DNA from: a virus
DNA: 55,389 nucleotides
Virus record (IMG/VR): IMGVR_UViG_3300046811_000055
Span: 1 to 55,389 of that record
Strand: one strand, 5' to 3'
A program made the translations under genes and the position numbers. Shown here piece by piece: positions 1 through 55,389 of this stretch. Each line of letters begins with the position of its first letter. Within the stretch, counting starts at the first letter, position 1. A model generated the notes under the pieces. It was not told the origin of the DNA. It saw only the letters and a program-made list of their open reading frames with translations, and searched no databases.

Positions 1-42
1 GGAAACGGTGACGGGGGCATCCTGGTCCCGGTAATCTACGCT

Positions 43-132
43 AAACGGACATCCCCCCCATTCCGGACAGACATAGAGGTCAAACCGGACATTGGGTACA
101 TACTAACCGGACATGGTAGTCATAACGGACAT
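43..132. repeat. Five-copy CGGACA(T) iteron-like array
   Basis: Five same-orientation copies of CGGACAT (the second ends in G) start at 46, 64, 86, 108 and 126, so the spacings are 18, 22, 22 and 18 nt. The flanks are A-rich (consensus AA(C)CGGACAT). The array lies in the non-coding left end after the HNH gene stop. Regular spacing near two helical turns is typical of binding arrays for replication, partition or transfer proteins. The ligand is unknown. Confidence 0.75.
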
Positions 133-138
133 ATGTAC

Positions 139-498
139 TCACCATTCACGGCTTACGCCCTCTACATCCCATGTGTCCGATTCGATCATTGACCGACCGA
201 CTCGACCATGCGTACGCACGGTCGCACCATCACGGGCGTTGCACCTCAGGTGCTCAGGCCTCAGCTCTGCGTCTGTGTAGCGCTTGCCATCAGTACGCCA
301 AGCAACAGGCAACTCAGGTGGGTGACCACAGGTGATGCGCATCGGATGGTGTGGCACGTCCCACGTATCAGGGGAGAACTGTCCACCGCATCTACCGCAT
401 GGTTCGCCCTGCTTGCCACGCATACGCACACGCTCTGCCTGTGCCCTGTTCACGCTGCCATTGCGGTAGCGGTTGTACTGCTGGCCTCTACCTGCCAT
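139..498 (-). CDS. HNH endonuclease
   Basis: The 119-aa product has an HNH-type metal fold: Cys34-x2-Cys37, His50-His51, Cys57, then the motif RPEHLRCNARDG at 80-91 (His83, Cys86, Asn87), which matches the second half of small phage HNH nucleases. Such proteins often assist terminase at the packaging site, but here the gene lies at the genome end opposite terminase. I chose the ATG at 498, 4 nt after the upstream stop and behind a GGGGG-rich ribosome site. A longer upstream reading would overlap the previous gene heavily and is low-complexity. Confidence 0.8.
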   Translation of the reverse strand: MAGRGQQYNRYRNGSVNRAQAERVRMRGKQGEPCGRCGGQFSPDTWDVPHHPMRITCGHPPELPVAWRTDGKRYTDAELRPEHLRCNARDGATVRTHGRVGRSMIESDTWDVEGVSREW

Positions 499-502
499 GG
501 CC

Positions 503-1021
503 CTACCCCCGTACCCCGTACCCCTGGCCCCGTATGCCCCTACGCCCACCCCGTAGGTCCTCCCAGGTGGTGGCCCCGGTGCCTGCGTACCAGGCCCCAT
601 TCACCTCCGTAGATTCCCCGCCTTGGGGGATGTCCATATCCGAAGGGGTGGGGTCCTTCCGCATGCCCCCCTCATAACGGGCCTTATGCCAAGCAAGATT
701 GGCACGCAACTCGTAAGCGTCCCGATCGGCAAGAACGCGCTGATCGAAGGTGTAGTACTCCCGTCCGTCGACGGTGATGGTCGGCTCACGCTTGCCCGTG
801 TCGATTCCCGGCGGGATGTAGCCACCGCTGCTCACCTGCTCGCGCCGGCCGCAGTCATACCTGACGTGGTGGTCAGCGGCCCAGAACGCGTTGTGCCACT
901 CGGTCAGGCTTTCTTTCCAGATCGAGCCGTCTGCGCACTCGTGACGAGCAATCCAGTTCCGCTCCATCCACGGGTGCATCGGTGCCGCGAAGTACCGCTT
1001 GGTTACCAGCGCCTTGCTCAT
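503..1021 (-). CDS. Hypothetical protein, 172 aa
   Basis: I do not recognise the family. The protein is rich in His, Trp and Tyr in its first half and has a Gly/Arg-rich tail (the last 15 residues are mostly Gly and Arg), a plausible nucleic-acid-binding tail. The ATG at 1021 overlaps the stop of the preceding gene as ATGA, which fixes the start. It belongs to the run of genes ending with the HNH nuclease. Confidence 0.75.
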   Translation of the reverse strand: MSKALVTKRYFAAPMHPWMERNWIARHECADGSIWKESLTEWHNAFWAADHHVRYDCGRREQVSSGGYIPPGIDTGKREPTITVDGREYYTFDQRVLADRDAYELRANLAWHKARYEGGMRKDPTPSDMDIPQGGESTEVNGAWYAGTGATTWEDLRGGRRGIRGQGYGVRG

Positions 1022-1209
1022 CGCCCTAGCCCTTCCGTGATCACTACGTCCAGATACTCGCTGGCCTTGTCCTCGGTCATCGTCTTGGACAACTCGACGT
1101 CGGTCATCCCATCGGTCAGGCGGCATTCGCTGGTTTCGTGCCCGAACGGCCCACCACGCAGGTCGCCACAGTTCGAGCAGTGCGGGTTGCGCCTGCCGTA
1201 GCTCGTCAT
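1018..1209 (-). CDS. Small zinc-knuckle-like protein, 63 aa
   Basis: Residues 10-28 carry Cys-x2-Cys-x9-His-x4-Cys, a spacing close to a zinc knuckle. The rest is charged and probably helical. Start and stop are both 4-nt overlaps with the neighbours (ATGA at 1206-1209 and 1018-1021), so the gene is translationally coupled on both sides. Function unknown; zinc and nucleic-acid binding is an inference from the motif. Confidence 0.7.
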   Translation of the reverse strand: MTSYGRRNPHCSNCGDLRGGPFGHETSECRLTDGMTDVELSKTMTEDKASEYLDVVITEGLGR

Positions 1210-1652
1210 CGCCCGTCCAGCCTTTCGGTCCATGACGCTTCGGTTGCGTGCCTGACCCACATCGTGTGCAGGGATCGGATCTCGGTGCGGGTGACGCCGT
1301 TCCACAGGAACCACATATCGAGCATCGTCTGGGCTGCCTCAGCGGTCCCGCTGTAGCTCGCCGCGGTGTAGCCACAGGCCACCTGAACCCAGGCGTTGCG
1401 CCGTACGGGGTCGCCGGCCACGTCCCGGTTGCTGCACCGCTCGATCATCCATGCGTACCGCGCGTGCTCCGGGGCGATTTCCATACCCGGGGGATTGGTC
1501 GAATGGATGGCCGCCACGAACGCGTCCACCGAGTGGTCGGTGATGCCCTCGTGCCCCTGCCACTCCGGGATCACCGGGATGCCGTCGGTGGTGTCGCCCT
1601 TCCACCGCAACCCGCCGCGTCTCTCGGGGTTGTCCTCGTGATGCTTGCCCAT
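1206..1652 (-). CDS. Hypothetical protein, 148 aa
   Basis: No family is recognised. The sequence is soluble-looking with a Trp-rich C-terminal half and no membrane segment. It is the first gene downstream of the 1,653-1,822 spacer with its paired palindromes, so its expression may depend on read-through from the ATPase gene or on a promoter in that AT-rich spacer. Confidence 0.7.
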   Translation of the reverse strand: MGKHHEDNPERRGGLRWKGDTTDGIPVIPEWQGHEGITDHSVDAFVAAIHSTNPPGMEIAPEHARYAWMIERCSNRDVAGDPVRRNAWVQVACGYTAASYSGTAEAAQTMLDMWFLWNGVTRTEIRSLHTMWVRHATEASWTERLDGR

Positions 1653-1672
1653 GGCTACCTTTCCGAAAGATT

Positions 1673-1824
1673 GAGGGGTGGACAGGTGGACAGATGTCCA
1701 CCCCTCACTAGAGTTGCCTCGGGTGCAGGAAAGTCATTTTTTGTTGTTGTACTGGGGTTTTCTACAGAGCGTCGTTGAGATATTTTCCGGGAGGGGTGGA
1801 CAAACGTCCACCTGTCCACCCCTC
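1673..1824. repeat. Pair of mirror-image palindromes, GAGGGGTGGACA arms
   Basis: Two 34-bp palindromes lie at 1673-1706 and 1791-1824. Each has identical 12-bp arms (GAGGGGTGGACA / TGTCCACCCCTC) and a 10-nt loop. The loops are close reverse complements of each other (GGTGGACAGA and, reversed, GGTGGACGTT), so the whole forms a larger inverted repeat around an AT-rich core (about 1730-1790, with a T-run). The second palindrome overlaps the stop codon of the helicase/primase-like gene. Layout suggests a replication origin or operator; which is unknown. Confidence 0.75.
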
Positions 1825-3199
1825 ATACCAACCGATATCGGATTCGTTCCCTGCCGTGGTATTCATCCTTTTCTTGGAGCACCTCACCCGCACGAATCAG
1901 GGCCGTGATCGCGGGCTCCCAGTGGTCCCGCTCGGTCGACCGCAACGAGCCCCGCAGATGGCCGTGCACCATCGGCCCAGAGGCCAACTTGCCCCGGATC
2001 CGGCTGCTCAGTTTCTTCACGGCCACCTCGTCCACGTGCTCGGTGACGATCACGGTGCGCTCGGCCTCTTGCAGGGCCTTGCCCACGTTCTCCTTCTGCG
2101 ACTCCGCACGGAGCGCCTGGGCGCACATGGCACGTGTGCGGTCGCTCACCGTCATGATTACGCCCGAAAGTGCCCAGTCGTCATCGGTGACCTCTGTTCG
2201 GCCGTCAAGGATCGCCAATCCGGCGGCCACCTTCTCCCTGGTCAGCATCGAATGGCTGTCCACGGGCGGGGCCTCACCCCGGGCGCCCATCCGGCGACCG
2301 GCCTTGATCGACTCCTTGACGTAGGCCGGTAGGGGCACCGTGATCGGGCTGAACGGGCCTGTGAACGATTTGAACTCCGGCTTGGTCCACCGCCATGCGG
2401 GAGGCTCGTCCGGCTCGCTCTCGGGCGTCTCAGGGTCGACGGTGGGCATGTAGATGAACCGTTGCGGTGTGCCACCGGCCCGATCGTTGAGCAGGACGCC
2501 GGATCGGGTGGGCTGCATGCCGGCCACCAGGCAGAGCCGGTACTTGTGGGCTCCGACGATGCGCGTCGTCTCGTTGTTGGCGTTGCTGAATCCGAGCGTC
2601 TGGCCCATGGCGCCCTGACGGAGCATCGGCAGGATCGTGCTGCCCTGCCGGCCACTGATGGCCCCGAGTGTGTCCACCTCGCCGATGAACACCAGGGCGG
2701 AGGTCTCGTACTGGCACATTTCCTTGGCCTTGGCGTCCCAGCGCACGAACAGTGCCGACAGACCCTCGCCCGTGCCTAGCGGTTTGTCGTCGCGATCCTC
2801 GCCGTAGTCGAGGGCATCGCCGGCCGCCGCATTCGCCGCATCCTTGCCCGATCCCGACGGTCCTGATAGCGCCACGAAGAGGTTGAGAGAAGCTCTGCCG
2901 CCTGTAAGCGGAGGGAGTTGGACCTGTGGCGACACCGTGACGAGCACTCGTGCCAGAACGCAACCGAGCAGCGCCCACGGCGCAACGATGCGGGCGCGAG
3001 CGAAGGTATGGACGTGTTCGAGGACGGGCCTTGATTTCCAGAACGTCTCTTCGGTGATGCCGTGATCTCTCTCCTCCTCACTGACCGACGAGTGCCATTC
3101 CGGCGACTCGAAATCATCGGACCCGAATTCGTCATCTGGCTCGTCAACGCAGACCTCGCCGTTTTCCCCGACTGCGCCCTGCCAGAGATCGGCATTCAC
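1823..3199 (-). CDS. Helicase/primase-type P-loop ATPase
   Basis: The 458-aa product has a Walker A (GPSGSGKD, about residues 113-120) and a Walker B-like strand (ALVFIGEVD, about 168-176). Its overall pattern resembles the DUF3987/RepA-like helicase half of actinobacterial primase-helicase proteins. A prim-pol domain is missing; the N-terminus is a short acidic region. It probably acts in replication initiation or unwinding. The start is a GTG at 3199 forming GTGA with the upstream stop, behind AAGAAGG. Downstream lies the paired-palindrome region, a fitting target. Confidence 0.8.
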   Translation of the reverse strand: MNADLWQGAVGENGEVCVDEPDDEFGSDDFESPEWHSSVSEEERDHGITEETFWKSRPVLEHVHTFARARIVAPWALLGCVLARVLVTVSPQVQLPPLTGGRASLNLFVALSGPSGSGKDAANAAAGDALDYGEDRDDKPLGTGEGLSALFVRWDAKAKEMCQYETSALVFIGEVDTLGAISGRQGSTILPMLRQGAMGQTLGFSNANNETTRIVGAHKYRLCLVAGMQPTRSGVLLNDRAGGTPQRFIYMPTVDPETPESEPDEPPAWRWTKPEFKSFTGPFSPITVPLPAYVKESIKAGRRMGARGEAPPVDSHSMLTREKVAAGLAILDGRTEVTDDDWALSGVIMTVSDRTRAMCAQALRAESQKENVGKALQEAERTVIVTEHVDEVAVKKLSSRIRGKLASGPMVHGHLRGSLRSTERDHWEPAITALIRAGEVLQEKDEYHGRERIRYRLV

Positions 3200-3405
3200 G
3201 CGCCCTTCTTGCCGAATACCAGCCCGAGAATTCCACGCGCCGCCCACGGCTGAACCGTCGGCAATAGGGATTCGAGATCAGCGTCGGGCGGTATGCATAT
3301 CCACCCCCGCTCGATCAGGTAGGCAGCCCGCCGATGCTGAGCGGCCAGTTGAGCCGCTCGCGTGGCCTTCTGCTGGCCCGTGAGTTCCGCAACGTTCGTT
3401 TCCAT
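3196..3405 (-). CDS. Small protein upstream of the ATPase, 69 aa
   Basis: The ATG at 3405 has a clear GGAGG ribosome site. Residues 20-36 (Ala-rich, then RGWICIPP) vaguely resemble the opening of prim-pol domains (a helix followed by GW..fP), so this could be a remnant or detached leader of the replication protein. That is speculative. It is the first gene after the terminator at 3467-3503, so a promoter probably lies in 3406-3466. Confidence 0.65.
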   Translation of the reverse strand: METNVAELTGQQKATRAAQLAAQHRRAAYLIERGWICIPPDADLESLLPTVQPWAARGILGLVFGKKGA

Positions 3406-3439
3406 GACGCCTCCAAAGTCGCAGGTCAGTCACGATATC

Positions 3440-3450
3440 ACGGATTCCGT
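3440..3450. promoter_or_regulatory. Palindrome ACGGATTCCGT, candidate operator
   Basis: An 11-bp perfect palindrome (odd centre base) lies between the terminator and the start of the 69-aa gene, the interval where a promoter for the replication operon is expected. No convincing -10/-35 pair was identified, so this is only a candidate operator. Confidence 0.35.
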
Positions 3451-3466
3451 AACTCCTGACCGAAGC

Positions 3467-3503
3467 AAAACGACCCCGGACGCCGCGAGGGCATCCGGGG
3501 TCG
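3467..3503 (-). terminator. Rho-independent terminator
   Basis: In the minus-strand transcript a 13-bp stem (CGACCCCGGATGC pairing with GCGTCCGGGGTCG, one G-U) with a 7-nt loop is followed by TTTTGCTT. It lies directly after the small membrane-protein gene and separates the WhiB-side operon from the replication operon. Confidence 0.85.
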
Positions 3504-3516
3504 GTCGAACGAGGTC

Positions 3517-3648
3517 CTACAGGAAGTGCATCAGCGCGAACCCCGCACCGAAGAAAACGGGCAGTGCCAGGAATGCGAGCGCAATAACGATGCTGTGCCC
3601 GCACTTGGTGCCACTACCGATAGTGCCATTCCATCCGTCGTCGCCCAT
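3517..3648 (-). CDS. Small membrane protein, 43 aa
   Basis: The protein has a short polar N-terminus (MGDDGWNGTIGSG) followed by one hydrophobic helix (about residues 19-42, IVIALAFLALPVFFGAG). The ATG forms TAATG with the upstream stop and has GGAGG 8-9 nt upstream. It is the last gene before the terminator at 3467-3503. Function unknown. Confidence 0.7.
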   Translation of the reverse strand: MGDDGWNGTIGSGTKCGHSIVIALAFLALPVFFGAGFALMHFL

Positions 3649-4004
3649 TACCAAGCCTCCACTGGTCCGCCGAAATACTCCGGTCCCGCATTGGTGAATT
3701 CATCCACCGCCCGCTGCATTTCCGTGCGTCCCGGTCGCACGGCCTGCCTTACCGCCCTTTCGGCAACGGGCTTCCAGTCGTCTTCCATCTCTCGTTCCAG
3801 CTCGGCGCGACCACGCTTGAGGCCTGATTGCAGCCCTGCGTTATAGGCCTCAAGTGTGATCGCCTTGAGCGCGTCCCGGATGGCCGCCGTGTCCGCCTGA
3901 GCGATCGCTCCCGCCCGACTGGAGTCCGGCAGGTGCGCGTACGCCTTCTGGATCAGCGCCACCGCGATCATCTCGGCCGCCTCATCGATCACCGATCCCG
4001 CCAC
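3648..4004 (-). CDS. Hypothetical protein, 118 aa
   Basis: A mainly helical, charged protein; the middle (residues 40-85) is rich in Ala, Glu, Lys and Arg and may form a coiled coil. Start is GTG at 4004. No family recognised. It lies in the operon with WhiB and the methyltransferase. Confidence 0.65.
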   Translation of the reverse strand: MAGSVIDEAAEMIAVALIQKAYAHLPDSSRAGAIAQADTAAIRDALKAITLEAYNAGLQSGLKRGRAELEREMEDDWKPVAERAVRQAVRPGRTEMQRAVDEFTNAGPEYFGGPVEAW

Positions 4005-4231
4005 GTACTGCCCATCGTCCGCACCGAGGCAGGCCCGCGCAGCCTAGGCCTGACCAGTGGTCGCGCCTCCAGCCTCGCCGGCTCGAACTCCGGCGGCCGG
4101 TCGAACAGGCAGTCCCCGTAGTGTCCGTAGATCCGGTGGCAGATCTGCCCGTTCTCGTGCTGCACGTGGGTCGATTCGCCGTCCTCGACCCCGTCCCGCC
4201 GATGCTGCATGCATTCCGGGAACTCGCTCAC
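3989..4231 (-). CDS. Hypothetical Cys/His protein, 80 aa
   Basis: Cys7, His10 and a central His/Cys group (QHENGQICHRIYGHYGDC) suggest metal binding. The ATG at 4231 forms ATGA with the upstream stop, and the gene overlaps the next start by 16 nt. Function unknown. Confidence 0.6.
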   Translation of the reverse strand: MSEFPECMQHRRDGVEDGESTHVQHENGQICHRIYGHYGDCLFDRPPEFEPARLEARPLVRPRLRGPASVRTMGSTWRDR

Positions 4232-4428
4232 TCCGACGTCCTTTCCATGAGAACCCGCGGGTTGATCGAGTCCGACGTATCCGTGGTGACCTTGACCCCG
4301 GTCGGTGGGGCCAGCGCCCCGGCCACGCCCTTGAGTTGCGCCTCTGCCATCCGGGCGACCGCCGAGTCCGTGGTCTCGATCTCCAGCACGATCCGGTACC
4401 GGCGCCGGTACACGTTTGCCATCCCCAT
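4228..4428 (-). CDS. Hypothetical protein, 66 aa
   Basis: The start ATG at 4428 follows the WhiB-like stop by 1 nt and has AGGAGG 9 nt upstream; a second ATG lies two codons on. The chain is a compact alpha/beta-looking small protein with an Arg-rich N-terminus (YRRRYRIVLEIE). No family recognised. Confidence 0.6.
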   Translation of the reverse strand: MGMANVYRRRYRIVLEIETTDSAVARMAEAQLKGVAGALAPPTGVKVTTDTSDSINPRVLMERTSE

Positions 4429-4429
4429 C

Positions 4430-4885
4430 TCAGCCAGCCTCCTGTCGAGCTCGAACGGCATCCCGCTCACGGCGCGCCTTGCGGTTGGCGGCATCCGCGC
4501 ACTTCTGAGCGTGGTACTTCCGGCTCCGACGCTCGCCACCGCCGACCGTGAATTCCTCCGTGCAGTCGAGCCCCGCACAGACGCGGGTTTCGATCGATCC
4601 CTGATTGAGATGCTCACCGCCCGACCGCGCCCGCCGATGCCAGGCCCACACGGTCTTGGGGCCGCTCTTGTCACCCCACACTCGCCCGGCGTACAACCCT
4701 GCCTCGCACCTCTTGCCTGCGAACTTCTCCTCCGCCTGCTCGAAGCACTGGCGCTTCACCGGGCACGCATGGCAGATCACCAGGGCCTTGACGTGCTGCT
4801 CAAGGCTCGCGTCGATCGCCCACAGTCCCGGGTCGACCCCGGTCCCCCATCGGCACGCCTTCCGGTACTCCCACTCGCCTCTCAT
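4430..4885 (-). CDS. WhiB-family iron-sulfur transcription regulator
   Basis: The 151-aa product has the WhiB cysteine set Cys11, Cys38-x2-Cys41-x5-Cys47, which ligates a [4Fe-4S] cluster, followed by the turn GLYAGRVWGD (63-72), close to the family G-(V/I)-W-G-G. Unusually it has about 75 extra C-terminal residues with a second Cys pattern (CAGLDC, later KYHAQKC) resembling a small zinc finger and a basic tail. Actinophage WhiB proteins modulate host sigma-factor transcription. Start ATG at 4885 is in ATGA overlap with the methyltransferase. Confidence 0.88.
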   Translation of the reverse strand: MRGEWEYRKACRWGTGVDPGLWAIDASLEQHVKALVICHACPVKRQCFEQAEEKFAGKRCEAGLYAGRVWGDKSGPKTVWAWHRRARSGGEHLNQGSIETRVCAGLDCTEEFTVGGGERRSRKYHAQKCADAANRKARRERDAVRARQEAG

Positions 4886-5875
4886 CGCTCGCCCTCCGTC
4901 CGCTCCAGCAGGCACCGGATAGCGGCTTCCGCCTGCTGCGGAACCACCCCGTTACCCAGCATCTTCAGTTGCTCGTTCGTGCTGATTCCGGGTACGTCCG
5001 TGACCCACCCGTCCGGCAGGCCGTTCATCCATTCGACAAACCGCGGCGCGGGCTTCGGCTGACCGTTCACTCCTGGAACGGTCCGGAACGGAGCGGATCG
5101 GCCTATGACCGATTCCCATCGGTCGATTGCCGGTCCGTAAATTCCCCATCCAGCGAGGTCAGCACCGTCCGTAGGTCCGGACCTCCCGTCCCGTGCCTTC
5201 CCGCTCCGTTCGTGTCTGACGTTCTCGGCGATGGCAGTAGTGCCAGTACTTGAGCCAGCGACGGCCTGTATCCCTCGCCGCTCCACGCCGCCCGCGTGGC
5301 TTGAGGCGTTGGCAGTAGGCCACGCGAGCACGAATACACGGAACCGTCCGTGGGCGGCTCCCACCCCGGACGCCGGTAGACCGATCCACTCCGCATCGAA
5401 CCCGAGGTCGGCCAAGTCCCCAAGAACGGCGCCGAGTGCTCGCAGAACAACTCGCTTTGACTCGTCACCCAGACACCCCGTGCACCATCCCAGCTGATGA
5501 GCGGGATGGCTTGCCTCCGTGCTGAGTAGTCCGCGGACATTCTCGATCACCACCAGTTCCGGCCGTAGGGCCTTGATCCCTCGCGCGAACTCCGACCACA
5601 ATCCCGAGCGCGTTCCTGGCTTCAGCCCGGGCCATCAGGCCGGCGGCCGATAGATCCGTGCACGGAAATCCGCCGCACATGATCTCCGGCCGCTCGACCG
5701 TGCTCCAGTCGACCTTGCTCACGTCCCCCAGGTTCGGAACGCCCGGCCACCGCGCTTCCAGCACCGTGCACGCCGCAGGCTCGATCTCGCTGTGCCATGC
5801 CGCCTTGGCCCCGAACACGGCCTCCACCGCCCGATCGAGACCGCCGTAGCCCGAGAAGAGCGACCCGTACCTCAC
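4882..5875 (-). CDS. C5-cytosine DNA methyltransferase, apparent frameshift
   Basis: The N-terminal half (from GTG 5875) carries the SAM-binding motif I (SLFSGYGGLD) and motif IV with catalytic Cys (GGFPCTDLSAAG). The C-terminal half carries the ENV motif (VVIENVRGLL) and motif X (LGNGVVPQQ). The halves are in different frames. Skipping one base in the CCCGGGC run at about 5624-5632 rejoins them as SAAGLMA-GLKPGTRSGLWSEF, a normal family sequence. This is a +1 shift: an indel, an assembly error, or programmed frameshifting. Function as a protective or epigenetic methylase is inferred; no partner restriction enzyme is seen. Confidence 0.8.
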
Positions 5876-6609
5876 GCCGGCTCGCTCGCACCGTTCGTGC
5901 GCGCGTCCTTCTCCCGCTCCAACCCGTCGATCACCACGTTCGCCGTAGCGGGCGTCAGTTCCTTGAATGACGTCACGGCGTGCTGCCCGCCCGCGGTCAG
6001 GATCCGGTTGACCCACTGCCCGCGGTCGATGTCGGACACCCCGAGTTCCTTGAGCAACGCGAATATCTGCCCCTGCTGCGGGCGCGTCATGGTCTCAGGC
6101 TCGCCCGGTAGCGGCATCCCGGCCACCGCATCCGGATCAGCCGGTGCCGTCTTGGCCGCGGGCTTCCGCCGCACGGTCGCTCCGACCGGCTTGCCCTCCG
6201 CATCCTCTTCCTTGTCCGGCGTCAGCCCGACCACCGCGCACAGCGCATACCGCCGTGCGTACGTGATCGCCGCCCCCAGTGCCTGAGGCTTGTTGTCCCC
6301 GAAGATCGGATACGTGCCCGTGCGCTGCTGCGGGCTCTCGGAGGTGTGCGAGATGTGCGTCAGTTCGTACCGCAGTACGGGCTTGCTGTCGTCAATGTCC
6401 GGCTGGCACGACCACATGAACCCGAACTTGGCCAGCACCGGGTACACCGCGTCGGTCACCGTCTTGAGGTTCGCGTAGTGCATGATCCCGCGATTACCGG
6501 CATCCGCCTCGCTCGTCTTCTTGACCTCGGGCAACTCCTGCTGCATGGCGAAGAACGCAGCGACGAACGAGGGGTACGCCGCAGCCTGATGTTGCGTGTT
6601 CTCGCTCAT
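5872..6609 (-). CDS. erf: ERF-family single-strand annealing protein
   Basis: The 245-aa product contains the ERF signature around ALGAAITYARRYALCAVVGL followed by an acidic DKEEDAEG stretch, typical of phage Erf recombinases that anneal single strands. The C-terminal 90 residues are variable and probably hold a protein-interaction domain. It sits beside a RecB-like exonuclease and a resolvase-like nuclease, forming a recombination set. ATG at 6609; the stop forms GTGA with the methyltransferase start. Confidence 0.9.
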   Translation of the reverse strand: MSENTQHQAAAYPSFVAAFFAMQQELPEVKKTSEADAGNRGIMHYANLKTVTDAVYPVLAKFGFMWSCQPDIDDSKPVLRYELTHISHTSESPQQRTGTYPIFGDNKPQALGAAITYARRYALCAVVGLTPDKEEDAEGKPVGATVRRKPAAKTAPADPDAVAGMPLPGEPETMTRPQQGQIFALLKELGVSDIDRGQWVNRILTAGGQHAVTSFKELTPATANVVIDGLEREKDARTNGASEPA

Positions 6610-6809
6610 CAGAGGCTCGATCCGCAGGTCAGATTGATGACGTATTTCACCGAGTCGACCGCCTCGCCGTACACCTCATATGAGGTTTGAGCGATCTCCA
6701 GTTCGTTCTTCAGGGCGTCGCGCCGCTCGCGCGCGCTTTCGAACTGTTCCACCAGGTAGACCAGGCGATCGCTCGCCGCCTGTGGGATCTCCTGCATCGC
6801 ATCAGCCAT
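6609..6809 (-). CDS. Small coiled-coil protein A, 66 aa
   Basis: A heptad-like helix spans residues 14-50. It is clearly related to the next upstream protein: both have FE(S/E)AR-(E/D)RRD, a Tyr-(E)-Tyr-rich segment and an (A/S)(I/V)xxxIN ending, so the two genes look like a tandem duplication. They lie between the recombinase and the exonuclease, but a role as accessory factors is only a guess. Confidence 0.65.
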   Translation of the reverse strand: MADAMQEIPQAASDRLVYLVEQFESARERRDALKNELEIAQTSYEVYGEAVDSVKYVINLTCGSSL

Positions 6810-7029
6810 TCGGCACGCTCCGATTCATTCGCTCGAGCTGGGCAACCGCCCCCGGGGCAACTGCGTTGAGGATGAAGTCGATCGCCGCGAGAGCCTCGCT
6901 CGTCAGTTCGTACTCGTACTGCGCTCGGTCTAGTTCGGCCTGAGCCCTGTCGCGTCGGTCCCTGGCTTCCTCGAATTTCACCCTGAACCGTTCGCGCCGT
7001 CGTGCAACGCCATCGGGAAACGGATCCAT
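6802..7029 (-). CDS. Small coiled-coil protein B, 75 aa
   Basis: Paralogue of the 66-aa neighbour, sharing the FEEARDRRD helix and the closing AAIDFILN segment. The ATG at 7029 forms TGATG with the exonuclease stop, and the gene overlaps the next one by 8 nt. Function unknown. Confidence 0.65.
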   Translation of the reverse strand: MDPFPDGVARRRERFRVKFEEARDRRDRAQAELDRAQYEYELTSEALAAIDFILNAVAPGAVAQLERMNRSVPNG

Positions 7030-7838
7030 CAGAACTCCATCCGGATCGGGGGCTCTAGCGGTTCGCCCACCGCGCCCTTGTTGGCCTCGATCTCTTCGGC
7101 CGCCTGCTTGAGATACAGGAAGCCCCGGTGCGCCTTCTCGCCCGCCTCAACGGGTTTCAGGTGATAGCCACCGTCCCAGACGTGCAGCACGCCGCACCGG
7201 TCGAACTGCGGCATCTCGTGCTCGATCGGGTCGCCCTCGTCGGGGTACTCGATCCACACGTCCGCATACCGGTACGGCGCGAGTTGGAACGCCACCTCGT
7301 CGTAGACACCCGACCCCGTCTTGACGTCGATCAGCCAGTTCTCGCGGACCCACGATTCATAGGTCGCCCCGCCGAGACCGGTGTTCACGAGCAAGCTCGC
7401 GCCCATATCGAGCGTCCCGCAGTAGCCGTGCACCTTGCTCCACACCACGGCCTCGGACATGAACACCGTGACGTCGAAGTCGTAGAGGAACTGGGTATAC
7501 GCCTCGACGTAGCCCACGAGCTCGGCCGGCACCTGCACCGTCTCGCCGGCCGCCACTGCGGCGCCGAGTACGTGGACCTTGGTCCCCTTGATCTTGGCCG
7601 CCTCATTCCGCCGACGATGCGCGTACGCCACCGCCTTGTAGCGCTCCGACGGTTTCATGGCCACGAGCTCGTCCCAGTAGTCGAGGACATAGTCACCACC
7701 CTGTCGCCCGGCCCACGGCGTGAGCACGCGCTGCAACGGAATTGCCTTGTCCAGAATCCCGGTCACGCCCGGTACCCGCTGGCCCGACTCGTTCTCGTAC
7801 CAGTGGTAGCGCCCCTTGTCGACGCGCCGAATCGTCAC
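7029..7838 (-). CDS. RecB/Cas4-like PD-(D/E)XK exonuclease
   Basis: The 269-aa protein has the RecB-nuclease motif order: GTKVH with His89, GTLD with Asp144, IDVKTG with Asp171 and Lys173, and QLAPYRY with Gln185 and Tyr189. These are the metal-binding and catalytic residues of phage RecB-like/Cas4-like 5'-3' exonucleases, which make single strands for an annealing protein. Pairing with ERF two genes downstream fits that role. Start is GTG in GTGA overlap with the previous gene. Confidence 0.85.
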   Translation of the reverse strand: MTIRRVDKGRYHWYENESGQRVPGVTGILDKAIPLQRVLTPWAGRQGGDYVLDYWDELVAMKPSERYKAVAYAHRRRNEAAKIKGTKVHVLGAAVAAGETVQVPAELVGYVEAYTQFLYDFDVTVFMSEAVVWSKVHGYCGTLDMGASLLVNTGLGGATYESWVRENWLIDVKTGSGVYDEVAFQLAPYRYADVWIEYPDEGDPIEHEMPQFDRCGVLHVWDGGYHLKPVEAGEKAHRGFLYLKQAAEEIEANKGAVGEPLEPPIRMEF

Positions 7839-8014
7839 CGGAATGCCCCTCCGCCAGCGTCCGGCGAGATTTGGCCGACGTCGACTCCGAGCGCTTCCAG
7901 TGCACTCCGCACCCTGGCCTTGTTGGATTCAACCTCAGTTCGCGAAATGGCGAATTCGCTGCTTACGTCATCCTGCAATCCGAGGATGTACTCAATCGCC
8001 TCGTCCCTGGTCAT
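7835..8014 (-). CDS. Hypothetical protein, 59 aa
   Basis: A small acidic helical protein (MTRDEAIEYILGLQDDV...) with no recognised family. I prefer the ATG at 8014 because GAGG lies 8 nt upstream; a GTG three codons earlier is possible. Coupled to the exonuclease by GTGA. Confidence 0.6.
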   Translation of the reverse strand: MTRDEAIEYILGLQDDVSSEFAISRTEVESNKARVRSALEALGVDVGQISPDAGGGAFR

Positions 8015-8036
8015 CGCATCCACCTCAGCCGCATGG

Positions 8037-8165
8037 TCATCGCTTGTTCGGATCGTTCGCGGCCTGCCGTTGCAGCAACGCGCTGTGCCGCCGCGCCGCC
8101 TCCGCCTGCTTGGCCAGGTGCGCCGCCCATTGCTGCGAGTTGTAGTTGCTGTTCGTCCCGGTCAT
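8037..8165 (-). CDS. Hypothetical small protein, 42 aa
   Basis: A Gln/Ala-rich, basic, predicted single-helix protein that starts MTGTNSNYNSQQW. Its ATG overlaps the upstream stop (AAATGA) and has GAGGAGAG upstream. Function unknown. Confidence 0.55.
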   Translation of the reverse strand: MTGTNSNYNSQQWAAHLAKQAEAARRHSALLQRQAANDPNKR

Positions 8166-8314
8166 TTGCTCTCCTCGTGCTTGACCTCGGTCATGGAGAC
8201 GGTTTCGGCCACGCGCCGGACGGACGGCAGGATGCCTCCGATTGCTCCGCGCACGATCCGCTCCCGCATCGGGTATTCGTCGTCCACCACCACCGTGAGC
8301 GTGATCGTCTTCAT
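8162..8314 (-). CDS. Hypothetical small protein, 50 aa
   Basis: The N-terminus looks like a beta strand (MKTITLTVVVDDEYP), followed by a helix. ATG at 8314 is preceded by GGAG. Both ends overlap neighbouring genes by 4 nt. No family recognised. Confidence 0.6.
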   Translation of the reverse strand: MKTITLTVVVDDEYPMRERIVRGAIGGILPSVRRVAETVSMTEVKHEESK

Positions 8315-8535
8315 AGCGCTCCGCCCGCTTCGATCTCCATGCCCTCCAGCGGGTCAGCCGCAGCCCGCTGGTTGACCCGCGCCCGCTCGATCGCCTTGAT
8401 GTAGGCGGTCGTCACACGCGGGCTCACGTACGCCAGCAGAATCTTTTCCGTCTCGTACCGAGCTCGCGCCACGGTCGGAGCCTCGACGTCGTCCAGCGCG
8501 TCAAGGCACTCCCGGATCGTCATCTCAGCACTCAC
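8311..8535 (-). CDS. Hypothetical helical protein, about 74 aa
   Basis: An Arg/Glu/Ala-rich helical protein. Two starts are possible: GTG at 8535, with GAGGG 5-6 nt upstream (chosen), or ATG at 8523 with a poor ribosome site. No family recognised. Confidence 0.55.
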   Translation of the reverse strand: MSAEMTIRECLDALDDVEAPTVARARYETEKILLAYVSPRVTTAYIKAIERARVNQRAAADPLEGMEIEAGGAL

Positions 8536-8543
8536 CGGGGCCC

Positions 8544-9035
8544 TCAGTTCTTCTTGGCGTTCTTGAGTCGTTCCTGGTCGCCCTCGAATACCTGACGATC
8601 GGTCCGCGTTTCGTTGGCCTTGGCCCATCCAATTCGGAACTTGGACCAGTCCTTGTTGCTGATCGTGCTTTTTCCGGTCACCACACCCATCCCTTCCAGT
8701 GCGCGTTTGTCCGGCACGTCCTTGAGCGGATCGACCAGAGTCAGCCGCTTCTCGACGTCCCGCGCGGCCGAGTATGAACTGACCACGTCGCCGTCGAAGC
8801 CGGACGCCCTGACGGCGTTCACGCCGAAGTAGTCCTGCTCCCAATACGGCTCCCACGTGGTCGGGACGCCGGACCACCCGATGAAGAACCCATCGGCGTT
8901 GGTGTGCGTGGCCTCCCACTCGTCAAACCACCCGTCGCCGGGCGGATGAGCGCGGGTATCCGCCACTCGGCAGGCGACCTCGATCCCGGCCCGGACCTCT
9001 TTGCCCCCGGGTAGCCGCCCGTATGGGTCGGTCAC
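8544..9035 (-). CDS. Hypothetical protein, 163 aa
   Basis: The sequence is Trp/Tyr-rich in the first 75 residues (DGWFDEWEATHTN, WEPYWEQDYFG) and charged afterwards. GTG start at 9035 is in GTGA overlap with the resolvase-like gene. No family recognised and no membrane segment. Confidence 0.65.
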   Translation of the reverse strand: MTDPYGRLPGGKEVRAGIEVACRVADTRAHPPGDGWFDEWEATHTNADGFFIGWSGVPTTWEPYWEQDYFGVNAVRASGFDGDVVSSYSAARDVEKRLTLVDPLKDVPDKRALEGMGVVTGKSTISNKDWSKFRIGWAKANETRTDRQVFEGDQERLKNAKKN

Positions 9036-9373
9036 GTGTCCAGCCCCGCCTTCTTGATCAGCCGCACGAACGTGTCCGGGCGCATGGCCACCACGCCGTC
9101 CACCGCCTGCCCCTTGCCGCGGACCTTGTAGAACACGACACCGAACTCCGACCCGTTGTTGGCAGCCTCAAGCTCTGCCTCCCGGATCCACGCAGGCACG
9201 GACAGCGTCGCCACGTTCTTGCACTCGATGACCACCTGCTCGGAGCCCCACGTCACATCGCCCTTGTCGGTCGCCCCCGCCAGCACCTTGCGTCGGACGC
9301 CAGGGATGAACGGAGCAAGCCAGTTGACGCACGCGGTCTCCCACCACGTCCCCTTGGCCTTGCTCCGGCTCAC
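9032..9373 (-). CDS. Holliday-junction-resolvase-like nuclease
   Basis: The 113-aa product has the small archaeal-Hjc/VRR-like PD-(D/E)XK pattern: a conserved Glu in the first helix (GTWWETACVNWL), a Gly-Asp turn (DKGDVTW), then the catalytic strand VVIECKN (E-x-K). Small proteins of this type are annotated as Holliday junction resolvases in many actinophages. It completes a recombination set with the RecB-like nuclease and ERF. Start GTG at 9373 in GTGA overlap. Confidence 0.75.
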   Translation of the reverse strand: MSRSKAKGTWWETACVNWLAPFIPGVRRKVLAGATDKGDVTWGSEQVVIECKNVATLSVPAWIREAELEAANNGSEFGVVFYKVRGKGQAVDGVVAMRPDTFVRLIKKAGLDT

Positions 9374-9540
9374 GGCTTCCGCCTCTTCGCCGCGTTGATG
9401 CACATGACGAATACCAGGACAGCCGACGTGAACGCTCCGCCCCAGATGTAGTGCAGACCCACCAGCGCCGAGACAACGGCCACGAGCGCGCCGGCGAAGA
9501 GGGCCAGAACGAACGCCGACAGGGCCTCCGTCGTGGTCAC
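9370..9540 (-). CDS. Two-helix membrane protein, 56 aa
   Basis: Two hydrophobic stretches (about residues 7-28 and 34-48) with a basic C-terminus (NAAKRRKP) indicate a small inner-membrane protein. Both ends are GTGA overlaps (9537-9540 and 9370-9373). Function unknown; holin-like topology, but the gene is far from the lysis genes. Confidence 0.65.
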   Translation of the reverse strand: MTTTEALSAFVLALFAGALVAVVSALVGLHYIWGGAFTSAVLVFVMCINAAKRRKP

Positions 9541-9914
9541 CGCTTGACCAATCCGGGGCGGTAGGGCTCGATCACGAGCCGACGCGCGGGTGCCTCGATC
9601 CGGCAGTCCGACGTCTTCCGGTCGATGCTGATCACGTCCGCATCGCCAGCGAGCGCGTCAGCGATCTCGGAAATGACCACGTCCGCGTGCCAGTACTCGG
9701 CGTCGAGGCTCGCCGTGATCTCGGTCAGCCGCTCGGCCGTGAGTTTGACGTACGGGGCCTGACCCATGTGCCGCCCGCTCACGTCGATATCGCCCCGCAG
9801 GTCGATCCCGCTCAACTTCCGGAACGCGTTCAGCGCGTTGGTCAATGCGATCAACCCTCGCTGGTAGCTCTCCGCCCGCTCCTTGACGTCCTGCTCCTTG
9901 CTCTTGCGGTCCAT
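9537..9914 (-). CDS. Hypothetical protein, 125 aa
   Basis: A soluble protein with a charged N-terminal helix and a mixed C-terminal domain ending in a basic tail. The ATG at 9914 has GGAGGG 6-7 nt upstream. It is the first gene after the tRNA-like cluster. No family recognised. Confidence 0.65.
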   Translation of the reverse strand: MDRKSKEQDVKERAESYQRGLIALTNALNAFRKLSGIDLRGDIDVSGRHMGQAPYVKLTAERLTEITASLDAEYWHADVVISEIADALAGDADVISIDRKTSDCRIEAPARRLVIEPYRPGLVKR

Positions 9915-9938
9915 GCTCGCCCTCCTAGTTGTCAAACG

Positions 9939-10026
9939 TGCCCCTGACCGGATTCAAACCGGCGACCTCCGCCGCGCCCGGATCCGGGGGTTGAGGCGGT
10001 GCTCTGATCGTCTGAGCTACAAGGGC
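9939..10026 (-). tRNA. tRNA-like element 1 with expanded anticodon loop
   Basis: A 7-bp acceptor stem (GCCCTTG / CAGGGGC), D-arm (GCTC/GAGC), anticodon stem (CCGCC/GGCGG), AGGTC variable loop and T-arm (GCCGG-TTTGAAT-CCGGT) are all present. The anticodon loop is 21 nt instead of 7 and contains a small CCCG-GATC-CGGG hairpin. No CCA is encoded and the D-loop lacks the usual GG. The fold is real but it is unlikely to decode normally. It could be a decayed tRNA, an intron-like insertion, or a structural RNA. Confidence 0.5.
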
Positions 10027-10100
10027 TTGAGCCTGCGTTGCAAACGGCGGCAGGCCAGCGCCGCTCTGGTAAGCCGGGTATCCCTCCCGGCCCATCTGCG

Positions 10101-10166
10101 TGCCCTCGGGGCGGCTTGAACGCCCTACTCATCTGGATGAGGCTCGACCCACTGAGCGTCGAGGGC
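10101..10166 (-). tRNA. tRNA-like element 2 with shortened anticodon arm
   Basis: A 7-bp acceptor (GCCCTCG / CGAGGGC), a D-arm (GCTC-AGTGGGTC-GAGC, with GG in the loop) and a T-arm (GGGCG-TTCAAGC-CGCCC) are well formed. Between them the anticodon arm is only CTCAT-CCAG-ATGAG and the variable region is 2 nt, about 7 nt short of a normal tRNA. A functional anticodon cannot be assigned. Confidence 0.45.
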
Positions 10167-10240
10167 TTGCGGTCCACGTGCGACACGGGGTGGACCAGCC
10201 CGCTACCTGCCCGCGCCTCCCAGCATCAGGCCAATCGCGC

Positions 10241-10324
10241 TTCGCCGGAGAGAATCGGACTCCCACGCTCCCGTAGCCCGTGCGGGCCAGCCGTAGACGG
10301 TTGCGTTCCCCTTGCGGCGGCGAA
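10241..10324 (-). tRNA. tRNA-like element 3, class II shape
   Basis: A 7-bp acceptor (TTCGCCG / CGGCGAA), a T-arm (GGGAG-TCCGATT-CTCTC) and a long variable hairpin (GCCCG-CAC-GGGC) give a class II outline. The D-arm is poor. The anticodon hairpin is CCG-TCTA-CGG; CTA lies in the loop after a T, as in an amber-suppressor anticodon, but the loop is too short for confident assignment. Confidence 0.35.
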
Positions 10325-10331
10325 CCCGTGC

Positions 10332-10481
10332 TCAGTGACGGTTCAGGTAGTGGATGCCAGCGATGCCGAGTTTGATCATGATCACCCAGAAGACGACGGT
10401 CAGTACCAGCGACCCGAGCATGACGAACGCCCATACCACTCCGCCCGTACCGACCGCCCGCCGTGCGTCCCGCCTGGTCAT
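10332..10481 (-). CDS. Single-helix membrane protein, 49 aa
   Basis: A basic N-terminus (MTRRDARRAVGTGG) precedes one long hydrophobic helix (about residues 15-43). The ATG at 10481 lies 1 nt after the upstream stop. Function unknown. Confidence 0.65.
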   Translation of the reverse strand: MTRRDARRAVGTGGVVWAFVMLGSLVLTVVFWVIMIKLGIAGIHYLNRH

Positions 10482-10482
10482 C

Positions 10483-10797
10483 TCAGCCCTCCGTGTGGAC
10501 GTGTCCGTGCGAGACGGCATCGTCGCACGCATAGCAGAAGTGCTTGTCGTACAGGCAGTCGTCGCAGACCTTGCTGATATCCGGTACCTCAACCTCGGTG
10601 ATGTCGAGGTAGACCGCGACGAACGGGCCAAAGTTCGAGGTGGCCAGCACGTCGGAGCTGACCGACCCGCACGAGTCGATGTAGCCGGGAGTCGGGTCGC
10701 CCTTGCGTCCGACGCTCAGGCAGGCCATCTCGTCGCCCGCCATCCCGAACTTGATCCAGTAGTCCCCGTCCGAGTCCTTCAGCGCGGGGATCCTCAC
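10483..10797 (-). CDS. Hypothetical protein with C-terminal zinc motif, 104 aa
   Basis: The C-terminus holds Cys-x2-Cys, Cys-x2-Cys and several His (CDDCLYDKHFCYACDD, then HGH), a likely zinc ribbon. The N-terminal 70 residues look like a beta-rich domain. GTG at 10797 forms GTGA with the upstream stop. No family recognised. Confidence 0.6.
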   Translation of the reverse strand: MRIPALKDSDGDYWIKFGMAGDEMACLSVGRKGDPTPGYIDSCGSVSSDVLATSNFGPFVAVYLDITEVEVPDISKVCDDCLYDKHFCYACDDAVSHGHVHTEG

Positions 10798-11309
10798 CAC
10801 GGGTTCCTGCGCTGGATCAAGGCCAGGCGGTTCTCAACGTAGGACGCATCGACGGCGGCATCCGCCCGCCACGCGTCCCGGAACTCCACGATCTCCGCCC
10901 ACTCGCGGGCCGCGTTGGAGAGCCAGGACGCCAAATCGTGGGGCAGCTGGAGCAATGCCTGAGCGTCGTCCACGATGTTGACCTCGGTGCCGTTGACGAG
11001 GACGGTTTCACTAGAGATCCGTCCCGAGCGACCCACGATCATCCTGGCGCCCGCCTTGAACACGGCGTGACCGAACAGGCAGGCCACCGTCCCGCAGTCG
11101 AACGCCGGAACGAGCGTCTCCTGAACGTCGGGCCGGAGATCCTCCCTCCAGAGAGTCACCTGGTCTCCGTGTTGGTCAACGCGACCGAGCCACTGCCCCT
11201 GATCCCAGGTCGCGAACTCGTGGGCCCCGATCTCTTCGATGAGCTCTTCCAGCAGGGCCAGCCCGCGCTTGTCGCTCAGCTTCGCGATCGGCTCATACGC
11301 TCCGCTCAC
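10794..11309 (-). CDS. Hypothetical protein, 171 aa
   Basis: A soluble acidic protein with Trp-rich segments and no recognised family. GTG at 11309 gives GTGA overlap with the preceding gene and a GGAAGG site at good spacing, so I prefer it to an ATG nine bases earlier. Confidence 0.65.
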   Translation of the reverse strand: MSGAYEPIAKLSDKRGLALLEELIEEIGAHEFATWDQGQWLGRVDQHGDQVTLWREDLRPDVQETLVPAFDCGTVACLFGHAVFKAGARMIVGRSGRISSETVLVNGTEVNIVDDAQALLQLPHDLASWLSNAAREWAEIVEFRDAWRADAAVDASYVENRLALIQRRNPW

Positions 11310-11437
11310 TGCGTCCATCCCTTCCCGAACGTCGATGCGTCGTCGTACCGCGGGTCCTTCGGGTCGGGCCGAATCTGCCCCTTCCCGGCCGGCGGAAGCC
11401 TGACCTCTGCCTTTACCGGGGCCGTGTGCTTGCCCAT
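11306..11437 (-). CDS. Hypothetical small protein, 43 aa
   Basis: A basic, Pro/Lys-rich peptide starting MGKHTAPVKAEVRLPP. ATG at 11437 has a weak AGAGAG site. Function unknown; the stretch upstream (11,438-11,955) shows no gene and holds structured RNA-like sequence. Confidence 0.5.
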   Translation of the reverse strand: MGKHTAPVKAEVRLPPAGKGQIRPDPKDPRYDDASTFGKGWTQ

Positions 11438-11637
11438 GTCGCTCTCTTCGTCCAAGTCGATCCGTCTCCCATGTCCTGCCCCTTCCGTTGCTACGTGCGG
11501 TAGCGGGTAACGATCCCGCAAGCGCCCGCTAAGACGCCCTCCACGCTGCAAACCTGAATGCAGCTACCGCCTCGACAGTCTTTCGGCTTGCATTTTCCCG
11601 GCGTCCCGGGCGCAACTACCCGCCACTGTCATTGCCG

Positions 11638-11687
11638 TGCGGCCCTGAGGGGTCGAACCCCAGTCCCCCGCCTTTACGGGACGCCGC
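11638..11687 (-). other. tRNA-half-like stem structure
   Basis: A T-arm (TGGGG-TTCGACC-CCTCA) is followed by GGGCCGC, which can pair with an upstream GCGGC, enclosing one hairpin (CCCG...CGGG). This resembles a tRNA top half (acceptor plus T-arm) without a normal anticodon domain. A D-arm-like hairpin (GCTC-TGGCGCTT-GAGC) lies further upstream in the same sense at about 11,695-11,710. A decayed tRNA is the simplest reading. Confidence 0.3.
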
Positions 11688-11773
11688 CTCCGTGCTCAAG
11701 CGCCAGAGCGCTTTCCTTGTCGTTCCGCTCGCATCGTCCTCACCCGCCCTTCCGTACTCGCCTTGGTCAAAGC

Positions 11774-11860
11774 CCTACGGGGTGGACTCGAACCACCCTG
11801 GCTCCGCGAAAAGCCATCCTCAAGCGTCCGCAGCTTCCCCGCTGCATCGTCTCGCGTAGG
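11774..11860 (-). tRNA. tRNA-like element 4, class II shape
   Basis: A 6-bp acceptor (CCTACG / CGTAGG), a canonical T-arm (GGTGG-TTCGAGT-CCACC) and a long variable arm (TGGCT...AGCCA) are clear. A GCAGC-GGGGAA-GCTGC hairpin takes the D-arm position. No standard anticodon stem of 5 bp with a 7-nt loop can be drawn. Together with elements 1-3 it makes a cluster of aberrant tRNAs between 9.9 and 11.9 kb. Confidence 0.35.
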
Positions 11861-11911
11861 TCCCACCCACGGGCATCCGCTCCGCCACAGAGCAGCCCAT
11901 GCAGGTTTTCT

Positions 11912-11951
11912 CGGCCCCCCCGCCGTCTGCTCGACAGGACGGGGGGAGCCG
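11912..11951. other. Strong GC hairpin
   Basis: Arms of about 16 nt (CGGC-CCCCCC-GCCGTC and its near complement GGAC-GGGGGG-AGCCG) enclose a 8-10 nt loop just downstream of the 26-aa zinc gene. No T-run follows on either strand, so it is not a classical terminator; it could be an RNA processing or stability element at the boundary of the tRNA-like cluster. Confidence 0.5.
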
Positions 11952-11955
11952 AAGC

Positions 11956-12036
11956 TCAGTCGTAGTACAGGTCGACGCAGGTCTGCGAACAAAAGTCGTT
12001 GTGCTTGTTCGTCTTACGGCTGCACTGGGGGCACAT
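11956..12036 (-). CDS. Zinc-ribbon micro-protein, 26 aa
   Basis: The peptide has Cys2-x2-Cys5 and Cys16-x3-Cys20 in MCPQC...FCSQTC, a complete four-Cys mini zinc ribbon ending VDLYYD. The regular cysteine spacing argues that this tiny frame is real. Ribosome site is weak (GAAAGACA). Function unknown. Confidence 0.6.
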   Translation of the reverse strand: MCPQCSRKTNKHNDFCSQTCVDLYYD

Positions 12037-12042
12037 TGTCTT

Positions 12043-12249
12043 TCAGCCTTCCGTTTCGTCCAGCGTGATCCCGAACAGGGTGATCCCGAACAGGGTGGCC
12101 AGTGATCGGCCAACCCGCTCGACTTCCTGCATGTCCAGATCGGGCCATTTCTTGAACCCGTCCTCGTAGATCAGAACCATTCCGTCTTCGTCTCGGCTGA
12201 TCTCGTCCATCCGGTCGTAGATATGCCCCATCAGGTCGAACGCGTCCAT
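12043..12249 (-). CDS. Hypothetical protein with 15-bp internal duplication, 68 aa
   Basis: An acidic helical protein with no recognised family. The C-terminal part contains LFGITLFGIT, encoded by an exact 15-bp tandem repeat at about 12,066-12,096, a recent in-frame slippage event. Start ATG at 12249 overlaps the stop of the next gene (TGATG). Confidence 0.65.
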   Translation of the reverse strand: MDAFDLMGHIYDRMDEISRDEDGMVLIYEDGFKKWPDLDMQEVERVGRSLATLFGITLFGITLDETEG

Positions 12250-12803
12250 CAGTCGTCCACCCGATCCGACCAGGGAACCTCACCGAGGTACTCGGCGTGC
12301 TCAGCGGCAGCCTCGGCAACAGTTGGCCACCCCTCAAGGTCCCAGCGGGTCTCGTCTGCGATCAGGCCACGGTGCGAGCACTTGGCGGGGTTCTCGTCCA
12401 TGAACCGCTGGTACTCGGCGTGGTCGTTCGCCTCCACCGTGCGGTGGTAGTCGATGTTCTCCGCCTCGTCCCACGCCGCGAGGTATTCGCCATCGGTCAT
12501 GCTCGGGCAGCCGTTGAAGCCATGGCGCCAATGCGAGCACTCGTTCTCGGACCATGTCCTCGCGTGCTCGTCAAAGTTGCGATCCACCTTGATTGCCTCA
12601 TCCCACGCCGCGAGGTACTCCCGCTTGGTGACCGACACGCCGTTGGGCTTGCTGGCCTCGCCAGGACCGCACCAGAACCGAATCTCACCGAAGTACGCAG
12701 AGGTGGTCCAGCATCCGTCCGCGAACCGAAGGCCAACGACGGAGAAAGGGCAAAGGTCGTATCCCGCACCGTGCGGGCAGTGAGTGGGGATCGTGGCGGT
12801 CAT
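12249..12803 (-). CDS. Cys/His-rich protein with internal repeat, 184 aa
   Basis: The N-terminus has a CPHGAGYDLCPF metal-binding-like motif. Two homologous units follow, each with EYLAAWDEA and then a Cys-His pair (CSHWRHG and CSHRGL), so the protein arose by internal duplication. This suggests repeated zinc-binding modules. No named family recognised. GTG/ATG context is good and both ends overlap neighbours. Confidence 0.65.
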   Translation of the reverse strand: MTATIPTHCPHGAGYDLCPFSVVGLRFADGCWTTSAYFGEIRFWCGPGEASKPNGVSVTKREYLAAWDEAIKVDRNFDEHARTWSENECSHWRHGFNGCPSMTDGEYLAAWDEAENIDYHRTVEANDHAEYQRFMDENPAKCSHRGLIADETRWDLEGWPTVAEAAAEHAEYLGEVPWSDRVDD

Positions 12804-13054
12804 CAGGACTCCAGACCGACGTAGGCGGTAGCCATGCGGTCAAGGTCGCCGTTGATTTCGATGTCCACCAAGCGGGCGGCCTGCTCAAGCCTCAGGCAGT
12901 CGACGCAATCGACCCGCGCCCAGAGTTCGGGACGCTTCTCCGTCAGAGCCTGTCCCCGACCAGCTTTTGTGGTCCCGCAGACCGAGCGGCCCATGCGGTT
13001 GCTGCCGTGGACGGTGTAGTCGATCTCGGGAAGCGGTGCGAGTTTCTTGGTCAT
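12803..13054 (-). CDS. Hypothetical protein, 83 aa
   Basis: The sequence includes VHGSNRMGRSVCG and a later CVDCLRLEQ, a pattern common in small actinophage proteins with one structural zinc. ATG at 13054 has AAGGAG 8 nt upstream. The leader carries a GGTGGCGTTAACT element repeated 478 bp upstream. Confidence 0.7.
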   Translation of the reverse strand: MTKKLAPLPEIDYTVHGSNRMGRSVCGTTKAGRGQALTEKRPELWARVDCVDCLRLEQAARLVDIEINGDLDRMATAYVGLES

Positions 13055-13094
13055 CTGTGGCTCCTTGAGAGTAGAGGTGGCGTTAACTCTCCGA

Positions 13095-13298
13095 CTAGCG
13101 GTACGTCGTCCAAAGCTCGTTGCTCGATGCGCGGGCCTCGTCGTAGTTGAAGCCTTCGTAACTGTCGACCGTCCGATCGATGTGGCGGCCGAATCGGAGC
13201 AGGGCGTACGAGTGGTACATGCCGTCCGAAGTGCGGTGCAGGTAGATGTCAGCTCGCCGTAGCGAGACCTTCTTGACCGTGTCAAGGTCCATGCCCAT
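13095..13298 (-). CDS. First gene of the leftward early operon, 67 aa
   Basis: A small mixed alpha/beta protein with many Tyr and His and no recognised family. The start ATG at 13298 follows GGAGGG by 7 nt. It lies immediately behind the structured leader (13326-13543) and the palindromic operator/promoter, so it is probably the first translated gene of the early leftward transcript. Confidence 0.65.
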   Translation of the reverse strand: MGMDLDTVKKVSLRRADIYLHRTSDGMYHSYALLRFGRHIDRTVDSYEGFNYDEARASSNELWTTYR

Positions 13299-13325
13299 CA
13301 CCTGCCCTCCGTGTGGCTCCGGAAG

Positions 13326-13543
13326 TTGAAAACTGAATCCCGTCGAATCAGCGCTACGCGGTGAGTGTGTTTCCCGCCTTGCCCCTGTCGGTTGGAAGAG
13401 TTCCTTCCCGGGGAGTGGCGTTCCCGGTCATTGACGCTTGCGCGTTTAACCCGGGTTCTGTTTCTCGTCCGGTACTAACGTCCCCGCTTGGAAGTTCGGG
13501 CGCCCGTTTGGCTTTTCTCTTCGTTCCGGGATTCAGTTTTCAA
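13326..13543 (-). ncRNA. Candidate structured leader RNA closed by a 17-bp stem
   Basis: TTGAAAACTGAATCCCG and its perfect complement lie at 13326-13342 and 13527-13543. In the leftward transcript they can form a 17-bp stem closing a 184-nt domain that contains further palindromes (CGGGCGCCCG, AACCCGGGTT, GGAAGGAACTCTTCC). The 3' arm ends shortly before the ribosome site of the first early gene. No open frame with a ribosome site is seen inside. It could be a riboswitch-like leader, an attenuator, a stable ncRNA, or a non-autonomous mobile element; no target-site duplication flanks it. Confidence 0.5.
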
Positions 13544-13580
13544 TCTGCGTGTCGGTGGCGTTAACTTCCCGACACCTCAG

Positions 13581-13609
13581 ACATTAGACCCCCTGCCAAA
13601 ATTTGGCAA
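13581..13609 (-). promoter_or_regulatory. Leftward early promoter
   Basis: TTGCCA (-35, 13604-13609) and TAATGT (-10, 13581-13586) are spaced by 17 nt on the minus strand. The -35 box is part of the palindrome TGCCAAA-A-TTTGGCA, so a regulator bound there would block it. Predicted transcripts enter the structured leader upstream of the 67-aa gene. Confidence 0.55.
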
Positions 13610-13690
13610 CCCGTCCTGCCGAATCCCTTGGGGGAATCTCAGATGCCTGTCCGCGCGTCCGTCCGTGTCATACTTGCCAAAGTTTGGCAA
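13594..13690. promoter_or_regulatory. Two palindromic operators, TTGCCAAA-N-TTTGGCAA
   Basis: A 15-bp palindrome at 13594-13608 and a 17-bp one at 13674-13690 share the half-site TTGCCAAA and sit in the divergent control region between the leftward early genes and the rightward plasmid-like genes. Spacing of 80 bp would allow looping. Their position makes them the best candidates for the master control of this region; the cognate regulator is not identified. Confidence 0.7.
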
Positions 13691-13721
13691 CCGGACAGGA
13701 CAGGTCAGAGGAGACAGGTCA

Positions 13722-14144
13722 ATGGGCAGGCATCACGCACGGCGGAACTACGGACACCCCGCTGTCCTCGGGGGAGCGGCTGTCCTCGTCGTCCTCGTCA
13801 GCGGGGTGTCCGGTTACACCTACGTGACTCCCGATCCCCCGGCGGTACGCTCGGAGCGTCCGGCCCTGCTGATTCCAGCGGCAGCGGCCGGACAGTTCAG
13901 CACCAGCGCGGCAGAGGCGGCTCGGCCAGCAGCGGTGCGGACTAAGAGGCCCCGTCCGGCCGGATCGCCCTCCGCCCCCGGACGGGGCCTCACCCCGTCC
14001 CGGACGTCGAAGCCCTCCGCCCGACCCGTGCCGAAGCCCTCGCTCGTGCACGCCGCGGTGGTCGCCTCGCCGACGCCAGCGCCTCACCCTTCCCCGAGTG
14101 CGGTACCGAGCTCTCCCGCGTGCGAGTGGAGGTGGCACCAGTGA
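13722..14144 (+). CDS. Membrane-anchored Pro/Ala-rich exported protein, 140 aa
   Basis: A short basic N-terminus is followed by one hydrophobic segment (about residues 14-33, signal anchor) and then about 100 residues rich in Pro, Ala, Ser and Arg, ending in CEWRWHQ. The topology suggests an extracytoplasmic extended tail. It is the first gene of the rightward operon and overlaps the translocase by GTGA. Function unknown; a cell-wall or channel-associated partner of the translocase is an inference. Confidence 0.7.
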   Translation: MGRHHARRNYGHPAVLGGAAVLVVLVSGVSGYTYVTPDPPAVRSERPALLIPAAAAGQFSTSAAEAARPAAVRTKRPRPAGSPSAPGRGLTPSRTSKPSARPVPKPSLVHAAVVASPTPAPHPSPSAVPSSPACEWRWHQ

Positions 14145-16327
14145 GCCGCAGGAAAGACAGCAAGCACAGCGAGACCAAGACGCCGGCCGCGCACAACCAC
14201 CCGCGCCACAAGATCCATGCCTACTGGCCCCCGTGGCTCGCGGGTCCGCTCGCAGTCGGTCTCGGCGACCTCGGTCACTGGCTCTGGGGCCGGACCCTCC
14301 CGGCGGCGGCCATCGTCCCGCTCGTCCTTGTCCTGTCCACGGTCGGGCTGTCCGCGCTGACCCATCGGTACGCCAGTCCCCGGAACAATGTCCAGCAGTG
14401 GCATGCTGTCCTGTCCGTCGCTGTCCTCGGACTGTCCCTGTCCGCTGTCCAGATGTTCGGGACAGGATGGCCCCCGAACGCACTCGGACAGTCCGTCCTG
14501 TTCCTGTCCGCTGTCCTCGCGCTGTCCTGGAACATCCGCCGGTTCGAGGTTGTCCGCGGCGGAGGACAGGACGAGCACGGACAGAGCAGCGCCGAAGAGG
14601 ACTGGCACGGGCTGAAGAAGCCCCGATCGATGAAGGTCGTTTCGACCGACGACAAGCAGACCACCACCAAGGTCAAGCTCGCTGCGGGCCAGACCGCCGA
14701 AGAGGTGGAGAAGATCCTTCGCTCGATGGGCAGCGATCTTGGCACCGTGACCAACGGCGTCCGCGTGGTCGACGGCGAGCGTGAGGGCGACGTCGAGATC
14801 ACCGCGATCTGGGAGCAGCCGCTCACCGAGGCGACCGGGTGGGAAGGCCCGAGCCACATCGGGGGCAGCATCGCCGATCCGATCTCGCTCGGCATGAACG
14901 AGCAGAGTGCCGACGTGATCCTCCGCATGGCCGGGGACTACAGCACGGGCATCGCCCCCGGCCACGTCGCCGTGGTCGGGATGCCCCGCACCGGCAAGGG
15001 GATCTGCCTGCTCGTCATCTGGGCCAACCTGCGCGCTCGCCGTGACGTCTACCCCGTGATCAACGATGCGGCCAAGGGCGAGCAGATGCTGATGTTCCTC
15101 CGCCCCGGAATGCCCAGGGAAAAGGCGTGGATCGACACCACCGTGACGGGCGCGAAGACGCAGGCCACGGCGGTCATGAACGCCATCGACAAGCGCAACA
15201 AGGCCCTCGGTGAGGGTGGCTATTCGAGCTGGACGCCCGAGGCCTTCAGCAAGGGCGTCATGTGGAAGGGCCAGCGCATCCACATGCCCGCCCTCGTCTT
15301 CCACGTAGAGGAGTTCGCACCCATCGGCATCGCCAGCCCCGGTCTCTTCACCAAGATCGCCGAGCAGGGCCTGTCCGCGGGGATCTTCCTCATCACGTCC
15401 TTGCAGCGTGCGAGCCATGACCGCTTCCCGACCAGCCTGCGCAGCGTGATCGGTAACGGCATCTGCTACGGCGCGTTCAGCGACGTAGACGTCAGCTTTG
15501 CCCTCCCCGATGACGCCGTTGCCGGTGGCGCCAGTCCCGCCAAGTGGGGGCAGAAGTTCCCCGGCAGGGCCATGGCCAGCTTGAACGGTCAGCCTGACGG
15601 CATGGACCGCATCCCGTTCAAGACGCACTACGCCTCAAGTCAGGACGAGTTTGAGACCTACATGAAGGAGATGATGGCCTACCTCCAGCCCCTGGCTCCC
15701 GAGCTCGACCCGTGCACCGCCGAAGCGTTCGGCCAGCCCTACCAGGACTACCTCGCCGGCGAACTGATAGGGCCGGACCCGAAGGCATCACCGAAACGCC
15801 CCGGCCGGAACCCGGTTCGGCCTGACGAGGATGACGAGAGAAGCAGCATCGAAGAGGAGGAGGACGACATACCTGATGACGACGACGACCCGAACGAGGC
15901 TCACTACGTGAAGCGACCCCACCCCGAGGACTGCGACCCCACTGGTATCGACCCGCGCGCCCCGTTGCCCGAATGGGAGGGCCCGGAGATCGACCTTGCC
16001 CCCCCGGCCACTCCCGGCAAGCAGCGCCGAGACCTCAGTCCGCAGGAAAAGCGCGAGCTCTTCCGCGAGATCCTCCAGCGCCTCGCCGACGAGAAGGTCA
16101 CCGAGGTCCGCACGGGCAAGCTGATGGACATCTGGTACGAGGAACTCGGCCAGCCCAAGGCGCGCCAGGAGCCCACCGTCGCCCGCCTGATCAACGACGC
16201 TGCGGCTGAGGATCTGGAGGACGGCAAGCCCAACGACCTGCTCGGCACGCTCGACCGAGGCCCCCGTGGCCTTTACTACATCAAGCTCACCCGACGCGTG
16301 GCCGCCATGAACGGCAACCACTCGTGA
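14141..16327 (+). CDS. FtsK/TraB-type DNA translocase
   Basis: The 728-aa protein starts at a GTG with GGAGG upstream. It has about four N-terminal membrane helices (within residues 30-132), a P-loop GMPRTGKG (about 280-287), a Walker B-like strand ALVFHVEEFAP (about 384-394), an acidic linker (about 565-590) and a C-terminal winged-helix-like domain (about 625-728). This order matches hexameric membrane DNA pumps: FtsK/SpoIIIE and the TraB-type proteins of Streptomyces conjugative plasmids. It has no role in ordinary phage packaging, so conjugative or intra-host DNA transfer, or segregation, is likely. Its 5' part is packed with CTGTCC hexamers. Confidence 0.85.
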   Translation: MSRRKDSKHSETKTPAAHNHPRHKIHAYWPPWLAGPLAVGLGDLGHWLWGRTLPAAAIVPLVLVLSTVGLSALTHRYASPRNNVQQWHAVLSVAVLGLSLSAVQMFGTGWPPNALGQSVLFLSAVLALSWNIRRFEVVRGGGQDEHGQSSAEEDWHGLKKPRSMKVVSTDDKQTTTKVKLAAGQTAEEVEKILRSMGSDLGTVTNGVRVVDGEREGDVEITAIWEQPLTEATGWEGPSHIGGSIADPISLGMNEQSADVILRMAGDYSTGIAPGHVAVVGMPRTGKGICLLVIWANLRARRDVYPVINDAAKGEQMLMFLRPGMPREKAWIDTTVTGAKTQATAVMNAIDKRNKALGEGGYSSWTPEAFSKGVMWKGQRIHMPALVFHVEEFAPIGIASPGLFTKIAEQGLSAGIFLITSLQRASHDRFPTSLRSVIGNGICYGAFSDVDVSFALPDDAVAGGASPAKWGQKFPGRAMASLNGQPDGMDRIPFKTHYASSQDEFETYMKEMMAYLQPLAPELDPCTAEAFGQPYQDYLAGELIGPDPKASPKRPGRNPVRPDEDDERSSIEEEEDDIPDDDDDPNEAHYVKRPHPEDCDPTGIDPRAPLPEWEGPEIDLAPPATPGKQRRDLSPQEKRELFREILQRLADEKVTEVRTGKLMDIWYEELGQPKARQEPTVARLINDAAAEDLEDGKPNDLLGTLDRGPRGLYYIKLTRRVAAMNGNHS

Positions 16328-16521
16328 CCAAGCGCGAGGCGGCCATCGTCATGGCCTATACGGGCGTTGCTCTCGGAGACTTTCAGACCTTCCACGAGTA
16401 CGCCGAAGAGGTGCTCGGCCGTCCGGTCTGGACGCATCAATTCGGCGATCAGGCCGTGGCCGACGAACTGAGGGCGGCTAGTCGGGCGGACTTCCTCGCC
16501 CTTCAGGTTCACAATGCGTAA
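16324..16521 (+). CDS. Hypothetical protein, 65 aa
   Basis: A small protein beginning MTKREAAIVMAYTGVALGDF with an acidic, helical character. This type occurs as a stand-alone small gene in many actinophages, but I know no function. GTG/ATG overlap with the translocase stop (ATG at 16324 within GTGACC context) indicates coupling. Confidence 0.65.
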   Translation: MTKREAAIVMAYTGVALGDFQTFHEYAEEVLGRPVWTHQFGDQAVADELRAASRADFLALQVHNA

Positions 16522-16527
16522 CCGCTT

Positions 16528-16621
16528 GCCCAGCTGGGCGCCCACAGTGCCCGTGCCTTCCTCCCTTAGGGGATTTCCCGTTGCCCAACAGTGGGCAACG
16601 GCCTGTATGCCCAAATGGGCA
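16528..16621. promoter_or_regulatory. Three TGCCCA/TGGGCA palindromes
   Basis: The 122-nt gap contains GCCCAGCTGGGC (16528-16539), CGTTGCCCA-ACAG-TGGGCAACG (16579-16600) and TGCCCA-AA-TGGGCA (16608-16621). All share the half-site (T)TGCCCA but with spacers of 0, 4 and 2 nt. They can be protein-binding sites or RNA hairpins. The half-site resembles that of the 13.6-kb operators (TTGCCAAA), so one regulator may see both. A GAGGAG ribosome site for the next gene follows. Confidence 0.65.
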
Positions 16622-16643
16622 ACACGAGGAGTAACGAACTGAC

Positions 16644-16976
16644 ATGGCCAACCCACTGCTCGACATCAACGAATTCCACCGGGGAAGCGCGTTCCGCGAC
16701 TACCTCGAACGCTCCCGGGCGCACACGCTGGCCGGCGAAACCGGCCTGCGCTCCGCCGCTGCCGAGATCCGCAACCTGATCCGGGCGAACGGCAACAACA
16801 TGAACCCGCAGACCTACCTGAACGCCCGCCGCATCTCCCGGCCCCTGCTGCACGCCGCCGACCTGCACAACGACGCCGCCCAGATGTTCGCCCTCTGCCT
16901 CGCCCTGCACCGCGGCGCCTTCCCGCCCGTGAGCGCCACCACCGGCCAGCGCCGATCCCACGACGGCAACGCCTAA
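16644..16976 (+). CDS. Hypothetical protein, 110 aa
   Basis: A helical, Arg/Asn/Leu-rich soluble protein without a recognised family. It opens a sub-operon behind the triple palindromes and ends in TAATG overlap with the next gene. Role in transfer is suggested only by position. Confidence 0.65.
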   Translation: MANPLLDINEFHRGSAFRDYLERSRAHTLAGETGLRSAAAEIRNLIRANGNNMNPQTYLNARRISRPLLHAADLHNDAAQMFALCLALHRGAFPPVSATTGQRRSHDGNA

Positions 16977-17254
16977 TGAACCGCGAGCTACGGCAGAAGG
17001 CCGTCGAGTCGGCCGCTGCCCGGTACGGAGCCGAGCACTACCGCGGCATCCTGTTCTGGGTCTCGTTCGGGAAGTGGTGGCCGGTTGGCGTGGTGGCCGC
17101 CCTGATCCTGGGGATCTACTGGCTCACCCGGAACGTCTCACCGGGTGGCGCCGCGGCCGGTGGCTTCGGGGTAGCCGCGGTCGCCCTCGCCCTGCTCGTC
17201 ATCTGGCTGATCATCCGGCGCCTTCGTAGCCCCTACCGCCGCCGGAGGTTCTGA
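16976..17254 (+). CDS. Two-helix membrane protein, 92 aa
   Basis: Two hydrophobic helices (about residues 34-50 and 60-80) follow a basic helical N-terminus, and the C-terminus is highly basic (RRLRSPYRRRRF). Coupled to both neighbours. Small membrane proteins beside a TraB-type gene are reminiscent of Spd spread proteins of Streptomyces plasmids, but there is no sequence signature to prove this. Confidence 0.65.
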   Translation: MNRELRQKAVESAAARYGAEHYRGILFWVSFGKWWPVGVVAALILGIYWLTRNVSPGGAAAGGFGVAAVALALLVIWLIIRRLRSPYRRRRF

Positions 17255-17568
17255 TGCTGAGGTGGCTCCGACGACTCGCTTCTGGCGGCGAGGTGCGCCC
17301 GCAGGGTCCGGGGGATTCGATTCCGGTCACCCTGCACAAGGCCGCCGTGCACGCCATCGTCTCGGTCGAACGCCAGGTCATGGCCGTGCCCGAGGTAGAC
17401 GGCTCCCGAATGACGGCCGAGTGGCACGGTGGTCCGTACCTCATGAAGAACGTCGAGCGCGAGGTCAGCGTCATCATGTGCCTGTGCGGAGAGGACGGAT
17501 GGGCCTACCGGGACGAGGACGTCCCGACTGTCTTCGCCGTCCACCTCCGTGAGGTGACCTTCCCGTGA
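17254..17568 (+). CDS. Hypothetical protein, 104 aa
   Basis: A beta-rich small protein with a basic first segment (MLRWLRRLASGGEVRP). No family recognised. Its stop overlaps the next start by 4 nt. Confidence 0.6.
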   Translation: MLRWLRRLASGGEVRPQGPGDSIPVTLHKAAVHAIVSVERQVMAVPEVDGSRMTAEWHGGPYLMKNVEREVSVIMCLCGEDGWAYRDEDVPTVFAVHLREVTFP

Positions 17569-18053
17569 CCCGTATCGGGCATCGGCTGCTCGGGGGATGC
17601 TGTGGGCTCGCCCTCGCCACGGTGGCTAGCCTTCCGGCCTTTGAGGCGGTCGCTGTAGCCATCATCGCCGCCGTGGTGGCCCCGTGGCCCGACGTCGACC
17701 AACGGCGCTGGTGGCGGGACTGGTTCGGCGAGATCAAGGCCCTACGGCATCGGCGGCTCACGCACTGGTGGGGAGTGCCGACCGCGCTCCTGCCGCTGTT
17801 CTTCCTGCTGCACGGCCCGCTCGCGTGGCTGCTCGGAGCGGCACTCACGGGCTGGTATTCGCACCTCGCCGGCGACTGGGTATTCGGCAAGCGCGGGCCA
17901 GCAGTAACAGGCTGGCGTGGCCCCGGCATCCCGCTCGCTCCCTGGTGGGGCTACCACGGCCTGGGCCTGAAGTGCGGCGGCAAGGCGGAGAGATACGGCG
18001 CGTGGCCCATTCTGGCCGGCGCGCTGGCAGTGCAGGTCTGGTTCATGGCATGA
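17565..18053 (+). CDS. DUF457/YdjM-like membrane metal-dependent hydrolase
   Basis: The 162-aa membrane protein has three to four helices and conserved polar sites DVDQRRWW, HRRLTHWWG and SHLAGDW, the Asp/His pattern of the DUF457 (YdjM/YbcI) family of putative membrane metal-dependent hydrolases. The substrate of this family is unknown. In the transfer-like operon it could act on membrane or cell wall material. Start GTG at 17565 (GTGA). Confidence 0.7.
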   Translation: MTRIGHRLLGGCCGLALATVASLPAFEAVAVAIIAAVVAPWPDVDQRRWWRDWFGEIKALRHRRLTHWWGVPTALLPLFFLLHGPLAWLLGAALTGWYSHLAGDWVFGKRGPAVTGWRGPGIPLAPWWGYHGLGLKCGGKAERYGAWPILAGALAVQVWFMA

Positions 18054-18181
18054 GCTACATCCGGTGGGCACTCGCTCGACTCGGATACGCCGTTCGCCCC
18101 TACGACATGCTTGCTGACCAGCGACGATGGTTCTGGCAGCCTCGACAGCACTGCGGATTCCCGATCCGGAAAAGGAAGTAA
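18050..18181 (+). CDS. Hypothetical small basic protein, 43 aa
   Basis: A basic, Trp/Arg-rich peptide (MSYIRWALARLGY..., ending FPIRKRK). ATG at 18050 forms ATGA with the previous stop. Two nucleotides separate it from the HTH gene. Function unknown. Confidence 0.55.
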   Translation: MSYIRWALARLGYAVRPYDMLADQRRWFWQPRQHCGFPIRKRK

Positions 18182-18183
18182 CC

Positions 18184-18411
18184 GTGACGACGTCGGATGC
18201 ACCGGCAAGGCTCAGCCGCCCGGACGCCGCAAGATACTTGGGCCTGTCGATCGGCACCCTGCGCAACTATCACCAGCAGGGGAAACTCAGCCCAGAAGTG
18301 GACGAGCGTGGCCAGTGGTGGTATCCCCTGGCCACGCTCGATGAGTTCGTCTCGGTCAATCAGTTGCTGTGCTCCCGGGGGATTCGTCCCGCTCGGTCAG
18401 AGAGCTCATGA
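18184..18411 (+). CDS. Excisionase/MerR-like helix-turn-helix protein, 75 aa
   Basis: The pattern LSRPDAARYLGLSIGTLRNY followed by a Gly-containing wing is the HTH_17/excisionase fold. GTG at 18184 has AAGGAAG 6 nt upstream. It may be a plasmid-type regulator or Xis. No integrase accompanies it, so autoregulation of the transfer-like operon is more likely. The 3' end overlaps the convergent 100-aa gene by 56 nt. Confidence 0.75.
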   Translation: MTTSDAPARLSRPDAARYLGLSIGTLRNYHQQGKLSPEVDERGQWWYPLATLDEFVSVNQLLCSRGIRPARSESS

Positions 18412-18658
18412 CCGGATACAGGTCAGGCATGCTCAGGCAGGCGTCGATCACCTCGCTCACGATGGCGAGATCCTTCGGGATTTTGCCGCCCGCGCGGCCG
18501 AAGTTGGCGCCCCGTACGTACGCCATGACGGCAGCCTCCATGACCAGCCGCGCCTCTTGCTGCGTCATGGCGTGGATGGTGGCGTTCATCCGGTCGACCC
18601 GGATCTGCTCGCGCTCGGCGAGGTACGCCACGATGCTCGGGGGAAGGGCTTCGGTCAT
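18356..18658 (-). CDS. Hypothetical protein, 100 aa
   Basis: A mostly helical soluble protein with no recognised family. The ATG at 18658 overlaps the DUF2637 gene stop (ATGA), so it is the last gene of the leftward unit starting at the leaderless micro-gene. It converges with the HTH gene. Confidence 0.6.
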   Translation of the reverse strand: MTEALPPSIVAYLAEREQIRVDRMNATIHAMTQQEARLVMEAAVMAYVRGANFGRAGGKIPKDLAIVSEVIDACLSMPDLYPVMSSLTERDESPGSTATD

Positions 18659-19356
18659 GATCGCGCCGCCTTCAGTTCTCGGGTCAGGTCCGCAGCGGCC
18701 TGAGTGCTGATCCTGTAGCCCTGCTCCTTCAGCTTCTCCACCAGCGACGCCCGGTTGAGTTTGTCCCCGAGTTCCTCAGCGATCTCGCGGGCAGCGGACA
18801 ACCGGGCGTCGCTGTCCTGTGCGGGGACAGGCTTGCGGACAGGCATCGGGCGGACAAAGCCGTTTGTCCTCGGGTTGTCCTCGGGGACAACGGACGGGAC
18901 GGGCTTGTCCTCCGGCATGATCGCCGGACCGACCTGAATCGTCTTGCGGACAGGCTTGGGGACAGCGACCGGAGCGGGCTTGTCCTCTGTCCGCGCCGGA
19001 CGGGACAGGACGAAGGTCGCCACGATCATCGCTCCGTCGATCGCGAGCGGGTAGAGGACAGCGGACACGTCCGACTCCCCGTAGCTCTTGGCCAGAGTCG
19101 AGATGTGGTCATAGGAGATCGCGAAGCAGAGGAACGCCACGACGCCCGTCGTCACCCGGATCCACCAGCGCCCGTCCTGGGCGGCCACGTGGAATGCGAT
19201 GAACAGGAGGACGGGAACGACCGCACTGAGGGCCTTGGCTCCCGGGTTCTGGTGCGCGTGCGCGTAGTTGGCAGCAACCGTGGCCAACGTGCCAGCGCCG
19301 AGGAGCAGGTACGCCATGCCTCGCCCGCTGAAGAGCTTGCCCAGTTTCGCCCTCAT
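18655..19356 (-). CDS. DUF2637 (plasmid spread-type) membrane protein
   Basis: The 233-aa product has four membrane helices in its first 120 residues, ending with SYDHISTLAKSYG and LYPLAIDGAMI, the DUF2637 signature found in Streptomyces plasmid and integrative-element proteins (Spd-type and relatives). The rest is a Pro/Lys-rich linker and a C-terminal winged-helix-like region (about 180-233). Presence beside a TraB-type gene strengthens the plasmid-transfer reading. The linker DNA is rich in GGACAG hexamers. Confidence 0.8.
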   Translation of the reverse strand: MRAKLGKLFSGRGMAYLLLGAGTLATVAANYAHAHQNPGAKALSAVVPVLLFIAFHVAAQDGRWWIRVTTGVVAFLCFAISYDHISTLAKSYGESDVSAVLYPLAIDGAMIVATFVLSRPARTEDKPAPVAVPKPVRKTIQVGPAIMPEDKPVPSVVPEDNPRTNGFVRPMPVRKPVPAQDSDARLSAAREIAEELGDKLNRASLVEKLKEQGYRISTQAAADLTRELKAARS

Positions 19357-19637
19357 GACTCACGCCCGTAGTCGTCACAGATACTCGCGTGCCCGTTAAC
19401 CCCACCGCAGAGCGGGCATGCGGGGGAGCCGAGATGGTTGGCCCCGTTCGGGTCCTCGCCGCACTCAACGCATCGGGTCGGGTCCGAAACGCGCACCTTC
19501 GCTCGGTGCACTCCCGGAGCGATCACCGTGTACCCCAGCTCCCGCAGAGCCGCCGCATACTCGTCCGCCTTGCGCTCAAGGAACTTCATGCGTCGAACCT
19601 GGTTCGCCTTGGCCGTCCGCTCCTGCGGCGTGGTCAT
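19353..19637 (-). CDS. Zinc-ribbon protein, 94 aa
   Basis: A basic coiled helix (residues 1-30) is followed by four CxxC/CxxH-type elements: CVECGEDP, CPLCGG and nearby His residues, a typical zinc ribbon. ATG at 19637 is in ATGA overlap with the 42-aa gene. Function unknown. Confidence 0.65.
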   Translation of the reverse strand: MTTPQERTAKANQVRRMKFLERKADEYAAALRELGYTVIAPGVHRAKVRVSDPTRCVECGEDPNGANHLGSPACPLCGGVNGHASICDDYGRES

Positions 19638-19762
19638 CGCTCGATCGCCCGGTAGAGGTTACGGATGGCGTAGCCAGCCATGTAGAGGAGCGTCACGAGC
19701 GCCTCGAACAGCCGGATGAGCCAACGGTTAATTGCGCTGTGAATGTTCCGCATCGTCTCCAT
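19634..19762 (-). CDS. Micro-protein, 42 aa, probably leaderless
   Basis: An amphipathic to hydrophobic helix (about residues 15-32) with Arg at both ends; probably membrane-associated. Its ATG lies only 7 nt after the TACAAT -10 box, so transcription would begin at or next to the start codon and no ribosome site is present. It heads the unit with the zinc-ribbon and DUF2637 genes. Function unknown. Confidence 0.6.
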   Translation of the reverse strand: METMRNIHSAINRWLIRLFEALVTLLYMAGYAIRNLYRAIER

Positions 19763-19769
19763 GCCAAGA

Positions 19770-19811
19770 ATTGTACCCCACGTCAACGTCCAACGTCAAC
19801 GTCAACGTCAC
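19770..19811 (-). promoter_or_regulatory. Strong promoter with TTGACG hexamer repeats
   Basis: On the minus strand TTGACG (19794-19799) is 18 nt from TACAAT (19770-19775), close to the consensus for a primary sigma factor. TTGACG is repeated in near-tandem (further copies at 19781-19786 and 19800-19805, plus two variants), giving several -35 boxes or an activator/repressor array. Confidence 0.75.
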
Positions 19812-19825
19812 TGGACGGAGACAGC

Positions 19826-19859
19826 AAAACGCCCCTCCCGGGGGCGTTCGGGAGGGGCG
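19826..19859 (-). terminator. Rho-independent terminator of the late operon
   Basis: In the leftward transcript an 11-bp perfect stem (CGCCCCTCCCG / CGGGAGGGGCG) with an 8-nt loop is followed by TTTT. It lies after the lysis genes and upstream of the leaderless promoter, so it should end late transcription and insulate the plasmid-like region. Confidence 0.9.
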
Positions 19860-19875
19860 AGTGCTGGACAGCAAG

Positions 19876-19960
19876 GCGGGTCAGATTTGAACTGACGGGC
19901 GGACACGGGCTCGTGGCGTCAGGGGTCTGACGCTAGGAGATCGACTCGACCACCAACCGC
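19876..19960 (-). tRNA. tRNA-like element 5
   Basis: A canonical T-arm (GTCAG-TTCAAAT-CTGAC) is present. The anticodon-position hairpin is a 7-bp stem with a 4-nt loop (GCGTCAG-ACCC-CTGACGC), and a variable hairpin CACG-AGCC-CGTG follows. Only a 4-bp acceptor (GCGG/CCGC) can be drawn. It lies between the holin-like gene and the terminator. It shares the tetraloop anticodon-arm oddity with the 10-kb elements. Confidence 0.4.
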
Positions 19961-20037
19961 GAATACTCATCTGGTCCTAGCATTGTCCAGATGTCCGGGC
20001 AGGCCGCTCCCGGCTACGCACCTTGCCGTGTGAAACC

Positions 20038-20403
20038 CTACGCCTTCTCGTAGACCGCCATGCGCGTCCGGCCGAGGTTGGGAACGACGACCACGCCGAA
20101 GGCTCCGAGGATGGCGACAATAACCATCCACCACTCGCCACGGTCCAGCCCGCCCGCGACGACGGCGGGAGTGAGCACGCCGGCCACGGCCAGCACGACG
20201 GCACTAATCTCCTTGGCAAACCGAGCCGCACCGTCCGCGAGGTTCGGGGTGACGAGCGTCTGCACCGCATTGGCCAACGCCACCGCGACTACGGTCCACT
20301 CCAGCACGCCGTGGATGCCACCCGAGGTGACGCCCGCGATGCCCGCACCGACGAACCCGGCGAACGCGACGATGGCCTTGAGGTGAGCCTTGATCCAGCT
20401 CAT
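20038..20403 (-). CDS. Holin-like membrane protein, 121 aa
   Basis: Three to four hydrophobic helices (about 9-25, 32-54, 64-85, 93-112) with a short basic N-terminus and C-terminus suggest a holin. It is the last protein gene of the lysis block, downstream of the GH25 lysozyme and before the terminator. ATG at 20403 is set in a 27-bp motif that is repeated 193 bp upstream around another start codon. Function inferred from topology and position. Confidence 0.65.
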   Translation of the reverse strand: MSWIKAHLKAIVAFAGFVGAGIAGVTSGGIHGVLEWTVVAVALANAVQTLVTPNLADGAARFAKEISAVVLAVAGVLTPAVVAGGLDRGEWWMVIVAILGAFGVVVVPNLGRTRMAVYEKA

Positions 20404-20531
20404 GACGTCCTGCTCTCTACTTGGTCGTACTCCGAATTCCAGTCGTGATCGTCGCGGTGCCCCTCGGGCATGCGGCATTGCTTCCCGTCGAACAGGTTCG
20501 TCCAGCATCGCCGTTCGACCGTCAGACCCAC
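20400..20531 (-). CDS. Small Cys/His protein, about 43 aa
   Basis: The core CWTNLFDGKQCRMPEGH followed by a further His is a small zinc motif (C-x8-C-x5-H-x3-H) common in actinophage mini-proteins. The start is uncertain: GTG at 20531 (chosen, 10-nt overlap with the 24-aa frame) or upstream ATGs up to 20591 (63 aa). The stop TGA overlaps the holin-like ATG. Confidence 0.5.
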   Translation of the reverse strand: MGLTVERRCWTNLFDGKQCRMPEGHRDDHDWNSEYDQVESRTS

Positions 20532-20596
20532 TCGCGCCGCAACCGATCCACCCATTCCCGTGCCCGCCGTTCGCGCCATGCTCGCCACCACCTCAT
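20522..20596 (-). CDS. Trp/Arg-rich micro-ORF, 24 aa
   Basis: The peptide has 5 Trp and 9 Arg in 24 residues (starts MRWWRAWRERR) with a net charge near +5 and amphipathic spacing, resembling cationic antimicrobial peptides. Its start codon context is a near copy of that of the holin-like gene. It lies within the lysis block. Whether it is translated or lytic is not known. Confidence 0.4.
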   Translation of the reverse strand: MRWWRAWRERRAREWVDRLRREWV

Positions 20597-20617
20597 GACG
20601 TCCCGCTCTCTACTCGG

Positions 20618-20932
20618 TTACGTTCCGACCTTTTGGTCAGTCCCGTCCCAAACGAACTCGCCGTCCTCGCCAACCGGACGATGCATCCGACAGCCCGTGC
20701 AATAGGTGGCCCCATAGAAGCCCGGGTCTCGCGCGTAGGTCTCCGCGATCTTGGCAGACATGGTGGTCAATGCCCCACATGCCTGATGAACGTACGAACT
20801 GCGGACCGGCCGGACGAACCCCTTCGCTCGCTCGGCATCTGAGAGTACGAGGTAGGCCGCCGCCTGAGTCGTTGGTTCGGCATCCGCCCCGCGCGTCAGG
20901 CTCGGGTCAGTTGGGTCGCTGGTCAGCCCCAC
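20618..20932 (-). CDS. Zinc-motif hypothetical protein, 104 aa
   Basis: Residues about 36-97 (GFVRPVRSSYVHQACG..., TYARDPGFYGATYCTGC...) form a Cys/His pattern that is widespread in small phage proteins and probably folds around one zinc. GTG at 20932 has GAGGAGG 6 nt upstream. Function unknown; located between lysozyme and holin genes. Confidence 0.75.
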   Translation of the reverse strand: MGLTSDPTDPSLTRGADAEPTTQAAAYLVLSDAERAKGFVRPVRSSYVHQACGALTTMSAKIAETYARDPGFYGATYCTGCRMHRPVGEDGEFVWDGTDQKVGT

Positions 20933-20941
20933 GACTCCTCC

Positions 20942-21886
20942 TCAGGCTTCCGCGCGGCGGATGTGCCGCTCGGACTGTGCGCTATCCGGGATGGCCGCCG
21001 CGGTGACGACCGGCCCGCAGTGCTCCAGATCGTCCACGGTGACCGGGTCGCCGTAGAGCGCCTTCATGTCCTCGTACTCGGCCGACGAGACGTAGAGCCG
21101 GTACTTACCGGTCGGTGCCACCGCGGCGAGGTAGACGGCGTTGTTGCCGGATTCCATGACTAGCTTCACGTGCTCGTCTCCCTTGCTCGGTCGAACCGGC
21201 GGAGGTGGCGGTGGCTTGGGCGAGCGGGTGGCCACCGCCAGGAAGGACCCCACCGTGCCCTTGGTCATGTTGACGTCGCAGACGCCCGGGTCGCCCGGGA
21301 CGTTCGCGGTCGAGGTGAACTGCAAGATCAGCGGCGAGTAGCCACCCCAGGGGGCCCAGCCCGTGGTGATCCTCCCCGCGAGTGAGGTGATCGTCCCGCT
21401 TCCGGTGACGTACGCCGACTGCCACCAACGGCCGCCAACGAGGGGCATGAGCTGGCTCGCGCCGACCCCGAGCCCCGACCAGTACCACTTGGGGAAGTAG
21501 CCACAGAGCGGGTAGGAGTCCGTCAGCAGGTTCCACGAGCGGACGAACCCCTGCACGTCCGCGAGCCCCACGCCCGTGCCCTCTGCGTCGAGCTGGAGCG
21601 TGAGCCCGTTGATCGAGCCGTAGCCGGCCACGAGCGCGTCGAGGAAGTTCTTGGCCTGAGCGGCGTAGTTCCCGGGACGGAGCCAGTGGTACCCGCCCCG
21701 GATGCGGAACCCCGCCCGCTTGATCGCGGGAGCGGCCGACGCAAAATAGGCGGACGTCGCCGAGAGCGTCTGCCCGGGGGTGCCCTCGGTCGCTTTGCAG
21801 AGCACGCCCTCAATCCCGGCAGCCTTGACCTTGGCGTAGTCGATCGTCCCGTTGTAGCGGCTGACGTCGATCGTGTAGAAGGTCAC
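20942..21886 (-). CDS. GH25 lysozyme endolysin
   Basis: The 314-aa endolysin has an N-terminal glycoside hydrolase 25 muramidase domain (about 1-210). Acid residues match the family: Asp7 in IDVSRYNG, Glu34 in KATEG, Asp100/Glu102 in LQLDAEG, and a late CDVN. A Pro-rich hinge (KPPPPPPVRP) leads to a C-terminal domain of about 75 residues, probably for cell-wall binding. It cleaves the glycan of peptidoglycan for lysis. No signal peptide, so it needs a holin. GTG start in GTGA overlap. Confidence 0.92.
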   Translation of the reverse strand: MTFYTIDVSRYNGTIDYAKVKAAGIEGVLCKATEGTPGQTLSATSAYFASAAPAIKRAGFRIRGGYHWLRPGNYAAQAKNFLDALVAGYGSINGLTLQLDAEGTGVGLADVQGFVRSWNLLTDSYPLCGYFPKWYWSGLGVGASQLMPLVGGRWWQSAYVTGSGTITSLAGRITTGWAPWGGYSPLILQFTSTANVPGDPGVCDVNMTKGTVGSFLAVATRSPKPPPPPPVRPSKGDEHVKLVMESGNNAVYLAAVAPTGKYRLYVSSAEYEDMKALYGDPVTVDDLEHCGPVVTAAAIPDSAQSERHIRRAEA

Positions 21887-22080
21887 GTGCCCTCCGCCGC
21901 TCGCCGGGCGACCTCGGCCGATGCGAAGACGATCGGCTCCCAGCCGCGGGGTTCGCCCGTCTTTTCGTCCGTGTAGCCGCGGCCGTCATGCTCCGCCTTG
22001 GCCACCCACCCACCGCCGTACTTGGCGTTGAGCGCATCGGCAGCGGCCTGCGCCTCCTTCAGGGCGTCGGCTCGAATCAT
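21883..22080 (-). CDS. Hypothetical protein, 65 aa
   Basis: A small soluble protein with an Ala-rich N-terminal helix (DALKEAQAAADALNAKYG) and a short beta-rich part. Coupled to both neighbours (ATGA, GTGA). No family recognised. Confidence 0.65.
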   Translation of the reverse strand: MIRADALKEAQAAADALNAKYGGGWVAKAEHDGRGYTDEKTGEPRGWEPIVFASAEVARRAAEGT

Positions 22081-22382
22081 CGGGTCTCCTCACTTCGCAG
22101 AGAGCGGACGAGCAGGTAGACGCGCTGCCAGATGACCAGCACGAGCAGGGCGTAGGTGGCCAGCCCGACGTAGATCAGCCATTCGAGGTTGGGCCAGAAG
22201 TACCGCAGCGTCCGGACGACCAGCACGCCGGCCAGCGCGACCATGAAGTACATCATGTGCCGGCCGAGCGAACTCTCACGCCAGCGCGCCCGGCTCCAGT
22301 AGATGACGATGAAGACAACGACCCCCACGAGCATGAGCACGCCGAGTATCCCCGTCGCCAAGCGTGCCGCGTCGTTCCCCAC
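22077..22382 (-). CDS. Three-helix membrane protein, 101 aa
   Basis: Hydrophobic segments at about 9-29, 44-60 and 68-88 with a charged C-terminus. GTG at 22382 overlaps the upstream TAG (TAGTG). Position in the lysis block makes it a second holin/antiholin candidate; that is inference. Confidence 0.65.
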   Translation of the reverse strand: MGNDAARLATGILGVLMLVGVVVFIVIYWSRARWRESSLGRHMMYFMVALAGVLVVRTLRYFWPNLEWLIYVGLATYALLVLVIWQRVYLLVRSLRSEETR

Positions 22383-22579
22383 TACGCCTCCCGGTGATGC
22401 TTTGGCCGCGGCCTCATTGCACGCGCCAACTCGTCGAGGAACGGGTCGGGCCCTGTTTCCCTACGTACCCGCTCCAGCCCCGCCGAGACGTCGTGCACGT
22501 CCTTCCAGCGGTCCTTTGTCTCCTTCAGCCCGCGCTCTGCCTGGATCCGGGCCTGCCGTCCCTCCTCTTCGGTGGGCAT
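22382..22579 (-). CDS. Hypothetical charged helical protein, 65 aa
   Basis: Highly charged, probably one long helix (EEEGRQARIQAERGLKETK...). I chose ATG at 22579, preceded by AAGGGAGAG. Function unknown. Confidence 0.55.
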   Translation of the reverse strand: MPTEEEGRQARIQAERGLKETKDRWKDVHDVSAGLERVRRETGPDPFLDELARAMRPRPKHHREA

Positions 22580-22607
22580 CTCTGGCTCTCCCTTCTTCCG
22601 GCATCGC

Positions 22608-22874
22608 CTAGGCCATCTCATCTCGGACCTTCCCGAGTACGGGGTATGCGGCTTCCATGAGCCTCTGCTGCTGCGCCATCAGAATGTCGGCGCGGACGCT
22701 GTGCGCCGTGGCCGCTGCCCACGCATCGGTCAACTGCCGCTGGTAAGTCGCTTCAAGCCGATCGACCTGTCCCCGAGGTACCAGCCATCCCCGGACGATC
22801 GAGATGATGACACCTCCCACGATGGCAGACAGGCCACCGGTTGACAGGATGTCTGCGGTTACCCAATCGAGCAT
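22608..22874 (-). CDS. Single-helix membrane protein with coiled tail, 88 aa
   Basis: One N-terminal membrane helix (about residues 11-28) is followed by a cytoplasmic or exported coiled helix. Such proteins often accompany endolysins as holin or spanin-like partners in actinophages. No defined family. Confidence 0.6.
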   Translation of the reverse strand: MLDWVTADILSTGGLSAIVGGVIISIVRGWLVPRGQVDRLEATYQRQLTDAWAAATAHSVRADILMAQQQRLMEAAYPVLGKVRDEMA

Positions 22875-22891
22875 GACCTACGGTCTCTCTC

Positions 22892-23734
22892 TCATGCGTG
22901 CTCCTGAATCCACGAGACCACCCGGTCGTACGCGTGCTTGAGTTCGTCCAGCACGGTCAGTACCGGGTTGGGCTCGGGTGCCGGAGCACTGATCGGCACG
23001 GGCACGGTGACGTCACCGTCCTGCTTGAGCAGACGACCCCAGTCCGTGAAGGACATCTGGAACTCGCCGAGGCCAACGCCGGACGCCGGATCGATCGAGC
23101 CGCCCCACCCGAGGCCCCAGGAATTCCGGCAGAGAACGCGCTCGGTCACGGTGTCGATTCCGTACACCAGGAACTCGTGCCCGCCTTCCAGCCCGGTGAG
23201 CACCTTGGGGAGGTGGACCACGCCGTAGGCGTCCGGGCGGTCGAACATCCCGTACCAGTTGACGCCCGTGATCACCGGACCGTCGTTCGCGATGGTCGCC
23301 AGAGCGTCATCGAGAGAGAAGGTGTGCCGATAGCCGCTGATCAGCCCGACCTGCTGCGCCGCCTTGCTGACCGAAACCCCGTCGCTTCCGGTGTCGTCCG
23401 GGGGGAATGTCCCATTGAAACCGTCCAGCGTGGTCGCCAAGGCGTAGATCACGTCCCGCGCGACACCCTCTGTGGCCTGGTACTTCGCCTTGAGAGCGTC
23501 CGTGAGGGCCGTAAACACGTTGCCGGTATAAACAGCACCCAGCATCGCGTTTCCTGTACAACTTCCGGTCTGCCCCTGGTCCAGCACGGCGTAGTTACGG
23601 GTCCACTGTCGCGAAACGAGCGCCGTGCTGCTCGGCCGGTGTGCGTACGCCCTTGATCGCGGGTCGTGGTTGACGTGCCGGCCAAGCCCACCCGGAGCCA
23701 TCGACCTGTCCGCGTGCTCGATCTCCGTTGCCAT
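22892..23734 (-). CDS. Papain-like (C1A) cysteine peptidase
   Basis: The 280-aa protein has the C1 catalytic set: Gln53 and Cys59 in DQGQTGSCTGNA, His186 in GGHEFLVYG, and Asn204 in CRNSWGLGWGG, including the diagnostic NSWG.GWG. No signal peptide is seen. A C-terminal amphipathic segment (about 250-280) may attach it to the virion. It lies between tail-tip and lysis genes, so it is either a virion-associated peptidase acting on surface proteins or peptide crosslinks at entry, or a lysis factor. Confidence 0.88.
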   Translation of the reverse strand: MATEIEHADRSMAPGGLGRHVNHDPRSRAYAHRPSSTALVSRQWTRNYAVLDQGQTGSCTGNAMLGAVYTGNVFTALTDALKAKYQATEGVARDVIYALATTLDGFNGTFPPDDTGSDGVSVSKAAQQVGLISGYRHTFSLDDALATIANDGPVITGVNWYGMFDRPDAYGVVHLPKVLTGLEGGHEFLVYGIDTVTERVLCRNSWGLGWGGSIDPASGVGLGEFQMSFTDWGRLLKQDGDVTVPVPISAPAPEPNPVLTVLDELKHAYDRVVSWIQEHA

Positions 23735-23741
23735 GGTTCTC

Positions 23742-24440
23742 CTAGAGCTGCTCGGTGACGGTCATCGAGTACCAGTCTCCCGTGTTGACCTGGATGGTGC
23801 CCGCTCCCGATCCGTTGGTGACCTGCACGATGCAGTTGTACGAGCCCGCAGCCAAGGACGGGATGACCGTCGACCCCGTGGCCACGCCGCGCTGAGTGAA
23901 GTTCGTGGTGCCCGACCCGCCGCCGCCGATCGTCTGAATGTCGAACGGGTACGTCCCGATCGTGTAGACCGTCCCAGAGATGTTCACCCCGAGCTGGAGC
24001 TGGGCGCCGGTGGCGTTGGCCCATCCGGTGCACGTCGCGGAGATCACCAGGTTGGACGTGGCGTACCGCTTCACGATCGTGTTGGTGCCGCTGCCTGGGA
24101 TGGTGATGAAACCGCCCGTGGTCAACAGGAGGACCGACGTCGGGTTGCCCCGGACCTGGGCGTAGGCCACGTTCGTGCCGATGCCGATCTTGCCGAGCAC
24201 GATCATGTCCGAGCCCGACTTGACGATCCACATCGTGTCGCCCACGGTCGGCTGGAAGCTGTTCAGGCATTTGATGCCCACGACCAGCGTCGTCGTGTCA
24301 CCCGACAGGTACATCGAGCACGAGTTGTCCGGCGCATTGATCGCGGCCACCACGCCCTGCCGAAGCTGGGCGTACTGGAGGTTCTGCCCGTTGGCCGGAT
24401 CGTTGAGCTGGTCGGCCACCGCGACGATTGGGTCAGTCAT
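23742..24440 (-). CDS. Minor tail protein, 232 aa
   Basis: A Gly/Thr/Ser-rich beta protein; the first 90 residues look like an OB-type domain (GDTMWIVKSGSDMIVLGKIG), and the rest like a beta-sandwich adhesion domain. It follows the ReqiPepy6 Gp37-like protein as in other actinophages. ATG at 24440 in ATGA overlap. Likely part of the tail tip or fibre. Confidence 0.75.
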   Translation of the reverse strand: MTDPIVAVADQLNDPANGQNLQYAQLRQGVVAAINAPDNSCSMYLSGDTTTLVVGIKCLNSFQPTVGDTMWIVKSGSDMIVLGKIGIGTNVAYAQVRGNPTSVLLLTTGGFITIPGSGTNTIVKRYATSNLVISATCTGWANATGAQLQLGVNISGTVYTIGTYPFDIQTIGGGGSGTTNFTQRGVATGSTVIPSLAAGSYNCIVQVTNGSGAGTIQVNTGDWYSMTVTEQL

Positions 24441-25609
24441 GTCAGCGGCTGCACAATCCGACGCGCGCGCGTCTGTAGAGTCTGGTTCCCGTTCGCCCGG
24501 ATGGGCACCCCGAAGGAATCCACGATGCAGTACTGCTCGGAGATCGGCGGGTTGTCCGTGAGGGTGGCGCGGGTGGACGAGACCTTGACGACGTCGCCCA
24601 CCTCGAACGCCGGGTTGGGCAACGTCGGCACCTCGATCGACTGGAGGAAGCCGAGTTGGCCCTGCAACTCCATCTGCGCCCGCAGCGTGGCCTGAGCCTG
24701 ACTGGCTATCGTCTCGTCCCGGATGAACGGTGCGTACCGCTTGCCGTAGGCAGAGCCCCACTGGGTAGGCGAGTTGGGATCGTTGTCCGTCGCGATCGCC
24801 ATGATGGGCGCCGGAAGGTTCGAGTTCTCCGCAACCACGATGACACCGTTGTAGCCTTCCCCGGTCCATGTGCGCTTCACGCCGGCCAGCCCGATGTTGT
24901 CCGGGTCGGTGTCGTCGTACGTCCAGACCGGCGGGTCGCTCTCGTTGGGCTCCGGCCGCATCGTGGCCACGCCCATCGGGTCGAAGTAGAGCCGGTACCC
25001 GAGGTTGGCCGCGAGCTTTTGGCAGATCTCCCACGGATCCGCCTCAGCGTCGAACGTCATGCCGTTGGTGTTCTCGTTGGTGAGCGGGAAGTTCATCGGG
25101 CAACCGGGGTAGGCCGTCTGGATCAACTGGCCGATGGTGTCGACGACGTTCGTGTTCGGGTTGATCGCCAGGATGAACGGCGTCTTCTCGCCCGAGATGA
25201 TCCAGCTGCGGTCGTAGGCCGTGCTCAGGCTGATCATCGGGAAGTCGACTTCGGCCACCGTGAAGCGGAAGGTCCCGATGGGCACGTACTCGACATCAGG
25301 CAGCCCGGAGGCAAGCCGGTTGTTGAACATGATCCCGCGATACAACCGGATCTGACGCCCGCCAGGGACGAGCAGGTCGTTGACGTCCCGGGGTGAGAGG
25401 TCCCCCGTCCGGTCGATGATGCTGGCCGTGGCCGTCCGCTGCACGGCCGAGCGACTGGCCGTCACCGTACCGTCGATGAGCACGCCCTCGCCGTCGAGGG
25501 AGTAGAGCACCTGCTCGCCTTCGAGGATGTCCGCCTTGGCCACCACGAAGTGATCGCGCGTCAGGGCGTCCCGGAACCGGTCAGAGATCGGCCACACGGA
25601 GCGCCCCAT
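24437..25609 (-). CDS. Tail-tip protein, DUF5047/Gp37-like
   Basis: The 390-aa sequence (ISDRFRDALTRDHFVV..., later GDLSPRDVNDLLVPGGRQIRL) matches the DUF5047 / siphovirus Gp37-like tail component found after the long minor tail protein. It probably builds the baseplate hub. It overlaps the preceding 56-aa gene by 29 nt; ATG at 25609 is chosen though a GTG four codons on is possible. Confidence 0.85.
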   Translation of the reverse strand: MGRSVWPISDRFRDALTRDHFVVAKADILEGEQVLYSLDGEGVLIDGTVTASRSAVQRTATASIIDRTGDLSPRDVNDLLVPGGRQIRLYRGIMFNNRLASGLPDVEYVPIGTFRFTVAEVDFPMISLSTAYDRSWIISGEKTPFILAINPNTNVVDTIGQLIQTAYPGCPMNFPLTNENTNGMTFDAEADPWEICQKLAANLGYRLYFDPMGVATMRPEPNESDPPVWTYDDTDPDNIGLAGVKRTWTGEGYNGVIVVAENSNLPAPIMAIATDNDPNSPTQWGSAYGKRYAPFIRDETIASQAQATLRAQMELQGQLGFLQSIEVPTLPNPAFEVGDVVKVSSTRATLTDNPPISEQYCIVDSFGVPIRANGNQTLQTRARRIVQPLT

Positions 25610-25751
25610 TCCAGTCAGGCTCGTGACGCCCAGATGGCGCCGCCGGACAGTCTGCGTAATCAGGGTTGTCGATCGGGCCGAGCCACCAGAAGCTGTTGCC
25701 CATCCCGGTGACGGGATTGATCAACTCCCGGCAGTGCTCGCACGTCGTCAT
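25581..25751 (-). CDS. Small zinc-ribbon protein, 56 aa
   Basis: CEHC near the N-terminus and a later DCPAAPSGRH suggest one zinc site. It is coupled to the large minor tail gene by ATGA. Such mini zinc proteins recur across this genome. Function unknown. Confidence 0.6.
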   Translation of the reverse strand: MTTCEHCRELINPVTGMGNSFWWLGPIDNPDYADCPAAPSGRHEPDWNGALRVADL

Positions 25752-28700
25752 GGGGCCTCGCTCTCCAGGAAGTTGACCGAGATCTCCCGGCGCCAGACCG
25801 AGTCTGGCAGTTGCTGGTTGGAACGCTCGGTGACGCGAGCCCAGGACCGATCGGTGATGCGGATGTAGCGGGCACCGAACTCGGGAAAGATCAGCCACAG
25901 CGGGCGCGGTTTTGACAGAAGTTGACGGAGCATCAGCCACTCCGACTCGGTGTCGACGAGGATCTTGAGGCTCCCGTCGTAGCCGCCGATGAAGTCCGTG
26001 GTCGTCACCGCACGCTGGCTGAGCTGGTCCCACGTGGTCGGACGCAGCGGGTAGACCGTCGAGGATTCCTCGTGCTGCGACTCGCTCATCTCGACCACGT
26101 GCACGCGCATGGCAAGCGTGGCGTCCTGCGGGTCACGGAGTACCCATGTGCCGCGGCCCGGCGGCGTGAGTTGAGCCGTGGCGTAGAACGTCACCGGAGA
26201 GGAAAGGGCAGGAACGGTGTCGGTGGCCGGAAGGTAGTTGTAGGCCCGGTAGACCACGCCGTATCCAGGCGGGGCCTCGTTGTCGAAGATGCTCCCGATC
26301 AGACCCGACTCGTAGTCGGTGATCTTCCAGTCACCGCGGTTGGCTCCCCGGATCTCCTGCCACGCCACGGCCTGGCCGGCGCCGAACTGCGGGATCGTGT
26401 CCGTGGTCGTGCCGGCGCAGAACTGAACGCCGTCGACCCACACCTTCACCTCAGTGGCGCTGGCTCCGTTGTTGAGCGTGGCCCGCACCCACAGGCAGTT
26501 GGTCGGCATCGTGAACGTGCACGAGAACTGAGCCCACCCGGCCGAGGTGATGTTGAACGCCCCGCTGTTCGCCGAACTCCCGACCGGTGCCCCGAACTGG
26601 TCGAGACCCTCCAGCGTGATCGAGCTGGCGAACGTGGCCGACGAGCGGGCGTAGAGCGAGAAGGTGTAGACCGTCGACTCGATCCCGAGCATCGGCCACT
26701 GCGGGGCGCCGATGAGTGCGGGCGCACCGGGCCAGCCCATGAAGAGCTTGCCTCCGGAGTTGTTGACCGACCACCGGATCGATCCCTCGCCGTCGTACCG
26801 CTGCGTGTTGTCGTAAGTCAGGTAGCTCTCGGTCTGCCCGTCGGGCAGGTAGAACCCGTCCGTCGTCTTGAGCCAGTCACCACCGCTCCAGAGCTGGGCG
26901 GGCGCGTTGTTGCGCTGGCCCGTCGCCACCAGGGCCCGCTCGACCACCGTGGTCCCGGTGCCGATCCACCCACCGTTCGACCAGCCTGTGTACGTCGTGC
27001 TGATGTTGTTGACCGTGGCGCCCCGGATCTCGATCGACACGATGCCGTAGGCCTGCCCGGTCGGGGCGGTCAGACCCTCGGTGGCCGCTCCCGCGTTCGG
27101 GCGGATGCTGTGGCCGAAGTACACCGTGCCGCCACCGAAGCGCCCGTAGAAGTCTTCGGTGAAGACGAGCCCGGGGTTGCGCCACGTCCGGGCGTTGCCG
27201 TCGGCCGCGTTGAAGTCACCGATCCCGACGAGCACGAGACTGTTCTCTCGCGTCGTGGTCAGCGAGACGGACGCCGTACCCGAGGTGGCCTGCGCCTTGT
27301 TACTCGCCCCGCCGAACGAGGTCTCGTCGTGGCCCGTGACCGCGTAGACGATCGTGCGGGCGTTGCTCTGGTTGGCCGTGACCGTGACGTCGACATTGCC
27401 GCCCGCCGCGAAGTAGGCCGTCGACACCGACGCGTCACCCGTGCTCGCGAGCGTGTTCTCCTGCCTGCTCGTCCACGTCAGGCCCGCCGTCGAGGTGACC
27501 ACGTTCGTCGGTGTGCTGGCCGTGACGCCGGACAGCGTCATCGCGACAAGCAGGGAAGCGGGCGGGATGTTGGCGCACGTGAACGTCACGCTCGATCCGG
27601 TCCAGTAGCCCGAGTCGTACTTGGCGGCCACGACGGGTTGCTGCGTGCCGGCCGTACCGACCGAGGTGCCCGAGCCGATGACGACGTTCGTCCCAACCAT
27701 GACCTTGTCGACGTAGTGAATCTCAGCCGCGGCGGCTGCCTGCACCTTGACCCACGCTGCTCCGAACACCGCGCCGGCCGGAGCCGTGACCGTGTAGTTG
27801 GCCTGGATCCATGAACCCGTGGCGTCCGTGACCGCGGTGCCGTAGGCGTTGGCCAGGGGCGCGCCGGTCCGGTCGTACCAGCCGATGCCGACGTTGCACG
27901 AGCGGGCCGTGGCCGCGGTACGGAAGCTGGCCAGCGCGGTATAGGACTGGCCCGTCTTCACCCGGAACCCGGTCAGGCCGCCCGCGGTCAGGAATTCCAT
28001 GTCCCCGGTGCCGCTCTTGGTCAGCGACATGGCACCCGTGCCTTGCAGCACGGGCGAGGTGACCCGCGCTGTGGTGCCGCCGCCGAAGAGTGCCGCCCAC
28101 GTGCCCGTACCGAAGAACGCGCTGTCGAAGTTGCTGTCCTGGACCTGGAGCAGGTTCCAGTTGGCCTGCACGTCGATGCGCGTCCGGATGAACGGCGCCG
28201 TGTTGTCGGAAACCTTGCCAATCATGGTCGGGGTCGGGAGCGGGGTAAGGAGCATGGTGGTCGGGGCGGAGTTGGCCCACACGCTCCACCACTTTTGGCC
28301 ACCGAAATCAGCGGCGACCTGCACCCACGCGGCGTACGTCTGCCCGTTCTGGAGGCTCGTGCCGACCGTGAGGCGGGTCGCGTTGCCGACCACCACGCCG
28401 GAGTCCCAGACGCTCTGGGCGGTGTCGGGGTTGAAGCCGTAGGCGGAGTACTGCTGCGCGCTGAAGAGTTTCACGCGATAGGCGGTTTCGGGATCGCCGT
28501 CGAAGTTGGCGTTGAATTGCCACGTCACGTCGGGCGAGGTCGACTGCGTCGGGTTGGTGATCGAGATGGCCGTGACCGTGGCCCGGTCGCGGTACTCGAC
28601 GTCGTAGTAGAGCTCGGACAGCCGTAGGTTGATCCCGCTGTACGCCGACTGGTACCACTTCACTTCGGCAGAGCAGTGCTCGATCGCGTATACGGTCCAC

Positions 28701-29116
28701 TCGGAACCGAAGTCGCGGGGCGGCTTGGTCCGCCAGACGCCCGTGCGCGTCGTGTAGGTCACGGCGTCCGAGTACTGCATCGACTCCCAGAAGTCGTACT
28801 GAGCGCCCGCCTTGCCCGAGCCAGGGGACCGCATCGCGAGCTGGACGGTTCCCGGCTGCCCGGCACTCGACGCGCTCTGACGAATGCGGGCATTCAGTCG
28901 AACGCGAAGGATTCGCTGGCTCGCGCCGATCGCCGTGAGGCCACCGCTCGCGGGAATCATCCGCAGCAGGGCCTTGGGCCAACTGACGAAGTTGGCCACG
29001 CTGACGTAGGTCGTATCGCTGTTGTCGCTCGTGCACTGCCACCCGGTCGCCGCGCCGTTGAACGTCACCGAGCCGACCGTGAGGTCCGAGCCGGGACGAA
29101 TCGTCACGATGGTCAT
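25748..29116 (-). CDS. Large minor tail protein, 1122 aa
   Basis: A Thr/Ser/Gly-rich beta protein with several likely carbohydrate-binding or fibronectin-like modules (for example segments with TVTAISITNPTQS and later WVNNSGGK) and a C-terminal part resembling phage tail-tip proteins. It follows the tape measure gene, the place of the distal tail or receptor-contact protein. ATG in ATGA overlap with the tape measure stop. Confidence 0.85.
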   Translation of the reverse strand: MTIVTIRPGSDLTVGSVTFNGAATGWQCTSDNSDTTYVSVANFVSWPKALLRMIPASGGLTAIGASQRILRVRLNARIRQSASSAGQPGTVQLAMRSPGSGKAGAQYDFWESMQYSDAVTYTTRTGVWRTKPPRDFGSEWTVYAIEHCSAEVKWYQSAYSGINLRLSELYYDVEYRDRATVTAISITNPTQSTSPDVTWQFNANFDGDPETAYRVKLFSAQQYSAYGFNPDTAQSVWDSGVVVGNATRLTVGTSLQNGQTYAAWVQVAADFGGQKWWSVWANSAPTTMLLTPLPTPTMIGKVSDNTAPFIRTRIDVQANWNLLQVQDSNFDSAFFGTGTWAALFGGGTTARVTSPVLQGTGAMSLTKSGTGDMEFLTAGGLTGFRVKTGQSYTALASFRTAATARSCNVGIGWYDRTGAPLANAYGTAVTDATGSWIQANYTVTAPAGAVFGAAWVKVQAAAAAEIHYVDKVMVGTNVVIGSGTSVGTAGTQQPVVAAKYDSGYWTGSSVTFTCANIPPASLLVAMTLSGVTASTPTNVVTSTAGLTWTSRQENTLASTGDASVSTAYFAAGGNVDVTVTANQSNARTIVYAVTGHDETSFGGASNKAQATSGTASVSLTTTRENSLVLVGIGDFNAADGNARTWRNPGLVFTEDFYGRFGGGTVYFGHSIRPNAGAATEGLTAPTGQAYGIVSIEIRGATVNNISTTYTGWSNGGWIGTGTTVVERALVATGQRNNAPAQLWSGGDWLKTTDGFYLPDGQTESYLTYDNTQRYDGEGSIRWSVNNSGGKLFMGWPGAPALIGAPQWPMLGIESTVYTFSLYARSSATFASSITLEGLDQFGAPVGSSANSGAFNITSAGWAQFSCTFTMPTNCLWVRATLNNGASATEVKVWVDGVQFCAGTTTDTIPQFGAGQAVAWQEIRGANRGDWKITDYESGLIGSIFDNEAPPGYGVVYRAYNYLPATDTVPALSSPVTFYATAQLTPPGRGTWVLRDPQDATLAMRVHVVEMSESQHEESSTVYPLRPTTWDQLSQRAVTTTDFIGGYDGSLKILVDTESEWLMLRQLLSKPRPLWLIFPEFGARYIRITDRSWARVTERSNQQLPDSVWRREISVNFLESEAP

Positions 29117-32100
29117 CGGCGCCTACCTGTTTTCATCTGAGTGAGCAGCCGACTAAAAGCGGCATCGACATGAGACCGAATCGCTGCGACCTGCTTTTCC
29201 CCGACGTCTCCGTGAACGTTGATGACCAGGTTCACGCCACTACCGCCAACGCCCGTTCCGGGAACGATCGTCTCTGGCCCGTTCTCTCCGAACGTGTACT
29301 GCCGTCCGGACTTGCCCACACCCCAGATCGGCTCGTTGATCACGCCCCCGTTGGCGAACCCCAGCGCGTTTGCGTAGGCGGCCACATGAACGTGGTTGAA
29401 GTGCTCGGCGAACACTGAGGCGTAGAAGTCGGGGCCGACGCGCACGCCGTTCTTCACGAACCACGACGGAGAGTGGATCAGTTCCAGAAGGCGGCCGGAC
29501 ATGGCGTAGAACCCGTTCGCGATCCCGTCCATGTTGCTGCCGATGATGTCTGCGGCCAGGCCCTGGCCGTGATAGTCGTTGGCGCCGGGCCGGAAGCCGC
29601 TCGACACCTGGGCTGTCGGGTCGAACTGACGGGCCACGGCGAGGATCGCGGCGACCGAGTCACCGCCCGGGCCACCGAGGAACGAGGCGCCACCCCCGGT
29701 GAACCAGTCGAGATGGTCCTTCACCCAGGCGGCGATGGCCTCGAACGCCTTCTCCGGCATCCCGATCAGACTCTCGGCCAGCTTGTTGCCGGAGAAGCTT
29801 CGGATGATGTCGTCGATCGGCGTGGCCTTCTTCACCAGATTCACGATGCTGCCGATCGGGTCGGTGATGATCCCGACGATGTCACCGATCAGACCACCAG
29901 CGGCGAACCCCGGGGTGCCCGAGTTGATCGCCTCCAGCAAGCCGAGATTCTTGCTCGTGGCCTTGGCGTTGACGACGTACTCACCGTTGCTCACCCGCGC
30001 CGTGGGAACGCCTCCGGCGGCCAGGCCGAGAATCGAGTCCGACGTCCCGGTGCCCGGGCCCCGGAGGAGACCACCGCCGGCCAGGGCCTGGAGGTGACTG
30101 AGGTTCGCGCTGTGGCCGAGCCATCCGGTCACGGTGTTGAGTCGGTCGATGATCCCCTCGTTGATCACCTTGTTGATCACAAAGTTCACGGGCGTCTTGG
30201 CGAGTTCCTGAATGCGGTTCCAGGCCTGGCCGATCAGGTCGACGCCGGAGCGGAAGGCCGGCGCTACCGTACCGGTGATGAAGTTTCCCAGCGCCGTGAA
30301 GATCGGCTTGATCCCGTTGTTCCACACGTTGCTGATCAGATCTCGGATGCCGTTCCATACCGGCTCGATCGTGTTGTGCCAGAACGTTGTGAACACGTCG
30401 GACAACGGGCCCTTGATGAATCCTACGACTGCGTCGTAGATGGCCTTGGTGTGCGTCCACCACGCTGAGACGATCGCACTGATGCCCTCGAATACCAGCT
30501 TGCAGGTCTCCTGGAAGCCCTTGATCAGGGGGGCGAGTGTGATTTGGATGAACGCGACCCAGAGCTTGAAGATATTTTCGACCACAATCCACGCGTCTTT
30601 AACGATCACGCCGATTGTCTGGAATGCCGGTTCAAAGATGTTATGCCATAGCCACATCACCACTGGGGCGATGACGTTTTTAATGATCGCTTCAAACAGG
30701 TTGAACTCGATCTGGATTCCGGCCCACCAGAGTTTCACCACTGAGAGCAGGGCGTTGAATCCGCCCTCGATCGAGGCCCATGCGGGCTGGATCGCGTTTG
30801 TCCACAGCCATTGAGCTGCGTCTCCGACCGCCTTGGCTGCCGAAGCGATGCCGTCGAAGGCTGGTTGGATCACCGAGTGCCAGAGGAACAGCGTTGCGGT
30901 TTTGATTCCCTCCCATGCGGCAATCACCGCATCGTGGAACCAGCCGACGTGGTTGAAGGCGAGAACAACTCCGGCCACAAGAGCCGCCACGGCCACCACG
31001 ACAAGCCCGATGGGGTTGGCCGCCATGGCTGCATCGAGTAGGACCCACGCTTCCGCGAACGATCGAACCTGCGACGCGAGTTGGATGAATGCGATGGCCG
31101 TCTGGATTGCAGCCCATGCCTTCTGGACGACGATGACGGCCTCGATCGCCAGTTTCAGTGTGGCGATGGTTCCGACGAACGCGATGATCGCAGCCTTGTT
31201 GTTGTTCAGCACGGTGGCGAATCCAGCGATGTCCTGACCGAACTGGCGGACGATCACGCCTGCCTTCTCGAAGCCACCAACCAGGCCATCGCTGGTGACG
31301 TCCCCGGACTTGAGCGAGGCGAAGAACGCGCGAACGGCCAGGCCAGCCGTGTTCAAACCGCCCGTGAATCCATCGATCGGGCCCTTGCCTTGCAGGCCGG
31401 CGATGAACTCCTTGATCCCGGGAACGACCTGACCCGTGACGATGTGCACAAGGCTCGTGAAGGCAGGCAAGAGCGCGGCGCCGATGGTCGACTTCAGGTC
31501 ATCGAACTGGGCAGTCAGAATCCGCTGCTGGTTGGCTAGACCGCCCGACGTCCGGGCGAAGTCGCCTTGCGCCGTCTTGGTCTGGTCGAGCACGAGGGCG
31601 TATGTGGCCTGCGCCTTCTGAGCAGGCGTCAAGGCGTCCTTGACGCTGGAAATCAGCCCGAGCTTCATCGCTTCGGTCTGAAGCGTAGCGGCGTTGATGT
31701 TGACGCCGTACTGACGGAGCGGCTCGGTCTCGCCAACCAGCCCGGAGCGGAGCGCCTCCAGTGCTTGCTCGGGTGAGGTGTTGTTGAACGACGCGAGGTC
31801 TCCGGCCAACTTGACCATGCTCGTGGACATCTTCGCGGCTTCGGGGCCAGGGAGCTTCAGCGCGACGAAGAGGTTTCCGAGCGTTCCTACGGCATCGAGG
31901 TAGGAGGCCTTGGACAACCCGAGGCTCGTTGCCGACGTCTTGCCGAAGTCGAGCACGGCCTGAGTCGACTTGCCGAAGACGACCTGAACCTTGTTCTGCG
32001 CCTCACTGACATCCGAGGCTGCCTCGATCGTGCTCTTGAAGAACGAGGCGATCTGACCCGTGGCCAAGCCCGCCGCGGCCACGGCGGCAGTTTTCAGCAG

Positions 32101-32244
32101 AGACGAGAACGAGACCCCGAACTGCTTGCCCGCGGCTTCGCCCGCCTTCCGCCCCATCTCGGCGGCAGGCTTGGAGATGCCGTCCGCATCCAGCCCCGAG
32201 GTGTCAGGCCGGATGCGGACGTACGCGTCAGCGAGCGAGACCAT
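29113..32244 (-). CDS. Tape measure protein with M15-like peptidase domain
   Basis: The 1043-aa length, Ala-rich helical N-terminus, central hydrophobic segments (for example NPIGLVVVAVAALVAGVVLAF) and Trp-rich repeats identify the tape measure, which sets tail length and enters the host. Residues about 860-960 hold SGFRPGANDYHGQGLAADI and HFNHVHVA, the His/Asp/His metal triad of VanY/M15 carboxypeptidase-like domains, so it likely opens peptidoglycan locally. At a typical 1.5 Angstrom per residue the tail would be about 150 nm (inference). Confidence 0.93.
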   Translation of the reverse strand: MVSLADAYVRIRPDTSGLDADGISKPAAEMGRKAGEAAGKQFGVSFSSLLKTAAVAAAGLATGQIASFFKSTIEAASDVSEAQNKVQVVFGKSTQAVLDFGKTSATSLGLSKASYLDAVGTLGNLFVALKLPGPEAAKMSTSMVKLAGDLASFNNTSPEQALEALRSGLVGETEPLRQYGVNINAATLQTEAMKLGLISSVKDALTPAQKAQATYALVLDQTKTAQGDFARTSGGLANQQRILTAQFDDLKSTIGAALLPAFTSLVHIVTGQVVPGIKEFIAGLQGKGPIDGFTGGLNTAGLAVRAFFASLKSGDVTSDGLVGGFEKAGVIVRQFGQDIAGFATVLNNNKAAIIAFVGTIATLKLAIEAVIVVQKAWAAIQTAIAFIQLASQVRSFAEAWVLLDAAMAANPIGLVVVAVAALVAGVVLAFNHVGWFHDAVIAAWEGIKTATLFLWHSVIQPAFDGIASAAKAVGDAAQWLWTNAIQPAWASIEGGFNALLSVVKLWWAGIQIEFNLFEAIIKNVIAPVVMWLWHNIFEPAFQTIGVIVKDAWIVVENIFKLWVAFIQITLAPLIKGFQETCKLVFEGISAIVSAWWTHTKAIYDAVVGFIKGPLSDVFTTFWHNTIEPVWNGIRDLISNVWNNGIKPIFTALGNFITGTVAPAFRSGVDLIGQAWNRIQELAKTPVNFVINKVINEGIIDRLNTVTGWLGHSANLSHLQALAGGGLLRGPGTGTSDSILGLAAGGVPTARVSNGEYVVNAKATSKNLGLLEAINSGTPGFAAGGLIGDIVGIITDPIGSIVNLVKKATPIDDIIRSFSGNKLAESLIGMPEKAFEAIAAWVKDHLDWFTGGGASFLGGPGGDSVAAILAVARQFDPTAQVSSGFRPGANDYHGQGLAADIIGSNMDGIANGFYAMSGRLLELIHSPSWFVKNGVRVGPDFYASVFAEHFNHVHVAAYANALGFANGGVINEPIWGVGKSGRQYTFGENGPETIVPGTGVGGSGVNLVINVHGDVGEKQVAAIRSHVDAAFSRLLTQMKTGRRR

Positions 32245-32489
32245 TACCGCTTCCTTCCCAGGCCAACAGCTAGGCGTCGCTCGTCATTGGCAGACATGCC
32301 CTCGGCACCGACGTCGCCATTGAGGTAGTCGGTGAACAACTCAAGGGCCTTGTCGACGTCGGGCAGATTGTCCGTGTCCCAGTCCTCGGGGTCAGTGGCC
32401 TGCGCCATGCGAGCGGCAATGACCTGCCGCTCGCGCAACGTGCGCTCCCGGATCTCGTCGGTCCAGAGCGCCTCGGCCACGTCGCACAC
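32244..32489 (-). CDS. Tail assembly chaperone, frameshift extension
   Basis: This frame is -1 relative to the 169-aa chaperone gene just upstream and stays open through its 3' end, reading DGAAGRLTLAEVCDVAEALW across the upstream stop. This is the usual gpG/gpGT arrangement, in which ribosomal slippage makes a long fusion required for tail assembly. I could not identify a textbook slippery heptamer, so the exact slip point is unknown. No good ribosome site precedes the internal GTG at 32489. Confidence 0.7.
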   Translation of the reverse strand: MCDVAEALWTDEIRERTLRERQVIAARMAQATDPEDWDTDNLPDVDKALELFTDYLNGDVGAEGMSANDERRLAVGLGRKR

Positions 32490-32500
32490 CTCGGCGAGCG

Positions 32501-33010
32501 TCAGCCTGCCTGCCGCTCCATCTGCCGATGCTTGGCCGCTTCCCAGATCGTCATCGCCACGTCCGGGCGTCCCGACTCGTTCTCGATAGCCCGACGGTCC
32601 ATCTCGGTGAGCGGTGAGACCGCGGTGGCCGGCGAGGAGGAGACGTCCGGAGATGTAGCCACGGCGCGCGCCTGCCCATCCGAGGAGCCGGAGGGCTGCA
32701 CCGTAGGGCGCTTGGCCTTCGTCTCCACAACGGCCTTCATGACGGCCATCAGGTCGGTCGAGTCCTGACCGTTGTCGAGCGCTCCCTGCCAGAACGCGTC
32801 GAAGTCCTCGGGCGCGACCACGAGCTTCATCTGACGCTTCATGAACGTCATGGCCTCGGGGCTGTTCTCGTCAAGGCTCTGCGCGTACTCGGCGAAGTCC
32901 ATCAGGACCAGGTCGGTCAGCGAGGGATTGATGCCGATCTCCGTGCCGAACCAGCCGAACGTGTCCCGGACCAGAGGACGGTACGTACCGAAGTCACCAA
33001 TGCTCGCCAT
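32501..33010 (-). CDS. Tail assembly chaperone, 169 aa
   Basis: Placed between the major tail protein and the tape measure, with a helical N-terminus (FGWFGTEIGINPSLTDLVLMDF) and a Ser/Pro linker, this is the gpG-type chaperone. It binds the tape measure during tail assembly and is not in the virion. Start ATG at 33010 in TGATG overlap with the tail-tube gene. Confidence 0.82.
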   Translation of the reverse strand: MASIGDFGTYRPLVRDTFGWFGTEIGINPSLTDLVLMDFAEYAQSLDENSPEAMTFMKRQMKLVVAPEDFDAFWQGALDNGQDSTDLMAVMKAVVETKAKRPTVQPSGSSDGQARAVATSPDVSSSPATAVSPLTEMDRRAIENESGRPDVAMTIWEAAKHRQMERQAG

Positions 33011-33594
33011 CAGATGCGCGCCTGACCGGCGACCCAGAAGATCCAGGGGTAGGTCGGGCTGACCGGGATCTCGAAGTTGAACTCCGCCGGGATGAGCGCG
33101 ACGTTCGGCGCCTTGGCGAACTTGCTCTTGATCGAGCCGCTGGAGATCGTCTGGAACATCACGATGCGCATCGTGTGGTCAAGGGACTCCCACCCGATCA
33201 TGGCCCGGACCTCGGCACCCGGGACGGGCGGGGTGAGGCTGGTGAGCTGCGTGGCGGTGGTGCCCGACACGATCGTGTACGCCCCACCGTTCAGGGCATA
33301 GCTGTAGTTCTTCAGGGCGAAGTGCTGCATCGAGAAGGCGATGGACCCCGACCGGTCGGTGGTGAAGTACTTGATCGGGTCGAAGAACTCGGCGGACTTG
33401 ACCGGCTCGACCTTGATCTCGTAGTTGAACTCCGAGCCGTCGTCGGTGGCCCCGAGGGAAAGCCACGCGACCGGCCACGCGTCGGTGAAGACGGAGCCGG
33501 TGACGGTGTTGGTCGGCAGAGTGCTGGCGAGCGGAGCCCAGTACAGGAACCCCGCATCGTTCAGCAGTGACGGAGTGGCGGTAGCACCGGGCAT
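33010..33594 (-). CDS. Major tail tube protein
   Basis: The 194-aa protein (MPGATATPSLLNDAGFLYWAP..., then FNYEIKVEPVKSAEFFDP) has the size and motif order of actinophage major tail proteins and lies directly upstream of the chaperones. It polymerises as the tail tube. One nucleotide separates it from the upstream gene. Confidence 0.9.
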   Translation of the reverse strand: MPGATATPSLLNDAGFLYWAPLASTLPTNTVTGSVFTDAWPVAWLSLGATDDGSEFNYEIKVEPVKSAEFFDPIKYFTTDRSGSIAFSMQHFALKNYSYALNGGAYTIVSGTTATQLTSLTPPVPGAEVRAMIGWESLDHTMRIVMFQTISSGSIKSKFAKAPNVALIPAEFNFEIPVSPTYPWIFWVAGQARI

Positions 33595-33595
33595 C

Positions 33596-33916
33596 TCAGT
33601 TCTCCTTCTTGGCGGCGGCCTTGGCCGGCGCGGGGCGGTTCGTCTTCACGGCAGCGCCGGGGGCGGACCGCATGACAACCTCGTTGTTCGGCACCGTGCA
33701 GGCGGGCTGGCCCGGAAGGTCGGGCGGGCAGTAGTGGCGCAGGGTCACCACGGAGCCGTCGGGGTCGACGTTGCTCGCGGGGATCGGGTGGCCGATGTCG
33801 TAGGCCAGCGTGTTGCCGACCCAGATCTGCTCGGCGGCAGCCCAGGTGCCGTACTCGGCGGACTGCTCGGCGCGGCGGGCTTCCATCGCCACGAAGGGGT
33901 CGACGGGCGTAGTCAT
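33596..33916 (-). CDS. Hypothetical structural-region protein, 106 aa
   Basis: The N-terminus resembles a short helical region and the C-terminus is Ala/Lys-rich (PAKAAAKKEN). ATG at 33916 is chosen because it has GGAGG upstream, although at long spacing. It is upstream of the tail tube gene; role unknown. The 130 nt upstream hold no clear gene. Confidence 0.65.
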   Translation of the reverse strand: MTTPVDPFVAMEARRAEQSAEYGTWAAAEQIWVGNTLAYDIGHPIPASNVDPDGSVVTLRHYCPPDLPGQPACTVPNNEVVMRSAPGAAVKTNRPAPAKAAAKKEN

Positions 33917-34046
33917 GAGAAAAGGCCTCCAAGGCACAACGCGACGGGACATCTGGTAACTGCGTCTTGCGGGTCACGCGTCGCTTGCCTTGCAGGCCTT
34001 ACCTGCCGACAGCGTACGACGGTGGTGCGCGTGAGGAAAGTGGGCA

Positions 34047-34511
34047 TCAGTCCAGAGCTCCGAGGCCCTTGCGCATGTAGCCCTTGTTGCGGCCCTTCTG
34101 GTTCTGGATGCGCCCGTAGTAGGCGGCCTGACTGCTGGCCACCTTCCGGCGCTTGCCCTTCTGGAGCGGGCCGATGATCGCGACCTTGCCCTTGGCGGCC
34201 TTGGATTTGGCGCGCGAGACGACGTCGGCGTAGGGCCCGTCGGCGTCCTGGCTGAGGTAGGTGCCGATCCGGGAGCGGAGGTACCCCGCCTGCCGGCCGT
34301 GACTGCCGTGCGAGCTCACGGGAGCAGCGGCCTTGTCGGCACGTTCCACGACCTTGGCCTTCTTGTAGAGGAACTTCCCGACCGGGCTGTCCTTGGTGGC
34401 CTTGAGCGCGTCGAGGGCGGCTTGGTCCACGACGACCTTCACCGTGACCTTGGTGCCGTTGCGGTCGGTGGTGGTGAACGACTGCGTGAACTTGCCGCCG
34501 GTGCCTACCAC
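34047..34511 (-). CDS. Head-tail joining protein, HK97 gp10-like
   Basis: The 154-aa basic protein, with a Lys-rich C-terminal half and central SHGRQAGYLRSRIG, has the size and position of HK97-gp10-type neck proteins. Recognition is by context rather than by a strong motif. Confidence 0.7.
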   Translation of the reverse strand: MVGTGGKFTQSFTTTDRNGTKVTVKVVVDQAALDALKATKDSPVGKFLYKKAKVVERADKAAAPVSSHGSHGRQAGYLRSRIGTYLSQDADGPYADVVSRAKSKAAKGKVAIIGPLQKGKRRKVASSQAAYYGRIQNQKGRNKGYMRKGLGALD

Positions 34512-34981
34512 AGGACGGCGCTCGTTACCTTGATCTCGAACGAGACCTGCGCGTAGGCGCCGTCTTCGAGCTGGTCCATGACCCAGGAGAACCCGCCGAT
34601 CTCGGCGAGGCCGGGCGGCTGGATTGCACCCTTGAGCGTCCGGTCGGCGCGGATGGCCGCGGTCACGATGTCGTACACCGCCGCGGTGTCGGTTATTTTG
34701 GAGCGCAGGTCGTCGGAGTCACCGTCCCACGTCTGGATGAAGCACGTGATCGCGTAGTCCTCCTGCGGGGTGCCCTCGCCGCCGAAGCGTTCGGTGTTCC
34801 CCTGCACCGCCGACTGATCCTCGTCCTCGGAGTAGCCGACAACGACGAACGTGCGGGGCGGGTCGGTGACGGGCATCGGGCCGTAGTAGACCGTCACGAC
34901 GGGCAGGGCCGAAGACAGCGCCGACGAGACAAGATCGAACGCGCCATTGATCGCTGCGGGGATGCTGGTTGCTCCGGGCAT
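34505..34981 (-). CDS. Tail terminator / completion protein
   Basis: The 158-aa protein (AAINGAFDLVSSALSSALPVVTVYYG...) shows the pattern of tail-completion proteins: N-terminal helix, beta sheet, conserved TWDGDSDDLRSKITD. Located between connector and gp10-like gene. ATG at 34981 in TGATG overlap. Confidence 0.8.
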   Translation of the reverse strand: MPGATSIPAAINGAFDLVSSALSSALPVVTVYYGPMPVTDPPRTFVVVGYSEDEDQSAVQGNTERFGGEGTPQEDYAITCFIQTWDGDSDDLRSKITDTAAVYDIVTAAIRADRTLKGAIQPPGLAEIGGFSWVMDQLEDGAYAQVSFEIKVTSAVLW

Positions 34982-35823
34982 CAGAACATCGCCGCCCTCT
35001 TGGGGCCGAGCAACTCTCGCACCCTGTTCGGGAGTGAGAAGCCCAGCTGGACAGCGGCCATGTCGTCCTCGGGACCGGTGCCACGTGCACGCCGGTTGCG
35101 CCCCTGCTGGCTGTTCCGCCAAAGGTGCGCGGTCAGTTCGAGGTAGGCCAGCCGGATGTTCGGAGGGACGGGCCCTGTCCGGCCGGAGATGTAGACGACG
35201 TCCGCCGTGTCGCCCTGTCCGGTGAACGGGATCGGGTACCCGCCGGCCCCTGTCCGCTCCACGATCCCGGTCGGGATGTCGAATCGGTACGTGGACGGAT
35301 CAAGGGTCACCATCGCCGCGGCCGAGTAGTAGACCTTCAGGGACGTGATGCTAATGACGGGACGGTTGGTCAGGATCAGGCGGTAGCCGTCGATCGACAG
35401 CGTCTCGGTGTACGACGTGGGGACGACGTCACCGACCTCGCGGGTAATCACGGCCTGCGCCGCGTCCATGAAGTCCTGAATCTCGACGTCGTCAGCGGTG
35501 TTCTGCTTGTTCATGTGCAGCTTCGCGTCGGCGAGGCTGGAGATCCGGCGGGTGATGGCCAGCACGTCGAACTGGCCGTCGTCCACGCCGATGGCCGCAC
35601 CGGACGCCGTCCACAGGTAGAGCCAGGTGCCTGCCTGGTTGGTCGTCACATTGCAGGAGTAGGTGCCCGTGCCCGTGTTGGTGATCGTCAGAGTCACGCC
35701 GGAAACGAGCGTGGTGCCGTCAGGTCGGGTGACGGTCAGGCTCATCGTGGCGTTGGTCGGGGCGCCGAGTATGTCGGTGACCGTGGTGTTGAGCACGACC
35801 TGCTGGCCGAGCGTGTAGCTCAT
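34981..35823 (-). CDS. Head-tail connector with N-terminal Ig-like domain
   Basis: Residues about 1-90 form an Ig-like beta domain (TRPDGTTLVSGVTLTITNTG). The rest (from ITRRISSLADAKLHMN) matches phage head-tail adaptor proteins (gp6-like): DDVEIQDFMDAAQAVITREVGDVVP. The fused Ig domain probably decorates the neck. It overlaps the repeat-protein gene by ATGA. Confidence 0.85.
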   Translation of the reverse strand: MSYTLGQQVVLNTTVTDILGAPTNATMSLTVTRPDGTTLVSGVTLTITNTGTGTYSCNVTTNQAGTWLYLWTASGAAIGVDDGQFDVLAITRRISSLADAKLHMNKQNTADDVEIQDFMDAAQAVITREVGDVVPTSYTETLSIDGYRLILTNRPVISITSLKVYYSAAAMVTLDPSTYRFDIPTGIVERTGAGGYPIPFTGQGDTADVVYISGRTGPVPPNIRLAYLELTAHLWRNSQQGRNRRARGTGPEDDMAAVQLGFSLPNRVRELLGPKRAAMF

Positions 35824-37112
35824 CGCGGACCTCCCGGGGCCGAGACTGCGGACAGGAGAGTGCCGGACGGACGGACAGCGGACGTGAGCGGCCAGCGCGC
35901 GGACGGGACAGAGGACAGGACAACGGACGGGACATTGACCCCTGGCTGAAACCCGATCGCGGACAGTGCTCCCGTGGCGGACAGGACAGCCGTCCCCCGG
36001 ATGATCATCGTGGGGACAGCGGACAGGACGCCCGCTCCGGACAGCAGAGCCGTCGCCTGCTGCCTGGCCAGAGCGGACAGCGTCCCCGTGGCGGACAACG
36101 TGGCGTTCACCCCGGCGGACTGACTTCCGGCCGCGGACATCGATCCGGCGCCCGCCATGGTGGCGGAGCCGCTGATCACGACGGAGCCCGCTGCGGTGAG
36201 CACGCCCGCTCCGACCGCCGTGGCAGAGGATCCCTGCGTGGCACTGGCCGTGAGCGAGCCTGCGCCCGCTCCGGTCGACGCCGCTCCCTGGCGGGCTGCC
36301 GCATTCAGGGAAGCCGCTCCGGCCAGCGTGGAAGTTGCGGCCTGCACCGCCGCTGCCGTCAGCGCTCCCGAACCGGCGACAGCGGCGGTAGCTCCTTGGC
36401 CGGCCAGTGCCGACAGCGCGCTCGCGGCGGCCATCGTCGCCGACCCGCTCACGGCCCCGTTGGCCGTGGCCACGAACGTGCCCGAGCCCGTCATCGTGGC
36501 GGTCACGAGTTGGTTGACGACCGAGGACAGCGAACCCGCGCCGGACAGGGTAGCGGATCCCGCGATGAAGGCGGATGCGGACAGTGATCCGGAGCCGGAC
36601 AGGACAGCGGATGAACCTTGCCGGACGGTGCCGGACAGGATGCCCGCTCCGGACAGCGTGGCCGCGCCCGTGATCGCCCCTGCGGCGGACAGGATGCCCG
36701 CCCCGGTGAGGGTGGCCGTACCGGAGACGACCAGCAGGCTTGCGGCGGACAGGGCTCCAGCGCCCGCCATGGTGGCGGATCCGGTGATGATCTGCGTGCC
36801 GGTCGCGGACAGGATGCCCGCACCGGTCATCGTGCCCGTTGCGGACTGAGTGGCCGCGGCGGACAGGGCCCCGGCGCCGGCCATCGTCGCCGCGCCTTGG
36901 ATGCGCTGCACGGCTACTGCGGACAGGGTTCCCGCACCGACGAGGTTGGACGTCGCGCCCTGGGTCGCGGTCGCGGTGAGGGCGCCCGCTCCAGCTTCCA
37001 CGGAGGCCGTGCGCTGCGTCGCAGGAGCGGAGAGCGTACCGGCGCCCGCCATCGTCGCGGTCCCGTTGACGGTGACCGCAGTCGGCTGGCGGAGGAGCAG
37101 GAGGAGCGTCAC
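35820..37112 (-). CDS. Tandem-repeat structural protein, about 20 repeats
   Basis: The 430-aa product is built from roughly 20 copies of a 17-20 residue unit with consensus (S/G)-A-T-M-A-G-A-G-x-L-S-A-x-(A/G)-x-Q, followed by a non-repeat tail of about 40 residues. A regular G-x-G-x-L-x-A pattern suggests a beta-solenoid or extended fibre. It lies among head-connector genes and next to the SGNH hydrolase, so it is likely a virion decoration or fibre. GTG at 37112 (GTGA). The repeats make its DNA rich in GGACAG. Confidence 0.8.
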   Translation of the reverse strand: MTLLLLLRQPTAVTVNGTATMAGAGTLSAPATQRTASVEAGAGALTATATQGATSNLVGAGTLSAVAVQRIQGAATMAGAGALSAAATQSATGTMTGAGILSATGTQIITGSATMAGAGALSAASLLVVSGTATLTGAGILSAAGAITGAATLSGAGILSGTVRQGSSAVLSGSGSLSASAFIAGSATLSGAGSLSSVVNQLVTATMTGSGTFVATANGAVSGSATMAAASALSALAGQGATAAVAGSGALTAAAVQAATSTLAGAASLNAAARQGAASTGAGAGSLTASATQGSSATAVGAGVLTAAGSVVISGSATMAGAGSMSAAGSQSAGVNATLSATGTLSALARQQATALLSGAGVLSAVPTMIIRGTAVLSATGALSAIGFQPGVNVPSVVLSSVPSARWPLTSAVRPSGTLLSAVSAPGGPR

Positions 37113-38863
37113 GTCGACCGCTGCAAGCCGAAGTACGGGCCGGTGTTCGTCAGGACGGCACCGGTCGGGAAGGCGGACGGAAGGGCGCCCGCGGTCTGGC
37201 CGGTGAGCTTCCAGCCGACCGGGCGACCCGAGGCGCCCGCGCCGATCAGGCCCGTGCTCTGGACTTGCGGCATGCCGAGAGCGGGACCGGCCATAGTGGC
37301 GTGAGTCGCCGCAGGGCTGCCCGCGGTCACGGCGTCGTACTTGAAAACGAGCCAGTAGAGACCAGGGTCGGGAGCCCACTGGTAGGACCCACCCGTGCTC
37401 GACTTCAAACCGAGCCCGCCCGCGGTGTTGATCGTGAGAACGCCCGCGATCGTGATCTCCTGCATGATCGTGTTCGGGTAGCCCTCGACGTTCAGGTCGT
37501 TGTACATCCCGAAGCGCAGGTTGGCGGAGGCGCCCGTGCCTGCGGCGATGACTTCCATGCCCCAGTTGACCCAGCGCGTGTTGCCCTCGGTGACGTAAAA
37601 GGGGTACGCGTACATGTCCCCTGCGGTCGGGGCGGTCGCGGTGGCCACGGTGTCGAACTGCGTGGTGTACCAAAGGGCAGAGCGCACCGGAAGGCGTGGC
37701 GAGGAAGCCTTGCGCGCCGGGGTGTTGAACTGGGCGGCCAGCCCGTAGGTGCCCTTAGGGCTCAAACGCTGGCAGGCCTCGTAGAGCGCATCGGCACACA
37801 GGCCGGCACCCAGGTCGTTAGGGTGCAGACCGTCGGAGAACTTGGTCGCGTCCGCCTGGAGCTTGCCGTCGAGGTCGGCGACCTGGACCATGCCGTCGAA
37901 CTCGGCCACCACCGTGGCGAGGTTGGCGTTCCATGCCGCCACGTCAAGGTCGAAGCTTCCCTGCTGCGCCGTCCAGCTCGGGTACTTCACCGTGTACTGG
38001 CCCGACGGGAGGCGCGGGATGTTCGCGATGATGACGGGCGGAGGGCTGAGGGACTCCAGCCACGCGCAGTCGTAGTAGACGAGCCCGACGTTCGCCGTGA
38101 CCGTGGCGATGATCGTCTGGCTCGCGTTCGAGCTGGTCAGGTTCGTGACCCGCTTGACGACCGGGATGTTACTCAGGGTCGCCGACGGCATGATGTTGTC
38201 GGTACTGATCGTGCCCGTCACGCCCGCCGTACCGGAGAACGTCACCGTGCCGCCGTTGGAGCCGGGGCGCCCGATGAAGTTCATGACGACGGGCTCGCCC
38301 TTGTAATCGGCAGGCAGCGTGATCGTGACGGTTCCACCAGTGGTCGAATGGAACCGCTCGGTGCCCGAGCTGGCGAAGTCCGTCTTGCCGGTCTCCGCCG
38401 TCCACGTGCCGCCGTAGGTCGCCTGAAGGTTGCCGGTCGCCGTGTCGTTCTCGGCGTAGAAGGCAGCACGCCAGCGGGAGATGATCGCGCGGAAGGCGAT
38501 CAACTCGGCGGCGAGAATCTGCGTGGACGCCCCACCGAGCGAGCCGAGGTCGTTGATCCCGTGCACGATGACGAGAGCGCCACCCTGGCCCGTGTACGGG
38601 TACGTCTTGTTCGGCATCTTGCCGCCGGACGTGTACCGCCAGAGCGTTCCCCAACCGCCCTGCGCCGAGCCCTCAACGAGGATGCGGGAACCCGCCACCG
38701 AGTACTTGTTCCAGTTGGTGTACTCACAGTCCAGACGCTGCCGGAAGATGGCGTCCATCCGGCCCGTCTGGTCGTACGAGCCCGCGAGGCCGTCACCGTA
38801 CGAGTGGCTGAAGAACGACCAGACGTCGGGAAGCGGGACGGTCGCCCGGGGAGTGAGCGCCAT
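37109..38863 (-). CDS. SGNH-family hydrolase, virion region
   Basis: The 584-aa protein has SGNH catalytic blocks in its first 360 residues: Ser21 in FFSHSYGDG, Gly in VAGSRI, Asn104 in VHGINDLG, and Asp/His in SDGLHPNDLG (about 345-351). A beta-rich C-terminal domain of about 230 residues follows. Such enzymes deacylate esters. Within the head/connector genes it may remove acetyl or acyl groups from host surface polymers, as some virion-bound phage esterases do. Substrate unknown. Confidence 0.85.
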   Translation of the reverse strand: MALTPRATVPLPDVWSFFSHSYGDGLAGSYDQTGRMDAIFRQRLDCEYTNWNKYSVAGSRILVEGSAQGGWGTLWRYTSGGKMPNKTYPYTGQGGALVIVHGINDLGSLGGASTQILAAELIAFRAIISRWRAAFYAENDTATGNLQATYGGTWTAETGKTDFASSGTERFHSTTGGTVTITLPADYKGEPVVMNFIGRPGSNGGTVTFSGTAGVTGTISTDNIMPSATLSNIPVVKRVTNLTSSNASQTIIATVTANVGLVYYDCAWLESLSPPPVIIANIPRLPSGQYTVKYPSWTAQQGSFDLDVAAWNANLATVVAEFDGMVQVADLDGKLQADATKFSDGLHPNDLGAGLCADALYEACQRLSPKGTYGLAAQFNTPARKASSPRLPVRSALWYTTQFDTVATATAPTAGDMYAYPFYVTEGNTRWVNWGMEVIAAGTGASANLRFGMYNDLNVEGYPNTIMQEITIAGVLTINTAGGLGLKSSTGGSYQWAPDPGLYWLVFKYDAVTAGSPAATHATMAGPALGMPQVQSTGLIGAGASGRPVGWKLTGQTAGALPSAFPTGAVLTNTGPYFGLQRST

Positions 38864-39249
38864 CAGGCAGCCGTCCCGAGCGTGTAGTAGAGCACCGATC
38901 CCGCCGTCCGGCCGAGCATGGACACGGCCAGTTCAGCCCACGCGATCGGCACCTCCCACCGGTCGCCCGGATCGAGGTACCAGTCGTGCACGGCGGTCGT
39001 CGGGGCCGTACTGCCGAAGTTCAGCCACACGCGGTCGGTCAGCAACTCGGCGTTGAAGAGCATCGCCACGCGGGTCACGTCGGCTGCGATCTGGCTCGTG
39101 CTCGCGGTGAGCGAGAGCGTCCACGAGCTACGGGTCAGGGCAGAAGCGGCATCGAGGCGAACAACCTGAACCTGCGTGGATCCCGCCGTCGCGAACGTCT
39201 CGATGTTGTTGCCCGAACCAGAGGTGACGGGAACGGATGAATACGCCAT
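38863..39249 (-). CDS. Virion-region beta protein, 128 aa
   Basis: A Ser/Thr-rich beta protein with no named family. It lies between the SGNH hydrolase and two other small beta proteins and overlaps the hydrolase by TGATG, suggesting a structural partner. Confidence 0.65.
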   Translation of the reverse strand: MAYSSVPVTSGSGNNIETFATAGSTQVQVVRLDAASALTRSSWTLSLTASTSQIAADVTRVAMLFNAELLTDRVWLNFGSTAPTTAVHDWYLDPGDRWEVPIAWAELAVSMLGRTAGSVLYYTLGTAA

Positions 39250-39275
39250 GGGTCACCCCCGGTCGGTTCGAGGGA

Positions 39276-39689
39276 TCAGGTCAGCGAAACAGCGAGCGCG
39301 GCGATCGCGATCTGGAAGGTGTTGCCGTTGGCGACCGAGATGGGCTGGCCGGTGAACGGGCCGTACCACCAGCGGAGCGGCGTACCGGCGGAGTCCCAGA
39401 TCTCGACGGAGACGATGGACCACGTGCCACCGGACGCGTTCGTCCAACTGAGCGCGGACGTGGCCGGTCCTGTGGTCGCGCCGGAGGCTGCGGCGGAGAA
39501 GGTGTTGCCGGACAGGGACGTGCCACCGGTCGTGTAGCCCGAGCCGGTCAGTTCGGTGCCCGCCGCGGTGGCCGTGCTGAGGGTCGACGTCAGCCGCACC
39601 TTGGCCGGCGTCGTGAACATCGTCGGGGCGCTAGTGCCCAGTGTGAGATTTAGGATCAGGTTCGCCTGCGCCTGCACGATCGCTGCCAT
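39276..39689 (-). CDS. Virion-region beta protein, 137 aa
   Basis: The first 20 residues are a helix (MAAIVQAQANLILNLTLG), then a Gly/Thr/Ser-rich beta domain with WTNASGGTWSIVSVEIWD. Probably a capsid-decoration or fibre component. ATG at 39689 with AAGGG upstream. Confidence 0.65.
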   Translation of the reverse strand: MAAIVQAQANLILNLTLGTSAPTMFTTPAKVRLTSTLSTATAAGTELTGSGYTTGGTSLSGNTFSAAASGATTGPATSALSWTNASGGTWSIVSVEIWDSAGTPLRWWYGPFTGQPISVANGNTFQIAIAALAVSLT

Positions 39690-39810
39690 TGTCGCCACCC
39701 TTCATGGACTCGGAGATAGCGGACAGAGTGGCTGCGCTCGGGCCATCGGCCCGCTGGACTACTTCGCCCGATGGGTCGGTGACCGTCCAGCCGGGCTCGA
39801 ACTCGGTCAT
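39631..39810 (-). CDS. Small acidic protein, 59 aa
   Basis: MTEFEPGWTVTDPSGEVV begins a plausible small protein. Its last 20 residues overlap the next gene in another frame, an unusually long 59-nt overlap, so the gene or its 3' part may not be used. Function unknown. Confidence 0.4.
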   Translation of the reverse strand: MTEFEPGWTVTDPSGEVVQRADGPSAATLSAISESMKGGDNGSDRAGAGEPDPKSHTGH

Positions 39811-39816
39811 GGCTGC

Positions 39817-40158
39817 CTAGTTGGTCTCGTAGGCCTGAACCTGGAACGTGAATGAGGGAGTGGTTCCGCCGATCGCGTAGACCACCCGGTAGAACTTCGC
39901 CCGGTCAGGGAACGTCTTCACGACGTTCTTCGTGGTCGTGATCTGCGCGAACGCGTCCGGGGTCGTATCGGTCTGAGCCCAGATGGTGCCGTCCGGGGAC
40001 CACTCGATGCTGATGTCCAGCGTCGGAGTGGTCCCCGTGGCGGCGGTGACGCTGACAAGGATGCTGACCGTGTCGCCCGTGTCGTCAACGGCGGTGGCTG
40101 CGTTCCCTGACGTGGTCCGTGCCGCGGACGGCAGGATCACGAGCGTCTGATAGGCCAT
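39817..40158 (-). CDS. Head decoration-like protein, 113 aa
   Basis: A beta-rich Thr-rich protein (LPSAARTTSGNAATAVDDTGD...) directly after the capsid region; fits a small decoration protein. ATG at 40158, 1 nt after the upstream stop. Confidence 0.65.
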   Translation of the reverse strand: MAYQTLVILPSAARTTSGNAATAVDDTGDTVSILVSVTAATGTTPTLDISIEWSPDGTIWAQTDTTPDAFAQITTTKNVVKTFPDRAKFYRVVYAIGGTTPSFTFQVQAYETN

Positions 40159-40159
40159 G

Positions 40160-40609
40160 TCAGAGAGGCTTGCTCGGGTCGTCCACCCGCGACTTCGGGT
40201 GCACGGTCTGATCGGTGTCGTCCGACCCGGCCGCGACTGACGGCTCACGCAGGCCCTGCGGCGCGTGGTCCATTTCCCGGAGCTCGGCTTCGGTGTAGGA
40301 CGGGGGCACGGGCTGCGGAGGGGTCTCCACGAGCGCGCCTTCCTGCGGGACCTGGTTGTACGGGTTAGGCAGGAACGCTGCCTCGCCCGCCGCGGTCGCG
40401 TTCTTGATCGCCGCGGCCTGGTCCTTCTCGACCTGCCTGGCAGCCTCGACGGCAGCTTCGCGAGCCCCGACGTGATCGCCGCGGTAGCCGACCATCTTGC
40501 TCGCGTTCGACTTGACGTCGCTCTCGGACGGAGCGGCAGTCGGGGCGTCCGTCGACGTGGTCGACGGCTTGGTGGTCGGTTCGTCCGCCTTGCCCTGCGT
40601 GGTAGCCAT
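40160..40609 (-). CDS. Hypothetical protein between capsid and decoration genes, 149 aa
   Basis: A low-complexity Thr/Ser/Pro/Ala-rich N-terminus (residues 1-40), an Ala/Glu/Lys-rich middle, and a Pro-rich tail. Probably disordered. Start ATG at 40609 has AAAGGAA 7 nt upstream. Role unknown. Confidence 0.7.
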   Translation of the reverse strand: MATTQGKADEPTTKPSTTSTDAPTAAPSESDVKSNASKMVGYRGDHVGAREAAVEAARQVEKDQAAAIKNATAAGEAAFLPNPYNQVPQEGALVETPPQPVPPSYTEAELREMDHAPQGLREPSVAAGSDDTDQTVHPKSRVDDPSKPL

Positions 40610-40647
40610 TGCTATTCCTTTCACCGATCAGGGTGGATGCGGACGGG

Positions 40648-42171
40648 TTAGTTGGCGGCCATGGTGCGGAAGGCACCGGGGACGAGGCAGTCCCCACCGA
40701 CACGCCAGAACGCGAACCAGCCACCGCTACCCGTCGGGCGCGAGGTGGTCGGGTCCTTGACCATGGGCTCGTACATGACGCTCATGCCGATGCGGTCGAC
40801 AATCGCGTACTGGCTGAAGTCGCCATAGACGGCGAGCTTGGTGCCGGCGGTGACCGCGTAGGGGATCGAGGTCGACTCGTAGATGTTGCCGCCGAGCAGC
40901 ATCTCCGGAGCGCCCTGACCGAGGTTGGTCCAGTAGGACGAACCACCGGCGGTGTCGAAGCCGCGAGCCTTGTTGATCACGGTGAGGCTCGTGACCCAGC
41001 TCGCGTTGCTGCGGAAGCGCGGGGGCAGCGCGGCCTGAAGGGAGAAGATGTCCGCGAGTCCGGTCGAGGTGCTCGACAGGCCGGTGACGTTGGTCGTACC
41101 GGTCGTGTTGACCGTGGTGGTCGCCGCGACCGTGATGCCCTTGGGCTGGCCCGAGCCGGTGCCGACCGCGAACGCTGCCTCTTCGAGGCGGTCCTTGGCG
41201 TCCGACAGGAGCATCGGAACCTCGGTCGCGAAGTCACTGTCTTCGAGGATCTCGTACGAGCCGAACACCCACGCCGAAGCCTTCTGCGGGGTGATGACGA
41301 TGTTCGAGAACGTGGGCGAGTTGTCGCCGACCACGCCGGACTCAGCCAGCCACGCGGCGTTCATACCCGCCGACGCGACGCCGTTCCACGTGTTGGTCGC
41401 GGTCGTCTTGACGTTCGCGATCCGGCGGTACGGGTTCAAGCTGCCCGCGTTGGTGAGAATGATCGACGGGTCCAGCGTGAACGGAACCAGGTAACCACCG
41501 TTGGCGGAGGTCAGGCTCAGGCTCGCGCGCTGGAGGTTGGTCGGGTCGCTCATGAACGACTCGAACGCGTCGTAGTACTCCTGGCTACCGGTCATCAGCA
41601 TGTGCCGGGCGATCAGGGCACCCTGCTTCTTGCCGGACTTCTGAATCAGGCCGGTCGCCTGCTCGCGGCTGTCGTCGGGCAGCCAGGCCGGCGCCTGCTC
41701 GATCGCGTCGCACGCCCGGGACATGAACTCGTTCGGGGTGAGGGTCATGGACCGGACGGCGTCCATGTTCTCGTACGGGTCGCGCTTGTGGGACTGGCCA
41801 CCGTAGCCACGGCGGATCTGCGTGCGGTCGTCGCCACCGTCTACGCCGCTGACTCCGCTGAGGGAGGCGACCGAGGACGTCATGCCCGTGTTCACCGAGG
41901 CGGCGCGGACGGCCTCCATGCGGGATTCGAGCGCGAGCAGGCGGAGGTGCTCCTTCTGGCCGGCCTCGAACTCGTCCAGCAGGGTGCCCGAGCGCGACAG
42001 GTCGTCGTCGGTCGGAGCGTCGTCCTGCTCTTCGATGGCGGTCAGTTCCGCCTTGATCTCCGTGAGCCGGTTACCGAGGATCTCGCTACGGCGCGGGGCG
42101 CCACCACGGATCAGGTAGATGGGCCGTCCGTCGGCGCGGTGGCCGATGACGATTTTGCAGTTGGCTGCCAT
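40648..42171 (-). CDS. Major capsid protein, HK97 fold
   Basis: The 507-aa protein has a coiled N-terminal region (about 30-95, KAELTAIEEQDD..., a delta-like scaffold removed by the protease) and a capsid domain with the HK97-type features: GGYLVPFTLDPSIIL, then ILEDSDFATEVPMLLSDAKDR and FGSYEI. It forms the shell. It begins inside the protease gene (61-nt overlap). Confidence 0.95.
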   Translation of the reverse strand: MAANCKIVIGHRADGRPIYLIRGGAPRRSEILGNRLTEIKAELTAIEEQDDAPTDDDLSRSGTLLDEFEAGQKEHLRLLALESRMEAVRAASVNTGMTSSVASLSGVSGVDGGDDRTQIRRGYGGQSHKRDPYENMDAVRSMTLTPNEFMSRACDAIEQAPAWLPDDSREQATGLIQKSGKKQGALIARHMLMTGSQEYYDAFESFMSDPTNLQRASLSLTSANGGYLVPFTLDPSIILTNAGSLNPYRRIANVKTTATNTWNGVASAGMNAAWLAESGVVGDNSPTFSNIVITPQKASAWVFGSYEILEDSDFATEVPMLLSDAKDRLEEAAFAVGTGSGQPKGITVAATTTVNTTGTTNVTGLSSTSTGLADIFSLQAALPPRFRSNASWVTSLTVINKARGFDTAGGSSYWTNLGQGAPEMLLGGNIYESTSIPYAVTAGTKLAVYGDFSQYAIVDRIGMSVMYEPMVKDPTTSRPTGSGGWFAFWRVGGDCLVPGAFRTMAAN

Positions 42172-42905
42172 GCCAGCACTCCAGAACGCTCGATCCGGTC
42201 ACGGATCAGTTGGCGGTTTCGCTCGGAGTGCTCGTGCGAGTCCGATGCGGCGCCGGGCGCGGGTGCGGTGGCAAGGGGCGCCGGGTCGCCTAGGCGAGTG
42301 GCGCGGTTGAGAAGCATGTTGAACAGCTTCTCGGCTAGCTCATCTTCGGACATGATGGCACGTTCGCCAAGCATGGCGGAACGCATGCTGACGATTTCGG
42401 CACCGGAGTACGCAGGGAACGGAGTCGGGCCGTACTCCTTGAGGCCCAGTTCCATGCGGCTGATCGTCGGCAGATCGCCCCCGCGCTGCTTCGGAACACG
42501 GTCCGGATTGCTCCGGATGATGCGTCCGGTAAAGGAGTATCCCGGGATACCGCCGTTGCCGATCGCCTCCAGTACGACGTCGGCCATCGGCGAATTGTTG
42601 TAGCGAGTGACCGTGAGCAGGCCCTTGCGGTCAGCGGTGATCGAGGTGGGGACACCGATCGGGATCGAGCCTGCCTCGGACGGGGTGCCGTGGATCGTCA
42701 TGCCGTGGTTGTAGAAGACGCCCGCCTTCTGGCCGGCGCCTTTGATCGTCCGGTTGAACGCCGTCCGATCGATCGTCTCCATGTAGTGGCCATGGCCGTC
42801 CGAGATCTCGGCGGGCTGATCGAACACCGCGGCGTAGGCAGTGACGGTCCGGCCCTTCACTTCGAGGTCGGCCAGCGGAACGCCGCGGGAGATGTAGTCG
42901 GTCAT
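42111..42905 (-). CDS. Prohead maturation protease
   Basis: HK97-type prohead protease (264 aa): the early VKGRTVTAYAAVFDQPAEI, catalytic-type His in VFYNHGMTIHGTPSE, and Ser in GYSFTGRI. The C-terminal third is a helical and Ala/Pro-rich scaffold-like part. It cleaves the capsid N-terminus. ATGA overlap with the portal. Confidence 0.92.
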   Translation of the reverse strand: MTDYISRGVPLADLEVKGRTVTAYAAVFDQPAEISDGHGHYMETIDRTAFNRTIKGAGQKAGVFYNHGMTIHGTPSEAGSIPIGVPTSITADRKGLLTVTRYNNSPMADVVLEAIGNGGIPGYSFTGRIIRSNPDRVPKQRGGDLPTISRMELGLKEYGPTPFPAYSGAEIVSMRSAMLGERAIMSEDELAEKLFNMLLNRATRLGDPAPLATAPAPGAASDSHEHSERNRQLIRDRIERSGVLAWQPTAKSSSATAPTDGPST

Positions 42906-44392
42906 GAGGTCGCCTTCCCTGCGGGTATCGCCTTGGCCTTGCCGTTGAGTGCGGGTGGTTCGTCCTGCTTCGGATCGTCCGGGGCTGCGTCATCGGGTGG
43001 ACCGCCGAGCGCGGCCGGGACGGGAGCGGGTGGCGGCTGGTCGGGAACGGGCAACTGGAGCTGCACGCTATACAAACCAGAATGCGACAAAAGAGACCAA
43101 TCGCCGTTGGCGAGCAGGGCAGCCTGCGCGGACTTTGGCTCCCAGCCGGAGTTGATCAGGGTCTGCATCGTGCTCGCGTTGGTCTGCATGACCTGGGCGG
43201 CTTCTAGACGATCCTCACGGAGGAACGCAATGTCCCTGTCGTCGTACCAAAGGATCGCGCCCGGCGGGACCTTGAGCAGGACAGCCAGCGATCCCGCCAC
43301 GTTCTCCCAGAGGAAGCGCAGGGTGATGTCCGCGTAGGCGCGCTTGGCCTGCGAGTAGTTGCTGTAGGTGGCCGCTTGGAGGCCTTCGCTCAAACCGACG
43401 ATGATGGGCGGGACGCCCGCCGCTCCCGCGATGCGGGTCTCTACCCGGCCCGTGACCTGGGAGAAGTCGATCTGCTTCAGGTCGGTGCCGATGACCGTGG
43501 CATCGACGCCACCGCCGATGTGCAGGGAGCGGTACGCGTTGGCAACGCCCCGGTGCTGCTCTTCGAACAGGCTCTTCATCGCACGGACCTCGTCCACGGG
43601 GACGTCGGGGTCGTAACGGAAGAGGGTCTGAAGCGTGGCGCCGTTCTCGAAGAACGCGTTCCGGTGATTCGTCGCTGCGTTGTCGCCTTGGATTTCACGC
43701 AAGAGCGGCGTCAACCAGGACATGCCCTTCCACGAGCACTCGGGATCCGGGATCGGCGCGAAGTGGCAGATCTCCTCAGGCAGGAAGATTTCCATCTGAT
43801 CCTTGGACGCCGCACCGTACGGACCGCCCGGCCAGTAGATGTAGCCGATGATCTGCGAGTCGACGTCGTCGGGGTTGCCGTTCGGCTCACCCTCCACGCC
43901 ACGGATGATGTAGACCCAGTCCGGTCGGAGGCGGCGCAGGTTGCCGTTGCGCAGCGTCCAGTACGAGTTACCCGCGAGATCGGCATCGATCAGCATGCGG
44001 GTCAGCAGGTCGCCCGTGGTTCCGTTCGTCCACGGGATCTCCAGCGGTTCGAGCTCCTGCGTGCCGAACAGGTCACCGGGGCGGCCGGACGTCATGCGGC
44101 GGAACTGGAACCGGGCCTGCGCGAAGATCGAGAACCGGGCGCGCATGCACTGGAAGACGACCGCATTGCCCTTCATCGCGCCGTTGGCGAACCCCAGGAA
44201 ACTCGGGTCGATCCGCTCGGTGCGGTTGGGGACGTCGGTCGGGATTCCGAAGTACTGGCGGCCGGCGAAGTTGAAGGTCTGATCCTGGGCGTCCAGCCCG
44301 AGCGCGTAGGCCCGCTCGATCGTGTCCGGCCACTGCACCGCGGCCACGGCGGACGATGGTCGGCCGAGCATCCGCTGGAAGATGTTCGCCAT
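42902..44392 (-). CDS. Portal protein
   Basis: The 496-aa protein (NGAMKGNAVVFQCMRARFSIFAQARFQF..., LLRPDWV-type and AAGVPPIIVGLSEGLQAATYSNYSQAKRAY) is a typical HK97-like portal. It is the dodecameric DNA channel at one capsid vertex. The Pro-rich C-terminus is likely disordered. ATG at 44392 in TGATG overlap with the preceding small gene. Confidence 0.95.
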   Translation of the reverse strand: MANIFQRMLGRPSSAVAAVQWPDTIERAYALGLDAQDQTFNFAGRQYFGIPTDVPNRTERIDPSFLGFANGAMKGNAVVFQCMRARFSIFAQARFQFRRMTSGRPGDLFGTQELEPLEIPWTNGTTGDLLTRMLIDADLAGNSYWTLRNGNLRRLRPDWVYIIRGVEGEPNGNPDDVDSQIIGYIYWPGGPYGAASKDQMEIFLPEEICHFAPIPDPECSWKGMSWLTPLLREIQGDNAATNHRNAFFENGATLQTLFRYDPDVPVDEVRAMKSLFEEQHRGVANAYRSLHIGGGVDATVIGTDLKQIDFSQVTGRVETRIAGAAGVPPIIVGLSEGLQAATYSNYSQAKRAYADITLRFLWENVAGSLAVLLKVPPGAILWYDDRDIAFLREDRLEAAQVMQTNASTMQTLINSGWEPKSAQAALLANGDWSLLSHSGLYSVQLQLPVPDQPPPAPVPAALGGPPDDAAPDDPKQDEPPALNGKAKAIPAGKATS

Positions 44393-44574
44393 CAGGCCCG
44401 CTTCTCGTGCTCGTCGTACTGGGCTCGCGCGTCATCACGGGCGGCTTCGGCGGACGGGTGGAGCTCGGACGCGAAGATACGAGCACAGCGGCAGACGACG
44501 TCGGCGACGAACAGTTCGGGTTCGGGCTTGTCGTCGTTGCGCTCGTGGATGGCGAGGATCGAGTGAGTGGTCAT
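44392..44574 (-). CDS. Hypothetical protein, 60 aa
   Basis: A small acidic protein with one Cys-x-Cys and a charged C-terminal helix; inserted between terminase and portal. ATGA overlap upstream. No family recognised. Confidence 0.6.
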   Translation of the reverse strand: MTTHSILAIHERNDDKPEPELFVADVVCRCARIFASELHPSAEAARDDARAQYDEHEKRA

Positions 44575-44747
44575 GCGTCCGTCCGAGCGGCGATCGTCTC
44601 ATCCCACTGGGCGACGAGTTCGTCAGTGACGGGCATCAGTTCGTAGCGCTCGAACGGGTAGACGTAACCGTGCCGTGCCGCTTCCTCGATCTCGGCATGC
44701 AGCTCATCAAGCTTGGCCTGAGCCGCTTCCACTGAGTAGTGGATCAT
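44571..44747 (-). CDS. Hypothetical protein, 58 aa
   Basis: The sequence starts MIHYSVEAAQAKLDELHAEI and is helical and acidic. The start is uncertain: ATG at 44747 (chosen) or GTG at 44780; neither has a good ribosome site. Stop overlaps the next gene (ATGA). Confidence 0.55.
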   Translation of the reverse strand: MIHYSVEAAQAKLDELHAEIEEAARHGYVYPFERYELMPVTDELVAQWDETIAARTDA

Positions 44748-44812
44748 CGGGTCGACGGCCAGCCACTTGGGCTGGCGCACGCCGATCGGGGCTTGAATGG
44801 CTACGCCCGCGA

Positions 44813-46309
44813 TCAGGTACCGCTGCCCACCAGGATGAACGGTTCGCGTTTGCGCTTCGGGGCGTTCTGGTGACCCCAGAGGGCCAGCGTCAGAGCCCAC
44901 AGTGGGCTGATGTCCACCGTGATCGACTTGCGGTTCCACGTCCACGCTCCCTCGCTGAGAATCTTCTGACGAGCGCCTGCAAGGGCGAGCGCGACGGGAG
45001 CCTGACCGCGATGCCGGATGGACATACTGTCGGTGGCAGCATCATAGAACCCAGTACACGCTTGCGCCTCATCCATGCTTGACGGCGTCATCAGGAGTTT
45101 TTCCATTCTGAGTCCGATCAGCATCTCCCGGATATCCGAGACAAGGCTTCCGGCGGGACCTCTGGGGCTGATCACCACACCGCGCGCCTTGTGGTTCTGT
45201 ACCAACTCCTTGAGCCGATCGAGTACCCACGACGTCCCGTTGCCGTGTGCGATCAGCTCGACCGCCGGATGGCCATCGTCGTTCAGACCGGACACGCCGA
45301 TGGACGCCCGGGACCGGTCCGGGGTGACGTCGACGGAGAAGACGACGGGGTCCTTGATCTTGGCCGCGCTGACCAGTTCGGCCCAGACCTTCTGCGGGAT
45401 GACCGACCACGAGTCGGCGGTGACGGGCCAGTTGCCCACACCGAGTCGCTCCCGGGCGAACGCGATCGGGTCCATCGCGCGCTGCTCGCCGACGATGTAA
45501 TCCTCGGTCAGACCCGTGCCGTTACTGCGCTTGATACCGAGAGCAGGGTTGGCCGCAGCCCAGCCCTGACGGTCGAGCGGGTCGTAGTTGTTCTCGTCCA
45601 CGGACCATTCGAGGTAGGCGAGCTTGCCATCCTCGGGATCTGCGGCAATGGCGCGGTTGCGGACGTCGGCCAGCGCGGTGCTGATCTCCCAGCCGGCGGA
45701 GGAGGAGTACCAGAGCTGAGGGTTGGGCTTGCTGGACATCGTCGGGAGCATGGCTGAGATGTCCTGGCTGGCCAGGTTGTACGCCTCATCGAAGTAGATC
45801 GTGTCGCCCGAGAAGCCACGGCCGGAGCCGGAACCGCGCGCCATGAACTTCAGACGAGGGCCCGTACCGCCTCCGCCGCGGGCTGTGCCGAAGAGCTCGA
45901 TGCCCTCTTCACCGTGGGACGTGGGCATCCGCTTGACGCGCTTGCGGAGGGCATCGGAGTTGGTGATCAGTTCCCGGATGCGGATGAACGCTTCGAGCGA
46001 CGAGTTGAACTTGTTGGAGGAGTGCAACTGCAACCGCTCGGCGAAGAGGAAGAGGCCGGCGAGTTGACGGGCTTCGAGGATGCCGTTTTTGCCGTTCTGC
46101 CGGCTGACCACCAAACCGAGCTCGAACGCCGCCCAGGTGCTGTCCGGTCGGACGGCCAGCGCGACCCGGATCACGAGCTTCTGCCACGGGTCGAGCGTCA
46201 GCCCCGCGCTCTCGGCCAGGTCGATGCACGCATCCGCATGCCAGTCGTCCACCACGGAGGACGACGGCTGAAACAGGATGCGTGGCGTCTGCACACCGAA
46301 CAGGGTCAC
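44813..46309 (-). CDS. terL: Terminase large subunit
   Basis: The 498-aa packaging motor has an N-terminal ATPase with an atypical P-loop (SRQNGKNGILEA, about 67-78) and Walker B (DTIYFDEAYNL, about 168-178), and a C-terminal nuclease with acidic strands (VVFSVDVTPDRS, later FYDAATDS). This matches the Terminase_1 family of actinophages. It cuts and pumps DNA through the portal. Start is GTG at 46309 with a poor ribosome site. No small-terminase gene is recognised. Confidence 0.95.
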   Translation of the reverse strand: MTLFGVQTPRILFQPSSSVVDDWHADACIDLAESAGLTLDPWQKLVIRVALAVRPDSTWAAFELGLVVSRQNGKNGILEARQLAGLFLFAERLQLHSSNKFNSSLEAFIRIRELITNSDALRKRVKRMPTSHGEEGIELFGTARGGGGTGPRLKFMARGSGSGRGFSGDTIYFDEAYNLASQDISAMLPTMSSKPNPQLWYSSSAGWEISTALADVRNRAIAADPEDGKLAYLEWSVDENNYDPLDRQGWAAANPALGIKRSNGTGLTEDYIVGEQRAMDPIAFARERLGVGNWPVTADSWSVIPQKVWAELVSAAKIKDPVVFSVDVTPDRSRASIGVSGLNDDGHPAVELIAHGNGTSWVLDRLKELVQNHKARGVVISPRGPAGSLVSDIREMLIGLRMEKLLMTPSSMDEAQACTGFYDAATDSMSIRHRGQAPVALALAGARQKILSEGAWTWNRKSITVDISPLWALTLALWGHQNAPKRKREPFILVGSGT

Positions 46310-46336
46310 GGTTCGCAGTATGGCTCAAGACACGCA

Positions 46337-46387
46337 GAAGCCCCGGCGCCCGGCGCGGTTTTATGCGCGCTGGCATTCCGGGGCTTC
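46337..46387. other. Large stem-loop upstream of terminase
   Basis: Perfect 10-bp arms GAAGCCCCGG / CCGGGGCTTC enclose a second 5-bp stem (GCGCG/CGCGC). No T-run follows on the minus strand. It lies between an 81-aa gene and terL and could be an attenuator, RNA-processing site or part of the packaging site. Confidence 0.6.
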
Positions 46388-46416
46388 CGCACCCAAGCAC
46401 CAAACTCAACCCGTAG

Positions 46417-46662
46417 TCAGGATAGCGGGTTTTCGTCCTCTAGGACCAAGCCGCCATCTTCCCCAACCGTGTACAGCATCTTGCAGCCGTCCGGAAATTT
46501 AACCTCGACGTGATCCCCGGCTGGACGCCCCCGGCCGTACCAGGTCAGTCGCTCCGGCGAGAGATCGAAGCGGGCATGGCCTACGTGCTCCAGAGGCCGA
46601 AGCTTCGGCCGACGACCGATCCTGATGAAGAAACGGCCGATCCGGAATTGTCGCTCGGTCAC
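46417..46662 (-). CDS. Hypothetical protein, 81 aa
   Basis: A basic, beta-rich small protein (RIGRFFIRIGRRPKLRPLEH...) with no recognised family. Its position directly before terL is that of a small terminase, but size and sequence give no support. GTG start. Confidence 0.6.
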   Translation of the reverse strand: MTERQFRIGRFFIRIGRRPKLRPLEHVGHARFDLSPERLTWYGRGRPAGDHVEVKFPDGCKMLYTVGEDGGLVLEDENPLS

Positions 46663-46664
46663 GT

Positions 46665-47042
46665 CTAGCGCACCTCGGGCTCAGGGATGACGACACTCGG
46701 CTTGAGGATGACCTTGTAGTGGTTCGGGCTGACGCCGGACGTACCGAGCTGCTCGTACCACCAGAGCACGTTGTCGGACTTGCCGAGCGCGTTGCGCTTG
46801 TACTCGTTGCCGACCTTGCAGGTCACGGTCATGCGCTCGGTGTTGCCGGGGTCGACCGAGCAGAACCCCTCGATCACCATGATGTATTTGTCGAGGATGG
46901 CGTTGTAGAACACCACGCGCCGATTGACCTTGAAGTTATCGGCATCCTTGTCGAGGTTCTTGTTCACGACGTCGCTGTCGTTCGAGCAGCCCGTCAGTAC
47001 GAGCAGCGCTGCGGCGATGACGGCGATCAGGATCTTTTTCAT
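46665..47042 (-). CDS. Lipoprotein, 125 aa
   Basis: A signal peptide MKKILIAVIAAALLVLTGC ends in a lipobox (LTG-Cys19), so the mature protein is lipid-anchored on the outside of the membrane. The mature part is a beta-rich domain with FCSVDPGNTERMTVTCKVG, likely one disulfide. Phage lipoproteins can block superinfection; this is inference. GGAGGG ribosome site 5 nt before the ATG. Confidence 0.8.
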   Translation of the reverse strand: MKKILIAVIAAALLVLTGCSNDSDVVNKNLDKDADNFKVNRRVVFYNAILDKYIMVIEGFCSVDPGNTERMTVTCKVGNEYKRNALGKSDNVLWWYEQLGTSGVSPNHYKVILKPSVVIPEPEVR

Positions 47043-47062
47043 GCTTGCCCTCCGGTTGGTGG

Positions 47063-47473
47063 TCACGCGATCAGGGTCCACGGACCGCAGTTGCTGGTCT
47101 TGAAGTACTCGCCCTTTCTGAGGTTCACGTACGAGCGTCCGGGCGGGGCGTCGTTGGTGATGAACGCCTTGTCGCCCGGCTGGGCGTTCGGGTCGGTGGT
47201 GAGCTGCCAGTAGCAGAACAGGCCACGGTCGGGGCCGGAGGACTGGTAGCGACCGGCGGGGGCATCCGTGCCGATCAGCCATTGACCGTCCTTGAGCCCC
47301 TTGGCGGTGGCCGGCGCGACCGCGGTGGCGGTCGGCGTGACCGGTCGCGGGAGGTTGACCTTGGGAGCCCCGCCGTCACTGTTCCCAAGGACGGACGAGC
47401 CGACCCCACAGCAGACCAGCAGGAGGAGCAGGGCGATCGCTCCGATGAGCACGCCCTTGACTGTCTTGCTCAT
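47063..47473 (-). CDS. Exported membrane-anchored protein, 136 aa
   Basis: One N-terminal hydrophobic segment (about 6-30) and a Pro/Thr/Ala-rich linker lead to a domain with the pattern WLIGTDAPAGRYQSSGP...CYW...NCGPWTLIA, well known from actinobacterial secreted proteins. With the adjacent lipoprotein it forms a pair of host-envelope-modifying genes. Confidence 0.75.
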   Translation of the reverse strand: MSKTVKGVLIGAIALLLLLVCCGVGSSVLGNSDGGAPKVNLPRPVTPTATAVAPATAKGLKDGQWLIGTDAPAGRYQSSGPDRGLFCYWQLTTDPNAQPGDKAFITNDAPPGRSYVNLRKGEYFKTSNCGPWTLIA

Positions 47474-48027
47474 CGGAAGTCCCTCGCTTTGAGCTTGGCC
47501 ATCCGGCCGTCGGGGTGATGCCAGACGATGCCCTCGAACGGGAACCGGAGATCCGAGCTCGCCATAAGCGCCTTGAACGCCTCGAATGTCCGGCCGCCCG
47601 TCGGCTCCTGGAGCCGGGGCGCATCGGCGTGCCGGATCAACGCGTGGTGGTCGTACTGCTCTGGATTGCCGTTGATCTTGGGGCCGATCAGCTCGTACGT
47701 GCCCTCTGGCATGACCGGCTCGCCATGCTGGCGCGCCTCATCGAACATGCGGAAAAACGGTGAGGCTGGGATGGCTTCCCATCCGACCGTCTTGCCGGTC
47801 ACCTCGTCCGTGCCGATCGCCTGGAACGTCGGAGGAATTGGTTTGCCCGGCTTGACCTCCCTACGCCCCCACCAAGTCAGACCGTCGTACATCACGCACG
47901 TTCCGTCGCACTTGCGGGTCGGCGTGCCCTCGCCCGCGAGCACCCATTCGCAGCCCGGGGTGACCTCAGGCAGGACGTGCCTACGGTCGTCAGGGTCGCG
48001 CTGGAACAGGGTCGGAATCTTTCTCAT
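47470..48027 (-). CDS. RNA ligase, DUF5565-like
   Basis: The 185-aa protein has the nucleotidyltransferase motif I KCDG (Lys39 adenylylated), motif III-like YDGLTWWGRRE, motif IV FEGIVWHH and motif V KLKARDF, the order of small RNA ligases of the DUF5565 group. It would seal RNA breaks, for example cleaved tRNA. The presence of tRNA-like elements elsewhere makes this pertinent. Start ATG at 48027. Confidence 0.82.
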   Translation of the reverse strand: MRKIPTLFQRDPDDRRHVLPEVTPGCEWVLAGEGTPTRKCDGTCVMYDGLTWWGRREVKPGKPIPPTFQAIGTDEVTGKTVGWEAIPASPFFRMFDEARQHGEPVMPEGTYELIGPKINGNPEQYDHHALIRHADAPRLQEPTGGRTFEAFKALMASSDLRFPFEGIVWHHPDGRMAKLKARDFR

Positions 48028-48299
48028 GGTGCGACCTTTCGCAGACGTTTGGCGACACGGGACTGGAAGCGGCGGGCGCGCCACAGGCGGATGCGCGCAC
48101 GGAGGATGCGGTTTGGTGCGTAACGACGCTCGGGCCGGAAGATCGGGTCATCCGGCGTGCGAGACGTCAGTTCGGAATTCAGGTCGGACGCGTGGGTCAG
48201 CGCGCCGTGAAAGGTGAGGAACGCTCGCCTCGACTCGTGGTCGCGGATCGGGAGGTGGGACAGCGGGTGCACCGCACGGACCGTCCACTTCCGGATCAC
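48024..48299 (-). CDS. Hypothetical basic protein, 91 aa
   Basis: Very Arg-rich, especially the last 35 residues, suggesting RNA or DNA binding. GTG at 48299 forms GTGA with the 31-aa gene, and the stop forms ATGA with the RNA ligase start, so the three are coupled. No family recognised. Confidence 0.6.
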   Translation of the reverse strand: MIRKWTVRAVHPLSHLPIRDHESRRAFLTFHGALTHASDLNSELTSRTPDDPIFRPERRYAPNRILRARIRLWRARRFQSRVAKRLRKVAP

Positions 48300-48391
48300 C
48301 GGACCATCCTCGGTCGGGCAGTCGCGGGCAGGATGCATCCGCAGAGGTTGCAGCGCCAGTACCAGGCGGTTGGAACCAACTCGCCACTCAC
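48296..48391 (-). CDS. Micro-protein with CxxC, 31 aa
   Basis: A GTG-started frame with WRCNLCGC and an Arg-rich tail. It has GTGA overlap at both ends (48388-48391 and 48296-48299), the same coupling as its neighbours, which supports it being real. Function unknown. Confidence 0.5.
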   Translation of the reverse strand: MSGELVPTAWYWRCNLCGCILPATARPRMVR

Positions 48392-48687
48392 GCGGGCCAG
48401 CCGCCCTCGGGGGCCTCATAGGTCGCGTGGAGGACTTCAAGGTCACACGGGTAGAACTCGCCCTTGACGCCGCAGATGATCCACTGACCGGCGGCTACGC
48501 CTACCCACGTGCCGTGCAGGCGGTCGAACACCTCGGCGATCACCGTGCGGGATTCGGCCTGGTACGGCTCGTCCAGCAGATGGAAGTTCTCGACGCCGGT
48601 GAAGTCCTTCACCTGACCCGGGTTGGTCCCGTAGAACGGGGTCGCCGTCACCGTGACGGGCTTCTTGGTAATGCGGTACTCGGTCAT
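48388..48687 (-). CDS. Conserved phage protein, 99 aa
   Basis: The pattern ATPFYGTNPGQVKDFTG..., VIAEVFDRLHGTWVGVAAGQWIICGVKGEFYPCD is a widespread small phage protein with a beta-rich fold of unknown function. ATG at 48687 in ATGA overlap. Confidence 0.75.
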   Translation of the reverse strand: MTEYRITKKPVTVTATPFYGTNPGQVKDFTGVENFHLLDEPYQAESRTVIAEVFDRLHGTWVGVAAGQWIICGVKGEFYPCDLEVLHATYEAPEGGWPA

Positions 48688-48953
48688 GACTTCCTCTTCA
48701 GGGTCGGGCGGCCGTAGCGGTCCTTGGAGACGACTTCGAGCAGGCCATCGGCGACGGCTTGGATGAGCACGTCCTTGGCGGTGCGCCAACTAATCGGGCT
48801 GGTTCGGCGCATCGCGACGATGACGTCACGGCGGTCGATCTCGCCCGCCTCGCCGATCGCGAGCCACGCTGCGGCCCATGCGTCGGCCGTGTTCGGGCGG
48901 AGGTTCTCGGGGCGGGTGCGGCGCGGAACGGCCGGGATCGGGTCGGTGGTCAC
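48684..48953 (-). CDS. Winged-helix-like small protein, 89 aa
   Basis: After a Pro/Arg-rich start, residues 28-85 (AWLAIGEAGEIDRRDVIVAM..., ISWRTAKDVLIQAVADGLLE) look like a winged helix-turn-helix. It may be a DNA-binding regulator. GTG at 48953 in GTGA overlap. Confidence 0.6.
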   Translation of the reverse strand: MTTDPIPAVPRRTRPENLRPNTADAWAAAWLAIGEAGEIDRRDVIVAMRRTSPISWRTAKDVLIQAVADGLLEVVSKDRYGRPTLKRKS

Positions 48954-49126
48954 TTGGCCCTCGCTTCGTCCAGCTCATCGAGCAGGCCCAGGACGACGGC
49001 GGGGGTAGCGGCCAGGAAGAACGCGAGTCGCTGGGCGGAGGGGCGGCCGGGCCATTCCTTCGGTCCAGTGGCCAGTTGCTCGGCAGCGGCTTCGGCGGAC
49101 GCTCGGAGTTCGGCGTGCTCAGGCAT
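48950..49126 (-). CDS. Hypothetical protein, 58 aa
   Basis: An Ala/Glu-rich helical protein with good GGAGG 6 nt before the ATG at 49126. It overlaps the IbrA-like gene stop by 8 nt. Function unknown. Confidence 0.6.
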   Translation of the reverse strand: MPEHAELRASAEAAAEQLATGPKEWPGRPSAQRLAFFLAATPAVVLGLLDELDEARAK

Positions 49127-50405
49127 TGGCTTCCTCCATTCCAGGGAGCGGCTCTTGCGGGGCGAATCCGATGGCAGACTCCGGGACGTTCCACTTCTGC
49201 CGGCGACGCTTCATCAGGTCCATGTAGGCGGAGTACGCCGTTGACTTGTGCTGCGTGAAGCCCAACCCCTTGCAGTAGTGGTCATTGCGGAGGAGCGACT
49301 TGCAGACCCGGCGCCAGGACGGGGCGAGCCGCTGGGCTTCCAGCTCGTAGGGCGACTCGTCCGGGATGCCATCGGAGTAGCCGCGCTCCACCCACCACTT
49401 CTCGTGCAGCATGATCTTGTTGCGGTAGTGCTCAGAGACAGAAGGCGGCATCGAAGAGACGAGCAACTCGGCGAACGAACGCCAGGTGTGTCCGTCCGGC
49501 TTGGTGATCTTGCGGTAGCCGTTGACGTTGCCCCACTCCTGCACATAGAGGCTTCCGCCGTTCGCGCCGTTCACCCGGGCGACCACGCGAGCCCACGTCT
49601 CCGGCTCGATCAGGTGGAACAGCCAGAGACCGCGCCGCTGGTCGTCGCCGTACGGCTGGCAGATGCGCATCTGGTTAATCGTCAGTCCGGCCATGCCCAT
49701 CAGGTCGTAGAGCCGGTTGTACGGACGGTCGGGGTTCTTGCCGTGATACGTCCAGATGTCCGCCGTCTTCCAGTCGTAGATCGGGTAGACGTTGTGGACG
49801 TGGTCGGTGACGAGCGTGGTCCACTGCTTGCCCTCGGCCGTGACCTTGTTGCGGCTCGCGATGGTGCGGTACCGGTTGAGCGACTCGTCCGCCCGGATGC
49901 CGACCATGCAGGCCGTCGGCTCGCCCTGGCTGTACCACTCGCCGAAAAGCGGGACGAACTCCTCGAACTCCATGCCGCGCTCAAACCACGGGAAGAACTC
50001 GGGGTCGGTGATCGGCAGGGCGGTCAGGCCCAGGTCGGGAGGCTGGCGGATCCACGCGTCCTTCTGATCGGGATCCCAGCACTCCCACTTGGGCTGATAG
50101 ACGGAGACGGCGTTGCGGAGCGCGATCGGCAGGCAGACCCAGTACGGGTCTGCCACGTCGGCGTAGTCCTCGAACATCTTCCGGCCGTGCTCGATCGTGA
50201 CCTGGTACTGCCCCTCAAGGTCAACCAGCAGGAGACCAAATCGGCGCCCGCGCTTCCGGGCCTCGTCCGCGATCAGGTGGACCATGACCGTGCTGTCCTT
50301 GCCTGCGGAGTAACTGGCGTAGACGCGCGGGAAGCGGTCGAACGTCCATGCAATGCGCTCGCGCGCCGCAGTCAGAACGTCCATGCCGAGAGCGGACTTA
50401 GGCAT
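49119..50405 (-). CDS. PAPS-reductase-like protein, DUF3440 (IbrA type)
   Basis: The 428-aa product has a PP-loop ATP-pyrophosphatase motif SAGKDS (33-38) and the DUF3440 region (HNVYPIYDWKTADIWTYHG, NRLYDLMGMAGLTINQMRI, WARVVARVNGANG). Family members are PAPS-reductase-fold enzymes that activate a substrate with ATP, and IbrA is the named bacterial member. It is paired with a ParB-like gene (IbrB type) two genes upstream. The biochemical substrate is unknown; DNA or RNA modification is possible because DndC of phosphorothioation shares the fold. Start ATG at 50405, 8-nt overlap. Confidence 0.9.
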   Translation of the reverse strand: MPKSALGMDVLTAARERIAWTFDRFPRVYASYSAGKDSTVMVHLIADEARKRGRRFGLLLVDLEGQYQVTIEHGRKMFEDYADVADPYWVCLPIALRNAVSVYQPKWECWDPDQKDAWIRQPPDLGLTALPITDPEFFPWFERGMEFEEFVPLFGEWYSQGEPTACMVGIRADESLNRYRTIASRNKVTAEGKQWTTLVTDHVHNVYPIYDWKTADIWTYHGKNPDRPYNRLYDLMGMAGLTINQMRICQPYGDDQRRGLWLFHLIEPETWARVVARVNGANGGSLYVQEWGNVNGYRKITKPDGHTWRSFAELLVSSMPPSVSEHYRNKIMLHEKWWVERGYSDGIPDESPYELEAQRLAPSWRRVCKSLLRNDHYCKGLGFTQHKSTAYSAYMDLMKRRRQKWNVPESAIGFAPQEPLPGMEEANA

Positions 50406-50817
50406 CCTCGGTCTCCTCATCAAACAGGCCGGGCTGGATCGTGGCCGGCACCGGCACGTTCGCCTGCTCCCATTCATGGATGACGATCTCGGCCATGTTG
50501 TTCGCGGCTTTGCGCTGTGCGTCGGAGAGGTTCGACCACGCGACCTTGGTGGCGTTGGCCGGCGCGAGGTTGTTGATCATGCAGGCCGCCCAACCGAGCC
50601 ACGCCCGACGGTTCTGGTCGGGGTTGCTCATCTGGTGCAGCGCGGCGTTCGGCCAGCTGGCCACCGCGGTCTGCATGGCGATGCGAAGACGCTCGGGATC
50701 GGCGAGCAGGGCCTGAGCGTCGATCACCTGGCGGGGCGAGTGGGTCAGCGCGTACATGCCGACGCCGTAGTCCTCCCACTGGTGATAAGGCAGCGACACG
50801 CGCTGAATCTCAGGCAT
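50398..50817 (-). CDS. Conserved middle gene of the Ibr-like cassette, 139 aa
   Basis: A soluble helical protein (YALTHSPRQVIDAQALLADPERLRI..., NLAPANATKVAWSNLSDAQRKAANNM) inserted between the IbrB- and IbrA-type genes with 8-nt overlaps on both sides. I recognise no named domain. Its placement suggests it is a third component of the same pathway. Confidence 0.7.
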   Translation of the reverse strand: MPEIQRVSLPYHQWEDYGVGMYALTHSPRQVIDAQALLADPERLRIAMQTAVASWPNAALHQMSNPDQNRRAWLGWAACMINNLAPANATKVAWSNLSDAQRKAANNMAEIVIHEWEQANVPVPATIQPGLFDEETEDA

Positions 50818-51511
50818 CCTCGGACACCTGCTCGTAAGCGTCTTCGAGGCTCTCGATGTCGTTTTCCTCCGCCTGCCACGCTTCGGAGAAGTCACGGTCG
50901 GCGAATGCCACGGCGAGGCCGGCGACCTGGGTTAGGCGGAGAACTTCGTCAGCGTCCATGCCGAGCTGTGTGCCGATTTTCTTGTCGGACCAGTTGCGGC
51001 GCTTGAGCTCCAGCACGATGTCGGACATCGCTTCGACCTTGTGCTTACCGCGCGCCCGGTTGTGCCGGATCGTGCTCGCGATGCGGTCGCCACGGTCGAC
51101 ACGGTCGGCGCGGATCTGGACCACGGGCAGGTAGCCGTGGAGGCGTTCGCGGACGTCGGCCAGTTCCTTGCCGACGCGGTTGCGGTGGAAGCCGTCGACC
51201 ACCACGCGTTGGTCGTCTTCGCGGTTGGTGACGATGGGCTGGGTGAAGCCATCAGCCATCACCGACAGGCGAAGAAGTTCCATCTCCGGCGGCGCCACGG
51301 CGTTCGGGTTGTAATCGTTGGCGGCTACCTCTCCGGCCTCAACCCACTCGACCAGGTCGACGGGCTCGCCGGCGAACGGGCTCGCTTCGTGCAGTTCGAT
51401 GCGGGCGGCGTTGAAGAGCGCGACCTGGTCGGCGAGATTGGCCGGCAGGTGCTTGCGGATCCAGAGTTCGAGTTCGGCAATGGCCGTTTCGGGCGAGTAG
51501 TCGTCGGTCAT
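50810..51511 (-). CDS. ParB/Sulfiredoxin-like protein (IbrB type)
   Basis: The 233-aa protein has a ParB-type nuclease-fold core: GFTQPIV (88-94) followed by VDGFHRNR (105-112), the phosphate-binding box. A helical part with an HTH-like segment follows (KKIGTQLGMDADEVLRLTQVAG). No ParA is present. Next to a DUF3440 gene this defines an IbrB-IbrA pair, not a partition system. Coupled to the sliding clamp by ATGA. Confidence 0.87.
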   Translation of the reverse strand: MTDDYSPETAIAELELWIRKHLPANLADQVALFNAARIELHEASPFAGEPVDLVEWVEAGEVAANDYNPNAVAPPEMELLRLSVMADGFTQPIVTNREDDQRVVVDGFHRNRVGKELADVRERLHGYLPVVQIRADRVDRGDRIASTIRHNRARGKHKVEAMSDIVLELKRRNWSDKKIGTQLGMDADEVLRLTQVAGLAVAFADRDFSEAWQAEENDIESLEDAYEQVSEDA

Positions 51512-52647
51512 CGGGGCCTCCGGATCGGCATCATGGTGTGCAGGTAGGTCGGGTCCTTGGGGCTCGTAACCAGGACGGGCTTCAGCGGGCCGTTGATCGT
51601 CAGTTCGGCCTGCTCGCCGACGCTGCCGATGGCGGTCATGAGATAGGTCGGGTTGGCCGTGATCTGGACGTCGGGGCCCACGTGGTCGCAGGACAGTTCG
51701 GCGGTGATCTGGCCCTTGCCGGAGCCCGCACGAAGGATGAGTCGCTCGCCGAATTCGAGCGTGACGGGCTCCTTGTCCTCCTGCACCATGGCCGCCCGCT
51801 TGAGTGCGTCGGTGACCTCTTCGACGTTGATCACGGTCGGGGTCTCGGAACGTTGCGGGATGCGCGAGCCGTAGCCTGCGGGGAACTGCTGGGCTGGGAG
51901 CAGGCGGGAGACGATCGTGCGGGTGCCCGTGCTGAACGAAACCGCGGTCTCGCGGTCGCTCACGCCGATGGACAGCGGACCGTCGTAGTCGCAGACCTTG
52001 AGGACGCTGTCGAGGACGGGCCCCGGGACGAGGATCGGGAAGTCGACCTGCTCGGCCGCCCCGAGTGCCATCTGCCAGCCCGAGACGGAGTTCGTTGCGA
52101 GCTGGTACCGATTGGACGCCGTAACGATCAGGCCGTGGTCACCGAACGCGATGTGGACACCCGTCAGGGCGGGAAGGCTCGCGATCGTCCCGGTGATGTC
52201 ACAGGCGGGCAGGACGCGCCCCACCTCCTTGGCGAACTGCTGCGCGTTGATCTGCCCGATTGGTTCGGGCGCCACGGGCAGGGACGGGTAATCCTCTGCG
52301 GGCATCAGGGGCAGGGTCGCCCGGACGGGTCCGCAAGTGAGCGTCATCTGCTCATCGCTGACATCGATCGTGACGGGCTTGGGCGGCAGGCTCTTGACCA
52401 GCGCGTCCAGCAAGCGCCCCGAGACGACGCAACGGCCTGCCGACCGCTCCATCAGCTCGTCCGGCTGGAGCGTGGCAGTGGTCGAGACCTCGTGGTCGAA
52501 CCCCGTGAACGCCACGTCATGGGACTGCGGGTAGCCGAACTCGATCAGCATGCCCGCGAGGATCGGGAGGTCGGGCTTGCTCGGCACTCGGCGCGCAGCC
52601 CAGGAAACGGCAGAGGCCAGTCTGCGCGGGTCGGTCGTGAAGTTCAC
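51508..52647 (-). CDS. dnaN: DNA polymerase III beta sliding clamp
   Basis: The 379-aa length and three repeated domains match bacterial DnaN. Recognisable segments include KPDLPILAGMLIEFG, VVSGRLLDALVKSLP, FAKEVGRVLPACDITGT and the end VLVTSPKDPTYLHTMMPIR (the usual LM.P.R ending). It tethers polymerase and other partners to DNA. No DNA polymerase gene is recognised in the window, so it probably serves the host replisome, replaces the host clamp, or diverts clamp-binding proteins. ATG at 52647. Confidence 0.95.
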   Translation of the reverse strand: MNFTTDPRRLASAVSWAARRVPSKPDLPILAGMLIEFGYPQSHDVAFTGFDHEVSTTATLQPDELMERSAGRCVVSGRLLDALVKSLPPKPVTIDVSDEQMTLTCGPVRATLPLMPAEDYPSLPVAPEPIGQINAQQFAKEVGRVLPACDITGTIASLPALTGVHIAFGDHGLIVTASNRYQLATNSVSGWQMALGAAEQVDFPILVPGPVLDSVLKVCDYDGPLSIGVSDRETAVSFSTGTRTIVSRLLPAQQFPAGYGSRIPQRSETPTVINVEEVTDALKRAAMVQEDKEPVTLEFGERLILRAGSGKGQITAELSCDHVGPDVQITANPTYLMTAIGSVGEQAELTINGPLKPVLVTSPKDPTYLHTMMPIRRPR

Positions 52648-52946
52648 GGCTGCATGCCGAAGTGCTCGGTCCAGTAGTTCACAGCGACGCCGTGCGCCTT
52701 CGCGTACTCGATTTCCGACTGAGTCGACTCGCCAATGTGGGTACCGATCACGCAGACGTCGCTGGAGAGGTCAATCTTCGCCTTGTGCATGCGGTCCAGC
52801 GCTTCCTTGGCGGCGCCCGATTCGTTGGCTACGAAGGGTGCCAGCACGATCCAACCCTGCGAGGTGAGTTTCCCGGCCACCTCGATCATCTTGTCGAAAT
52901 AGCGCATTGAGCCACAGATGGTCACGATCTTGAACGCATCAACCAT
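52644..52946 (-). CDS. Nucleoside 2-deoxyribosyltransferase-like protein
   Basis: The 100-aa protein has the family pattern VTICGSMRYFDKM, a central HKAKIDLSSDVCVIG, then STQSEIEYAKAHGVAVNYW. These are the binding and catalytic (Glu in STxxEIEYA) sites of the small DUF4406/deoxyribosyltransferase-fold proteins. It may salvage or modify nucleosides or nucleotides. First gene of the operon behind the 52.96-kb promoter, with GGAGGG 8 nt before ATG. Confidence 0.8.
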   Translation of the reverse strand: MVDAFKIVTICGSMRYFDKMIEVAGKLTSQGWIVLAPFVANESGAAKEALDRMHKAKIDLSSDVCVIGTHIGESTQSEIEYAKAHGVAVNYWTEHFGMQP

Positions 52947-52957
52947 TTCTTCGCCCT

Positions 52958-53005
52958 CCGTTGTCAGGTGTCGTAATCGTACCGACACCTGACAACGGTT
53001 GGCAA
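52958..53005 (-). promoter_or_regulatory. Operator-promoter: 16-bp perfect inverted repeat
   Basis: CCGTTGTCAGGTGTCG (52958-52973) and its perfect complement (52983-52998) are separated by 9 nt. The minus-strand -10 TACGAT (52976-52981) lies between the arms and the -35 TTGCCA (53000-53005) is 18 nt upstream of it. A regulator bound to the repeat would cover the promoter; the repeat also forms a hairpin in the leader. It should control the dnaN/Ibr-like operon. Confidence 0.7.
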
Positions 53006-53006
53006 G

Positions 53007-53219
53007 TCACTCAACGGCGGCGAGGCCCGCGAGGTGGCTGAAGAACATCTGGATACCGACGTCGAGCACGCCGGAGAAGTCGGCAGTGATGACGCCAGGA
53101 AACTGACCGCCACAAGCGCACCGGAAGGAGACGAGGTACGAGCGGGAGGCGGGCTGATTCTCGGCCGTGAGCGTCTGGATCGCGTGGCCGGCGACTCCCC
53201 CGATCGGCAGACCAGTCAC
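53007..53219 (-). CDS. Small CxCGG protein, 70 aa
   Basis: CACGGQF in the middle, then a C-terminal beta/helix part. GTG at 53219 in GTGA overlap. The second member of the stretch is a common actinophage mini-protein type. Function unknown. It ends just upstream of the 52.96-kb promoter. Confidence 0.6.
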   Translation of the reverse strand: MTGLPIGGVAGHAIQTLTAENQPASRSYLVSFRCACGGQFPGVITADFSGVLDVGIQMFFSHLAGLAAVE

Positions 53220-53374
53220 AGGTCATACTCCAGGCATCCGGGCTTACCGCACCAACAGGCCGTGGCGTAGATCATCTCGCCGAACACCGGCCCGTCGCCC
53301 TGCTCGTCCACGTCGATCGGGGAGTGGTCGGGGTCCTCGGGCATCTCGTTCGAGCCGGGAATCGGGCTGCACAT
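53216..53374 (-). CDS. Small acidic Cys protein, 52 aa
   Basis: N-terminal MCSPIPGSN and C-terminal CWCGKPGCLEYDL carry four Cys, likely one zinc or disulfide site. Start ATG at 53374 (TGATG) or the GTG one codon earlier (GTGA). Function unknown. Confidence 0.55.
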   Translation of the reverse strand: MCSPIPGSNEMPEDPDHSPIDVDEQGDGPVFGEMIYATACWCGKPGCLEYDL

Positions 53375-53796
53375 CACGCACCTGCCCTTCGCTGACGCAT
53401 CCGCTCCAAGACGTCCTCGGTGGCGTCCTTGGTCTGGCCGGGGGGCTTGGATGCCCGGATCGCGTCCATGGTCATCCGGAGTTCGTGCAGGCACGCTGCG
53501 GCGGCCGAGCCGGTGGATTCGGTCGCTTTTTCGGCCGCCATGATCGCGGATTGGCCTTCTGCGCTCTCGGTGAGCCCTAGCGCGGCGATCTGGCGCCGGA
53601 CGGCCGAAATCAGGTCCGCGGCGAGCTCGGTTCCGCCCCGTTCGGCATCTTCGGCCATTGGGCCGTGATCGAAGAGGAACGCATCGTCCTCAGGGTTCAG
53701 CTCGGCCGAATTGGAGCGCGGACCGTCCCTGAGCGGGTCGAAACGTGTCCTCGGGGTGCCACGGCTGTTCAGGGGCACGTCAGGGTCGGTAGGCAC
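53374..53796 (-). CDS. Hypothetical helical protein, 140 aa
   Basis: A disordered N-terminus, then a helical region (TELAADLISAVRRQIAALGL...) and a basic tail. GTG at 53796 has GGAGAG about 10 nt upstream. No family recognised. Confidence 0.6.
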   Translation of the reverse strand: MPTDPDVPLNSRGTPRTRFDPLRDGPRSNSAELNPEDDAFLFDHGPMAEDAERGGTELAADLISAVRRQIAALGLTESAEGQSAIMAAEKATESTGSAAAACLHELRMTMDAIRASKPPGQTKDATEDVLERMRQRRAGA

Positions 53797-53971
53797 GAAA
53801 AACCGTCTCTCCGTCGACTCTCGGGTGTGCTTCGGTATCGAAAATGCCGTGATCGCACAGAACGCACGTCCAGTCGGCCGGATCCTCGCCCATCTCGGCG
53901 ACATGCGGACCTAGTCCGAGCTGACAGCGTTCGAGGCCGTTCCAGCCCTCTGGCTTGAAGCCGTCGGTCAT
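53780..53971 (-). CDS. Small Cys protein, 63 aa
   Basis: MTDGFKPEGW begins the chain, with WTCVLCDHG later, one CxxC site plus an upstream Cys/His. Start ATG at 53971 in ATGA overlap. The start (MTDGF-x-P) matches that of the next upstream gene, maybe a duplicated initiation region. Function unknown. Confidence 0.6.
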   Translation of the reverse strand: MTDGFKPEGWNGLERCQLGLGPHVAEMGEDPADWTCVLCDHGIFDTEAHPRVDGETVFRAYRP

Positions 53972-54390
53972 TCGGTCACCGACCAGCCGAGAGTGTTGCG
54001 TATGCCGGTAGGCGACCAATCGGCCGTGGTCGCCGGATCAGCGTCGAGTTCGGTCGGCCCCTTCGCGCGGAACCACGCCCTCATGAGGAAGTGGCGGTTG
54101 TCGTCGTGATACTGGACCATGACCGGATTTCCGGCGGCATCCAGCACGGGATTGCCGTCGTCGTCGGTCTCTTCGTACTCGTGGTCGCGGATGAGCGGCT
54201 CGTACTCCGTCAGGCTGACGTCGTCCCGGCGGACCCATCGGCCCTCGCCGAACCTCTCGTCCGCGAGCCGGGTGAGGCCGTCGGCCAACAGCGTCTCGTG
54301 GATGTTCGCCAGGCCGGGATCGGCCATCATGTCCGGCGAAAAGCCCTGCTCGACGTACGCCCTCTCCCACGGGATGAATCCGTCGGTCAC
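53968..54390 (-). CDS. Hypothetical protein, 140 aa
   Basis: A soluble acidic protein (MTDGFIPWERAYVEQG...) with no recognised family. GTG at 54390 in GTGA overlap with the preceding zinc gene. Confidence 0.65.
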   Translation of the reverse strand: MTDGFIPWERAYVEQGFSPDMMADPGLANIHETLLADGLTRLADERFGEGRWVRRDDVSLTEYEPLIRDHEYEETDDDGNPVLDAAGNPVMVQYHDDNRHFLMRAWFRAKGPTELDADPATTADWSPTGIRNTLGWSVTE

Positions 54391-54551
54391 TCGGGCCTCC
54401 CGGTGAGCTTTTCCATGAGTTCGGTCGCGGCGGACAGCCAACGCGGCGCGGGAGCCTCGAAACGGGGGCAGATGCCCTCAGGGGCGTCGGCGGGGTCGAT
54501 GTTCGCGTGTTCCGACCTGGGGGCCGAGCAACGAACGCACCGAGGGCTCAT
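54387..54551 (-). CDS. Small zinc protein, 54 aa
   Basis: CVRC near the start and GICPRF later give three Cys with a nearby His, a probable zinc site. Both ends overlap neighbours (ATGA, GTGA). Function unknown. Confidence 0.6.
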   Translation of the reverse strand: MSPRCVRCSAPRSEHANIDPADAPEGICPRFEAPAPRWLSAATELMEKLTGRPE

Positions 54552-54745
54552 GGCAGTGGCTTTCGCAGGTCAGCGATGAAGTTCTCGAAGTCGAGGCGGC
54601 AGTTCGCACACAGGACCAGTTGGCGGACGTGAATCCCGGGCCTCTCACGGAAGCCCCTACCGGTCAGGCATGAGATCGACACGCCCAGCTCGTTGGCGAT
54701 CTCGGCTCCGCAGCGGTCGCACTCGTAAATGGGCCGCGAGCCCAT
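54548..54745 (-). CDS. Zinc-finger protein, 65 aa
   Basis: Two Cys-x2-Cys pairs (CDRC at 9-12 and CANC at about 46-49) flank a beta region, a classic zinc-ribbon layout. ATG at 54745 in TGATG overlap with the HTH gene. Possibly a transcription-modulating mini-protein; no direct evidence. Confidence 0.65.
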   Translation of the reverse strand: MGSRPIYECDRCGAEIANELGVSISCLTGRGFRERPGIHVRQLVLCANCRLDFENFIADLRKPLP

Positions 54746-54942
54746 CAGGAGCCCCTGTTCTCGATGAACGCCTTGACCGACGCCTCATCGATGCGGATTG
54801 AGCCGCCCACCCGAACCGACGGCAGCGAGCCGCTCTTGGTCCACCGCCAGACCGTCACCGGGGTGACCCGCAGGTAGGCAGCTACTTCCGCCACGGTAAG
54901 CCACGTGATGTTCGGGAGCGTACTTCTCTCAGGTTGAGTCAT
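54745..54942 (-). CDS. Excisionase/MerR-type HTH DNA-binding protein, 65 aa
   Basis: The sequence TVAEVAAYLRVTPVTVWRWTKSG followed by LPSVRVGGSIRID is the HTH_17/excisionase-family winged helix. Alone, without integrase, it is more likely a small regulator. Start ATG at 54942 in ATGA overlap. Confidence 0.85.
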   Translation of the reverse strand: MTQPERSTLPNITWLTVAEVAAYLRVTPVTVWRWTKSGSLPSVRVGGSIRIDEASVKAFIENRGS

Positions 54943-55268
54943 GGCAGCAACCATATGGCGCACGCATTGCACGTACAGACCGGTCGGCAGGCCGGATGCG
55001 TCGTCTGACCGGGCGAGTAGACCGTCATCTGCTCCCCGCAGGCCGTACATCGGCCAAACGACGGGAATTCGCCCAAACAGCGGAATTTGCCGTTTTCGTC
55101 AAAACGGGTCGTCACGCGCCCGCAGTCGAGACAGCAGCGTCCGTGCGGGTTGGCCGGATCAGGCGGCAGAACGGGTTCGCACCGCGACGTGGGCTGAACC
55201 GCCGAGTTGATGTCCCGGGTCACCGGAGTGACGCCCGGACGCGCCGACGGAACGATCAGAGGCTTCAT
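54939..55268 (-). CDS. Zinc-rich protein, 109 aa, first gene of the right-end operon
   Basis: At least three zinc-type groups: CCLDCG, CTACGEQ and HPACRPVCTCNAC, with more Cys between. ATG at 55268 has GGAG 8 nt upstream. It is the promoter-proximal gene of the right-end leftward operon. Function unknown. Confidence 0.65.
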   Translation of the reverse strand: MKPLIVPSARPGVTPVTRDINSAVQPTSRCEPVLPPDPANPHGRCCLDCGRVTTRFDENGKFRCLGEFPSFGRCTACGEQMTVYSPGQTTHPACRPVCTCNACAIWLLP

Positions 55269-55304
55269 TTCGGCTCCAGCGGGTCTGGGGTGCACTGAGG
55301 TACC

Positions 55305-55317
55305 AAAACCGGGTTTT
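55305..55317. promoter_or_regulatory. AAAACC-G-GGTTTT palindrome, candidate operator
   Basis: A 13-bp perfect palindrome lies 37 nt upstream of the first gene of the right-end operon, where a promoter/operator is expected. The remaining bases to the window end hold no gene. No clear -10/-35 was assigned. Confidence 0.45.
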
Positions 55318-55389
55318 CGGGGCTCACGGACGCTCTCAGCGGCCGGACGGGGCATTCTCGTGGTTTTTGGCAGAGAGAGAAAAGGAAAC

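Follow-up and report, generated by a model that had tools for sequence, protein, structure and literature searches.

What is a plasmid-type transfer module doing in the genome of a siphophage? The DNA analysed here, a virus record of 55,389 bases (the window), has siphophage genes on its minus strand, including those for terminase (TerL), portal, HK97-type major capsid, tape measure, tail proteins and endolysin, and also encodes Erf, an exonuclease, a RusA-type resolvase and a clamp. The sole sizeable plus-strand block in the window, at 13722-18411, had been described in an earlier note as the main part of a Streptomyces-plasmid-type transfer module that might serve plasmid-style maintenance, conjugative spread or segregation. 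The open reading frame positions given there were confirmed, and profile, BLAST and tree analyses supported the type of module. The window probably represents all or most of the genome of an actinobacterial siphophage, one that probably lives on as a plasmid and is equipped with a conjugation module of the Streptomyces type. Judging from the sequence, this phage can probably spread by mating in addition to virus particles, an ability that only a few known plasmid-phages seem to have.

The phage genome and its closest relative

The ends of the contig were not closed, and the sequence may be incomplete. Near one end, the helicase half of a phage/plasmid DNA primase-polymerase was encoded on the minus strand at 1823-3199 (phrog_28894, E=4.5e-63). 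Clustered-word analysis of the adjoining sequence, at 1653-1822, revealed GTGGACA repeats and inverted repeats flanking an AT-rich stretch, and this iteron-like region is possibly a replication origin or an operator. As the earlier note had said, there was no tyrosine or serine recombinase (PF00589 or PF07508) within the window of this open-ended contig. The missing recombinase and the iteron-like stretch hint at an episomal life, with the caveat that the contig is open at its ends. No ParA was recognised in the window, and a ParB at 50810-51511 was set aside as evidence of partition, since it lies near a DUF3440/PAPS-reductase gene with no recognisable ParA. With regard to the criteria for a phage-plasmid, virion genes were present, as were the plasmid genes for TraB and DUF2637, both of which were kept in a second IMG/VR virus contig of 35,427 bp (G001).

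G001 was an otherwise syntenic siphophage with the module in the same place. Its gene order was the same as in the window, from early genes to the tra operon, DUF2637 and the lysis genes, through to portal, with identities to the window of 64-67% for TraB, 91% for the major capsid protein and 86% for portal. An assembly chimera was rejected, since the module is contiguous with the corresponding lysis and virion genes in G001 as well. The shared order and module indicated that the module is native to the phage rather than a recent insertion.

Further relatives were few. Neither the module nor the first 25 kb had a megablast match among phages, and tblastn of DUF2637 against phage records was likewise negative. 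Scans of viral contigs with TraB, the TraB pair, DUF2637 and YdjM yielded nothing beyond G001, indicating that the module is rare in IMG/VR. A capsid scan found 22 loci, of which, apart from G001, only one gave any sign of such a gene, a contig of 69 kb whose FtsK match was marginal (E=8e-4). The capsid-based genome scan found one distant Microbacteriaceae metagenome-assembled genome, without TraB.

A TraB protein on a deep branch

The 728-aa product of the plus-strand gene at 14141-16327, which the earlier note had called a TraB-type pump, is a predicted membrane-anchored FtsK/SpoIIIE-type double-stranded DNA translocase. It matched the NCBIfam plasmid_TraB profile (NF041214) over residues 23-668 with E=1e-91 and 308 bits, short of the curated cut-off of 800, which was also missed by the TraB proteins of the Streptomyces plasmid-phages pFP3 and pFP4 (428 and 426 bits). 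No Pfam FtsK/SpoIIIE domain reached E 0.01 in the phage TraB. A tblastn search found matches in 50 plasmid records, 45 of them from Streptomyces (best match a Streptomyces plasmid TraB, E=2e-36, about 29% identity), and none in phage records. The best PHROG match was phrog_24831 (E=2e-50), which pFP4 TraB matches at full length (1-700 of 700, 1413 bits). Identity to any plasmid TraB was at most 36%, and the TraB proteins in 395 genomes from the family to which G184 (a genome of 8.9 Mb) belongs were only 26-36% identical.

In the phylogenetic tree, the phage protein fell inside the plasmid/AICE TraB clade (27 rows, 100/100), apart from the FtsK-like outgroup (100/100). The TraB pair from the window and G001 formed its own long branch, and given this branch, the function of the phage proteins could have drifted. 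A profile built with plasmid TraB proteins also matched the solved structures of FtsK and EccC. The N-terminus contained four hydrophobic segments, and the Walker A sequence GMPRTGKG and the Walker B sequence VFHVEE aligned with plasmid TraB, with the G, GK and EE columns invariant. The full-length structure model (AlphaFold, two sequences) was poor (pLDDT 33); the C-terminal model had a winged-helix topology of H-S-H-H-S-S at pLDDT 62.6, with no significant PDB match. From profile, alignment and tree, the protein was assigned to the Streptomyces plasmid TraB family, though it scores below the curated cut-off.

Other genes of the module

The plus-strand tra operon opens with a Pro-rich protein (13722-14144) with one membrane anchor, as the earlier note had recognised; its single transmembrane segment was evident in the open reading frame, and the G001 homolog was 50% identical. 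Downstream of traB on the same strand were genes for a 104-aa protein without a recognised family (17254-17568, from the gene map), a small protein with two membrane segments (16976-17254, 36% identical in G001), and a YdjM/DUF457-like membrane protein (17565-18053). The last of these had been predicted to be DUF457-like, and it matched Pfam PF04307 (YdjM) with E=5.5e-10 and was 87% identical in G001. The protein previously described as Xis-like with a helix-turn-helix (18127-18411, plus strand) matched MerR/HTH_17 profiles and was 73% identical in G001; this predicted DNA-binding protein is a possible regulator.

Two more plus-strand genes, absent from the earlier note, encoded a small DUF7736 protein (16324-16521; PF24875, E=3.7e-20) and a weakly TraA-like protein (16644-16976). 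The match of the latter to NCBIfam NF041213 (E=6e-4) was far below the cut-off, as was that of its G001 homolog (E=0.024). Also absent from that note were two palindromic operators and the GGACAG arrays, both described below.

On the minus strand, a 100-aa protein without a recognised family (18356-18658, from the gene map) was followed by the DUF2637 membrane protein (18655-19356). The DUF2637 assignment was borne out by a match to PF10935 above the gathering threshold (E=5.3e-7), and the protein was 74% identical in G001. Proteins of this kind occur in actinobacterial plasmid transfer operons, and in one plasmid adjoin TraA/TraB. A codon-usage gene caller placed 14141-18053 on the plus strand and nearly all of the remaining window genes on the minus strand. 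The description of the module as lying mostly opposite to the phage genes held for the tra block, but not for the DUF2637 gene and 18356-18658, which are on the phage strand.

Comparison with known plasmid-phages and plasmids

A search for related modules in plasmids and phages, as the earlier note had proposed, identified three replicons that pair DUF2637 and FtsK/TraB with a full virion module: pFP3, pFP4 and pPaSha2. In all three the gene for the transfer ATPase and the virion genes are on opposite strands. Two of them, pFP4 (NC_017833) and pFP3 (NC_023067), are Streptomyces plasmid-phages that resemble the window in having DUF2637, TraB, a full virion module and replication genes, with the tra block opposite to the virion genes, and each is one extrachromosomal replicon. 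PMC4170104, citing Chen et al. 2012, reports conjugation of plasmid-phages as episomes. The TraB proteins of pFP4 and pFP3 are 24-25% identical to that of the window. Unlike the window, both have an integrase and ParA, their tra gene order is different, and their virion genes are distantly related or unrelated to those of the window. The Pseudonocardia alni replicon pPaSha2 (CP052773), a circular plasmid of 42 kb, contains a full set of phage genes, and in it, as in the window, FtsK and DUF2637 adjoin the lysis genes on the strand opposite to the virion genes. Its TerL is 36% identical to that of the window, but its FtsK is hardly TraB-like (E=4e-9), and it carries an integrase and Bet.

The Streptomyces conjugative plasmids and AICEs (pJV1, pWTY27 and a S. 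longwoodensis plasmid) also share with the window a TM-anchored TraB with neighbours of the DUF2637 and TraA kinds, the latter only weakly TraA-like in the window, and their own clt is a repeat array. They differ in having no virion genes, a clt directly 3' of traB, and another clt word. FtsK/SpoIIIE-like proteins of the Streptomyces phage Gilgamesh and of Bacillus phages have the same RecA-like translocase fold as TraB, but were only weak matches to a plasmid TraB query (E about 1e-3 to 1e-7) and were not matched by the phage TraB query. The window and G001 differ from the known plasmid-phages in their deep TraB branch and embedded array, and the window also in its lack of a recognisable integrase.

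GGACAG arrays

Plasmid TraB proteins are established to load at clt words, form hexamers and transfer duplex DNA, and each known clt consists of a 7-9-bp word repeated as an array at a tra gene; in pSVH1 TraB, a winged helix reads 8-bp words (PMC3583192, PMC4170104). According to PMC9513070, no clt was described for pSAM2. In the window, GGACAG/CTGTCC was found 83 times as compared with 42 expected, and the excess was concentrated in arrays. The first array, a candidate clt, had 21 copies at 13647-14584; 15 of these were within 252 bp (14333-14584) inside the 5' part of traB, and the others were in the leader. Eight copies were found inside the DUF2637 gene (18812-19061; 14 copies in G001), and 23 in a repetitive late gene with AGAGxLSA repeats (35820-37112, minus strand; 22 copies in G001). 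The G001 arrays were at the same three places. The strand bias of the motif differed between the three arrays, and the copies in traB occupied two reading frames.

Synonymous codons were shuffled within each gene 2000 times. The observed numbers, each against the mean of the shuffles, in the window were 15 versus 1.7 in traB, 8 versus 1.6 in DUF2637 and 23 versus 10.1 in the late gene, and in G001 15 versus 1.8, 14 versus 3.7 and 22 versus 8.1. None of the 2000 shuffles equalled the observed count for any gene in either phage, which ruled out repeated LS or PV peptides as the source of the arrays. When all words were ranked by the same test, GGACA led the 5-mers in every one of the six gene sets; among the 6-mers, GGACAG was first in four of the six and second in the other two. 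This ranking was a check and not an independent discovery, since the genes had been chosen for the motif. Of all 6-mers in the window, GGACAG was also the most strongly clustered (score 20, as compared with a maximum of 9.7 in 20 simulated sequences). Because clusters also occur in the coding repeats of other phages (score 29 in G011), clustering alone was not taken as proof.

Comparison of the two phages showed that 12 copies were shared, with 4 and 3 private to one phage or the other. Where the amino acids were identical, the same codon was used in 28 of 30 cases (93%) touching the motif versus 275 of 425 (65%) elsewhere (P=0.001). Motif codons were thus kept while some copies were private, and therefore the sequence is maintained at the DNA level. 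Both TraB phages had the arrays, and none of seven TraB-less relatives examined had one.

As a control, a similar word-cluster scan was carried out on 20 chromosomal TraB loci. In 19 of the 20, the top clustered 6- or 7-base word was directly 3' of traB, within about 30 bp of its stop codon. The words were TGACACC, TGACGC, CTGTCAC, CGTCAC and similar, and experiments have defined TGACACC as the clt repeat of pWTY27 (PMC3583192). Several of those arrays contained TGACAG/CTGTCA, one base off GGACAG/CTGTCC. The CCGCACA clt array of pJV1 was likewise right after traB when the sequence was read, and this known clt was not ranked first by the automatic scan. Neither of the two phages had an array 3' of traB, the usual place, and the GGACAG array within traB would stand in for it. 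GGACAG is a good candidate for a TraB loading site (clt/TRS), unusually placed within traB, and we infer that it is the recognition word of the phage TraB. A simple clt reading does not explain the late-gene array, which is 20 kb away.

Control region and a model for transfer

Between the early genes, which run leftward, and the tra operon, which runs rightward, lies a divergent control region (13302-13721), defined by the gene map and sequence and partly kept in G001. The palindrome TTGCCAAANTTTGGCAA, with up to 3 mismatches allowed, had only two matches in the window, where 0.02 were expected, and both were on the plus strand just upstream of the tra operon: CTGCCAAAATTTGGCAA at 13593-13609, with a degenerate copy in G001, and TTGCCAAAGTTTGGCAA at 13674-13690, whose 15-bp core was exact in G001 at 3170-3184. 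The two look like a dedicated operator pair of the tra operon.

In the model that we propose, a repressor bound to the two TTGCCAAANTTTGGCAA operators would silence the tra operon in the lysogen, with derepression upon cell contact. TraB would be held in the membrane by its N-terminal helices, while its predicted C-terminal winged-helix domain would bind the GGACAG array inside traB and a hexamer would assemble on the duplex. Unnicked double-stranded phage-plasmid DNA would then be pumped into a neighbouring hypha without a relaxase, and DUF2637, the TraA-like protein and the other membrane proteins may help it to spread through septa. Virions and mycelial conjugation would thus give the phage two ways to spread. 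A broader version, which we put forward only tentatively, is that the lineage travels in virions and also by mating, in which TraB drives transfer of the intact double-stranded prophage, with the transfer start site rebuilt in the pump gene and recurring in DUF2637 and in a late gene of the virion cluster. One short word would then connect conjugation and spreading, and perhaps also the lytic programme.

Of the functions originally suggested for the module, conjugative spread has the best support, owing to the clt-like array. TraB might instead serve vertical inheritance, acting in the manner of SpoIIIE/FtsK to segregate the prophage, as a plasmid, into spores or through septa, with the arrays as loading or orienting sites. 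Its place within the FtsK/SpoIIIE superfamily, the differing strand bias of the three arrays, which would fit orienting sequences, and the lack of a recognised ParA are in keeping with this role. We consider it improbable, since TraB branches with conjugative TraB and not with the FtsK-like outgroup, it still has the DUF2637 and TraA-like neighbours that are usual in transfer operons, and GGACAG is not genome-wide as KOPS-type sites are. Slightly less probable still is that conjugation has been lost and the captured tra genes, decayed or repurposed, serve intracellular spread, DNA entry or superinfection exclusion. The module genes are all intact and have been kept in both phages, although their TraB proteins share 64-67% identity, and the motif is under selection at synonymous sites, both of which argue against decay; the distance to all plasmid TraB proteins (at most 36% identity), the very weak TraA match and the absence of the hallmark clt 3' of traB are what such a history would predict.

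A different doubt bears on the arrays alone and would not conflict with TraB being a conjugation pump. They may be sites of another phage or host protein, such as replication iterons or the sites of a regulator, or the product of repetitive coding, and GGACA does also occur within the iteron-like region (1677-1825), while one array sits in a late repetitive gene. The synonymous shuffles exclude amino-acid sequence and codon usage alone as the cause, the motif occupies two reading frames of traB, and the densest array is within traB, with words that resemble the clt repeats of other TraB elements. An origin of the arrays unrelated to TraB is on balance unlikely, though it deserves more weight than either of the other roles proposed for TraB.

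Implications

Precedents for plasmid-phages with tra genes were already known (pFP3, pFP4 and pPaSha2), and what is new here is the DNA-level GGACAG/CTGTCC repeat. If the array is the loading site, this prediction is directly testable with one protein and one DNA fragment, and scanning for arrays beside traB could serve to predict the clt sites of AICEs. The usual view is that phage-plasmids travel in virions, or at most are mobilised by the mob/oriT system of a helper (PMC11652158), and pFP3, pFP4 and pPaSha2 are listed as non-mobilizable in PLSDB. A single-protein double-stranded DNA pump needs no relaxase or oriT, and therefore the usual mobility typing would miss TraB systems.

Repeats elsewhere in the window

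Twenty-three copies of GGACAG, the candidate word in the window for clt (the cis-acting TraB loading site), were found in a single late-cluster gene (35820-37112), which encodes a low-complexity protein of AGAGxLSA repeats. All were on one strand, and their number exceeded what codon usage would explain. The GGACA core of this word was also common to the GTGGACA repeats at 1653-1822, next to the primase-helicase gene, where they occur with two inverted repeats flanking an AT-rich stretch; by its appearance this region could be an operator or a replication origin. Upstream of the tra operon, the divergent region contained a perfect 17-bp inverted repeat, TTGAAAACTGAATCCCG, with its two arms (13326-13342 and 13527-13543) separated by 184 bp. 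At 49119-51511, a DUF3440/PAPS-reductase-type gene was followed by two genes, one of them ParB-like, a set that is probably related to DNA modification or sulfur rather than to partition.

Plasmids and chromosomal elements

The Pseudonocardia alni plasmid pPaSha2 (CP052773.1) carries a phage genome, with FtsK and DUF2637 genes at 4807-7484 beside a holin gene; its database mobility entry is non-mobilizable. The DUF2637 genes of the Streptomyces plasmid-phage pFP3 (29950) and of an S. longwoodensis plasmid (5293) each contained, as in the window, a cluster of one short word, here CCGAAGC and CGTGAAC, respectively.

For pSAM2, no clt had been described, according to PMC9513070. Nearly all chromosomal TraB elements scanned (L057-L085, from large actinobacterial genomes) had an array of 6-8-bp repeats directly 3' of traB, 0-200 bp past the stop codon, with words such as TGACACC, TGACGC, CTGTCAC, and CGTCAC. 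These arrays are predicted, from their sequence, to be clt sites.
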